Assembly (NCBI GenBank): GCA_027485815.1 | Contig: JAIXQE010000051.1 | Span: forward strand, 1-40,579 | Origin: Opitutaceae bacterium | GTDB taxonomy: Bacteria; Verrucomicrobiota; Verrucomicrobiia; Opitutales; Opitutaceae | Reading direction: 5' to 3' | Length of the DNA: 40,579 nucleotides | Part shown: positions 1 to 40,579 of the stretch, piece by piece | Layout: each line of letters begins with the position of its first letter | Position numbering within the stretch: position 1 is the first letter of the stretch | The notes under the pieces: generated by a model | Told to the model about the DNA's origin: nothing | What the model saw: the letters and a program-made list of their open reading frames with translations, nothing else | Databases searched by the model: none | Made by a program: the position numbers and the translations under genes

Positions 1-57
1 AGGCTCGGCCGCCGGCGCGCGCGGGGCAAGCCCGGGAAAACGCAGCCGCCCCCGGAA

Positions 58-73
58 CCGATCGCAGGATCGG
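58..73. other. Short stem-loop downstream of the PEP-CTERM gene
   Basis: The sequence CCGATC-GCAG-GATCGG forms a 6-bp perfect stem with a 4-nt loop. It lies about 70 bp beyond the stop codon of the PEP-CTERM gene, on the side where its transcript would end. There is no T-tract on either strand, so it is at most a weak or factor-assisted terminator. The rest of 1-141 shows no gene I can support. Confidence 0.3.
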
Positions 74-141
74 CCCGGGGGTGGCGGAGGGAGCGGGACG
101 CCGTGCTGCCCAAGCCCCGGCGCGTCAGTCAGACCGGCGGC

Positions 142-798
142 TCAAGCCGCGGCCGTCGCGGCGGCGGCCTGACGGCGCCGACGGTAGACCGCGTAGCCCA
201 GACCCAGGGCGCCGGCGATGGCGGCGTAGGTGGAGGGTTCGGGGACGACGGAGTAGTTGTAGGTGCCAAGCGCAATATCCGACCCTGAACTGGAGATCCC
301 AAAAACCGTGCCGCCGTCGATGGAGCTGGACGGCATCTTGCTGGAGAAGCTTGAGGCAAATTCGATCACCAACGGAGCAGTACCCGGATTGGACACCGGA
401 TTGAGAAACGCCGGAGAACCCGAAGAGAAAGTCATGGTGCCCTGTTGAAGAGTTGAGATGTTGAGATCGCGCCAGTTGACGCCATCAGTCCAGGCAGAGT
501 TCATCGAGGAGCCAGTGCTCGCGGTAGCCTGGATCGATCCCGTACTGGACTGCGTTGGCAGCTGCGCGTTCGCCGTCAGGTTACTGCCGGAGGGGAAAAA
601 CGAACCGAAGAGTATGCCATACTCAGCTAAGAACGTGGTGGAGCCGTTCTGACCACTCGCGGAAGCGTTAGTCGGCGTGATCGTCAGCTTATAGTTCGAC
701 GGATTGTATTGCAGGTTGAACAACGTCTGCGCGCCAGCGGAGCTGGCGCCGAGGGCAAGCAAGCCGAGGACGGCGAGGCGGCGGAGGGAACGATTCAT
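142..798 (-). CDS. PEP-CTERM sorting domain protein
   Basis: A 218-residue exported protein. It begins with a Sec signal peptide (about residues 1-23, ending in SAGAQ). It ends with an exosortase sorting signal: a PEP motif at residues 186-188, a hydrophobic helix, and a YRRRR basic cluster at about 205-209. An alanine-rich tail of nine residues follows the arginines, longer than usual. The middle is Ser/Thr/Asn/Gly-rich with no recognisable catalytic domain, as is common for such cargo. Members of this class are exported and processed at the inner membrane by an exosortase; none is encoded here. The middle of the gene is visibly less GC-rich than its neighbours. The receiver gene ends 57 bp upstream on the same strand, so co-transcription is possible. 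Its specific role is unknown. Confidence 0.9.
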   Translation of the reverse strand: MNRSLRRLAVLGLLALGASSAGAQTLFNLQYNPSNYKLTITPTNASASGQNGSTTFLAEYGILFGSFFPSGSNLTANAQLPTQSSTGSIQATASTGSSMNSAWTDGVNWRDLNISTLQQGTMTFSSGSPAFLNPVSNPGTAPLVIEFASSFSSKMPSSSIDGGTVFGISSSGSDIALGTYNYSVVPEPSTYAAIAGALGLGYAVYRRRRQAAAATAAA

Positions 799-855
799 GG
801 CAGGTATGGGCAGGTGAGGTTGAGGTGACGTAACAAAAGGCGGATGGCGCGGGGC

Positions 856-1413
856 TCAGCCCAACGCGTAGCTGAACGGCGGCAGGGAATCGGAAGCCCG
901 AGGACGTACGGCGCTCGCCGGGGCCGGGGACGCCTCGGTGCGCGTCACCTTCGCGGCCTTGGCCTTGACCAACCGGTCGACGATCGCCGACGCCTCGGGT
1001 CCGAAATACGCGCCGCCGGACGCCACGGTCCGCACGGCCTGAATGAAGTCCTGCAGGCCCCCCACCTTCTCGAAGAAGCCCCGCGCCCCAAAGGCCAGGG
1101 CATCGCCGACGGACTCATCGTTGGTGTTGCCGGTCAGGACCAGCACCCGGCACTGCAGCCGGCTGGGCCGCAGCTCGCGGAGGAAGTCGAGGCCGGTGCC
1201 GTTGGGGAAGAGCCAATCGAGCACGACCACATCGGGCTGGGTCTCGCGGGCCAGGCGCAGGGCCTCGGGCACATCGGCCGCCTGGCCGACCACCTCGAAC
1301 TCGTCCATGCGGGCCAGCACGTCACTGAGCATCTCGCGGATGGAGGTCTGATCCTCGACGAGCAGAATCCGGGAGCGGGCCGGGGCGGCAGCAGGGACAA
1401 CGGGCGTTTCCAT
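856..1413 (-). CDS. Receiver-only response regulator
   Basis: A 185-residue protein with a CheY-like receiver domain at about residues 14-132. The acidic pair is E20/D21, the phosphoacceptor D66 (in VVLDW), the switch Thr T95 and the conserved Lys K116. Following the receiver is a GGAYFGPEAS segment like the linker of NarL/FixJ regulators. No helix-turn-helix follows; the chain ends in a Pro/Ala-rich tail and SLPPFSYALG. It therefore looks like a NarL-type regulator that has lost its DNA-binding domain, acting by protein contact or as a phosphate sink. The ATG at 1413 was chosen because the frame further upstream is Arg/Gly-rich and gives no domain. A PEP-CTERM gene follows 57 bp downstream, and the next upstream gene is divergent. 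No kinase is adjacent. Confidence 0.85.
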   Translation of the reverse strand: METPVVPAAAPARSRILLVEDQTSIREMLSDVLARMDEFEVVGQAADVPEALRLARETQPDVVVLDWLFPNGTGLDFLRELRPSRLQCRVLVLTGNTNDESVGDALAFGARGFFEKVGGLQDFIQAVRTVASGGAYFGPEASAIVDRLVKAKAAKVTRTEASPAPASAVRPRASDSLPPFSYALG

Positions 1414-1576
1414 GGCCACCAGCTTAGTCGACGACGCCGGGCCTGTTAATGGGTAGTAGCTGACGTCGTTGGGTCCGAGACCTACGTAACCGCCGGCGGG
1501 AACCGCTACGCAGTCCGTGCCCCGCCCACGGGGCTCCAGCGTTGCACGGCGGCGCCGCCGCGGGCAGTTTTCCCTC

Positions 1577-2290
1577 GTGCATTCGCCCCTTCGCCCCGTC
1601 CCGCGCGCCCTGCCCTCCTCCCTCGCGCTGCTGCTCGCCCTCGCGGCCGCGCTTTCGCCCGCGGCGCGCACGGGAGCGGCGCCGCCGCCCGCCGCCGGCG
1701 AAGTTCGCTCCCTCTTCGACGGCCGCACCCTCGGGCCGTGGCGCCCCTCGGCCTTCGATTCGCAGACGGAGGTGCGCGTCGAATCCGCCTTCCGCGGCGA
1801 AGGGCCCGCCATCGTCGTCCCCCGGAGCAGCTACATGGCCGGGATCAGCCTCGACCCCGCCACCCCGCTGCCGCGGATGAACTACGAGGTGACCCTCGAG
1901 GCGATGAAGCTCGAGGGCGGAGACTTTTTCTGCGGCCTCACCTTCCCCGTGGCCGCCTCGGCCTGCACCTTCATCGTCGGCGGCTGGGGCGGCGGGGTCA
2001 CCGGCATCTCCTGCATCGACAACTCGGACGCCTCGGACAACGAGACCACCACCGGGCGCACCTATGAGACCGGGCGCTGGTACCGCATCCGCGTCCGCGT
2101 GACCCCGGCCAAGCTGGAGGCGTGGATCGACGACGAGCAGGTGGTCGATTTCGAGACTGCCGGGCGGAAGCTCGACCTGCGCTTCGGCGACATCAAGCAC
2201 TCGCTCCCCCTCGGGCTCGCAGCCTACGAGACCGGCGCCGCGTACCGGAATCTCCGGCTGCGCACGCTGCCCGCGGGGGCCGCGGATTGA
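1577..2290 (+). CDS. Secreted DUF1080-like (concanavalin-fold) protein
   Basis: About 237 residues from a GTG start at 1577. This start gives a compact signal peptide (a hydrophobic run of Leu/Ala ending near a TGAA site). The in-frame ATG at 1517 would add an Arg-rich stretch before it and is less likely. The mature part begins with [12 protein letters not shown], the typical opening of DUF1080 (3-keto-disaccharide hydrolase-like) beta-jelly-roll domains, and keeps the family features of WYRIRVRV and a C-terminal [14 protein letters not shown] segment. The family is exported and often sugar-related; catalytic function cannot be read from the sequence. It is divergent from the receiver gene and 31 bp upstream of the helicase gene on the same strand. 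Confidence 0.75.
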
Positions 2291-2321
2291 CAGCCCGGCC
2301 CGGGACTGCGGTCGTGCGCGG

Positions 2322-4919
2322 ATGAACGCCCCGCCGCTTGCCCCGCTCCGCCCCGCCGGCGGAGTCCTCCCCGAGGCGGGCGCCGTGCTCGAGGCCTTCC
2401 TCGCGGCCTGCGCCGGCCGCGGACTCGAGCTCTACCCGGAGCAGGAGGAGGCGATCCTCGAGCTGTACGAGGGCGCGAACGTCATCCTCAACACCCCCAC
2501 CGGCTCCGGCAAATCGCTCGTCGCCGCCGCCTTCCACTACCGGGCGCTCTGCCGCGGCGAACGCACCGTGTACACTTGCCCGATCAAGGCGCTGGTGAAC
2601 GAGAAGTTCCTCGCCCTCTGCCGCGAGTTCGGGCCCGCGCAGGTCGGGATGATGACCGGCGACGCCAGCGTGAACCCCGGCGCTCCCCTCCTCTGCTGCA
2701 CGGCGGAAATCCTCGCCAACATCGCCCTCCACCGCGGGGCCACCAGCGACCTCCGCGCCGTGGTGATGGACGAGTTCCACTACTACTCGGATCCCGCCCG
2801 CGGCGGCGCCTGGCAGATCCCGCTCCTGACCCTGCCGCACGCCCGCTTCCTCCTGATGTCGGCGACCCTCGGCGAAACCGCCTTCTTCGAGCGGGAGATG
2901 ACGCGCGTGACCGGCGCGCCCAGCCGGACCGTGCGCAGCGACCGGCGCCCGGTGCCCTTGGAATTCGAATACTCCGAGACGCCCCTCGCTGAGCGCGTGG
3001 CCGAGCTGCTCACCACCAAGCGGGCCCCCGTTTACCTGGTCCACTTCACGCAGCGCTCGGCGGCCGAGGCGGCGCAGGCGCTGATGAGCCTCAACGTCTG
3101 CTCCCGCGAGGAAAAGTCGGCCCTGCAGGTCGCCCTGGAGTCCGCCCGCTTCAACAGCCCGCACGGCCGCGAGGTGCAGCGCTGGCTGCGCCATGGGATC
3201 GGGGTGCACCACGCCGGACTCCTCCCGAAGTACCGGCTCCTCGTCGAGAAGCTGGCCCAGCAGGGCCTGCTGAAGGTGATCTGCGGGACCGACACCCTCG
3301 GCGTGGGGATCAACGTCCCCATCCGCACCGTGCTCTTCACCCAACTCTGGAAGTACGACGGCCGCAAGGCGGCGGTGCTCACGGTCCGCGACTTCCGCCA
3401 GATCGCGGGCCGCGCCGGGCGGAAGGGCTACGACGACCGGGGCTTCGTGGTCGTGCAGGCGCCACCCCACGTGATCGAGAACCGTCGCGCCGAGGAGAAG
3501 GCCGCCGCGAGCCCCGGCCGCCGCCCGCCCCCGAAGCAGCGCGCCCCGGAGGGCACGATCGCCTGGGACGAACGCACCCTCGAGCGCCTGCGCACCGCGC
3601 CACCCGAAGCGCTCGTCTCCCGCTTCGAGGTCTCCCACGGCATGCTGCTGCTGATGCTCTCGCGGCCGGGCGACGGCTGCCGCGACCTCCAGCGGCTGCT
3701 GCGCGAGTGCCACGAGACGCCCCACCGCCAGCGCCTCCTCCGCCAACGGGCCTGGCAACTCTTCCGCGCGCTGGTCGAGCGCGGCATCGTGGTCCCGCGC
3801 CCCCGCGGCGGCAGCGGCCCCAAGCTCCAGGTCAACGTCGAGCTGCAGGACGATTTTTCCCTCCACCAGGCGCTCTCGCTTTACCTGATCGACACCCTGC
3901 CCCGCCTCGATCCCGAGGATCCCGACCACGCCCTCAACCTCCTCACGCTCTGCGAGGCCATCGTGGAGGATCCGGAAGCGATCCTCCGGCGGCAGGTGGA
4001 CCGGCAGAAGTCGGCGAAACTCGAGGAACTCCGCGCCGCCGGCGTCCCCTACGAGGAGCGGATGGAGCGCCTGGAGGAGATCGAACACCCCAAGCCCCTG
4101 CGCGAGTTCCTCTACGAGACGTTCAACGCCTTCGCCGCCCGCCACCCGTGGGTCGAGCAGGAGAACGTCCGGCCGAAGTCGATCGCCCGCGAGATGTACG
4201 AACGCTACCTGTCGTTCGCCGCCTACGTCCGCGAGTACGAGCTGCACCGGGTCGAGGGCGTCCTGCTGCGCCATCTCGCGCAGGTCTGGAAGGTCCTCGC
4301 CCAGACCGTCCCCGACACGGCGAAGACGGACGCGGTGCGGGAGGTGGAGGATTACCTCGGGGAACTGATCCGCGGCGTGGATTCCAGCCTGCTCGAGGAG
4401 TGGGAACTGCTCGTGAACCCGGCCGCGGCCGGGCCGCGGGACGACCGCGAACCGGCGGCGCCGGCGCGTGCCGGACGCCCGGACCTCACCCGCGACCGGA
4501 CCGCCTTCCGCCGGCTGGTCCGCGCGGCCCTGCTCGGGGTGCTCCAGGACGTGGCGCTGCGGGATTGGGAAGGCGCCGCCCAGCGGTTGGGCGCGGATGC
4601 CCCCGCCGGAACGGCGGCCGACTTAACCGGGCCCTCGCCCGCGCGGCGGGTGGAACAGGCCTTCGCGCCCTATCTCGAGGCGCGGGGCCGCCTGCGGCTG
4701 GATCCCGAGGGCCGTTCCGCCCTGCACACGCATTGGACCGAGGGCGGCGCCCCCGGCAGCGACGACCCCTGGGCGGTCGCGCAAACCCTGGTGGATCCCG
4801 AGGGGCTCAACGATTGGGAAGCCGTGTTCACGGTGGCCATCCCTGCCTCCCGGGCCGCCGGCCGCGTGGTTTTGGCCCTGACTCACGTCGGCCCGATCGG
4901 CGGTCCCGCGCCGGGTTGA
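2322..4919 (+). CDS. DEAD/DEAH-box helicase with DUF3516-type C-terminus
   Basis: An 865-residue superfamily II helicase of the Ski2/HelY-like group. Visible motifs: Q-motif-like YPEQEEAI (about 38-45), Walker A TPTGSGKS (58-65), motif Ia [10 protein letters not shown], motif II DEFH (150-153), motif III SAT (180-182), motif [13 protein letters not shown] (322-333) and motif [14 protein letters not shown] (360-371). The C-terminal half matches the style of the DUF3516 region found after this helicase core. The family is expected to unwind RNA or DNA using ATP; the natural substrate is not established. It is preceded by the DUF1080-like gene and converges on the NtrC-type regulator. The length is as expected and the frame is intact. 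Confidence 0.9.
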
Positions 4920-4964
4920 ACCCGTCTCCGGCCGACCCCCGGGGCATCGCCGCGGGCCGTCCGC

Positions 4965-6302
4965 TCACGGATCGACCGGCACGCCCTCGGCGCGCAGGCG
5001 CTGGAGCTTGTACGTGAGGGCGCGGCGGCTGATCGCGAGCTCGCGGGCCGTCTCGGTGCGGTTGAAGCGATTCTTCCGGAGGGTCCGCAGGATCGCCTCC
5101 CGCTCGATCTCCTCGAGGCGCTGCAGGTCGCGCGGGGCCTCGCCCGCGGGCGCGGCGGCGGCCAAGATCCGGGACGGCAGGTGCTCGGGCAGCACGACCT
5201 CCCCGCGGGACAACAGGGCGGCGCGCTCCATTGCGTTGCGCAGTTCGCGGACGTTGCCCGGCCAGGGATAGGCCTGCAGGGCCGCCGCCACGGAGGACGA
5301 GAACCGCGGCTGCTGGCGGGAGAACAGGGCGCTGAAGTGGCTCGCCAACGGCAGGATGTCCTCGGGGCGCTCCCGCAGGGGCGGGACGTGGATTTCCATC
5401 CCGCTGAGCCGGTAATACAGATCCTCCCGGAAGCGTCCCGCGGCGATCTCGGCGGCCAGATCCCGGCTGGTCGCCACGAGGAGGCGGGCGCGCGAACGGA
5501 CGTCCCGCGTGCCGCCCACCCGGCGAAAGACCCCCTCATTGAGCAGCCGCAGCAGCCGGCTCTGGAGCGCGGCCGGCCACTCGGCGATCTCGTCCAGGAA
5601 CAGGCTCCCCGTCTCCGCCTGTTCCAGCCGCCCCGTGCGCACGAGCCCGCCCGGCAATTCCTGGCCGAAGAGCTCGGCCTCCAATTGGGCCTCCGGCACC
5701 GCGACGCAGCCCACCTTCACGAGGGGGCCCGCCGCGCGGTTGCTCCACCGGTGGATCAACGACGCCACCACTTCCTTCCCCGCCCCGCTCTCCCCGGAGA
5801 GCAGCGCGCGGGAGTCGGACCCGGCGATCGCCGCCGCATCGCGGCACACCGCCCGCATCAGGGGACTGGCCACCACCACATCCGCCGGCAAGGGAGGGAC
5901 GCCCCCATCCGGCGGCGGGGGCGCGCCCCCCTGCACCGCCAGCCGCACCGAGGCCATCAGCTCGTCGAGGTCGATCGGCTTGGCCAGATAGTTGAGGGCC
6001 CCGTCCCGCATCGCCGCCACCGCGCTCCGCACGTCCGCGAACGCCGTGACCAGCAGCACCGGGAGCCGGGGGTGCTGTTCACGCACCCGGCGGAGCGTCT
6101 CCAGCCCCGACATCCCGGGCATCCGCACGTCCGTGATCAGCAGCGCACACGGTTCCCGCCCGAGCAGCTCCAACGCCGCCGCGCCGGACTCCGCGCCCCG
6201 CGTGCGAAAACCCTGCCGGCGCAAGAAGGTCTCCAGCAGGTCACGCTGGTCGGGATCATCATCGACGATGAGGATCCGCGGGGACTCCGGCTCGGTTCTC
6301 AT
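4965..6302 (-). CDS. NtrC-family response regulator lacking the GAFTGA loop
   Basis: A 445-residue protein with receiver, AAA+ and Fis-type HTH domains. Receiver: residues 7-125, acidic DDD at 14-16, phosphoacceptor D58, Lys K108. AAA+: Walker A GESGAGKE (170-177; the usual Thr is Ala), Walker B LFLDE (234-238), arginine-finger region FREDLYYRL (291-299) and PWPGNVREL (346-354). Fis HTH: about 405-436. Between ELFG (210-213) and LFLDE, where NtrC proteins carry GAFTGA to contact sigma-54, there is only QELPGGLVRTGRLEQAETGS, several residues too short and without GAFTGA. The ATG at 6302 overlaps the kinase stop codon by 4 nt (ATGA), so the pair is translationally coupled. It probably does not activate sigma-54; it may act on sigma-70 promoters, as TyrR-like relatives do. 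Confidence 0.93.
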   Translation of the reverse strand: MRTEPESPRILIVDDDPDQRDLLETFLRRQGFRTRGAESGAAALELLGREPCALLITDVRMPGMSGLETLRRVREQHPRLPVLLVTAFADVRSAVAAMRDGALNYLAKPIDLDELMASVRLAVQGGAPPPPDGGVPPLPADVVVASPLMRAVCRDAAAIAGSDSRALLSGESGAGKEVVASLIHRWSNRAAGPLVKVGCVAVPEAQLEAELFGQELPGGLVRTGRLEQAETGSLFLDEIAEWPAALQSRLLRLLNEGVFRRVGGTRDVRSRARLLVATSRDLAAEIAAGRFREDLYYRLSGMEIHVPPLRERPEDILPLASHFSALFSRQQPRFSSSVAAALQAYPWPGNVRELRNAMERAALLSRGEVVLPEHLPSRILAAAAPAGEAPRDLQRLEEIEREAILRTLRKNRFNRTETARELAISRRALTYKLQRLRAEGVPVDP

Positions 6303-7747
6303 CCGGTGGAGGCGGGCCGGAGCGGCGCCAGCCGCAACACGGCTCCCCGCGGCGCGTGGGCCCCGCACGTGGCTTCCCAGCCATGGGCGAGCGCGATCTG
6401 GCGGACGACCGCCAGGCCGAGCCCCACGCCATCCTTCCGCCGGGTGACGTAGGGCTTGAAAATCTCCTCCCGTTCGGTCTCCGGCACGCCGCGGCCGTCA
6501 TCCCGCACCTCCAGCGCCACCTCGCCTCCGGCGCCGGTCACGGCCGCCACCTCTACCCGCCCGCCCGGCTCCACCGCCTGGATCGCGTTGAGCACCAGAT
6601 TGAACAACGCCTGCCGCAGCAGGGCCTCATCGGCCGCCACCCGCACCGGCGCCGCCGGCAGGACGAGCGTGACCCGCTTCTCCTCCAAGTCGGGACCCAG
6701 GGTGCGGCCGACGTCCGCGGCGAGGGCTGCGAGGTCAACCGGACCGAGCACTGGCTGGCGGGGCTTGGCGTAATCGATGAACTGGTTGAGCTGGACCGTC
6801 ACCCGGTCGGCCTCCTCCAGGATCGCGGCCGCGTGGGCCCGCCACTGCGGGTCGGCGGCGGGGTCCATCGACACCAACTGGGCGTGGCCGCGGATCAGGT
6901 TGAGCGGGTTGCGGGTTTCGTGCGCGAGTCCCGCGGCGGCGAGATTCATCTGGGCGAGGTGCCCATTCATCTCGCCCGCCTTGAGCAGCCGCAGCTGCAG
7001 CTCGTCATTCCGGCGCCGGTTGCGCCAAGCGAGGCCGGAGACCACCGCGACCCCCAGCCCCATCGCCCCCACCAGGGCCCGCAGCAGGAAGTCCCCCCGC
7101 ACCGCCCGGCGCAGCTCCGCGGTGGACAGCGTGATCACGAGGCTGTGGACCCCCTGGGTGCGCAGGAGCGCCTCGTACTCCCCCTGCTCCATCCAGGCGG
7201 GCCGGCCGAACGTGAACCGGGGCGAGATCGGGGCCGCGCCCTCCCCATTGGGCCGGGCGACCGGCGTCCGCGCGGCCTTCGGCATCCGCTGCCCGCTCAC
7301 CACCACCGCCGCCGGCAACGGCCGCTCCTCGCCCGTCCCGCCCGCCTGGCCCAGGTCCATCAGGTTGAGGAGCACCAGTTCCTCGGCCCGCCAATGCACG
7401 CTGCGCGCCCGGAGCGCCTCCGGGGAGAGGTCGATCGGCCGGCCGGCGCTCGCGATGGTCTCGCCCGTCGGGCCGAGCAGCGCCAGGCCCTCGAGGTCCC
7501 CGGGATGAATCAGCGCCTGCAGCGTGGTCTCGATCCGCTCGCGGGCCACCAGCAGGCCGAAGCGCCGCTGCGACCGGACGATGATGCCGAGCGTCGACGT
7601 GATGTCGCGGCCGCGGTTCACCAACGCCTGCGCGGCGGCCGCCTCGAACCGACGGTGTTCCCCCCACTGCCAGCCAAAGAGCCCCGTCACGCCGGCGCAC
7701 AGCGCGGCGAGCAGGCCGAAACGGCGGTTGAGGAGCCGGGCGGGCAT
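6299..7747 (-). CDS. Membrane sensor histidine kinase
   Basis: 482 residues. An N-terminal membrane segment (about 10-26) and a second at about 221-240 flank an extracytoplasmic region of roughly 190 residues without a domain I recognise. The kinase core has the H-box LAHETRNPLN with phosphoacceptor H276, an N-box LFNLVLNAIQAV (381-392), a G1 box DDGRGVP (416-422), an F-box EIFKPYVTRR and a G2 box GVGLGLAVV (440-448). This is the ZraS/AtoS-like class that partners NtrC-type regulators, and the regulator gene overlaps its stop codon. It starts 87 bp after the secretin gene on the same strand, with a stem-loop between, so it may be partly co-transcribed with the secretion operon and respond to envelope state (inference). 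Confidence 0.93.
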   Translation of the reverse strand: MPARLLNRRFGLLAALCAGVTGLFGWQWGEHRRFEAAAAQALVNRGRDITSTLGIIVRSQRRFGLLVARERIETTLQALIHPGDLEGLALLGPTGETIASAGRPIDLSPEALRARSVHWRAEELVLLNLMDLGQAGGTGEERPLPAAVVVSGQRMPKAARTPVARPNGEGAAPISPRFTFGRPAWMEQGEYEALLRTQGVHSLVITLSTAELRRAVRGDFLLRALVGAMGLGVAVVSGLAWRNRRRNDELQLRLLKAGEMNGHLAQMNLAAAGLAHETRNPLNLIRGHAQLVSMDPAADPQWRAHAAAILEEADRVTVQLNQFIDYAKPRQPVLGPVDLAALAADVGRTLGPDLEEKRVTLVLPAAPVRVAADEALLRQALFNLVLNAIQAVEPGGRVEVAAVTGAGGEVALEVRDDGRGVPETEREEIFKPYVTRRKDGVGLGLAVVRQIALAHGWEATCGAHAPRGAVLRLAPLRPASTG

Positions 7748-7796
7748 CGGGGTGCCTCAACCTCGCCCGGATCCGCGCCGCTGCCAAGCCCGCGCT

Positions 7797-7824
7797 GGCC
7801 GGCCCGGGGCATCCCCCGCCGGCC
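7797..7824 (-). terminator. Stem-loop between secretin and kinase genes
   Basis: GGCCGGC and GCCGGCC are perfect 7-nt arms, with an inner GGGG/CCCC extension and a small loop. The structure lies just beyond the stop codon of the secretin C-part gene. No T-tract follows on the minus strand, so it may be a partial terminator or an RNA-stability element separating secretion genes from the two-component genes. Confidence 0.4.
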
Positions 7825-7834
7825 GACGCCGCCC

Positions 7835-9010
7835 TCAGCGAGTCGCGCCCGCGTCGGGTTTGCCCAGCGCCCGATCGAGTCCGTGCTCCTCGAACGCCTG
7901 GCCGGACATCTCCAGCTTGGCGCGCTCGCGGTCCGTGGTCGCGGAGAGGTCCTCCGGCGTGCGGATCACGTGCGGCGTAAGGAAGATCAGCAGCTCCGTC
8001 TTCACGTCCGTCTTCTGCTTCCGCTTGAAGGCGAGGCCCACCAGCGGGATATCCCCGAGGATCGGCACCTTGCTGTCGCGGTCGCCGAGCTGCGAGGAGA
8101 TGAGCCCGCCGATCACGATCGTCTTGTCGCTGGGCGTGACGACCACCGTGTCCGCCGAGCGCTTGTCGATGACCGGCGAGCTGACGTTGTTGCCGATCGG
8201 GATCGTGGTCGCGCTGAGCGAGGAGATCTCCGGGGAAACGATCATCTCGACCAGCCCCTCCTGCGTGATGAAGGGCGTCACCCGCAGGATGATGCCCACG
8301 TCCTGGTACTGGACGGTGTTGATGGTGGTGTTGGTCTGGTCGCTGACCCGCGAGTTGGTGATGAGCGGGATCGATTGCCCCACCATGATGGTCGCCTGCT
8401 GGTTGTTGCGCGTGAGCACCGAGGGCCGGGAGAGGATCTCGGTCTTGGTCACCGCGGAGAGGGCGCGGAGCGTGGCCGTCACGTCCTGGCCCAAAATGCG
8501 GTAGAACGCGCCGTACTGGGTGCCATCGGCGAGGGCGTCGGCCACCCCGAAGCGGGTGGTGGCGATCCCGCGGGGCTCGCCCTTGACCGCGAGCGTGCCG
8601 TTGAAGACGCCCTCCGCGCCGAGGTCGACGCCCTTGTCGTGGGTGACCTGGACGAAGACGACGTTGATCAGCACCTGCGGCTTAGGCTGGTCGAGGCTGG
8701 CGATGATGGTGCGGATGTTCTCGTTGGTCTCCTCGTCGGTGACCACGATCAGGCGGCGGGTCTGGAGGTCGCTGGTGATCATCGCCTCCCCGACCATCGT
8801 GGAGTTCGTGTACTGGCGGGTGGAGCCGGCCGAGCCGCCGCCTCCTCCGCCGCCGGTGGTGGCGCGGGAGGTGGTGCCCGACATCGTCGAGGGCCGGGGC
8901 GTGCTGGAGGTGGCGGGCCGGGCGCCGCCGGTGCTCGGCGCCTGGGCGGCGTGAACGAGTCCGGAAAGCACCAGGGCCAGGGCGGCCGGAAGCAGGGGGA
9001 AAAGTTTCAT
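7835..9010 (-). CDS. gspD: Secretin C-terminal part (half N3 plus pore domain)
   Basis: 391 residues. It has its own Sec signal peptide (1-22, ending HAAQA), then a Ser/Thr/Gly-rich linker with a run of seven glycines (about 25-70). Residues 75-115 (ITSDLQTRRLIVVTDEE..., DQPKPQVLI) correspond to the second half of a secretin N3 domain. The secretin barrel domain follows, with ILSRPSVLTRNNQQATIMVGQ (192-212), the distal VIGGLISSQ (299-307) and the hallmark VPILGDIPLVGLAF (315-328). The protein ends near residue 391 with no recognisable S-domain. Missing N0-N2 are supplied by the gene 20 bp upstream. It should form the outer-membrane pore of the secretion system encoded upstream. Confidence 0.93.
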   Translation of the reverse strand: MKLFPLLPAALALVLSGLVHAAQAPSTGGARPATSSTPRPSTMSGTTSRATTGGGGGGGSAGSTRQYTNSTMVGEAMITSDLQTRRLIVVTDEETNENIRTIIASLDQPKPQVLINVVFVQVTHDKGVDLGAEGVFNGTLAVKGEPRGIATTRFGVADALADGTQYGAFYRILGQDVTATLRALSAVTKTEILSRPSVLTRNNQQATIMVGQSIPLITNSRVSDQTNTTINTVQYQDVGIILRVTPFITQEGLVEMIVSPEISSLSATTIPIGNNVSSPVIDKRSADTVVVTPSDKTIVIGGLISSQLGDRDSKVPILGDIPLVGLAFKRKQKTDVKTELLIFLTPHVIRTPEDLSATTDRERAKLEMSGQAFEEHGLDRALGKPDAGATR

Positions 9011-9030
9011 GAGGAGGTGGAGCGGAGGGT

Positions 9031-10266
9031 TCAGCGGACCCCGCGGGTGCCGAGGGTGATGTTGGCGCCGGTGGCCTGGGTATTCGCGGACGCGCGGGTC
9101 GTGAGCGGATCGACCTCCTGGGAACCGGTGGTGCGCACGTTGCTCCCTTGGAACAGGTTCCGCAGCACGCTTTCCACCTGCTTCACGTCGCCGTGCTCCA
9201 GCGAGTAGACGAACACCTTCTGCTTGCGCGCGGTGCTGGCATCGAGCTGCCGGATGATGCCCTCGACATCCTCGAGGCTTTCCTTGGAGGCGCTGACGAT
9301 CACCGAATACGTGCGGGGATCAGCCACCGCGACCACGGGCGTGCCGCGGGAGGAGCCGCCGCTCGAGCGCGAACCGCGGCTGGACGAGCTGCTGGAGCCC
9401 CGACCGCCGGGACCGCTGCCGCCCCGGGCCGCCGCCATCGCCGCGAGCGCCGCCCCCGGCCCCCCGCCGAACCCGGGGAAGCCCCCGAAACCTGGGGTCT
9501 GCGGGGCCCCGGAGCGGGCGCCGGACTGACCGCCGCCGAAGATGTTGGTGATGAGCGCCGCCATCTCCTGTGGGTCGGAATTCTTCAGCTGGAAGACCCG
9601 CATCGAGGCGACGGAGCCGGCGGACCCGTCGAGGGCGGAGAGCAGCTCGACGATGTGCCGGACGTTGCTCTGGGTGTCCGTCACTACCAGCGAGTTGCTG
9701 TCGACGTTCGCCGTGATGGTCGCCGAGTTGGGCAGGAGGGTCGCGAGGTCCGAGGCCGCCTGGGTGGCATCGATCCGCTCGAGCGGGATGATCTGCATCA
9801 CCATCTCCGCGTTGTCGGGGATCTGGCGCGGGTCATTGCCGGTGCGGATCGGGATGGCCCGCTTGCGCGCGTCCTCCTTGGAACTCACGACCAAGGTGCG
9901 CCCCTTGAGGGTGGTAGTATAACCGGACTTGTTGATGGCCAGATTGAGCAACTGGACCGCCTCGGTGCGGGAGACCGGCTGGGCGCTCCACATGTCGACG
10001 TTCCCGCGGACCGGGGTCTCGAGGACGATCACGAAGCCCGCGGCCTCGCTGAGGTAATTGAGCACCGTCTCGAGCGGGGCCCCGCGGAAATTGAACCGGA
10101 GCCCGGCGGAAGTGTCGCGCGCCGGACGCTCGGGCGCGGTGGGGGCGGCCTCCGGGGCCCGCGGCGTCTCCCCGGGCGCGGGCGCAGCCGGGGCTTGGGC
10201 GTGCAGGAGGGCTCCGCCCGACAAGGTCAGGCTGAGGAGCAGGGGCAGGATGGGTTGGGTGTTCAT
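9031..10266 (-). CDS. gspD: Secretin N-terminal part (N0-N1-N2 plus half N3)
   Basis: 411 residues with a Sec signal peptide (1-24). Domains: N0 at about 55-130 (LRFNFRGAPLETVLNYLSE), N1 at about 155-215, and N2 at about 222-345, interrupted by a Gly/Ser-rich insertion (246-310). Residues 349-373 (VFVYSLEHGDVKQVESVLRNLFQG) are the first strand and helix of an N3 domain. The chain then trails off in a Thr/Ala-rich tail and stops. The rest of N3 and the pore domain are encoded by the next gene, after a 20-bp gap. Because the second protein has a complete signal peptide, this is gene fission, not a frameshift. Its start overlaps the stop codon of the GspC-like gene (ATGA). It presumably forms the periplasmic vestibule and contacts the GspC-like protein. 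Confidence 0.92.
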   Translation of the reverse strand: MNTQPILPLLLSLTLSGGALLHAQAPAAPAPGETPRAPEAAPTAPERPARDTSAGLRFNFRGAPLETVLNYLSEAAGFVIVLETPVRGNVDMWSAQPVSRTEAVQLLNLAINKSGYTTTLKGRTLVVSSKEDARKRAIPIRTGNDPRQIPDNAEMVMQIIPLERIDATQAASDLATLLPNSATITANVDSNSLVVTDTQSNVRHIVELLSALDGSAGSVASMRVFQLKNSDPQEMAALITNIFGGGQSGARSGAPQTPGFGGFPGFGGGPGAALAAMAAARGGSGPGGRGSSSSSSRGSRSSGGSSRGTPVVAVADPRTYSVIVSASKESLEDVEGIIRQLDASTARKQKVFVYSLEHGDVKQVESVLRNLFQGSNVRTTGSQEVDPLTTRASANTQATGANITLGTRGVR

Positions 10267-10847
10267 TCTTTAAGCTGTTTCTCGCGTTGCTTCATCAGGC
10301 GTTTGAGGACTTCGGAGGCGTTCGCCGGCACTTCCACCGGGGCCGCCTCGGGGCGGGAACGGACTTCCGGGACCGGGGCGGCGGAGGCGGTCCACTCACC
10401 GCCCTCGACCCGCGTCAGGCGTTGCGCGACCGCGAGGGTGTAGGTGCGTTCGCCGGCGCGGAGCTCCACCCCGGCGGGGGTCACCGCGACCACGCTGAAG
10501 TCACCCAGGCGGCCCCCCAACGCCGCCTCGCCGCGCAGGCGCGGATCGGCGCTGTGGAACACGGCCGCAGGGTCGGCGCCGAAGCCCACCACGCCGACGA
10601 GGGCGACCTCCTCGGTCCGGACGGGCTTTTCCTCGGGGGCGGACCGGTTCCGCGCGGTACGGTTGGGGTTGAAGATGTTGCGCTCGGTGACGAGCGCGAA
10701 GGCCTCGAGGCTACCGGCCGGAGCGGTCGATGCCGCCGCCGGGGCCGGAGTGGCGGCCGGAGCCGCCTCAGAGCCTCGCCGGCGTTCCGCGGCCTGGATG
10801 CCCACGGCCAACGCGGCCAGCAACGCGCAAAGGGAAATGCGGTTCAT
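10263..10847 (-). CDS. GspC/PulC-like HR-domain protein
   Basis: 194 residues. An N-terminal hydrophobic segment (about 5-19) acts as signal peptide or anchor. A Pro/Ala-rich linker follows, then an HR-type beta domain at about 47-140 opening with FALVTERNIFNPNRT and including VALVGVVGFGAD and LRAGERTYTLAV. In type II systems GspC links the inner-membrane platform to the secretin N0 domain. The position directly before the secretin N-part, with a 4-nt overlap, supports that role. There is no PDZ domain; the C-terminus ends in a charged helix (ASEVLKRLMKQREKQLKE), so it is shorter than classical GspC. The assignment rests on context and a short domain. Confidence 0.7.
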   Translation of the reverse strand: MNRISLCALLAALAVGIQAAERRRGSEAAPAATPAPAAASTAPAGSLEAFALVTERNIFNPNRTARNRSAPEEKPVRTEEVALVGVVGFGADPAAVFHSADPRLRGEAALGGRLGDFSVVAVTPAGVELRAGERTYTLAVAQRLTRVEGGEWTASAAPVPEVRSRPEAAPVEVPANASEVLKRLMKQREKQLKE

Positions 10848-11392
10848 CGCCGACCCTCCAGCGGCGCCAGCCGCAACCCGCTCACCAGCAGGCCGAGGGA
10901 GAGCTTGCCCCCGGACTCATCCCGCGTGTTGAGCTCCAGGGAATCGATCCGCAGCGCGAGGGGTGACTTCTCGACCTCGTGCAGGAACCGCACGATCGCG
11001 GGCAAGGGACCGGTGACGTCCACCCGGCATTCGAGCAGCGAATACTGGCTGGTGGAGCCCCGCTTCCATTGCGGCTTGATCGAGGCCACCTCCACCCCGC
11101 CGGCGCGGCCCCAGCGGTCGAAGGCGGTCAGCAGGTCCTGCTCCGCCTTGGCGGAATCCGCGGGCAGCGCCTGCCCTTGCATCTCCCGCCAGAGCCCGCG
11201 CGTCCGCTCGCCGCGGGCGACGGTCGATTCGCCCTCGGCCACGAGCTTGCCCAGCCGGGCAATCTCCGCGCTGCGGGCCTGCCAGGCGCGGGTCAGGGGG
11301 CTGAGCACGAGGCTGTCCAGCACCAGCAGGCCCAGCGCGACGCCGGTCAGGATCAGCAGCCAGCGTTGTCGATCCAGGGGGGGCTTCGTCAT
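10844..11392 (-). CDS. PilO/GspM-like inner-membrane platform protein
   Basis: 182 residues: a short cytoplasmic start, one membrane helix (about 11-30), a coiled-coil stretch (about 35-70), and a ferredoxin-like periplasmic domain. The latter includes the PilO-style segment YSLLECRVDVTGPLPAIVRFLHEVEKSPLALRI, given here only as a reading of residues about 117-150. PilO pairs with PilN in type IV pilus platforms, and GspM with GspL in type II systems. It overlaps its upstream neighbour (the PilM-PilN fusion) and downstream GspC-like gene by 4 nt each, indicating a stoichiometric set. Confidence 0.8.
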   Translation of the reverse strand: MTKPPLDRQRWLLILTGVALGLLVLDSLVLSPLTRAWQARSAEIARLGKLVAEGESTVARGERTRGLWREMQGQALPADSAKAEQDLLTAFDRWGRAGGVEVASIKPQWKRGSTSQYSLLECRVDVTGPLPAIVRFLHEVEKSPLALRIDSLELNTRDESGGKLSLGLLVSGLRLAPLEGRR

Positions 11393-12783
11393 GGCGTGGG
11401 GGCTCCGCTCCAGCGGAAGTTGAAGGTGAACTGGGCCGGGGTCTTGCCCCGGATCTGCTCGATCTTGACCGCCTGCACCTCCCGCGACTGGCGGAGCAGG
11501 TCCTGCGTGCGCAGGAGCGAGGCGTTGTCGCGGGCGGTGCCGGAGACGGTCACGTTAGTCTGCCCGTGGATCTCGAAGGACTTGGCGGTGACGGCCCCCG
11601 TTTCCGGGAAGCATTCGGTCACCTTGCGCAGGATCGAAAGGTTGCGGAACGAGGTGTCGTACCAGGAGCGGTATTCGCGGATCCGGGATTGGACGGTCTC
11701 CAGCTCCTTGACCGTCGGGGCCATCGTCTCCCAGCGGGAGCGGAGGGACCACAGGCGGTATTCCTGCCAGCCGAAGCCGATGGCCGCCAGGCCGAGCAGG
11801 CCCGCCACCGCCGCGCCGGCCGTGGCGAGGCGCCGGGAACTGTACCGGGCGGCAAGCTGCGCCCAGCGGCTGGGACGCGGCGGCAGGAACTCGAGGGCCT
11901 TTCCGGTCCCGGCGGACCGCGCCAAGGCCAAGCGCTCGACCAACTCCTCGCCGGAAACGCGGCCCGGCGCCGCCGCGACCACCTCGAGGCGGGCCTCGGC
12001 CGCCCACGCCTCCACCGCCGTCGCGAGCGCCGCCACCAGGGCCGGCTCGCCGTGCAGCGCGAGGCGCCGGAGCGCCGGCCGGACCGTCTCCGGCACCTGC
12101 TGCCAGGTGATCCGCAGCTCCCGCAGCAGGGCCGCGGAATGCAACACCCGCTCGCCCGCCTCCGACTCGATCGTCGCCTCGAGGGCGCGCCACGACACCA
12201 CCGCCCCCTGCAGCCCGACGAGCAGGACGGCCCCGTCCCCCTCGAGCCACAGGGAGATCTGGCCCTCGGCCGCCGTCCCCAGCGCCCCGGGCAGCGCCGG
12301 CAACGCCAGGGTGAAGCCCGCGGGACGGAGCCCCGCGGCGCGCAGCACCCGGTCCACCTTCTCCAACTGCGCCCGCGCCACCGCGAGCAGGGTGACCCGC
12401 CGCTCGCCCTCCGCCTCCCAGCCGGAGCGCACGATCTGCAGCTCCTCGGGCGCGCTCGGGAAGCCGCGCTCCGCGGCCAGCTGCAGGAAACCGTCCAGAT
12501 CATCGCCGGCCAAGCCCGCGGGAATCGCCACCGGAAGGGTCATCACCCACGCGGGCGGCAGCGCGACCACGACCTGCCGCTCCGCCACCCCCGCCGCCTC
12601 CAGCTGGTTGCGGATCTCCCGCCCGACGAGGTCGGGTTCGGGATGGAGGAGGTCGAGCGTCAGCGGCGCGCTGAACACGCGGACCTCGGGCGGCGCGGAC
12701 TTCCCGCGGCGGACCAGCGCGGCGCGCAGGTGCCCCGGCTCGAAGGCCAGGACCAAAAAGGCAGGGGGCGGGCGGTGGCTCAT
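11389..12783 (-). CDS. PilM-PilN fusion (GspL-like)
   Basis: 464 residues. The N-terminal 300 have the layout of an actin-like PilM/GspL cytoplasmic domain, including VVVALPPAWVMTLPV (71-85) and the shuttle motif LEFLPPRP near 297-304, a PilN-type hallmark. A single membrane helix (about 319-338) follows, then a coiled coil (350-390) and a PilN/GspL-like ferredoxin fold (about 400-460). One protein thus covers the PilM and PilN roles, as GspL does: it couples the ATPase GspE to the periplasmic platform. The gene sits between gspK and the PilO-like gene with ATGA overlaps on both sides. Confidence 0.82.
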   Translation of the reverse strand: MSHRPPPAFLVLAFEPGHLRAALVRRGKSAPPEVRVFSAPLTLDLLHPEPDLVGREIRNQLEAAGVAERQVVVALPPAWVMTLPVAIPAGLAGDDLDGFLQLAAERGFPSAPEELQIVRSGWEAEGERRVTLLAVARAQLEKVDRVLRAAGLRPAGFTLALPALPGALGTAAEGQISLWLEGDGAVLLVGLQGAVVSWRALEATIESEAGERVLHSAALLRELRITWQQVPETVRPALRRLALHGEPALVAALATAVEAWAAEARLEVVAAAPGRVSGEELVERLALARSAGTGKALEFLPPRPSRWAQLAARYSSRRLATAGAAVAGLLGLAAIGFGWQEYRLWSLRSRWETMAPTVKELETVQSRIREYRSWYDTSFRNLSILRKVTECFPETGAVTAKSFEIHGQTNVTVSGTARDNASLLRTQDLLRQSREVQAVKIEQIRGKTPAQFTFNFRWSGAPTP

Positions 12784-14117
12784 AGGCGATTGCGGGTTTC
12801 CCGCAGCAGTTGCCGGGCGCTCGGGCCGAGGGCCCAGCCGCTGGCCGCGAGATCCTGATGGTAGACGATCCGGGGAGTGGAACGGCTCAGGTCAAAGACG
12901 GTGCGGGTCCGGGCATAGCCCCGGCCCCCGCGCGCCACGGCGACCACGTCCGCGGTGAACTGGTACGAACGATCGGTGATGTACGGCCCGGCCCGGGTGA
13001 TCGCGCCGCGGCTGAGCACCTGCGTCAGCCAGGCGAAGGATCCGCGCACCGCGTCCGGATTCGCCAGCCGGTAGGCCACCAGCGCCGGGGCATTCTCCGG
13101 CCCGATCCCCGGAATGCAGCCCAACACCACCTCGCAGGCGGTGTTGACGTTGATCCGCCCGGTCACGGTCGACCCGGAACTGATCGTGACCTCATCCCGG
13201 ATCTGCGCCCACTCCTCGGCGGTGAACCGCCCCTCGACCATCAGTTCCGCCGGGCTGCGCAACTCCTGGCCCCCAAGGGCGCGCACGATCTCCTGGGCGC
13301 GGCCGCCCCCCAGCCGGCCAAGGAGCTGCAGGAAGGCCGGCGACTGCCGGGCCTGCGCCGTCGCGACGTTCAGCCGCCGCGATCCATCCGGCCGGGTGTT
13401 GGGCTCGCGGCTGTAGACGGTCACGTACTCGAGGAGGCCCGGCTGGATCAGCCCGTCCCCGTTGTCTCGTGGCGCCGACTGCTCCCCGTCGTTTTCATTC
13501 TCATCGAGGATGCCGTTCCGGTTCACATCCTCGCCCAACAGAATGTCCAGCGAGGCCCCGTACACCAACCGCAGCTCGTCGACAGTCTCGAATGGCGCTC
13601 CCTTGTTCAACCGCGGGGGATCGAGTAGACCATAGGTGCTGTCGCCGCCCCCGCCCTGGCTGCGGCTCCGCCACGCCACGATCGCATCGACCAGCTCGGG
13701 CGTGATGCCCGGGAGCAGCTCGAGCATCGAGCGCGGCGCGGAGTTGAGGTTGAGCTTCGCGGCCTCGTCGACGAGGCGGAAGACCGGCTCGTCCCCGGGC
13801 CGCTGGTCCGGGTCCCGCCCGAGGAACCAGAAGGCCGCCTCCCCGACCGCGAGGGCCTCGGCGCGGTAATCGTCCGGATGCGGCACGACGCCGTTCAGGC
13901 CGAACTGGCCCAGCACGAAGGCCGCGTAACGGGTTCCCGCGAGCGCCGCCTGCCGGGCCTCGGTCTCCATCACCTGGTTGTCCGCCGCCCGCAGCTCCGC
14001 CGACATCTGGTCCGCGAAGTACACGGCCAAGGCCACGAGTCCCAGGCAGACCCAGAGGACGATGATCATCACGGAGCCGCGGCGGCGCCCGTTCCGGGGG
14101 GAAAGTCCGCGGTTCAT
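12780..14117 (-). CDS. gspK: Type II secretion minor pseudopilin GspK
   Basis: 445 residues. The N-terminus is prepilin-like (RRRGSVMIIVLWVCLGLVALAV) with the large globular body typical of GspK, the tip pseudopilin. Signatures are LNLNSAPRSMLELLPGI (122-138) and NKGAPFETVDELRLV (171-185). A loop at D197-E208 (D-V-N-R-N-G-I-L-D-E-N-E) fits the 12-residue EF-hand pattern exactly, and DNGDGLI lies just after (218-224), consistent with the calcium binding known for GspK. The usual Glu at position +5 is replaced, as is normal for GspK. The gene overlaps gspJ upstream and the PilM-PilN gene downstream by 4 nt. Confidence 0.92.
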   Translation of the reverse strand: MNRGLSPRNGRRRGSVMIIVLWVCLGLVALAVYFADQMSAELRAADNQVMETEARQAALAGTRYAAFVLGQFGLNGVVPHPDDYRAEALAVGEAAFWFLGRDPDQRPGDEPVFRLVDEAAKLNLNSAPRSMLELLPGITPELVDAIVAWRSRSQGGGGDSTYGLLDPPRLNKGAPFETVDELRLVYGASLDILLGEDVNRNGILDENENDGEQSAPRDNGDGLIQPGLLEYVTVYSREPNTRPDGSRRLNVATAQARQSPAFLQLLGRLGGGRAQEIVRALGGQELRSPAELMVEGRFTAEEWAQIRDEVTISSGSTVTGRINVNTACEVVLGCIPGIGPENAPALVAYRLANPDAVRGSFAWLTQVLSRGAITRAGPYITDRSYQFTADVVAVARGGRGYARTRTVFDLSRSTPRIVYHQDLAASGWALGPSARQLLRETRNRL

Positions 14118-14824
14118 GGCAGCGCGCCTTCCTCTTCCTGCGCCAGCGTGGCGGTGGTCTTCACCAGCACCGGCACGACCACCTCATAGGTCCCCGCCGG
14201 CGCTCCCCCCGCCTCCGCCGCGAGGGCAAAGCTGAAGCGCAGCGCCCCGGGCAGGGTCTCGGTGGCCGTCGAATCCCAGGTGTCCGTCCAAGCCAGCCCG
14301 TCGAAGTAGGCGAGGCTCGCGGATTCCACCCCCCCGAGCACCAGTTCCTCCTCCGGCAGGACCTCCTGAACGGGGAGCAGATTGCGGGTGACCGCGCGGA
14401 TCAGGTCCCGGCCGGCTCCGCCCGTGGCCGAAGGCACGAGGAAATAGGCGACCCGCTGCTGGTCCGCGAACGGCGTCCACCCGTCGATGCGGCCGGAGTT
14501 GGTGCTCAGGTCGGGGGTCACCCGCTCCCCGATCGCATCCGCCATCGAGCCGGAGAACGGGCTCGTTTGCAGGCCCTGCGCCAGGGCGGTCTCGCTTCCG
14601 GGCAACATTAACCCGGCCAAATCGCGGCGCAAAATGCTCACCGCCCGCTGCACGCGCCGGTCCTGCTCGATCCGGGCGTGCGTGGTCTGATGGAGCCGTA
14701 ACGCCCCGAAATAACTGGTCTGGATCACGATCAGCACGACCGAGCCAACGACGATGCCGATGAGGAGCTCGAGGAGCGTGAAGCCCCCCGGGACGCGGCC
14801 CGTCCCTGGAAACTTCCGCCGCAT
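14114..14824 (-). CDS. gspJ: Type II secretion minor pseudopilin GspJ
   Basis: 236 residues from the ATG at 14824. This start gives a short leader of 14 residues ending in PGG before FTLLELLIGIVVGSVVL, a canonical class III prepilin site with Glu at +5; a longer in-frame start adds only Gly/Arg-rich sequence. After the N-terminal helix, the chain has the GspJ-style RVQRAVSILRRDLAGLMLPG. GspJ forms the pseudopilus tip complex with GspI and GspK. The start shares one base with the stop of gspI (TGATG) and its own stop overlaps gspK (ATGA). Confidence 0.88.
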   Translation of the reverse strand: MRRKFPGTGRVPGGFTLLELLIGIVVGSVVLIVIQTSYFGALRLHQTTHARIEQDRRVQRAVSILRRDLAGLMLPGSETALAQGLQTSPFSGSMADAIGERVTPDLSTNSGRIDGWTPFADQQRVAYFLVPSATGGAGRDLIRAVTRNLLPVQEVLPEEELVLGGVESASLAYFDGLAWTDTWDSTATETLPGALRFSFALAAEAGGAPAGTYEVVVPVLVKTTATLAQEEEGALP

Positions 14825-15237
14825 CAGCCCTGCCCTCCCACCGCGTTTTCCGCCGTGCCCGTCGCCGGCAGGAGGGTCGCCAGCGCGATTTCCTGCGCCG
14901 CCCCGCGAATCGAGAAGGTCACGGTCACCGTCGCCTGCTGCAGGGCGTCCTCGGGCCAGTTCTCCAACCGCACCGACCACGGGTATTCGAACGGTCCCTC
15001 CTGGGCGACGCCGCTGGTGGCGCCGGTCGCGAGCTGGCCCTCGGCCAACAGCTCCCCCAGCACGCGCTCCCCCACCCGCATGGCGGCCGCCTTACGCCGG
15101 CCCAGCTCGCCGGCGCGGCTGGCCACGGCCATCGCCTCCATCGCCACCGGCACGACCAGCGCGATGAGCATCAGGGAGGCCAGCACCTCCACCAGCGTGA
15201 AGGCCCGCCGCGCGGAACGCCGTTCAGGGGCGCGCAT
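14824..15237 (-). CDS. gspI: Type II secretion minor pseudopilin GspI
   Basis: 137 residues from the ATG at 15237 (an ATG at 15255 is also possible). The leader is MRAPERRSARRA and the mature end FTLVEVLASLMLIAL. To keep Glu at +5, cleavage must follow Ala rather than the usual Gly. The body carries the GspI-like AMRVGERVLGELLAEGQ and ends after a beta-rich segment. It is a pseudopilus tip component. The start lies inside the end of gspH by 14 nt, so translation is probably coupled. Confidence 0.85.
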   Translation of the reverse strand: MRAPERRSARRAFTLVEVLASLMLIALVVPVAMEAMAVASRAGELGRRKAAAMRVGERVLGELLAEGQLATGATSGVAQEGPFEYPWSVRLENWPEDALQQATVTVTFSIRGAAQEIALATLLPATGTAENAVGGQG

Positions 15238-15796
15238 CGGGAGTCCGGATTTCATAGCCCAGCCGATTGGCCGTGAGCGCGATTTCGAGCGCGCCCCCAT
15301 CATCCTGGCGGAGCACCACCCGCGCCGGCGCCGCGGGATCAGGAAAACCATCGGGGTTGAAACGGATGGCCGGCCGGTCCGCGCTCAGGCCGAGCCGCTC
15401 GTCGTCCTGCTCGGAAACCACGCCCTCGAGCGCGACGGCCACCTCCACGCGCAGGCTCGGCTCGAGCGTGAATTCGAGGCGGCGCACCTCCCCGAGGCCG
15501 CCGAAACCCGCCGCCGGCTCCACCCCGTAGGTCGCGCGCACCGGATCGAACCAGACCACCACCGGCACCGCCTCGGCCGCCGCCTGGCTGCGCGCGTAAT
15601 GCAGGAGCGAGAGGACGCGCTGCGCCTCGCCGCTCAACGCGCGCCCCTTGAAGAAGGAGGCCATCCGCGGCGCCACCAGCGAAGCCACGGTCAGCAGCAG
15701 CACCATCACCACGATCAGCTCCACCAGCGTGAAGCCGCGGCGGCCCGCGGGGAACCGCGGGGAAGAGGCAGGGCGATCGTGGCGGCCGGGGCTCAT
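15224..15796 (-). CDS. gspH: Type II secretion minor pseudopilin GspH
   Basis: 190 residues. The leader of 21 residues ends in RRG, followed by FTLVELIVVMVLLLTVASLVAP with Glu at +5. The GspH/FimT style continues with GRALSGEAQRVLSLLHYARSQAAAEAVPVVV, here cited as the region at about residues 51-80. The C-terminal part is beta-rich (RFNPDGFPDP motif near 145). GspH is thought to link the tip complex to the major pseudopilin. The gene is 16 bp after gspG and overlaps gspI. Confidence 0.88.
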   Translation of the reverse strand: MSPGRHDRPASSPRFPAGRRGFTLVELIVVMVLLLTVASLVAPRMASFFKGRALSGEAQRVLSLLHYARSQAAAEAVPVVVWFDPVRATYGVEPAAGFGGLGEVRRLEFTLEPSLRVEVAVALEGVVSEQDDERLGLSADRPAIRFNPDGFPDPAAPARVVLRQDDGGALEIALTANRLGYEIRTPDARP

Positions 15797-15812
15797 CCCG
15801 CGGGCAAGCGGA

Positions 15813-16274
15813 TCAGTTCGCGGCCACGCGGCCGTTCACGATGTCATCGGCCGTGTTCGCCTGGCCATCGGGCCCGATCGAACGCAGGTCGTAGCCGGAG
15901 GAATTCACCCGGCCCGGAAACTCGTACAGGTAGGGGCGACCCCACGGATCGGCCGGGATCTCGCTCTTCAGGTAGGGCCCACGCCAGTTGGGCACGTCCG
16001 CCGGGGCGGCCACCAGCTGGTTCAAGCCATCCTGCCCCCGGGGATAACTGCCGGTATCCACCTCGAAGGCATCCAACGCCGTGCCGAAGGTCGAGATCTG
16101 GGTCTGCGCCGCCGTCACCCGCGCCTGCTCGGTGCGGCCGGTGAACTTCGGCAGCACCAGGGACGCCAGGATGCCGAGGATCACGAGCACCAGCAGCAGC
16201 TCGACGAGGGTGAAGGCGCCGCGACGGGCGCCCCGGAGGGCACGGGGGGGACGGGAGGTCATGGGTAAGGTCAT
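15813..16274 (-). CDS. gspG: Type II secretion major pseudopilin GspG
   Basis: 153 residues. The N-terminal helix FTLVELLLVLVILGILASLVLP is followed by the GspG signatures QARVTAAQTQIS, LDAFEVDTGSYP, PWGRPYLYEFPG and the C-terminal calcium-site segment SIGPDGQANTADDI. This protein polymerises into the pseudopilus. The leader ends ...RRGA; Glu at +5 requires cleavage after Ala20, not after the preceding Gly. The ATG at 16274 overlaps the gspF stop by 4 nt. A second in-frame ATG four codons later is a possible alternative start. Confidence 0.94.
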   Translation of the reverse strand: MTLPMTSRPPRALRGARRGAFTLVELLLVLVILGILASLVLPKFTGRTEQARVTAAQTQISTFGTALDAFEVDTGSYPRGQDGLNQLVAAPADVPNWRGPYLKSEIPADPWGRPYLYEFPGRVNSSGYDLRSIGPDGQANTADDIVNGRVAAN

Positions 16275-17515
16275 TTGATGTGGTCCTGCAGGGAGAAAAT
16301 GGGGATCACCATCCCGATGAAGATGGTGCCGATCAGCGCCGCGATGACGAAGAGCATCACCGGCTCCGCCAGGGCCACGACCGCCTTCAGCTGACGATCG
16401 AGGTCGCCCTCGGTGGTGTTGGCGATGCGCAGGAGCTCGGCGTCCAGCTTGCCGCTCTCCTCGGCCACGGAAATCATCTCGACGATCGCGCCCGGGAACA
16501 GGGCGCGGTTCTGGGCGAGGCTCTTGCCCAGCGCCTTGCCCTCTTTCACCCGGTCGATCGAGTCCGCGACCGCATCGACCAAAATCTGGTTGCCGATCGA
16601 GCGCCGCGCGACGTTGAGCGCGCTGATCAGGGGCACGCCCGCTCCCAGCAGGGTGCCGAGCATCCGGCAAAAGCGGGCCATCGCGAACTGGGCCAGCAAC
16701 GGCCCCAGCGTCGGCACGCGCAGGATCCAGCCCTCCCACGCCCGGCGGCCCCGCGGCGAGCGGAACCAGTGCCGCGCCGAGATGCCCGCCACCGCGAGGC
16801 CCGCCGCCAGGAACAATCCGTAGCCGCGCACGGCGTCGCTCACGCCTACGATCAGCTGGGTGATCAAGGGCAACTCCGCGTTGAAGCCTTGAAACACCAG
16901 CTGGAAGCGCGGAATGAAGAAGACCAGCAGGAAGATCAGCACACCCAGGGCCAGCACCAACAGGATCGCCGGGTACATCAGCGCCGTCGCCACCTTGCCC
17001 TTGAGCTCCTTCTCCCGGGCCTGAAAGTCCGCAATCTGGGCCAGGACGACGTCGAGGAACCCACCCGCCTCCCCCGCCTCGACCATCGCGACATACACCC
17101 GCGGGAACGTCTCCGGGGAGCGCGCCATCGCGTCCGACAGCGGCATCCCGTCGATCACGAGGTCGTGCAACTCCTTCCACTTGGCCTTCGCCGCCGGCTC
17201 GGCCGCCTCCCGCTGGATGATCACCAGGGCGCGGCTGAACGGCACCCCCGCGGCCATCAGGCTCGAGAGCAGCCGCGTGAAGTTCTCCAGGGTCCGCGCG
17301 GAGATCTTGTTTCCTCCGCCCAGCGACAGCCGCCGTCCCCAGCCCGCCCCCGCCTTGGCGCCGCCGGCCGCGGCCCCCGCCGCTTCGCCCAGCCGGACCG
17401 GCCGCAGCGCCTTGCCTTCCACCAGCCGCAACGCCTCCTGCCGGTTCGGGGCCTCGATCAGGCCTTCGACCGCCACGCCATCCGGCTGCAGGGCTTTGTA
17501 GGCGAATTGGGGCAT
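16271..17515 (-). CDS. gspF: Type II secretion inner-membrane protein GspF
   Basis: 414 residues, the usual size. It begins FAYKALQPDGVAVEG, followed by two homologous T2SSF domains (about 75-195 and 275-400). Each carries the helix pattern of FTRLLSSLMAAGVPFSRAL and FCRMLGTLLGAGVPLISAL. Three membrane segments are visible: about 175-197, 230-250 and 380-405. GspF is the polytopic platform protein on which the pseudopilus is assembled and which GspE drives. It follows gspE after 7 bp and overlaps gspG. Confidence 0.95.
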   Translation of the reverse strand: MPQFAYKALQPDGVAVEGLIEAPNRQEALRLVEGKALRPVRLGEAAGAAAGGAKAGAGWGRRLSLGGGNKISARTLENFTRLLSSLMAAGVPFSRALVIIQREAAEPAAKAKWKELHDLVIDGMPLSDAMARSPETFPRVYVAMVEAGEAGGFLDVVLAQIADFQAREKELKGKVATALMYPAILLVLALGVLIFLLVFFIPRFQLVFQGFNAELPLITQLIVGVSDAVRGYGLFLAAGLAVAGISARHWFRSPRGRRAWEGWILRVPTLGPLLAQFAMARFCRMLGTLLGAGVPLISALNVARRSIGNQILVDAVADSIDRVKEGKALGKSLAQNRALFPGAIVEMISVAEESGKLDAELLRIANTTEGDLDRQLKAVVALAEPVMLFVIAALIGTIFIGMVIPIFSLQDHIK

Positions 17516-17522
17516 CGCCGGA

Positions 17523-19235
17523 TCAGGAAGCCGCCGGCGCCTTGGCCGCCCGCGGATCCTCCTCGTGGACGGTGGTCACGCTCAGGATCTCCTCGATCGT
17601 GGTCCGGCCCTCGCGCACCAGCCGGCGGCCATCCTCCGCGAGGGTCGTCATCCCCGCCCGCCGCGCCGCATCGCGGATCACGTCGGTGGAGGCGTTCTGG
17701 AGGATCAGCTGGCGGATCTCGTTGCTGGTGTCCATCCACTCGAAGATCGCCTGCCGCCCGTGGAAACCCGTCTGCCGGCACTCGCGGCACCCCACCGCCC
17801 GGTAGATCGGCGTCTCGTCCGGGATGCCGATGCGCCCACGGTACGCCCGCGCCGCCGGCGAATCATCCACTGCCTTGCACCGGGGGCACAGCAACCGCAC
17901 CAGCCGCTGCGCCAACACCGCCTCCAGGGAGGACGCCACCAGATAGGGCTCCACACCCATGTCCACCAGCCGCGTCAACGCGCCCGGCGCATCGTTGGTG
18001 TGCAGGGTCGAGAAGACCAGATGCCCCGTCAGCGAGGCCTGGACCGCAATCTGGGCCGTTTCCTGGTCGCGGATTTCACCGATCAAAATCACGTCGGGAT
18101 CATGGCGCAGGATCGACCGCAACCCGCGCGCGAAGGTCAGCCCGGACTTCTCCGAGACCTGGATCTGGTTCACCCCGCGCAACTGGTACTCGATCGGGTC
18201 CTCGATGGTGACGATCTTGCGCTCCGCGTCGTTGATCTCCTGCAGGGCCGTGTAGAGGGTCGAAGTCTTGCCGCTGCCGGTGGGGCCCGTGACCAGCACG
18301 ATGCCGTGGGGCAGCTCCAGCACCCGGCGCAGGCACTGGTACTCGCGTTCGTGCATGCCGAGATCGCGGACGCCGCGCAGGGCGGAATTCTGCCGCAGCA
18401 GGCGCATCACCACCGCCTCGCCGTGCAGCATCGGGCTGATCGAGACGCGGATGTCGACCTCGGCGGCCTCGATCCGGACCTTGATGCGCCCGTCCTGCGG
18501 CAGGCGCTTCTCCGCGATGTTCAGATGGCTGAGGATCTTCACCCGCGCCACGATCGCCGGCTGGAACTTCTTGATCTGCGCCGGCACCGGCACCTCCTGC
18601 AGCACGCCGTCGATCCGGTAACGGATGCGCAACTCCTCCTCGAAGGGCTCCAGGTGGATATCCGAGGCGCGCAGCTCGATCGCGTCCTTCAGCACCTGGT
18701 TGACGAACCGGATGATGGAAGCGTCCTCCGCCGCCTCGTCGAGGTTGGTCCCGGCGGCCGCGTTCTCGTCGACCACCTGCAGGCCCCCCTCCTCCTCGAG
18801 GGTGCCGATCGTGTCGGCGCCCACGCCCAGCCGTTTCTTCATCTCCCGCTGGATGGCCTCCGCCGGGGCCAGCACCGGCCGCAGGCGGAGCCCCGTGAGG
18901 GCCCGCAGGCCATCGAGGCCCTGGGGGTCTAAGAGGCGGCTGGTCGCCACCTCGATCTGATGGTCGATCCGCCGCAGGGGCAGCAGTTCGTCCCGCAACA
19001 GGAGCCGCGCCGGAAACAGTGCCAGGACCTGCTTGTCCGGCTCCAATTCGTCGAGCCGGGTGAAGGGGACCCCGTACTCGCGGGCCACCCAACGCAGGAC
19101 GGCCTCCTCGCCGGTTTCCGCCGCCCCGGGCTGGCGCAGGTAGGAACGGGCGTCCGCCTCGGTCAGTTGGCGGGCGGCCACCATCCGGGCCAGCGGCTCC
19201 GGCAGGGCGGCAGAGGGAGAGGAGGCGGCAACCAC
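17523..19235 (-). CDS. gspE: Type II secretion/type IV pilus assembly ATPase GspE
   Basis: 570 residues. An N-terminal MshEN-like region (about 15-135) precedes the ATPase core. Motifs: ASDIHLEPFEEELRIRYRIDG (190-210), Walker A GPTGSGKT (317-324), Asp box IEDPIEY (344-350), Walker B-like ILIGEIRD (383-390), His box STLHTND (409-415), and a four-cysteine zinc site C450-x2-C453 / C483-x2-C486. ATP hydrolysis by the hexamer powers pseudopilus assembly. It lies 6 bp after the glycine-rich secreted protein gene and 7 bp before gspF. Confidence 0.95.
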   Translation of the reverse strand: MVAASSPSAALPEPLARMVAARQLTEADARSYLRQPGAAETGEEAVLRWVAREYGVPFTRLDELEPDKQVLALFPARLLLRDELLPLRRIDHQIEVATSRLLDPQGLDGLRALTGLRLRPVLAPAEAIQREMKKRLGVGADTIGTLEEEGGLQVVDENAAAGTNLDEAAEDASIIRFVNQVLKDAIELRASDIHLEPFEEELRIRYRIDGVLQEVPVPAQIKKFQPAIVARVKILSHLNIAEKRLPQDGRIKVRIEAAEVDIRVSISPMLHGEAVVMRLLRQNSALRGVRDLGMHEREYQCLRRVLELPHGIVLVTGPTGSGKTSTLYTALQEINDAERKIVTIEDPIEYQLRGVNQIQVSEKSGLTFARGLRSILRHDPDVILIGEIRDQETAQIAVQASLTGHLVFSTLHTNDAPGALTRLVDMGVEPYLVASSLEAVLAQRLVRLLCPRCKAVDDSPAARAYRGRIGIPDETPIYRAVGCRECRQTGFHGRQAIFEWMDTSNEIRQLILQNASTDVIRDAARRAGMTTLAEDGRRLVREGRTTIEEILSVTTVHEEDPRAAKAPAAS

Positions 19236-19241
19236 GGCGAA

Positions 19242-19865
19242 TCAGGGCAGCAGCCCGGCCATCACCGCCATCGCTTCCTGGCGCATCGTGAGCACGGCGC
19301 GCAATTCCTCCTGGGCGCGGGCGAGCTTCGCCTCGCTGTCCTTGCGCTGGTCGCGCAGGCGGTCGAGCCGGGACTTGATCTCGGCGTCGGGCAACTTGTC
19401 CCGCAACGCGCTCGCCAGCGCGGTCATCTCCGCGGAGCCGCCACCCGGGCGGAAGCCGCCCCGGCCACTGCCGCCCTCGTCCCGGCCGGGGCCTCCGGGG
19501 CCCCCGCCGCCAGGCCCGCGGCCCATCATCATCATGCCCGGACCGCCGGGGGCATTGCGCCGGAGCTCGGCCACCTTGGCGATCCGTTCGGAAATCACCT
19601 TCCACTCCTCGTCGTCCTTGACCTCCATCCGGTCGCGGAGGCCCGCCAGCATCCGGGCCTGCATCTCCTGCGGATTGAAGTTACCCCGATCCCCCCCGCG
19701 TTCGCCGCCTCGCTCCCCGCCACCATCGCCACCCCGGCGCCGGCGATCTTCGCCGCCCCCCGGGGCAGGCTGGGCGGAAACAACGGAGGTCAGCACGGAA
19801 GCAACGACCAGCGGCAGCACCGCCAGGCGGACAGACCGGAAGGATACGCGGGGATGGGTATTCAT
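19242..19865 (-). CDS. Small secreted Gly/Arg-rich helical protein heading the secretion operon
   Basis: 207 residues from the ATG at 19863-19865; the sequence further upstream in frame has no signal peptide. It has a Sec signal peptide (about 1-31, ending VVSAQ), then a low-complexity Gly/Glu/Arg/Asp region, a helical segment MEVKDDEEWKVISERIAKVAELRRN, a Gly/Met-rich loop, and a C-terminal helical pair with heptad character (about 150-205). I do not recognise a named family. The shape recalls periplasmic Spy/CpxP-like helical proteins, but without their LTxxQ motif. It sits 6 bp upstream of gspE, so it should be co-transcribed and may be a chaperone, assembly factor or sensor for the system (inference). 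Confidence 0.75.
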   Translation of the reverse strand: MNTHPRVSFRSVRLAVLPLVVASVLTSVVSAQPAPGGGEDRRRRGGDGGGERGGERGGDRGNFNPQEMQARMLAGLRDRMEVKDDEEWKVISERIAKVAELRRNAPGGPGMMMMGRGPGGGGPGGPGRDEGGSGRGGFRPGGGSAEMTALASALRDKLPDAEIKSRLDRLRDQRKDSEAKLARAQEELRAVLTMRQEAMAVMAGLLP

Positions 19866-20271
19866 GGGGATCCGGGGCGGGTTGACGCAGCCCAGCGCGC
19901 AGGGTTGCACCTCGCCAAGGCCGGAATGCGAAACGACCCGCTCCGCGCAGCCCTTGCCCAAACTCCGGGAGCCCGACGGGCAAATTTTGCTCAGGACGGC
20001 GCCGCGGCCTCCAAACGGCAGGCGACGGCAGGACGCACGGAGCCCCGACCGGCCGGAAAGGGGATCGGGGCTCCGGCTAAGTAGCGGGAACGCCGGCGGG
20101 TCAGCGAAAGTACGGGCGCCCGGGGGCGTGCGCCGGGAACGTCCCGACGCCATCCTCGCCCGGATGTCCTATCCGCGCCCGTGCCTCCCGCCCGCCTCGA
20201 CCCCGCCGCACCGCCCGACCGTCGCGACATCGGGATTGGCATTCCCGCGCTTATCTCCAAAGTCTTGCACC
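19866..20271. other. Divergent intergenic region with strong hairpins
   Basis: About 400 bp separate the secretion operon (minus) from the secreted cyclophilin gene (plus). It holds a perfect 10-bp stem-loop (20039-20074) and GC-rich smaller hairpins such as CCGGC/GCCGG at 20073-20096. I see no convincing -35/-10 pair and no supported small gene. It must contain both divergent promoters. Confidence 0.6.
20039..20074. other. Perfect 10-bp stem-loop in the secretion-operon leader region
   Basis: GGAGCCCCGA (20039-20048) and TCGGGGCTCC (20065-20074) are exact inverted repeats with a 16-nt loop. There is no T-tract on either side, so it is not an intrinsic terminator. It lies about 175 bp upstream of the first gene of the secretion operon and about 200 bp upstream of the cyclophilin gene. 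It could be a structured RNA leader or a protein-binding site. Confidence 0.55.
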
Positions 20272-22329
20272 ATGAACCTTCGCCTCCCGCTGCCGCTCGC
20301 GCTCGTTGCCGTCCTGATCGCCCTGCCGGCCGCGGCCCAGACCAGCCTGCCGACGCGTTCGCGCCCGATCCCGGACCAGATTGTCAATCGGGGCGCCGTG
20401 CAGATCGACCTCACCACCCACTTCGGCGTCCCCGGCGTGGTCGGCCAGGTGGTGCAGTTCAACTTTGGCGCCCAAAGCCGCGTGAATGTTGAGGTGCAAT
20501 CGACCGAGGCCCCGCTCAATGCCGCCAACTTCCTCAGCTACGTCGGCCGGAACGCCTACGACGGGACGATCCTCCACCGCATCGATAACCTCGGCACGAC
20601 GGTGCCTGCCATCGTCCAAGGCGGCGGTTTCACCGCGGCAACGGTTCCGGCGACGCCGGGCGCTGCCTCCACCATCAATTTCACCAGCATCACCCGTTCC
20701 GCGGCGGTCCCCCTGGAGGCCAGACTGCCCCTGATTCGCGGGACGCTCGCCGCCGCCCGCCCCACGGGAGAGCCGAATGGCGCCACCAGCGAGTGGTTCT
20801 TCAACACGATCGACAACTCCGTCAACCTGCCGGGCGGTTACTCCGTGATCGGCCGGGTGCTCGGGACTGGCATGGCGGTGATCGACGGACTCGCGCAGAC
20901 CCCGACCTTCGCTTACCCGGGGACCGATTTCACCAAGCTCCCCGTTCGGAACTCAACTCTCGTGCCGGTCACCACGGTCAGGGTGATCCCGATCTACCCT
21001 CAGTCGGTCGGTGACCCGACGGCGGTCCTGTCCTTCCGTCTCCGCATCGGCGGTGCCACCGGACAAACCTCCGGTATCGTGTCGACCAACCTCACCGGTT
21101 CCACCCTCACCATCACGCCCTTGGCCGTTGGTACCGTTTTCCTCGAGGTCACGGCTGAGGATTCCAACGGCAATCTGTCTCTTCCCTCCACCTTCCAGGT
21201 CACCGTCCCCCCCGAATCCATTTTGGCCCCGGTCTTCACCGCCCACCCGGTGAACCAGACGGTCGCCCTCGGTGGCAGCGTGGTCTTCCACGCCCCGGCC
21301 ACCGGCGGCGCCGCCGACATCTTCCCCCTGACCTACCAGTGGGTGAAGAACGGCGTCCCGCTCAACGCCCCCTCCAGCCCCTTCCTGGTGCTCCGCAACG
21401 TGGCCGCTACCGACGCCGGCACCTACGCCTGCCGCGTCTCCAATTCGCTGGGCACCTCCGTCAGCCTGCCCGCCACGCTGACCACGGTATCGACCCCCGC
21501 CAACAGCCGCGGCCGACTGGTGAACCTCGCCGTGCGCACCGATGCGGATGAATTCTTTGAGCCGCTCATCGTCGGCTTCGCCATCGGGGATGCCCGCACC
21601 GCCGGCACCAAGCCCCTCCTCGTCCGCGGCGTCGGCCCCTCGCTGGCCGCCCTCGCGGTGCCGAATGTCATGGCGGATCCGGTGCTCAGGATGTTCCGCG
21701 ACAGCCTCCAGGTCGCCCAAAACGACAACTGGCTCGGCGATCCCCTCATCGCCGCCCGCAGCGCCCAGGTGGGGGCCTTCGCCCTCACCGGGAATGATTC
21801 GCTCGATGCCGCGGTCGCCCTCACCTCCCCCAACGGAGCCTACACGATCCAGATCACCAACAAGGTCGAGGGCCGGGGCAACGTGCTCGCGGAGGTTTAC
21901 GACGCCACGCCCGCCGCCGAGATCACCGAAACCACCCCGCGGCTGATCAACGTCTCCGCCCGGGCCAAGGTCGGCGACGGCCGCAGCGCCCTGATCGCGG
22001 GCTTCGTGGTCGCGGGCAACACCCCCGCCACGGTGCTGGTCCGCGCCGTCGGCCCCGCCTTGACCGCCTTCGGCGTCGACGATGCCGCCGGGGATCCGAA
22101 GCTCGAAATGTTCCGCGGCACCACCTTCCTCGCCGAAAACAACGATTGGAATGGCGATCGCCAGGTGGCGGCCCTCACCGCCAGCGTCGGCGCCTTCCCC
22201 TTGCCCCTCAATGGGAGCAAGGACGCCGTCCTTCTCCTCACCCTCCCGCCCGGCACGTACACGGCCCAAGCCAGCGATAACGACCGTCGCGGGGGCTCGG
22301 CCCTCCTGGAGGTCTACGAGATCCGCTGA
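20272..22329 (+). CDS. Secreted cyclophilin-type PPIase with Ig-like and tandem C-terminal repeats
   Basis: 685 residues. Signal peptide 1-22. A cyclophilin-like domain spans about 55-240, with YDGTILHRI (96-104, keeping the catalytic-type Arg), IVQGGGF (114-120) and ATSEWFFNTIDN (171-182). In the last, the usual Gln of the active site (ATSQFF) is Glu, and the Phe usually five residues after the catalytic Arg is missing, so activity is uncertain. A beta-rich segment (245-312) and an Ig-like domain (318-406, with YQWVKNGVPL and DAGTYACRVSN) follow. Two copies of a 120-130-residue repeat come last (about 416-545 and 557-684; RLVNLAVR / RLINVSAR, VRGVGPSL / VRAVGPAL, NDNW / NNDW, LAEVYD / LLEVYE). 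These repeats are common on exported Opitutaceae proteins. The start at 20272 is the only one giving a signal peptide. It is probably exported, perhaps by the adjacent type II system. Confidence 0.88.
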   Translation: MNLRLPLPLALVAVLIALPAAAQTSLPTRSRPIPDQIVNRGAVQIDLTTHFGVPGVVGQVVQFNFGAQSRVNVEVQSTEAPLNAANFLSYVGRNAYDGTILHRIDNLGTTVPAIVQGGGFTAATVPATPGAASTINFTSITRSAAVPLEARLPLIRGTLAAARPTGEPNGATSEWFFNTIDNSVNLPGGYSVIGRVLGTGMAVIDGLAQTPTFAYPGTDFTKLPVRNSTLVPVTTVRVIPIYPQSVGDPTAVLSFRLRIGGATGQTSGIVSTNLTGSTLTITPLAVGTVFLEVTAEDSNGNLSLPSTFQVTVPPESILAPVFTAHPVNQTVALGGSVVFHAPATGGAADIFPLTYQWVKNGVPLNAPSSPFLVLRNVAATDAGTYACRVSNSLGTSVSLPATLTTVSTPANSRGRLVNLAVRTDADEFFEPLIVGFAIGDARTAGTKPLLVRGVGPSLAALAVPNVMADPVLRMFRDSLQVAQNDNWLGDPLIAARSAQVGAFALTGNDSLDAAVALTSPNGAYTIQITNKVEGRGNVLAEVYDATPAAEITETTPRLINVSARAKVGDGRSALIAGFVVAGNTPATVLVRAVGPALTAFGVDDAAGDPKLEMFRGTTFLAENNDWNGDRQVAALTASVGAFPLPLNGSKDAVLLLTLPPGTYTAQASDNDRRGGSALLEVYEIR

Positions 22330-22355
22330 AGCCCGAGGCCTAGCCACGGGCAGCG

Positions 22356-22387
22356 GCTGACCGGATCACGCCGCGGATCCGGTCAGC
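22356..22387. terminator. 12-bp perfect stem-loop between convergent genes
   Basis: GCTGACCGGATC (22356-22367) and GATCCGGTCAGC (22376-22387) pair perfectly around an 8-nt loop. It sits 26 bp beyond the cyclophilin stop codon and 13 bp beyond that of the small membrane protein gene, which is convergent. There is no T-tract on either strand. The position suggests a shared bidirectional termination or mRNA-end element. Confidence 0.6.
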
Positions 22388-22400
22388 GCACCGCGCACCG

Positions 22401-22637
22401 TCAGGAGGCGGCGAAAACGCCCCCGCCCACCTTTTGCGCCCCGGCAGCCGGCCGCTCCGCCGGGGTCGCCACCACCACGCTGACAACTGGCGGCTGGTCA
22501 GCCAGCCCACCGCTCGTCCGCGGGTGAAATCCCTTGGCGTCCTCGTAGCCCTCCGGGGCTTTCCGGATGGCCGCCACCGTCACCAAGGTGGCCACCACGG
22601 CCACCGTCCCTAGCCCTAGGAGTAGGATCGTCATCAT
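22401..22637 (-). CDS. Small single-span membrane protein
   Basis: 78 residues from the ATG at 22637; a TTG six codons upstream would extend it slightly. One membrane helix (about 3-25, rich in Leu, Val and Ala) is followed by a polar tail with APEGYEDAKGFHPR and a Pro/Ala/Val-rich end. No family recognised. It is divergent from the HTH gene, 124 bp away, and could be a target of that regulator. The coding bias is consistent with a real gene, but it is short. Confidence 0.55.
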   Translation of the reverse strand: MMTILLLGLGTVAVVATLVTVAAIRKAPEGYEDAKGFHPRTSGGLADQPPVVSVVVATPAERPAAGAQKVGGGVFAAS

Positions 22638-22738
22638 TTGGGTAAGTTCGGGCAACCGCCACCCATCCGCCTCGGCACCAACACCGCCCGCGGACTAAGT
22701 AACCGCCGCCGCGAACAAACGCTTTACTCAGGATTCTG

Positions 22739-22763
22739 ATTATGCGAGATAAAAATGCATAAT
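22739..22763 (+). promoter_or_regulatory. Operator-like dyad over the HTH gene start codon
   Basis: ATTATGC (22739-22745) and GCATAAT (22757-22763) form a perfect 7-bp inverted repeat with an 11-nt AT-rich spacer, in otherwise GC-rich DNA. The right arm overlaps the ATG of the HTH gene (22762-22764). Placement and symmetry suggest autorepression by the dimeric HTH protein; the divergent membrane gene could share it. Confidence 0.6.
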
Positions 22764-23136
22764 GCGCCCCAAAACGATCCCCGAACTCCGCCAGGAGATC
22801 CAGGCATCGCCCAAACTTCAGGCCGAATCCCAAGGGGCCATCTCTGAATCCCTCGGCCTGAACCAGGCCACGGTGTCCCGCATCCTCCGCGGGCAATTCA
22901 AGCGACGTTCCAAGGCGGTCGATAAGGTCCTCAATTATGCAGAAATCTCCTGCATTACAGATCAGCCGCTGACTCCGTTCGAGGTTACCGTGACGCAGCT
23001 GGAGAAACTCGCCGCCGCCCACTCCCCCAACGGCCGCCACGCCGCCAAGTTGATCCGCCTCGCCGCCGAATTGCTGGAATCCAGCCTGCCGCCGGCGGAA
23101 GAGGATGCGATGCCGGTCGCCCAGCCCGCCAGCTGA
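22762..23136 (+). CDS. HTH (XRE/Cro-like) DNA-binding protein
   Basis: 124 residues. A helix-turn-helix at about 24-46 reads GAISESLGLNQATVSRILRG, followed by a basic segment FKRRSKAVDKV that fits DNA contact. The C-terminal half (about 70-115) is helical and probably dimerises; the final part is Pro/Ala-rich. There is a single sensible start. An inverted repeat ATTATGC-N11-GCATAAT covers the start codon, and a related dyad with the same spacing lies inside the gene at 22934-22958. The region is more AT-rich than its surroundings. Targets unknown; autorepression and control of the divergent membrane gene are likely. Confidence 0.82.
   Translation: MRPKTIPELRQEIQASPKLQAESQGAISESLGLNQATVSRILRGQFKRRSKAVDKVLNYAEISCITDQPLTPFEVTVTQLEKLAAAHSPNGRHAAKLIRLAAELLESSLPPAEEDAMPVAQPAS
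22934..22958 (+). promoter_or_regulatory. Second copy of the dyad inside the HTH gene
   Basis: ATTATGC (22934-22940), an 11-nt spacer, then GCATTAC (22952-22958). The left arm is identical to that of the upstream dyad and the spacer has the same length; the right arm matches GCATAAT at 5 of 7 positions. The centres are 195 bp apart, a distance suited to repression by DNA looping. It lies in the codons for about residues 58-66 of the HTH protein. Confidence 0.45.
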
Positions 23137-23164
23137 GCCTCCCGGCCTAGACCCCACGGCGGGT

Positions 23165-24268
23165 TCAAGTCCGCCTGACCAGCCGCGCCGCCAACGCCGC
23201 GCCCACTCCGCCCGCCAGGGCCCCCAACCCGTTGGTCGCCAGATCGATCGCCGACGACACCCGCTCCGGGAGCCAGATCTGGCCGGTTTCAATCGCGACG
23301 CTCAACCCGAGCCCGCTGCCGAGGACGACCAACCAGCGCCACCCGAAACCGCCTCCCCCGGCCGCCAGCCACGCCAGCACGCCGACGGGCAAAAATCCCA
23401 GCACGTTCAGCACGGTATCCCGGGCATCCCGGCCCCAGACCTGCGCGAGGTCCAACGTCACGGCCAGCGGCTGCTTGTGCAGCACCTCGTAGATCGCCGG
23501 CAGCTCCAGCCAGACTCCCGGAGCCCGACCGCTCGCCATCCGCCCGCGGCCCTCGCTCAGGGCGAAAAAAGCCCCCATCCCCTCCGCCGGCCCCCACCCT
23601 TCCGCGGCCCGCCGCTCCCACTGGCGGTGCCGCTCCCCCACCTGCTCGGCAGACCGCGGCCCCCGCCCCATCCCGAGGCTGCGCAACTCACCGCGCCACC
23701 CCCGCTTTCCCTCGGGCGCATCCCCCAGCACCCACTGGCCCCGCCACGCTTCGGGATCGACGCGGAACTCCGTGGAGCGCCGGCGCAAGACCCCATCGAC
23801 ATAGATCCGGGTCTCACCCTCACCCAAGACCAGCGTGACCAGGTGCGGCCGGCCATCGGCCACCGTGGTTCCGATCTCCCGAATTCCCCGCGGGGCTCCC
23901 GGAGCGGGAATCCAAAGCAGCAAATCCGCCTTCCACTGGCATACCGCGAGCTTCGCCGGGAGCTGGCCGTCGTGCAGGGTCAGCACCTGCTGCAGGCCCG
24001 GGACGGCCTGGGGCGAAGCGACGAGTTCCAGCTCGATCCAGAAACTCCGGGCCGCGGAACGCGCGGGTTCCGGCGGCAGCGGCCGCACCCAGGCCAGCGA
24101 GGGCGGGCGAAAGACCAACCCGGGGCCGTCCGGCCGCCATTGGACGCGGTTTTCGGGCCACGGGCGCCACGGCCACCAGCCGATCGCCAGATAGACGACC
24201 GCCACCAGCAACAATCCCCACCGCGCCCTCCGACGCAGGGGCGATGCGGAAGCGGGGCTGGGCTGCAC
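23165..24268 (-). CDS. LamG-like/VanZ fusion membrane protein
   Basis: 367 residues. An N-terminal membrane segment (about 15-32) is followed by a concanavalin/LamG-like domain (about 60-215: SFWIELELVASP, TLVLGEGETRIYVDGVLRR, WVLGDAPEG). The C-terminal 120 residues form a VanZ-type membrane domain, with DTVLNVLGFLPVGVLAW, LSVAIETGQIWLPERVSSAIDLATNGLGALAGG (regions near 285-345) and two or more helices. VanZ-like proteins are linked to cell-envelope functions, but the biochemical role is unknown. The gene lies 30 bp after trmL on the same strand and converges on the HTH gene. Confidence 0.85.
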   Translation of the reverse strand: MQPSPASASPLRRRARWGLLLVAVVYLAIGWWPWRPWPENRVQWRPDGPGLVFRPPSLAWVRPLPPEPARSAARSFWIELELVASPQAVPGLQQVLTLHDGQLPAKLAVCQWKADLLLWIPAPGAPRGIREIGTTVADGRPHLVTLVLGEGETRIYVDGVLRRRSTEFRVDPEAWRGQWVLGDAPEGKRGWRGELRSLGMGRGPRSAEQVGERHRQWERRAAEGWGPAEGMGAFFALSEGRGRMASGRAPGVWLELPAIYEVLHKQPLAVTLDLAQVWGRDARDTVLNVLGFLPVGVLAWLAAGGGGFGWRWLVVLGSGLGLSVAIETGQIWLPERVSSAIDLATNGLGALAGGVGAALAARLVRRT

Positions 24269-24298
24269 CCGGCGATCCTCCGGGCCACCCCGCCGAGG

Positions 24299-24775
24299 TC
24301 AAGCCGGCGGGGTCGCGGCGCGCACCCTCAGCTGGCGCAGGGCCTCGTAGCAGGCCACCCCGGCCGCCGTGCTCAGGTTGAGGGAACGGACCTCCGGGTG
24401 CGGCTGGGGCAGCGTGAGCCGACGCCCCGCCAGCTCCGCGTGCAACCAGTCCGGCGCCCCCGCGCTTTCGCAGCCGAACACCAGCCCGTCCCCGTCCCGG
24501 AATTCAGCGTCCCAAAACACCCGTTCCCCGCGCGTGGTGAACAGCCAGAGCCGCTCCGGGCCGTCAGGGCTGGCCCGGAATGCCGCCCAATCCCGGTGCT
24601 CGCGGACCTCGAGGTGCCGCCAATAGTCCATCCCGGCCCGCCGCAGGTTGCGGTCGTTGATCACGAACCCGAGCGGATGGATGAGGTGGAGGCGGGTGCG
24701 GGTGACCGCGCACATCCGGCCAATGTTGCCCGTATTGGGCGCGATCTCCGGCTGGAAGAGGACGACGTGCAGCAT
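24299..24775 (-). CDS. trmL: tRNA (cytidine/uridine-34 2'-O)-methyltransferase TrmL
   Basis: 158 residues, the family's usual length. SPOUT motifs are visible: VVLFQPEIAPNTGNIGRMCAVT near the start (residues 4-25), LHLIHPLGF, RAGMDYW (46-52), LVFGCESAGAP (97-107) and the knot end RSLNLSTAAGVACYEALRQ (129-147). It methylates the ribose at the wobble position of tRNA-Leu isoacceptors using SAM. It follows smpB after 9 bp and precedes the LamG-VanZ gene. Confidence 0.95.
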   Translation of the reverse strand: MLHVVLFQPEIAPNTGNIGRMCAVTRTRLHLIHPLGFVINDRNLRRAGMDYWRHLEVREHRDWAAFRASPDGPERLWLFTTRGERVFWDAEFRDGDGLVFGCESAGAPDWLHAELAGRRLTLPQPHPEVRSLNLSTAAGVACYEALRQLRVRAATPPA

Positions 24776-24784
24776 CCCGCTCCC

Positions 24785-25264
24785 TCAGCGGCGGCGCTTG
24801 AGCGCGGCCTCGACCTCCCGCTGATGCGCCCGGGCCCGCAGGTCTTCCCGGCGGTCGAACTGCTTTTTGCCCGTGCACAGGGCGACCTCGACCTTCACCA
24901 GGGCGTCCTTGAAGTACATCCGCAGGGGGACCACCGCCCGTCCGCCGCCCGTCTCCAGCGCGACCCGGATGCGCTCCAGTTGCCGCCGATGGAGCAGGAG
25001 TTTGCGGATCCGCTTGGCCTCGTGGTTGTGGATGTTCCCGAACGCGTACTGTTCGATGTGCGCGTTGTGCAGCCAGAGTTCACCCTTCTCCACCCGCGCG
25101 AAGGCGTCGCTGATCTGCGCCCGGCCGGCCCGGATCGACTTCACTTCGGTGCCACGCAACTGGATGCCCGCCTCGAATCGTTCGTCGACGGAGTAATCCC
25201 GCAACGCCTTCGCATTGCGGATCTCGGTGAAGCGCGGGGCGCCGGAGGCTTTGGACGCGGCCAT
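24785..25264 (-). CDS. smpB: SsrA-binding protein SmpB
   Basis: 159 residues. The beta-barrel carries FEAGIQLRGTEVKSIRAGRAQISDAF (about 30-55), ELWLHNAHIEQYAFGN and RKLLLHRRQLERI. A basic C-terminal tail (FDRREDLRARAHQREVEAALKRRR) fits the mRNA-channel helix. SmpB delivers tmRNA to stalled ribosomes for trans-translation. No tmRNA gene lies in the window. The gene follows rpoZ but is separated from it by an intrinsic terminator at 25296-25329. Confidence 0.96.
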   Translation of the reverse strand: MAASKASGAPRFTEIRNAKALRDYSVDERFEAGIQLRGTEVKSIRAGRAQISDAFARVEKGELWLHNAHIEQYAFGNIHNHEAKRIRKLLLHRRQLERIRVALETGGGRAVVPLRMYFKDALVKVEVALCTGKKQFDRREDLRARAHQREVEAALKRRR

Positions 25265-25295
25265 CGGAAGGGAGGTTCAGCCGCAGGCAGGGTGG

Positions 25296-25329
25296 AAAAA
25301 AAAGGCGGCGCCGACAAGGTCGCGCCGCC
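25296..25329 (-). terminator. Rho-independent terminator of rpoZ
   Basis: On the minus strand an 8-bp perfect GC stem (25304-25311 with 25322-25329), extended past one bulged base by a further 3 bp, is followed directly by eight T residues (the A-run at 25296-25303). It lies 24 bp beyond the rpoZ stop codon and upstream of smpB, so smpB needs its own promoter or read-through. Confidence 0.88.
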
Positions 25330-25353
25330 AAGGGGTCGGGCTCGGGAGGAACC

Positions 25354-25551
25354 TCAGGAGGCCAGCTCGAAACTGATCTTGCCCTCGATGACCTCGCGCA
25401 GGGCGACATCCTCCGGGGAAAGCTTCTCGAGGGACTCGACCAAGGGGCGGTTGCCGCGCTTGAGCTGCTTCACGCGGCGAGAAACCACGTTGATCAGCAC
25501 GTTGGGATCCGGGATGGATTTGACGGCTTCCTTGATGTAATCGTCGCGCAT
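25354..25551 (-). CDS. rpoZ: RNA polymerase omega subunit-like protein
   Basis: 65 residues from the ATG at 25549-25551; the frame further upstream shows no conserved features. DPNVLINVVSRRVKQLKRGNRPLVE and the ending DVALREVIEGKISFE match the short omega subunit, which stabilises the beta-prime subunit. Size and the helix pattern fit. It lies 88 bp after the HNH gene and is followed by a strong intrinsic terminator. Confidence 0.85.
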   Translation of the reverse strand: MRDDYIKEAVKSIPDPNVLINVVSRRVKQLKRGNRPLVESLEKLSPEDVALREVIEGKISFELAS

Positions 25552-25639
25552 AAAAAGGAGAATGCTCCGGGCTCGGGAACCCGGGAAAGCAGCAACCGCC
25601 GGCGGGAGCGTCAAGGGCGAATTCACGCCGCCCCCGCGC

Positions 25640-26257
25640 TCACTCCTCCAGCTCCACGTTCCAGTAGGCGACGTCGAGGAAGTCCCGCCACTGCTCCGTT
25701 CGTCGGCCCCCCAGGGCCAGGGCGATCACCGGCCGCCACTTCGGACGCACGGGGCGGCGGATGAGGCGCATCCCCGCCTCATGCGGGAGCCGGTTGGCCT
25801 TGCGCGTGTTGCACTTGATGCAGGAGCAGACGATGTTCTCCCACGTCGTCCGCCCGCCCTGATCGCGCGGGATGACGTGGTCGAGGTTCAACTGCTCCCG
25901 CGGCAGGATCCGCGAGCAGTACTGGCAGGTGTCCTTGTCCCGCTCGAACACGTTGCTCCGCGTCAGCTTCAGCTCCTTGCACGGCAACTGATCGAACACC
26001 GTGAGCAAAATGACCTTGGGCAGCAGAATCACCCGGTGCGGGGTGCGGACCGCCTCCTGTGGGGCGACGGGCGGGTTCGACGCGGAGAAGTCGATCCAAT
26101 CCAGCATCGAGAACGTGCGGTAATCATCCTCCTGCTGCAGCACCACCTGCGCCTGCCCCCGGGACAGCAGGCCAAAGGCCCGCCGGGCGGCGACGATGTT
26201 GATCGCCTGCCAGAGGCGATTCAACACCAGCACGGGCTGCTCGAGCGCGGCATCCAT
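25640..26257 (-). CDS. HNH endonuclease family protein
   Basis: 205 residues from the ATG at 26257. An N-terminal domain (VLVLNRLWQAINIVAARRAFGLL) precedes an HNH core: C-x2-C (CQYC, about 127-130), LNLDHVIPRDQGG (141-153, with the HNH His and Asp), ENIVCSCIKCNTRKANR (157-173) with the second zinc pair and catalytic Asn/His-type positions. This domain layout is widespread in chromosomes and is not tied to a mobile element here. The substrate is unknown. It is 106 bp downstream of the soluble histidine kinase gene on the same strand. Confidence 0.88.
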   Translation of the reverse strand: MDAALEQPVLVLNRLWQAINIVAARRAFGLLSRGQAQVVLQQEDDYRTFSMLDWIDFSASNPPVAPQEAVRTPHRVILLPKVILLTVFDQLPCKELKLTRSNVFERDKDTCQYCSRILPREQLNLDHVIPRDQGGRTTWENIVCSCIKCNTRKANRLPHEAGMRLIRRPVRPKWRPVIALALGGRRTEQWRDFLDVAYWNVELEE

Positions 26258-26363
26258 TGCTGACCCCGGCTGTAGCGACGCGCCGCCCGGGGTGTCAAGG
26301 CGCGCCATCTCTCCGGGAACGGAAAACGCGCGCTCCGTCTCCGGATTTCCGGGCCGGCCGAGG

Positions 26364-27173
26364 CTATGCGCCCGGCGCCGTTGCCCGCTCGGCCGGGATC
26401 CAGGAGCGGAACACCGTCCGATCCGCGGTCGGGCGTTCGTGCCCGAGGCCGCCGCCGCAACGCGTCAGCCAGACGAGCGCCAGGGGAACCCCGAGGCCGG
26501 CTCCGCCGCGCCCCCGGGCGTTGTGGCCTTGGAAGAACGGTTCGCCCAGCCGCCCTACCTCCTCGGCCGACAGCCCCGCGCCGGCGTTCTCCACTTCCAG
26601 TTCCAAGCCCGCATCGCGCCCGCGGATCCGCAGCGTGGGCCGCGTCCCCGGTTCCGCGAAGCGGGCGGCATTGGCGAACAGGCACGGCCAAGCCTCCTCG
26701 GCGGCGCCGCGGGGCAGAACCCAGCATTCCCCGGGCTGGCCCACTCCCTCCCACGTCCAATCCGCCGCCTCCTCCCCCACGCCGGCCCGGTCGGCCAGCG
26801 CGGCCAGCCAGGGCCGCAGCTCCACCCCTTCCCGTCGGCCCGGATCCCCGTCGCCCAAGGCGCGTTCCACCTGCTCGATCTGCTCCACCAAGCGACGCAT
26901 GGCCTCAATCGAACGATCGCAGGTCCCCAGCCACTTGCGCTCCCGCTCCGCGGTCAGGTCCCGCCCGTGCCGCGACAGCAGGTACGAGGCGCTCTGCAGC
27001 GACGCGATGTGGTTCTTCAGCTCGTGCGCCAACTGGCGCTGGAAATCGGACGGGACGGCCAAGCCGGGACCCGCCAATCCCGGTGGGACGGGCGCGAGCG
27101 GACGAAAACCTTGGAGGCGGAGGGGCGTGGACACAGGAGGAGTCGAGAACGGGGCGGCCAAGGGAGCGAGCAA
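26364..27173 (-). CDS. Soluble histidine kinase without a sensor domain
   Basis: 269 residues. There is no membrane segment and only about 40 Pro/Leu-rich residues before the dimerisation domain. The H-box is RQLAHELKNHIAS with H50; the N-box is CLFANAARFA; the G1 box reads VENAGAGLS, so the usual Asp of DxGxG is Asn; the F and G2 boxes are LGEPFFQGHNARGRGGAGLGVPLA, cited as residues about 207-230. The kinase is probably active, but ATP binding may be altered. Its gene is 84 bp after the LuxR-type regulator gene on the same strand, suggesting a cognate pair. Signal input must come from a partner protein (inference). Confidence 0.85.
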   Translation of the reverse strand: MLAPLAAPFSTPPVSTPLRLQGFRPLAPVPPGLAGPGLAVPSDFQRQLAHELKNHIASLQSASYLLSRHGRDLTAERERKWLGTCDRSIEAMRRLVEQIEQVERALGDGDPGRREGVELRPWLAALADRAGVGEEAADWTWEGVGQPGECWVLPRGAAEEAWPCLFANAARFAEPGTRPTLRIRGRDAGLELEVENAGAGLSAEEVGRLGEPFFQGHNARGRGGAGLGVPLALVWLTRCGGGLGHERPTADRTVFRSWIPAERATAPGA

Positions 27174-27257
27174 CTCACGCCGCGGGCGCTACCTAAGGCC
27201 GGCGGCGGAAATCCGGGGGCACGGATGGGGGTATCCCGTTCGCGCGACCCGTGGCGT

Positions 27258-28022
27258 TCAGTCGGGACGTCGGCCCTCGCCGGCGCGCGCTGCCGCCTCG
27301 GTCGCCTCCGCACCGGCCCGGTGCAACCCGACCAACCCGATCTCGAAGGCGTAGCGCACGAGGTCCTGCGCATTCCGGGCGTCCGCCCGCTCCATCAGGC
27401 TCTGCCGGGTCCGGTAGACCTTCTGGTCTGAAATTTTCATTTCCTTGGCGATGTCCTTGATCGAGTAACCGCCGGCCAACAGCTCCAGCACGCGAAACTC
27501 GGTCGGCTCAAGCTTGAGCATCCCGCCCGGGCCGCTGCGCATCAGGGAGGACATCAATCGACTAGCCCCCTGGCTGAAGTAAATCCCGCCCTCGCTCACC
27601 CGCTGCAGCCCCGATTTGAGCTCCTCGATGGAGTCGCCCTTGTCGACATAACCGGCCGCGCCGTGAGCCAACGCCAGTTGCAGGGAGTGCACCGTGGTCG
27701 TTCCCGAATAGATGATGACCCGCGGCGCCGCCGGCAGGGCGCGCAATTTCTGCAGCGCGTTGATGCCCCCGATCCCCGGAATCATCAGGTCCAGCACGAC
27801 CAGATCCACCTCGCCGCGGTGCGCGGCTTCCCACGCCGGCCCCTCGCCGGCGCTGACGCCGACCACCTTGAATCCCGGGATCAGGTTAATGAAGGCCTCC
27901 AGCAACTGCCGCACCGAAATGTGATCCTCCACGATCCAGATCCGGCGGGGCGCGTCCGCTGCGGACGGAACGGGAAGACCGGACGGGCCACGGGCGGTAT
28001 CCTCGGCGGGGTTGGGGCTCAT
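27258..28022 (-). CDS. NarL/LuxR-type response regulator
   Basis: 254 residues. The first 25 residues are a Pro/Ala-rich extension. The receiver spans about 26-145, with acidic E32/D33, phosphoacceptor D78 (VVLDLMIPG) and Lys K128. A linker GGIYFSQGAS leads to a LuxR-type HTH at about 171-230 (LEPTEFRVLELLAGGYSIKDIAKEM, SDQKVYRTRQSLMER). It should bind DNA on phosphorylation by the kinase encoded next. The 325-bp region upstream is relatively AT-rich and holds an inverted repeat AATCAC-N18-GTGATT at 28064-28093, possibly its own operator. Confidence 0.93.
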   Translation of the reverse strand: MSPNPAEDTARGPSGLPVPSAADAPRRIWIVEDHISVRQLLEAFINLIPGFKVVGVSAGEGPAWEAAHRGEVDLVVLDLMIPGIGGINALQKLRALPAAPRVIIYSGTTTVHSLQLALAHGAAGYVDKGDSIEELKSGLQRVSEGGIYFSQGASRLMSSLMRSGPGGMLKLEPTEFRVLELLAGGYSIKDIAKEMKISDQKVYRTRQSLMERADARNAQDLVRYAFEIGLVGLHRAGAEATEAAARAGEGRRPD

Positions 28023-28347
28023 TCCAGAAAAACCCCTAGAAAAGGCCCGAATTCCCCCATGGCAATCACAGACTGGCGGAAAAGCCCGTGATTTTATCCG
28101 AGAAAATGAAAAACGACACTCCGCCGATGCCGTATGCTCAAAGGCTCAAGACCTTTTTAGGTTAAGGTGGGCGCCATCCCCGGGTCTTCTGTCTTCCGAT
28201 TTACGGCCTGACATTCCTCCCGACGACTTCGGCTCCCGATGGAATCCTAAGGCAACGAGCTGTTATTGAAAGCACCTCGCACACCGCAGAGTGTCGCCCG
28301 GGACGCTAGGTTGCGCGCCTCCGGGGTCAACGGCGAACTCGGGCGCC
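28023..28347. other. AT-richer intergenic region upstream of the response regulator
   Basis: No gene is supported here. On the minus strand a TAAAAT hexamer near 28090-28100 could be the -10 of the response-regulator promoter, without a good -35. It also contains the 28064-28093 dyad and an ACCT-TTTT-AGGT mini-hairpin near 28150. The end nearest 28347 carries the stem-loop after the DUF2017-like gene. Confidence 0.4.
28064..28093. promoter_or_regulatory. Inverted repeat upstream of the LuxR-type regulator
   Basis: AATCAC (28064-28069) and GTGATT (28088-28093) are exact inverted repeats with an 18-nt spacer that itself contains GGC/GCC arms. The element lies about 45 bp upstream of the regulator start codon. 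It could be an operator or an mRNA leader hairpin. Confidence 0.35.
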
Positions 28348-28356
28348 TCAGTTCGC
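28333..28356 (-). terminator. Stem-loop overlapping the end of the DUF2017-like gene
   Basis: GCGAACT (28333-28339) and AGTTCGC (28350-28356) are perfect 7-nt arms around a 10-nt GC-rich loop, and the structure includes the stop codon. There is no T-tract, so termination is uncertain; it may protect the mRNA end. Confidence 0.35.
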
Positions 28357-28809
28357 GAGGATGCTGTCGCCGAGGTGTTGCAGAATCAGCTCCTGCACGG
28401 TCGCCAGGAAGAGAAAGCAGCCCATCGCCTTTTGGCCGCCGGGCTCAAACGGCCCCGCCTCCACGTCGCCGCTCTCCAAGGCGTCGTCGCCCCAGGCCCG
28501 GAGGTAGGATTCCCGGAGGCGCAGGCGGAGGACGGAGCAGGCGCGGAGGATGACGGCCGCGTTCTCGGCGTCGAAGGCGACGATGCCTTCCCGGAAAAAG
28601 ACCTCGTCGAACAGCGCCAGCAGGGCGCGGACCTCGGTGGTTTCCGCGGCGGCGAGTTCCCCGATCCAGGCGCCCCGCAGGTCCGCATCCGCGTCCGGGG
28701 GCACGGTCACGCCGGGGGCCGCGACAGAGGGCGTCTCGCCCAGCGCCCGGATGACGTCGAGGAGGGGCGCCACGACGGGCACCGCCAATTTGACCTCAAT
28801 GCGCTTCAT
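28348..28809 (-). CDS. DUF2017-like protein coupled to ClpS
   Basis: 153 residues from the ATG at 28807-28809, chosen because the upstream frame overlaps clpS and is Arg-rich without structure. It is an all-helical protein with an acidic middle; RACSVLRLRLRESYLRAW (about residues 87-104) and FLFLATVQELILQHL near the end match the pattern of DUF2017 proteins. In actinobacteria such a gene commonly follows clpS. Here its start overlaps the clpS stop by 14 nt, so the two are translationally coupled. It may modulate ClpS or the Clp protease; no function is established. The family call rests on pattern and context. Confidence 0.65.
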   Translation of the reverse strand: MKRIEVKLAVPVVAPLLDVIRALGETPSVAAPGVTVPPDADADLRGAWIGELAAAETTEVRALLALFDEVFFREGIVAFDAENAAVILRACSVLRLRLRESYLRAWGDDALESGDVEAGPFEPGGQKAMGCFLFLATVQELILQHLGDSILAN

Positions 28810-29089
28810 CGGGTTCGACGACCGCGGAAAGGTGCCATTCCTGCAACGTGAAAGCATACGCCTCGGCCTTCTCCCGCAGGCCCGACCACACCACCGAGCG
28901 ACCCTGCTCGTGGACCTCCAACATCTTCCGGCGGGCCGTCGCCTCATCGAAGCCGAGCACCTTCCGGAAGACCAGCACCACGTACGACATCAGGTTCACC
29001 GGATCGTTGAGCACCACCACGCGCCACGCTCCCACGGTCGCATACCGCAGGGCCTCCTCCGCCAACACCTCTGGCTTGCCGCCACTCAC
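28796..29089 (-). CDS. clpS: ClpS adaptor protein
   Basis: 97 residues. The ClpS core reads WRVVVLNDPVNLMSYVV (about 23-39), then the KMLEVHEQGRSVV helix-turn carrying the conserved VH (about 55-67), and GLREKAEAYAFTLQEW. ClpS binds N-end-rule substrates and hands them to ClpA/ClpC. The LNDPVNLMSYV form resembles the actinobacterial type more than the proteobacterial LLNDDYTPMEFV type. It is followed by an overlapping DUF2017-like gene; no clp ATPase is in the window. The tRNA-Val gene lies about 115 bp upstream. Confidence 0.93.
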   Translation of the reverse strand: MSGGKPEVLAEEALRYATVGAWRVVVLNDPVNLMSYVVLVFRKVLGFDEATARRKMLEVHEQGRSVVWSGLREKAEAYAFTLQEWHLSAVVEPDEAH

Positions 29090-29203
29090 CGCTCCGGGCC
29101 CACGCCCCGCGCCTCCGGTTTCGCCGCTTCCGACCGCAGGGCCGGGCCGATCAGCACCAACCTAATTCTCATATTAATCACTTGAGGAGAATGAGTTGTG
29201 CGA

Positions 29204-29280
29204 TGGTGGACCCTACTGGACTCGAACCAGTGACCTTTTCCATGTCAAGGAAACGCTCTAACCAACTGAGCTAAGGGTCC
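29204..29280 (-). tRNA. tRNA-Val (GAC)
   Basis: Read on the minus strand, the 77-nt sequence folds as a complete cloverleaf. It has an acceptor stem GGACCCT/AGGGTCC, a D-arm GCTC-AGTTGGTTA-GAGC, an anticodon stem TTTCC/GGAAA with loop TTGACAT (anticodon GAC), and a T-arm ACTGG-TTCGAGT-CCAGT. The discriminator is A and the 3' CCA is encoded (29204-29206). It decodes GUC/GUU valine codons. Possible promoter elements on the minus strand (TTGCGC near 29320, TACTGA near 29297) are weak. Confidence 0.97.
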
Positions 29281-29342
29281 GCACCGGAAGAGAGATCAGT
29301 AACAGCCTCGCCCCACGGCAGCGCAAGGAAAAACCTCGGCGC

Positions 29343-30287
29343 TCACGCCGGAGGAAGGCCGAGGGCCGCCCGGGCCGCGGCGCAGTCCTGGAGGATCTGG
29401 CGCCGGAGCGCCGCGAGGTCGGGAAAAGCCTGCTCCGGCCGCAGGAAATGCGCCCACTCCACCCTCACCTCATCCCCCTCGGTCCACGGACAGTCGCCGA
29501 ACACGTGCACCTCCAGGCGCGGCTCGGTCGCCCGCTCGACCGTCGGCCGCAGGCCGAAATTGGCCACCGCCGGTCGCGCCGGACCGCTCGCCCCAGACAC
29601 CCGGACCGCGTAGACGCCGTAGCGGGGCGCCGCCGGCGGCGACCAGACCAGATTCAATGTCGGAAACCCCAGCGTGCGGCCCAACCGTTTGCCCGGCACG
29701 ACCGGACCGCGCGAGGCATAAGGACGCCCGAGCAGGCCGGCAACCGCCGTCAGCTCGCCGGCGGCCAGCAGGCTCCGGATGCGGGTGCTGCTCACCGGCG
29801 CTCCGTCCACCTGAACCGGAGGCACCACGGTGACCGCGACCCCCGCCACCCGGCCCGTCTCCCTCAGCACCGCCACGTCACCCCGGCGGCCGCGGCCAAA
29901 ACGGAAATTATCCCCCACGTAGAGGCCGGCCAAGCCCGGGAGACGCGCCCGCAGCCACCCCACGAATTCGCCGGCCTCCACATCCGCGATGCCGGCCGCA
30001 AAGGGCTCCGTCAGGATCAGCTCCACGCCCAATTGCCGCAGCACCTCCGCCTTGGCCGCCGGATCCTGCATCACCCGGGTGGGCGCCGCGGGGCGCAGCA
30101 CGACGCTCGGATGCGGCCAGAAGGTCAGCACGCCCGCGGTTCCGCCCGCGGCGCGCGCCGCGTCCACCGCCCGGCGGATGACCTCCTGATGGCCGCGATG
30201 GACCCCATCGAACATCCCCACCGCCAAATGGAGCGGCGCGGCGTAGGGGGGCACCGCAGCCAGGTGAGCGAGGGCTTCCGGCGGCAT
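29343..30287 (-). CDS. ribF: Bifunctional riboflavin kinase/FAD synthetase RibF
   Basis: 314 residues. The N-terminal FAD synthetase (nucleotidyltransferase) has VGMFDGVHRGHQ (23-34), TFWPHP, VGDNFRFGRGRRG (about 124-136) and SSTRIRSLLAAGEL (about 166-179). The C-terminal riboflavin kinase has GPVVPGKRLGRTLGFPTLNL (about 194-213), YGVYAV and VANFGLRPTV. It makes FMN and then FAD from riboflavin. It is the last gene of the nusA cluster, 15 bp after truB. Confidence 0.96.
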   Translation of the reverse strand: MPPEALAHLAAVPPYAAPLHLAVGMFDGVHRGHQEVIRRAVDAARAAGGTAGVLTFWPHPSVVLRPAAPTRVMQDPAAKAEVLRQLGVELILTEPFAAGIADVEAGEFVGWLRARLPGLAGLYVGDNFRFGRGRRGDVAVLRETGRVAGVAVTVVPPVQVDGAPVSSTRIRSLLAAGELTAVAGLLGRPYASRGPVVPGKRLGRTLGFPTLNLVWSPPAAPRYGVYAVRVSGASGPARPAVANFGLRPTVERATEPRLEVHVFGDCPWTEGDEVRVEWAHFLRPEQAFPDLAALRRQILQDCAAARAALGLPPA

Positions 30288-30302
30288 CGGGAGGAACCCC
30301 GC

Positions 30303-31028
30303 TCAGAGGGCCACGGGAGGAACCGCCGCGACCACCGGAATCAGCCGCCGTTCAATCTCCGGGAGCGTCAGGGCGTTGATCTGGTCGAGGGTCAGCGCCT
30401 GCGCCACCCCGAACTGTCCGGCGCCGGTGCGGCGCAACGCGGCCAGATGGGCGCCGCAACCGAGGCGGTTGCCCAAGTCGTGGGCCAGGGTGCGCACGTA
30501 GGTCCCTTTGGTGCACTTCAGGCGAAAATCAAACCGCGGGAGGGCGCAGCCGGTCAGCGTCCATTCCATCAGCCGGATGAACCGGGGCTCGCGCTCCACC
30601 TCCTGCCCCTTGCGCGCGCTCTTGTACAGGGGCACCCCATCGATCTTCACCGCGGAATACATCGGTGGGGTCTGATACTGGTCCCCCAGGAATCCGTTCA
30701 TCGCGGTTTGAATCTCCGGGGCCGTCAGCGTGGGCACGGGCCGGGTTTCCATCACCTGCCCCTCCGCATCCTGGGTATCGGTCGTCTTACCCAGTTCGAC
30801 GGTGCCCTCGTACTCCTTGTCGACGCCCATCAGGTACTGGGACACCCGGGTGGCCTTGCCCACCAGAATGACCAGCAGGCCGGTGGCCATCGGATCGAGG
30901 GTGCCCGCGTGACCAATGCGCTTGAGGCGCAGCTTGCCGCGCAGCCGGGCCACGACGTCGTGGGACGTGTGGTCGGAGGGTTTGTCGACCAGGAGGATAC
31001 CCTCCATTTCCTTGGCTGGCAGGAGCAT
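30303..31028 (-). CDS. truB: tRNA pseudouridine-55 synthase TruB
   Basis: 241 residues. It has [17 protein letters not shown] (10-26), the catalytic motif [14 protein letters not shown] with the nucleophile Asp at about 45, [22 protein letters not shown] and [13 protein letters not shown]. It isomerises U55 in the T-loop of tRNAs. It lacks a long C-terminal PUA domain, as in short TruB forms. It is 3 bp from nrnA and 15 bp from ribF. Confidence 0.96.
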
Positions 31029-31031
31029 GAT

Positions 31032-32042
31032 TCAGGCGGCGGGCGGGGGCGGCGGCGCGAGGCGCTCGGCCATCGCGGCCAGCAGTTGCGCCTCAAAGTC
31101 CGCCGGCGGCGACTTCACACTCAACCCCGCCGCGCACGCGTGCCCGCCACCCTGAAAGCGCCCCGCCACCAGGTCCACGCGCAGGCTCGGCTCCTTGGCC
31201 CGCAGGCTCGCCTTGACCGTCCCATCCGGGCGCCATTCGACCAGCGCGCCGATCTCCACCCCGTCGATGCTCCGGGCGTAGTCGACCAATCCCTCGGTGT
31301 CCTCGGCCGTCGAGCCGGTCTCCTCAAAGATGCCCGCCGGCAGTACGCCGAGGCACAGCCGCCCGCCCGCCTCGAGTCGGAGCGACGCCAGGAAACGCTG
31401 GAGCAGCCGAAGCTTGCCCGGGGTCTCCCGCTCGTAGAGTTCGAAGCCCGCCTCGGCCGGGGAGGCGCCCCGGGCCACCAACTCCCCCGCGAGCATGAAG
31501 CAGCGCCGCGTCGTCGCCTGGAAGCGGAACTGACCCGTGTCAGTCAGGATCCCGGCATAGAGGGCCCGCGCCGTGACCGCATCCATCGGCAAACCCGCAT
31601 CCAAAAACAACCCGGCGAGGATCTCGCAGGTTGCCGCGGAGGAACGTTCAATCAGGTCGACCTCCGCGAAGCCGGCATTCGACAGGTGATGGTCGATCAC
31701 GCCGACCGGGCGCGGATAATGGGCCTTCAGGCGTTCCCCGCCGCGGGCATGGTCCGCGCAATCGACGAAGATCGCGGCCCGCGCCACCGGGTCGCGGAGG
31801 ACGTCGTCGGTGCGGCGAAACGTCATCCCGGCGGTCAGATACTGGAGCCGCCGGGGCACGGGGTCGGGGTTGACGCAGATCACGTCCAGGCCGCGGGCGG
31901 AGAGCACCCGGGCGAGGGCCACCTGGGAGCCGATGCAGTCGCCGTCGGGCCGGGCGTGGCCGCAGACGGCGACCGGGAGTCCGGCCACGCGCTCCAGCAG
32001 CCGGGTGAACGCCGGCCGCAGCTCCGGGTAAAAGGGTTCCAT
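31032..32042 (-). CDS. nrnA: DHH-family nanoRNase/pAp phosphatase NrnA
   Basis: 336 residues from the ATG at 32042; a TTG two codons upstream overlaps the rbfA stop and is a possible alternative. DHH motifs: GHARPDGDCIGSQVAL (29-44), the CADH segment at about 115, and VIDHHLSN (134-141). The C-terminal DHHA1 domain ends in GGGHACAAG. NrnA degrades 2-5-nt RNAs and 3'-phosphoadenosine 5'-phosphate. Its position between rbfA and truB is the same as in Firmicutes and other phyla. Confidence 0.93.
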   Translation of the reverse strand: MEPFYPELRPAFTRLLERVAGLPVAVCGHARPDGDCIGSQVALARVLSARGLDVICVNPDPVPRRLQYLTAGMTFRRTDDVLRDPVARAAIFVDCADHARGGERLKAHYPRPVGVIDHHLSNAGFAEVDLIERSSAATCEILAGLFLDAGLPMDAVTARALYAGILTDTGQFRFQATTRRCFMLAGELVARGASPAEAGFELYERETPGKLRLLQRFLASLRLEAGGRLCLGVLPAGIFEETGSTAEDTEGLVDYARSIDGVEIGALVEWRPDGTVKASLRAKEPSLRVDLVAGRFQGGGHACAAGLSVKSPPADFEAQLLAAMAERLAPPPPPAA

Positions 32043-32044
32043 GC

Positions 32045-32425
32045 TCAACCCTTCGGCTCCGGCACCGGGGCCGGGGCGGGGGCGGCCGCGGGGGGCGTCA
32101 CGGCTTCCAGCACCTGCAGGATCCGGGCGCCGCGGGCCGCCGAATGATCCAGCACGTATTCAAACTTCGGGAGGTACTTGAGCACGATCCGGCGGCCGAC
32201 CTCGGCGCGGATGGCGCCGGCCTGGCCGCGCAGCCAGCGGAGCTTGGCCTCAGCGGCGTCCGCGTCGCCCACCACCGCCACGAAGACCCGCGCGTCGCGC
32301 AGGTCGGGCGAGACGCGGACCTCGGTGATGGTGACGTTGACCGCTTCCGACTGGTAGCGGCGGCGCAGGATGTCGCCCAGCTCGCGCTGGACGAGCTCGT
32401 TGACGCGCACCGTACGGTTGCTCAT
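32045..32425 (-). CDS. rbfA: Ribosome-binding factor A
   Basis: 126 residues. It has the RbfA KH-like core: RVNELVQRELGDILRR (7-22), VTITEVRVSPDLRDARVFVAV (31-51) and RIVLKYLPKFEYVLDHSAARGARI (79-102). A short Pro/Ala tail follows. It matures the 30S subunit, especially in the cold. It is 34 bp after infB and 2 bp before nrnA. Confidence 0.95.
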   Translation of the reverse strand: MSNRTVRVNELVQRELGDILRRRYQSEAVNVTITEVRVSPDLRDARVFVAVVGDADAAEAKLRWLRGQAGAIRAEVGRRIVLKYLPKFEYVLDHSAARGARILQVLEAVTPPAAAPAPAPVPEPKG

Positions 32426-32459
32426 CGCCGGAAGAAGGAACGGGGCGCCGGGGCCGGGC

Positions 32460-35066
32460 CTACAGGGAGGCCCGGACCTTCTGCACCTCGAAGCACTCGA
32501 TGACGTCGCCCGGCGCGTAGCCGTTGAAATCGTCGAGCTTGATGCCGCACTCGAGACCCGCGCGGACCTCGTTGGCGTCGTCCTTGAACCGGCGGAGCGT
32601 GCCGACGCGGCCCTCGTGGAGGATCTCGCGGCCGCTGCGCAGGCGCGCGGCGGCGTTGCGGTTGATCTTGCCCTCGGTGACCAGGCAGCCGGCCACGAAG
32701 CCCTTGGCGAGCGGGAAGACCTGCCGGACCTCCGCGGCGCCCGTCTTGATCTCCTTGATGTCGGGATCGAGCAGGTCGGCCATCATCTCGCGGACCTTGT
32801 CGCCCATCTCATAGATGATGTCGAAGGTCTCGATCCGCACCCCGTGGTGCTTGGCGAGCGGAGTGACGCCGTTCTCGAGGCGCGTGTGGAAGCCGATGAT
32901 GAGGGCGCCGGAGGCGCCGGCCATCAGCACGTCGTTCTTCGTGACCAGGCCGACCTCGATCGAGACGATCTCCAGCTGGACCTTCGCGCTCTTGATGCCG
33001 TCGAGGATGACCCGGACCGCCTCGGAGGAGCCGAAGACGTCGGTCTTGACGATGACCTTGAGGACCTTGGCCTGGGTGGCCGCGATGTTGGCGAACAGGC
33101 GTTCGACCGTGACCTCCTTGGGGGCGGCGGCGGCGGTGGTGGCCTCCTTTTTCAGCCGGAGCGTCTCCTCCTCGGCGAGCTTCTCGGCCTCGCGGGCATT
33201 CTTGACCGCCTTGAACGTGGCGCCGCTGTCGGGCGTGCCGGACCAGCCGATGACGCGGACGGGGGTCCCCGGGGGCGCCTCCTTCACCGTGCGGCCCTGG
33301 TCGTCGAACATGGCCCGGACCTTCGCGTAATTCGGACCGCTCACGAGGGCGTCGCCCACCCGCAGGGTGCCGCGTTGGACGATGACCGTGGCAAGGGGGC
33401 CGCGGCCGAAGTCGATCTCGGACTCGATGATCAGGCCGCTGGCCTCGGCTTTCGGGTTGGCCTTCAGCTCGAGCACATCGGCCTGCAGCACGACCATCTC
33501 GAGCAGTTCGGTGATGCCCTGGTTCTTGATCGCGGCGACGGGGACGGTAATCGTCTCCCCACCCCAATCCTCGGGGGCGATGCCGCGCTGCTGCATCTGG
33601 TTCTTCACCTGATCCAGGTTGGCGCCCTTGACGTCCATCTTGTTGACCGCGACCAGCAGGGCGAAGCGCTCCGGATGGGACTGCTTCTCGGCGAGGGCGA
33701 TCTTGAGGGCCTCCTCGGTCTGCGGCATGAAGCCGTCGTCGGCGGCCACCACCAGAATGGCGATGTCGGTGACGCTCGCGCCGCGGGCGCGCATCTTGGT
33801 GAAGGCGGCGTGACCGGGGGTGTCGAGGAAGGTGAGTTTCCGGCCGTTGAACTCGATCTGGTAGGCGCCGATGTGCTGGGTGATGCCGCCGGCCTCGCCC
33901 GCGGCGACGTTGGCCTTGCGGATGGCGTCGAGGAGGGAGGTCTTGCCGTGGTCGACGTGACCGAGAATGCAGACCACCGGGGGCCGCGGGACGAGGTGCT
34001 TGGACTCATCCTCCTCCGGCTTCTTCTCCTTCTTTTCCTTGGCGGCCTGCTGGGCCGCGGCGTCGCCGCGGTGCTTGATCTCCAGCAGGAAGCCGTACTT
34101 TTCGGCCACTTTTTGGGCGACGGCCTCCTCGATGGTGGAGTTCATCGCCGCGAAGCCCACCAATTGGTTGAGCTCCGAGATCAGCTTAAAGGGTTTCAGT
34201 CCCAGCGCGGCGGCAAAGTCCCGCACCACGATGGGCGGCTTCAGGTGGAGGATCTTGACGTCGCCCTGGGTGGTGATCTGGAAGGCCGGAGCCGGAGCCG
34301 TGGCGCCGGGCAGGGGCGGCGCCTTGGGTGCCATCACGGGCGCAGGGGCCGCAACGCGGGGCGGCAGGGCCGGGGGCAGCGCGGGGGGCTTGGGGGCCGC
34401 CACCGGGGCGGAGGCGACCGGCGCGACGGGGGCCGCGGGGGCGGCCGGGGCCGACGCGGCGGGACGCACCGGCGGCACCACGACGGAGGGCGCGGGGCGG
34501 ACGGGCGGCGGATTCAGCGCGACCGGAGGGCGGACGGGGGCCGGGGACGACGCGGGCGGAGGCGTGAAGGGGGGGCGGGAAGCCGGGGGCGGCACCGACA
34601 CCGGCGGCGGGGCCGAGACCGGCTTGGGCAGTGCGGGCGGGGGCGGCGGGGCGGAAACGGGCTTCGGCGGCGGCGGAGCGACCGGAGCGGGCGGCGGCGG
34701 GGGCGCGGGAGGAGGCGGCGGGGTGGCGGCGGCCTTCTGGGCGGCGGCCTTGGCGGCGGCGGCGGCCTCGCGTTCGCGCTCGATGTCCTGCCGGCTCTTG
34801 ACGAAGACCCCGGTGGGCAGGTTCACCCGGGGCGGGCCGGCCTCGGGGGCGGGCGCGGCGGCGGGAGCCTCGGCCGGAGCCGCGGGGGCCTCGGCCGGGC
34901 GGCGGGCGGCAAACTCCTCGCGCAGCGCCGCGGCGCTGATGTTGTCCACGGTACTCGAGACCGACTTGACGTCCTGGGCGATGATCCGGCGCTCCTTGAG
35001 CAGCGCCATCATCTCCTTGTTGTCCAGGCCGAGCTCCTCGGCGAGTTTGTGGATGCGGATGCTCAT
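32460..35066 (-). CDS. infB: Translation initiation factor IF-2
   Basis: 868 residues. An N-terminal IF2_N module (1-45) is followed by an extreme Pro/Ala-rich linker (about 55-265). A second IF2_N-type module follows at about 270-330. The G domain has GHVDHGKTS (about 369-377), DTPGHAAF and NKMD motifs. Domains II-IV run to the end ([37 protein letters not shown]). IF-2 brings initiator tRNA to the 30S subunit. The low-complexity linker contains repeated PPPP blocks and is longer than in many bacteria. It is 24 bp after nusA. Confidence 0.97.
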
Positions 35067-35090
35067 GCGTTCGGACCTGGACGATGCGGG

Positions 35091-36323
35091 TTACTGCGCC
35101 TGCGCGGCGACGCGCTGGATGACGAGGGCGGCTTCCTCCGGGCTGAAGCCGGCGCCTTCGAGATCGGCCGCCTCCACGCCCTCGAAGAGTTCCAGCGAGA
35201 CGAAGCCAGCCTTGACGAGCCGCAGGGCGAGGTCCTCGGCGACCCCGAGGCCGGCGACCAGCTTGCGCTTGGCGTCGCCCTCCGGGTCGGCGCCGACGGC
35301 GCGGAATTCCTCGATGTCGATCCGCCAGCCGACGAGCCGCGACGTCAACCGGGCGTTCTGCCCCTTGCGGCCGATCGCGATGGCGAGGTCGTCGTTGGCC
35401 ACCCGGAGCAAAATGCGCCGGGCCTTCTCGTCGAGGACGATCTCGCGCGGGATCGCGGGCTTCAGCGCCTCGATCACCATCTCGCGCGGGTCGGCGAAGA
35501 ACTTGATGATGTCGATCTTCTCCCCGCCGAGTTCGCGGACGATCGTCTTCACCCGGGCGCCGCGCGCGCCGACGCAGGCGCCCACCGGATCGACCTTGGG
35601 ATCGGTGCTCGTGACGGCGATCTTGGTGCGGTAGCCGGGCTCGCGGGCGAAGGCCTCGATCTTGACGGTGCCGTCGGCCACCTCGGTGACCTCGAGTTCG
35701 AAGAGGCGGCGGACGAAGCGGGGGCTGGCGCGGCTGAGCACGATCTCAGGGCCGCGGGGCGTGCTTTGGATTTCCAGCAGGAGGCAGCGGATCCGCTCGC
35801 CCGGCTGGTACTCCTCGCCCGGCACCTGTTCCTTGGCGGGCATCACGGCCTCGGCCTTGCCCAGGTCGATGAAGAGGTCGTTGCGCTCGCGGCGTCGCAC
35901 CGTGCCCGTGACGATGTTGCCGACCTGGTCCTTGAAATCGTCGAAGATCCGGTCCTTCTCGAACTGCCGCAGCCGCTGCATCACCGCCTGGCGGGCCGTC
36001 TGGGCGGCGATGCGCCCGAGGGAGGAGGGATCGATCGCCTTCTCGAGGACCTCGCCGATCACCGCTCCGGGCTTGAGCGCCTGCGCCTTCTCGACGTGGA
36101 GCTCCGTGCGGGGATTGCTGACCGAGTCGACCACCTTGAGCAGGCACCAGGCCTGCAGCTGGCCGTTGCGCGGGTTGATGTCGATCCGCAGTTCCTGGCC
36201 CGAGTTGACCCCCTTCTGGGCGGCCGTCTTGAGGGCGTTCGCGATCGTCGCGATCATCTCGGCGCGCGGGATGCCCTTTTCCTTTTCCATATACTCGAGG
36301 ACGGAGAGGATTTCGCTGCTCAT
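35091..36323 (-). CDS. nusA: Transcription termination/antitermination factor NusA
   Basis: 410 residues from the ATG at 36321-36323. NusA N-terminal domain 1-130 ([15 protein letters not shown]), S1 domain about 135-200, KH1 about 235-275 ([22 protein letters not shown]), KH2 about 305-345 ([20 protein letters not shown]), and a helix-hairpin-helix tail (355-408). NusA binds RNA polymerase and modulates pausing and termination. The usual upstream neighbour rimP is absent; a divergent prepilin gene takes its place. A promoter and intrinsic terminator precede the start codon (36351-36437), suggesting attenuation. Confidence 0.96.
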
Positions 36324-36350
36324 GGCGTATGGAGGTGCGGGAAAGTTGGG

Positions 36351-36378
36351 AAAAAAAAAGCGGGCCGCAGGGCCCACT
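36351..36378 (-). terminator. Intrinsic terminator in the nusA leader (candidate attenuator)
   Basis: On the minus strand AGTGGGCC (36378-36371), loop CTGC, GGCCCGCT (36366-36359) gives an 8-bp stem with one G-T wobble, followed directly by eight T residues (the A-run 36351-36358). It ends 28 bp before the nusA start codon. No gene lies upstream on this strand for it to terminate; the next gene is divergent, so only the nusA leader transcript can be stopped here. Confidence 0.85.
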
Positions 36379-36408
36379 TTCCGGAGAGAGAGTGGAGGAG
36401 AACCGCGG

Positions 36409-36437
36409 AGGATTCGGCTCGCCTCCGGGATTGTCAA
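36409..36437 (-). promoter_or_regulatory. Candidate sigma-70 promoter of the nusA operon
   Basis: On the minus strand a perfect TTGACA (36437-36432) is followed after 17 bp by AATCCT (36414-36409), a poor -10 (3 of 6). Transcription would begin near 36402 and produce a leader of only about 50 nt before the terminator at 36351-36378. Confidence 0.45.
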
Positions 36438-36550
36438 GCCCGCCGCCCGCCGCGGCCGGGACGACGCGGGCAAAATCTGCTTGAGCCCGGGATTTTTCAC
36501 CGAAACCCTCCGCCGCTTCCTCGCGTCTTCCCCGCACCCTTACCTCGATT

Positions 36551-37360
36551 ATGACCATTGCCCGCACCGCCCCCAGCCTCGGAGCCGCCGCCCGCCGTCC
36601 CGGCTTCACGCTGATCGAGCTGCTCACCGTCATCGCCATCATCGGCATCCTCGCCGCGATCGTCATCCCGACGGTCGGCACGGTCCGCGAGAAGGCGCAG
36701 CGCGCGGTCGACGCCAACAACCTCCGCGAGATCCTGAAGGCCGCGCAGATCTACGCCGGCGACAACCAGGACCGCCTGCCCGATCCGATCAACATCGCCA
36801 ACTCCGTCCTCAACGCCCCCCAGCTGGCCTGGAAGTGGCCCGGCATCCTGGCGAAGAACAACATCCTCACCGATCCGACCTTCTTCTTCTCGAAGAACGA
36901 TCCCGCCTTCAGCGGCACCTTCCCGACGTTCATCATCCAGCCCTCCAACCAGCGCAATACGCTGCACACCTCCTTCACCTCGGGCCGCTCGCCCTCGTGG
37001 GAGTTCGTGGGCGGCGTCAAGATGAGCGACCCCGCGACCACCCCGGTCATCTACACTCGCGGTCTCCAGACCAACGGCCTCTGGAGCGAGACCTCCGGCG
37101 TCTACAAGGCGACCGGCGGCTACATCGCCTTCCTCGGTGGCAACATCGCGTTTTTCCCGGATACCAACAACCCGTCGCCTTTCGTCTCGAACAACCCGAC
37201 CTCGACCAGCACCACCCGCCCGAACAACATCCGGCAGGCCGTGCCCTTCAACGTCACCAACGCCAACCTGAGCGCCCGCATCTACGGGATCCCGCCCGCC
37301 TCGGGCGCGGCCGGCATGATCGGGACCGCCGGCGGCACCACCGCCCAGCGCGGGCCCTGA
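36551..37360 (+). CDS. Prepilin-like protein (type II/IV pseudopilin family)
   Basis: 269 residues. The leader of 18 residues ends RRPG, and the mature N-terminus is FTLIELLTVIAIIGILAAIVIPTVGTV with Glu at +5, a canonical prepilin helix. The body begins KAQRAVDANNLREILKAAQIYAGDNQDRLPD, as in the many verrucomicrobial and planctomycete pseudopilin-like proteins. The remainder is Asn/Thr/Pro-rich. The prepilin peptidase that would process it is not in the window. It is divergent from nusA and far from the gsp operon, so it is probably one of several dispersed pilin-like genes and not a core component. A strong terminator lies 130 bp downstream. Confidence 0.88.
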   Translation: MTIARTAPSLGAAARRPGFTLIELLTVIAIIGILAAIVIPTVGTVREKAQRAVDANNLREILKAAQIYAGDNQDRLPDPINIANSVLNAPQLAWKWPGILAKNNILTDPTFFFSKNDPAFSGTFPTFIIQPSNQRNTLHTSFTSGRSPSWEFVGGVKMSDPATTPVIYTRGLQTNGLWSETSGVYKATGGYIAFLGGNIAFFPDTNNPSPFVSNNPTSTSTTRPNNIRQAVPFNVTNANLSARIYGIPPASGAAGMIGTAGGTTAQRGP

Positions 37361-37944
37361 GCTCTCGGTCCGAGCCCTCTCCCCCCTTGGCTGATCCGAG
37401 GGGTCAAAATAGAGGTTAACCCTTAGACCAGCGCGCGGTGCCAGCAACCGTCCGCTGAGGCGATCATACCCCGCTCCCCTTCTCCTTCACCCCCGCGGCG
37501 TCGCGCCACGGGGGTTTTCTTTTTTAATATTAAAGTCCTGATAATCTAAATTTTACGTCAGTTTAGGTCCCCTCCCCCGCGCCGCGGGAGCGAAGCCGCC
37601 TGAGCTGGTTGGGGGTGCGCCCGCCGCCACCCGGGCACCTGAACGAAGGACAATCGAAGGAGAACTGAAGGATCCCTGTAGGCACACTGGAGGCAGGCCA
37701 CGAGGTTCGCCCGCCAGCGCCGTTTTCGGACCGAAACCAGGGCCTACCCCCCAGCGCCTCCCTTCGCCCGGCGACCGCGGTTCGTGGCCTCCGCGCGCGC
37801 CGGGGCGCCGTTGGTGCGGCGCGGCCGTCCGGGAGCCACGTCAAGCCGGCGTTACCCGGAATTCTCGGTCTCGGCATCCGCTTGCCGACCAAGACGTTCT
37901 CTGCCTCCTTCCCGGGTTTCCGCTTCCCCCACCCACACCCGTCG
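37361..37944. other. 584-bp intergenic region
   Basis: It contains a terminator at 37490-37525, then an AT-rich tract (about 37526-37562), then GC-rich sequence up to the pyrophosphatase gene. Between the prepilin stop and the terminator there are about 125 nt that could be a long 3' UTR or a small RNA (TTGGCT-N17-TAGAGG at 37387-37415 is a weak promoter match). I see no supported protein gene on either strand. Confidence 0.5.
37490..37525 (+). terminator. Rho-independent terminator downstream of the prepilin gene
   Basis: CCCCCG (37490-37495) and CGGGGG (37509-37514) pair perfectly, with an inner GGCG/CGCC extension, followed by TTTTCTTTTTT. It ends plus-strand transcripts from the prepilin gene or from a small RNA starting within the preceding 125 bp. 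Confidence 0.88.
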
Positions 37945-39717
37945 ATGACTTCCACCCGCGCCGCTCCCGCCGCCGCTCCCCGACCGGCCCCCGCTTCCGC
38001 CGCCGGCGCCGTCACCTACGTGGTCGGCCACCGCAATCCGGATGCGGACGCGATGTGTTCCGCCATCGCCTACGCGGCGCTGAAGGAGGCGAAGGGGGAG
38101 ACGGGGTTCGTGGCTGCCCGCTGCGGCAACTCGAACGCCCGCATCGACACGATCCTCACCCGCTTTCGGGTCCCCCTGCCCCATTACCTGAGCGACGTGT
38201 CCCCGCGGGTCCGTGACGTGATGACCAGCGACGTGGTCCATGTGCACGAGCAAGCGACTTGCGCGGAGGCCCTGGAACTGATCGACCGCCACCAGGTGCG
38301 CGTCCTCCCGGTGGCCAATGGCCGCCGCAAGCCCGTCGGCCTCATCAGCCTGGCGCAGCTGGGCGGCGTCTTCATCCCGCGGGTCAGCGAACCGCGCCTG
38401 ATGCGGCAGGTGCACAGCTCCCTCGCCGCCATCGCGCGGGCCCTGAAGGGGCAGGCGATCCACTTGGTCGACGCCGAGCGGGTCGAGGACCTCTTCGTGC
38501 GCCTCGGGACGATGGACATCCGCTCCTTCTGGAGCATTTCCGTGCGGGAGAACATTCCCGCCCAGCAGTCGATCATCATCGTGGGCGACCGCGACGACGT
38601 GCAGCGGCGGGCGATCGATCTCGGCATCCGGGCGCTGGTGGTGACGAGTGGCCTGCCGGTCGCGCCGGACGTCGAGGCGGCCGCGCGGGAGCGCGGCGTC
38701 AGCATCATCTCGAGCCCGTACGACTCGGCGACCACCGCGTGGGTCGTGCGCACCGCCTCCAACCTGGAGCGCGCGATTGACCGCAGCTTCCTCACCGTCG
38801 ACGCGGATACCCGGGTGGCGGATGCCCGCAAGCAGTTCGGCTTGAGCACGCAGGCGGTGCTGGTGACCGACGACGAGGGCCGCCTCGCGGGCATCCTGAC
38901 CAAGAGCGACATCCTCAAGCCCGTACGCACCCGCCTGGTGCTGGTGGACCACAATGAGCTGACGCAGGCGGTGCCGGGCGCGGAGGAGGTCACGATCGCG
39001 GAGATCATCGACCACCATCGCCTCGGCAGCCTCAACACCGCGCAGCCGATCCTGTTCATCAATGAGCCCGTCGGCTCCACCTGCACCATCGTGGCGGACC
39101 TGTTCCGGCGGGAGGGGCTGCAACCCTCGCCGGCGATCGCGGGGATCATGATGTCGGGCCTCATCTCGGACACCCTGCACCTGCAGGGCCCGACGACCAC
39201 CGGCAAGGACGCCCTGATGCTGGCGTGGCTCGGCGAGATCGCGGGCGTCGACTCCAAGCGGCTGGCGGAGGAGATCTTCAACTCCGGTTCGGTCATTTTG
39301 GCGCAGACGCCCGACAAGGTCGTGCGGTCGGACTTCAAGGTGTACGAGGAGGAGGGCGTGCGCTTCTCGGTGTCGCAGGTGGAGGAGCTCGGGTTCGGCA
39401 ACTTCGAGGCCAACGCGACCGGGATCGCCCGTGCGATGAAGGAGCTGCGGGACGAGGAGAAGCTCGCCTTCGCCGCGCTGCTCGTGACCGACATCAACAC
39501 CCAGAATTCCCTGCTGCTGGTGAAGGGTGAGGGCGCGTTCCTCGAGCGGATCCGCTATGCGCGCCGGGAGTTGGACGATTTGTTCGACCTGCCGGGGGTG
39601 GTCAGCCGCAAGAAACAGCTGATCCCCTACCTCACGACCGTGATCAAGGAGATGGCGGCCGACGGCAGCCTGACCGCCGGTAAGAGCACCTCCCCGTTCG
39701 GCCGCCGCCGCCGCTGA
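37945..39717 (+). CDS. CBS-domain manganese-dependent inorganic pyrophosphatase
   Basis: 590 residues from the ATG at 37945; the upstream in-frame sequence is not conserved-looking. It is a family II pyrophosphatase: GHRNPDADAMCSAIAYA (28-44), LVDHNE (333-338), IIDHHRLGS (354-362) and a C-terminal DHHA2 domain. Inserted after the first part are a CBS domain (about 88-145), a DRTGG domain (about 195-275) and a second CBS domain (about 280-328). Such CBS-PPases hydrolyse pyrophosphate with Mn/Co and are inhibited or activated by adenine nucleotides and, in DRTGG-containing forms, by diadenosine polyphosphates (family knowledge). The PAS sensor gene starts 18 bp downstream on the same strand. 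Confidence 0.94.
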   Translation: MTSTRAAPAAAPRPAPASAAGAVTYVVGHRNPDADAMCSAIAYAALKEAKGETGFVAARCGNSNARIDTILTRFRVPLPHYLSDVSPRVRDVMTSDVVHVHEQATCAEALELIDRHQVRVLPVANGRRKPVGLISLAQLGGVFIPRVSEPRLMRQVHSSLAAIARALKGQAIHLVDAERVEDLFVRLGTMDIRSFWSISVRENIPAQQSIIIVGDRDDVQRRAIDLGIRALVVTSGLPVAPDVEAAARERGVSIISSPYDSATTAWVVRTASNLERAIDRSFLTVDADTRVADARKQFGLSTQAVLVTDDEGRLAGILTKSDILKPVRTRLVLVDHNELTQAVPGAEEVTIAEIIDHHRLGSLNTAQPILFINEPVGSTCTIVADLFRREGLQPSPAIAGIMMSGLISDTLHLQGPTTTGKDALMLAWLGEIAGVDSKRLAEEIFNSGSVILAQTPDKVVRSDFKVYEEEGVRFSVSQVEELGFGNFEANATGIARAMKELRDEEKLAFAALLVTDINTQNSLLLVKGEGAFLERIRYARRELDDLFDLPGVVSRKKQLIPYLTTVIKEMAADGSLTAGKSTSPFGRRRR

Positions 39718-39735
39718 CCCCCGCCGCCCCGCGCG

Positions 39736-40579
39736 ATGAGCACGAATCCCCCGCTCCCGGCGCCGGGCGCCGCCGACTCCCTCGAGGCTTCCCTCCTCCG
39801 GGTGCTGATGGAGACCAGCCCGGACCGGATCTATTTCAAGGACCGCGAGAGCCGCTTCGTGCGGAACAGCCACGCCCACGCCCTTTCGCTGGGCGCGGCG
39901 TCGCCGGAGGAATGCATCGGCCGGACTGATTTCGATTATTTCACCCGGGAGCACGCGGAGCGGGCCTTCGCCGACGAGCAGGAGATCATCCGCACCGGAC
40001 GTCCGGTCATCGCGAAGGTGGAGCGCCTCACCCGTCGCGACGGCACGCAGGGCTGGGCCTCAAGCACCAAGATGCCGTGGCGGGACGGCGCCGGCCGGAT
40101 CATCGGGACCTTCGGCCTGACGCGGGACATCACCGCGGCGAAGGAGGCCGAGGAGCGGTTGAACGAGGAGCGCATTCTGCTGCGCACCATCATCGACCAC
40201 CTGCCGAGCCGGCTGTACGTGAAGGACACCGCCTCGCGTTACGTGCTGAACAACCGCGCGCACCTGGCGTCCCTCGGGGCGGCCGCGGCGGAGGACGTGC
40301 GGGGCCGGACCACGCTGGACTTCTATCCGGGCGAGCGGGGCCGCCAGGCCCTGGCGGACGACCAGCAGGTGCTGGGCGGCGGCCCGCCGATCATCAACCA
40401 GGAGAAGTCGGACTTCGGCCCGGCCGGGGACGTGCACTGGTCGCTCGTCACCAAGGTACTGCTGCGGGACGCGCGCGACCACGTGGTGGGTCTGGTGGGA
40501 ATCAGCCACGACATCACCCGGCGCAAGCGGGCCGAGGAGGAGTTGCGGCGGCGGAGTGCGGAGATGGAGGCGGACCTGG
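39736..40579 (+). CDS. PAS-PAS sensor protein, N-terminal part (cut by window end)
   Basis: 281 residues are visible from the ATG at 39736, with the frame open to the edge. There are two PAS/PAC modules: about 18-132 (METSPDRIYFKDRESRF, MPWRDGAGRIIGTFGLTRDIT) and about 150-262 (IIDHLPSRLYVKDTASRYV, LLRDARDHVVGLVGISHDIT). A coiled-coil start (RRKRAEEELRRRSAEMEADL) follows the second. The two are related (YFKD and YVKD openings), suggesting duplication. There is no membrane segment so far, so it is a cytoplasmic sensor. The output domain, probably a histidine kinase or diguanylate cyclase, is outside the window. Confidence 0.85.
   Translation, partial: MSTNPPLPAPGAADSLEASLLRVLMETSPDRIYFKDRESRFVRNSHAHALSLGAASPEECIGRTDFDYFTREHAERAFADEQEIIRTGRPVIAKVERLTRRDGTQGWASSTKMPWRDGAGRIIGTFGLTRDITAAKEAEERLNEERILLRTIIDHLPSRLYVKDTASRYVLNNRAHLASLGAAAAEDVRGRTTLDFYPGERGRQALADDQQVLGGGPPIINQEKSDFGPAGDVHWSLVTKVLLRDARDHVVGLVGISHDITRRKRAEEELRRRSAEMEADL

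What the first reader, a model, noticed from the sequence alone, without database searches (positions are those of the whole stretch)
7835..10266. A secretin divided inside its N3 domain into two separately exported proteins
The first protein carries N0, N1, N2 and only the first strand-helix of N3 (to about residue 373). The second starts with its own signal peptide and a Gly/Ser-rich linker, then supplies the rest of N3 and the pore domain. Secretins are normally one chain. The break is not a frameshift: there is a clean stop, a 20-bp gap, a new start and a full signal peptide. The two halves must meet in the periplasm, perhaps by completing N3 between chains, giving a two-component gate.
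Basis: partly seen in the sequence, partly recalled or inferred. Interest (0 to 1): 0.72.

Follow-up and report, generated by a model that had tools for sequence, protein, structure and literature searches.

The report
Two-protein split GspD secretin
In a group of Verrucomicrobiota bacteria the outer-membrane channel of a type II protein-secretion machine is encoded as two separately exported proteins, cut in the middle of one folded domain, which probably rejoin outside the inner membrane; this channel is normally one protein.

Summary
D1 (9031-10266, minus) carries N0, N1, N2 and the first strand-helix of N3. D2 (7835-9010, minus) has its own signal-peptide-like start, a Gly/Ser linker, the rest of N3 and the pore. 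Against NCBI's GspD model they cover positions 1-294 and 248-598 of 600. The same break occurs in 104 of 104 non-redundant readable pairs: none fused, frame relation random (37/32/35), a signal-like D2 start in 103. The pair ends a conserved T2SS operon. It occurs, patchily, in the window's family (25 of 150 genomes) and in Pedosphaera/Limisphaera-type Verrucomicrobiota. Mean covariation between the two N3 halves matches that inside intact N1 and N2 and is reached by 0.18% of other D1 x D2 windows. A read-through tandem AlphaFold2 model folds one N3 from both pieces. Most likely this is a split GspD whose chains meet in the periplasm by completing N3 in trans; no physical proof exists. Split secretins are known (rhizobial RhcC1/RhcC2; mitochondrial GspD), so this is a new variant of a known kind. 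The genome also has a fused GspD-like protein beside its own GspE.

The parts
9031..10266 (-). D1: GspD N-terminal half, 411 aa, signal-peptide-like start (by eye); N0-N1-N2 and first half of N3
   Evidence: ORF; Pfam N0 and Secretin_N; TIGR02517 positions 1-294/600
9904..10101 (-). N0 domain of D1 (about aa 56-121)
   Evidence: PF21305 aa 58-121; VIA match of D1 model to GspD N0 structures 4jtm, 3oss
9619..9804 (-). N1 domain of D1 (about aa 155-216)
   Evidence: Secretin_N stretches and secondary structure of model
9235..9612 (-). N2 domain of D1 (about aa 219-344) with a Gly/Ser-rich insert (about aa 246-309)
   Evidence: Secretin_N aa 222-343; model
9136..9222 (-). N3a: first strand and helix of N3 (aa 349-377; KQKVFVY...QVE..LRNLFQ), strongly conserved
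   Evidence: alignment; tandem model
9034..9135 (-). D1 C-terminal tail (aa 378-411), partly conserved in the genus, low confidence in models
   Evidence: alignment; pLDDT
9011..9030 (-). 20-nt gap between D1 stop and D2 start; no Shine-Dalgarno-like motif here
7835..9010 (-). D2: pore half of GspD, 391 aa
   Evidence: ORF; PF00263 aa 183-350; TIGR02517 positions 248-598/600
8945..9010 (-). D2 signal peptide (about aa 1-22, inferred by hydropathy and an AxA-like end)
8792..8944 (-). Gly/Ser/Thr-rich linker of D2 (about aa 23-73)
   Evidence: alignment
8675..8791 (-). N3b: two strands and second helix of N3 (aa 74-112)
   Evidence: Secretin_N profile 31-69 at aa 74-112, sub-threshold
7955..8674 (-). 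Secretin pore region (about aa 113-352)
   Evidence: PF00263; phmmer to GspD structures
10263..10847 (-). GspC-like protein (194 aa), weak match to GspC_delta (21.2 bits, cut-off 150)
   Evidence: position recurs
10844..11392 (-). GspM-like (T2SSM_b, just over its cut-off)
11389..12783 (-). GspL-like (PilM/PilN-like, sub-threshold)
12780..14117 (-). GspK (T2SSK_1st over cut-off; NCBIfam GspK best match, under cut-off)
14114..16270 (-). pseudopilin genes (GspJ, I, H, G by order and FTLVE-like N-terminal motif; inferred, no family search run)
   Evidence: ORFs; H, I, J synteny
16271..17515 (-). GspF (T2SSF over cut-off; NCBIfam GspF best match, under cut-off)
17523..19235 (-). GspE (T2SSE over cut-off; NCBIfam GspE best match, under cut-off)
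6299..7747 (-). histidine kinase following D2
   Evidence: adjacency recurs in many loci
4965..6368 (-). response regulator with sigma-54 interaction domain

Best explanation
D1 and D2 are the two subunits of one T2SS secretin that descends from a single-chain GspD cut in the flexible loop between helix 1 and strand 2 of N3. Each half is exported through Sec by its own signal peptide (inferred). D1 forms the inner-membrane-facing N0-N1-N2 rings and should bind the GspC-like protein through N0 (inferred by homology). D2 forms the outer-membrane pore. They meet in the periplasm, where strand 1-helix 1 of D1 and strand 2-strand 3-helix 2 of D2 close one composite N3 domain per protomer. Shown here: the split, its conservation, its operon setting, and complementarity to GspD. 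Computational support only: the composite N3. Not shown: assembly, 1:1 stoichiometry, secretion function.
For: Complementary cover of TIGR02517, 1-294 and 248-598 of 600; the pair of genome G442, read by the search through two TAA stops, scores 425 bits, over the 351.35-bit GspD cut-off. Split in 104 of 104 non-redundant pairs, frames 37/32/35, signal-like D2 start 103 of 104. Operon E-F-H-I-J-K-L-M-C-D1-D2 recurs. The 40 D2 rows form one group, SH-aLRT 99, quick tree. N3a x N3b mean covariation 0.138 against 0.172 within N1 and 0.145 within N2; 0.18% (8) of 4536 other D1 x D2 windows reach it. Tandem AF2 model: N3 pieces at pLDDT 80-85, with a 61-residue match to one N domain of HofQ (2y3m, rmsd 2.1, Z 6.9, model 302..490) that spans both pieces. 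In D1 modelled alone the N3a strand is not formed, pLDDT 45-62.
Against: No physical evidence. AF2 has learned GspD folds, and the tandem is an artificial chain (stop read as W, spacer and D2 signal peptide retained). D1 alone was modelled with 32 rows against 120, and its N0 also lost confidence (48-67), so that contrast is confounded. Z 6.9 alone would be weak. Covariation windows overlap, effective sequence number is about 55, and by the other measure (share of pairs above z 2.5: 4.5%) 2.2% of windows reach N3a x N3b. The strongest single D1 x D2 pairs lie outside N3. D1-D2 distance correlation (r 0.90) is expected from co-inheritance alone. Two genomes carry an extra D1 with no D2 nearby, so D1 may have another role or partner. 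A fused GspD-like protein exists in the same genome.
Confidence: 0.75

Rival explanations
1. Sequencing error, recent frameshift or pseudogene of an ordinary gspD.
For: Adjacent halves in one operon; 30 frame-0 pairs have no stop in the gap beyond the D1 stop.
Against: Same break in 104 of 104 non-redundant pairs, random frame relation, new signal-like start, conserved D1 tail in the genus.
Confidence: 0.01
2. The halves do not join: D2 is a short secretin that works alone, and D1 is a separate ring or adaptor protein stacked below it without a shared domain.
For: Orphan D1 copies in two genomes; about 35-residue D1 tail and about 50-residue D2 linker could separate the pieces; phage pIV (7ofh), a shorter secretin, is among the structural matches.
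Against: N3a and N3b are both strongly conserved, covary like intact domains, and are predicted to fold together.
Confidence: 0.15
3. The split serves regulation of amounts: D1 and D2 are made at different levels or times (constitutive rhcC1 is reported in rhizobia) and join as one functional secretin. This is compatible with the main reading.
For: Separate starts; rhcC1 precedent (PMC3574062, PMC3973906 passages).
Against: Short gap (median 37 nt) in one operon; Shine-Dalgarno-like motifs before D2 are near background (22 of 102 against 275 of 1734 control windows), which hints at coupled translation.
Confidence: 0.2
4. Partial homologous gene replacement as in RhcC1/RhcC2: D2 came from another secretin type.
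For: D2 has its own signal-like start and linker.
Against: Best NCBIfam match of both halves is GspD; the halves abut inside one domain.
Confidence: 0.06

Closest known systems
Canonical T2SS secretin GspD (PulD, ExeD, EpsD, XcpQ; TIGR02517)
   Same: Domain order N0-N1-N2-N3-pore, T2SS operon, sequence and predicted fold.
   Different: Two separately encoded chains; break inside N3. In PulD residues 288-303 are unmodelled (PMC6882859 passage), just before position 308 from which D2 aligns, so the break seems to lie in an existing flexible loop; that the two numberings agree was not checked.
Rhizobial and P. syringae T3SS-2 split secretin RhcC1/RhcC2
   Same: One secretin function from two genes; N-terminal part separate from the pore.
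   Different: There the parts have distinct origins (T3SS-like N part, Tad-like pore with a BON domain) and the genes lie apart (PMC3459982, PMC3973906 passages; PMC4500985 whole text). Here both are GspD-like, adjacent, and the cut is within a domain.
Mitochondrial T2SS GspD / GspDN1-3 / GspDL
   Same: GspD split into several polypeptides, with GspDN2 and GspDN3 reported as the C- and N-terminal halves of an N domain (PMC8134430 passages).
   Different: Eukaryotic, N0 reported lacking, pieces very divergent. Here a bacterial operon keeps N0 and two chains. A direct sequence comparison was not made.
Amuc_1098-like and other secretins of the same genome
   Same: Pore domain.
   Different: Single chains; best matches Amuc_1098, PilQ, MshL, all under their cut-offs.

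Membership tests
T2SS secretin GspD | GspD-type N0 plus repeated N domains | tested here: met
   D1: PF21305 35.7 bits, Secretin_N 100.8 bits, both over cut-off
T2SS secretin GspD | Secretin pore domain | tested here: met
   D2: PF00263 160.5 bits
T2SS secretin GspD | TIGR02517 score over 351.35 bits | tested here: inconclusive
   D1 159.4, D2 240.3 separately, both under; the G442 pair read through two stops scores 425
T2SS secretin GspD | Encoded in a T2SS operon | tested here: met
   several partners are best matches under equivalog cut-offs
T2SS secretin GspD | Single polypeptide | tested here: not met
T2SS secretin GspD | Forms an outer-membrane oligomer and secretes through it | not testable with these tools
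   needs experiment
RhcC1/RhcC2-type split T3SS secretin | Pore half of Tad type with BON domain and separate origin | tested here: not met
   No BON match listed for D2 at E up to 0.01; best family GspD
RhcC1/RhcC2-type split T3SS secretin | T3SS gene neighbourhood | tested here: not met
   T2SS operon
Mitochondrial split GspD | N0 absent | tested here: not met
   N0 present in D1

The most novel reading that the evidence does not exclude
An obligate two-chain secretin with a composite N3 constriction ring in which closing N3 between an inner-membrane-bound D1 ring and an outer-membrane D2 pore is itself the assembly or gating step, and which lets one pore take alternative D1 adaptors (orphan D1 paralogues exist in two genomes).
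Probability: 0.2. Interest if true: 0.85.

Novelty: new variant of a known kind. Interest (0 to 1): 0.62.

Why it matters
An apparently old split inside a structural domain of a giant membrane channel gives a natural two-part system for asking how the periplasmic rings and outer-membrane pore of a secretin assemble and whether they can be uncoupled. It offers a bacterial parallel to the half-N-domain pieces reported for mitochondrial GspD. It could also hide these secretins from gene finders that demand a full-length GspD score: neither half of the window's pair reaches the NCBIfam cut-off.

Tried and rejected
Rejected: frameshift, readthrough or assembly error (all three frame relations, new signal-like starts). 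Rejected: the C32 secretin (465 aa) as a second split pair; it is MshL-like, with a GspE-like ATPase just downstream. Translational signals: Shine-Dalgarno-like motifs before D2 are close to background. Looking for a split-bearing genome with no other secretin failed: all 24 tested had 2 to 7 secretin matches, fragments included, and one search did not settle which of the others are true GspD. Spread beyond Verrucomicrobiota was not properly testable: one pattern-based scan of genome contigs, 108 relatives of 136 pattern matches, best 80 kept. The GspG query was out of frame by my mistake, so GspG synteny was not tested. In two rows (L140, L146) C is printed after D1 because D1 was placed by the start of its stop-to-stop frame. 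A direct comparison with RhcC1/RhcC2 or mitochondrial GspDN sequences was not made. Alignment columns of A4 in the linker and signal-peptide region are unreliable. VIA rows do not reach the D1 tail, which is barely tested.

Literature: searches (open-access library only; listings, each capped at 10 to 20 rows) showed no report of a split GspD in Verrucomicrobiota. A Verrucomicrobia symbiont paper lists GspD, without remark in the one passage seen (PMC8636102); another mentions a T2SS cluster (PMC13274419, passages).

Full report
What is in the window. On the minus strand an operon runs GspE (17523-19235), GspF (16271-17515), pseudopilin genes (inferred from order and N-terminal motif), GspK (12780-14117), GspL-like, GspM-like, a GspC-like protein (10263-10847), then D1 (9031-10266) and D2 (7835-9010), followed by a histidine kinase and a response regulator with a sigma-54 interaction domain. 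Several partner names are best matches that stay under NCBIfam equivalog cut-offs. D1 ends in TGA; after 20 nt D2 begins with ATG and a hydrophobic start, in a different frame. Pfam places N0 and N-domain repeats in D1 and the secretin pore in D2, with only the second half of one N domain at the start of D2 (profile 31-69 of 69, sub-threshold). NCBI's GspD model is covered 1-294 by D1 and 248-598 by D2.

It is not an error or a pseudogene. In the genus, 21 of 27 genomes have a strong D1 (best E under 1e-106); 20 can be read past its end and all 20 are split. Family sample of 150 genomes: 25 have a full D1. Order sample of 223: 4, all of the window's own family. Class sample of 335: 55 (best E under 1e-39). 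Phylum sample of 337: 9 (best E under 1e-50). These samples overlap, and the distribution is patchy. A scan of genome contigs gave 80 kept loci, all with Verrucomicrobiota labels except one short contig in a MAG labelled Rubrivivax; labels include Opitutaceae, Limisphaera and Pedosphaera. That the window's own unnamed family is Opitutaceae is my inference from these near relatives.

Of 183 loci examined, 153 had a strong D1 (over 150 bits). Five of those ran off the contig; in the other 148 D2 is a separate ORF and none is fused. Two of the 148 (L184, L191) have about 800 nt between D1 and D2, and one (L194) was first missed because its D2 frame is open far upstream. After removing D1 duplicates at 97% identity 104 pairs remain: frame relation 37/32/35, median gap 37 nt, D2 start ATG 102 and GTG 2, hydrophobic start 103 of 104. 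Irregular rows, not taken out before these counts: L128 (odd D1 end, overlapping D2 start) and L165 (D2 start not found). The signal-peptide calls rest on a hydropathy rule of mine, not on a trained predictor. Twenty-five further class loci: 22 with a separate D2 close by, 2 D1 without D2 (L235, L241), 1 truncated; these are not de-duplicated against the rest.

The 30 loci with only weak D1 similarity hold single-chain secretins. In a quick pore-region tree of 76 rows, 40 split rows form one group (SH-aLRT 99); 5 of 45 split rows were dropped because no full pore match was obtained. Thirty of the 31 fused rows fall on the other side of the deepest branch. E. coli GspD, one fused row (L106) and three other secretins of the own genome share the split side without being inside the split group, and several of these branches are long. 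D1 and D2 distances correlate at r 0.90 over 91 pairs, as co-inheritance alone would give. The order E-F-H-I-J-K-L-M-C-D1-D2 recurs in the named loci as far as contig ends and similarity allow (GspG was not validly tested). This suggests one split inherited with its T2SS operon; its age, and loss against transfer as the cause of the patchiness, were not resolved.

Do the halves complete N3? (1) Covariation over 91 pairs (effective number about 55): mean z of N3a x N3b 0.138, next to 0.172 for N1a x N1b and 0.145 for N2a x N2b. None of 57 other D1 windows against N3b and none of 68 pore windows against N3a reach it, and 8 (0.18%) of 4536 other, overlapping D1 x D2 windows do. By the share of pairs above z 2.5 (4.5%), 2.2% of windows reach it. 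High pairs include E365-S80, E365-R86, Q349-I88, F352-I88, S366-N96; I did not check them against coordinates. The strongest single D1 x D2 pairs are not in N3 (for example M157 with pore sites), which may be clade signal.

(2) AlphaFold2 on a natural read-through tandem from L137 (120 rows: 24 tandem, 49 D1, 47 D2; two D2 rows without the start motif dropped): N3 strand 1 and helix 1 at pLDDT 80-84, strands 2-3 and helix 2 at 84-85, overall mean 64.7, pTM 0.39. VIA aligns model 302..490 to residues 128..191 of HofQ (2y3m; 61 aligned, rmsd 2.1, Z 6.9). Since N3a and N3b are only about 25 and 33 residues and the stretch between them is low-confidence, both pieces must take part. It aligns 302..764 to GspD 5w68 (Z 16.2, 301 aligned, rmsd 8.2). 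The tool warns that Z under 8 alone is weak. Foldseek's best hit is PulD 6hcg. (3) D1 alone: the N3a strand is not formed, pLDDT 45-62, while N2 is at about 81-84. N0 also drops to 48-67 there, so the smaller alignment is part of the effect. These are predictions; AF2 has learned the family.

Why the break may be tolerated: in PulD residues 288-303 are unmodelled in the cryo-EM structure and N3 is called a constriction site (PMC6882859, passages). D2 aligns to the PulD sequence from 308, so the cut seems to fall in that flexible loop (numbering not cross-checked). By homology N0 binds the GspC HR domain (PMC3169554, passages), so D1 should be the part that contacts the inner-membrane complex; this is inference.

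Rival within the genome: PF00263 occurs five times. C30 encodes a full-length fused GspD-like protein of 704 aa (TIGR02517 258.8 bits, 3-596 of 600, under cut-off) directly beside a GspE. C76 encodes an Amuc_1098-like protein, C142 a PilQ/HofQ-like one, C32 an MshL-like one.

Known precedents: rhizobial split secretins, of mixed origin and separate location (PMC3574062, PMC3973906, PMC3459982 passages; PMC4500985 whole text), and mitochondrial GspD with half-N-domain proteins (PMC8134430 passages). The present case differs in keeping the GspD parts in two mostly adjacent genes with one intradomain cut. Hence 'new variant of a known kind'.

Noticed in passing
L235 (G513:C24) and L241 (G548:C12): Additional D1 paralogues with no D2 in the fetched stretch, in genomes that also have a normal pair (L089, L070); L235 lies beside a GspF-like gene on the other strand.
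   Followed up: partly
L079, L086, L091, L093 and similar: D1 of many class- and phylum-level loci gives a second, overlapping-profile D1 match, as if it had an extra N-domain copy, yet D2 again starts as a separate ORF.
   Followed up: no
L184, L191: About 800 nt lie between D1 and D2, room for an intervening gene.
   Followed up: no
G000:C30 (L200): Fused GspD-like protein (704 aa) directly beside a GspE; no other T2SS gene recognised by eye in the ORF list; fused relatives occur in the family and order.
   Followed up: partly
window 4965-7747: Histidine kinase and sigma-54-type regulator directly after D2, recurring next to the operon in many Opitutaceae loci, a possible regulator of this T2SS.
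   Followed up: partly
L118: 3.2-kb contig in a MAG labelled Rubrivivax carries a D1 99% identical to the window, probably mis-binned; several lake MAGs labelled Akkermansia muciniphila may also be misnamed.
   Followed up: no
G000:C142 (L198): PilQ/HofQ-like secretin of 591 aa beside a 2316-aa ORF with a signal-peptide-like start, function unclear.
   Followed up: no
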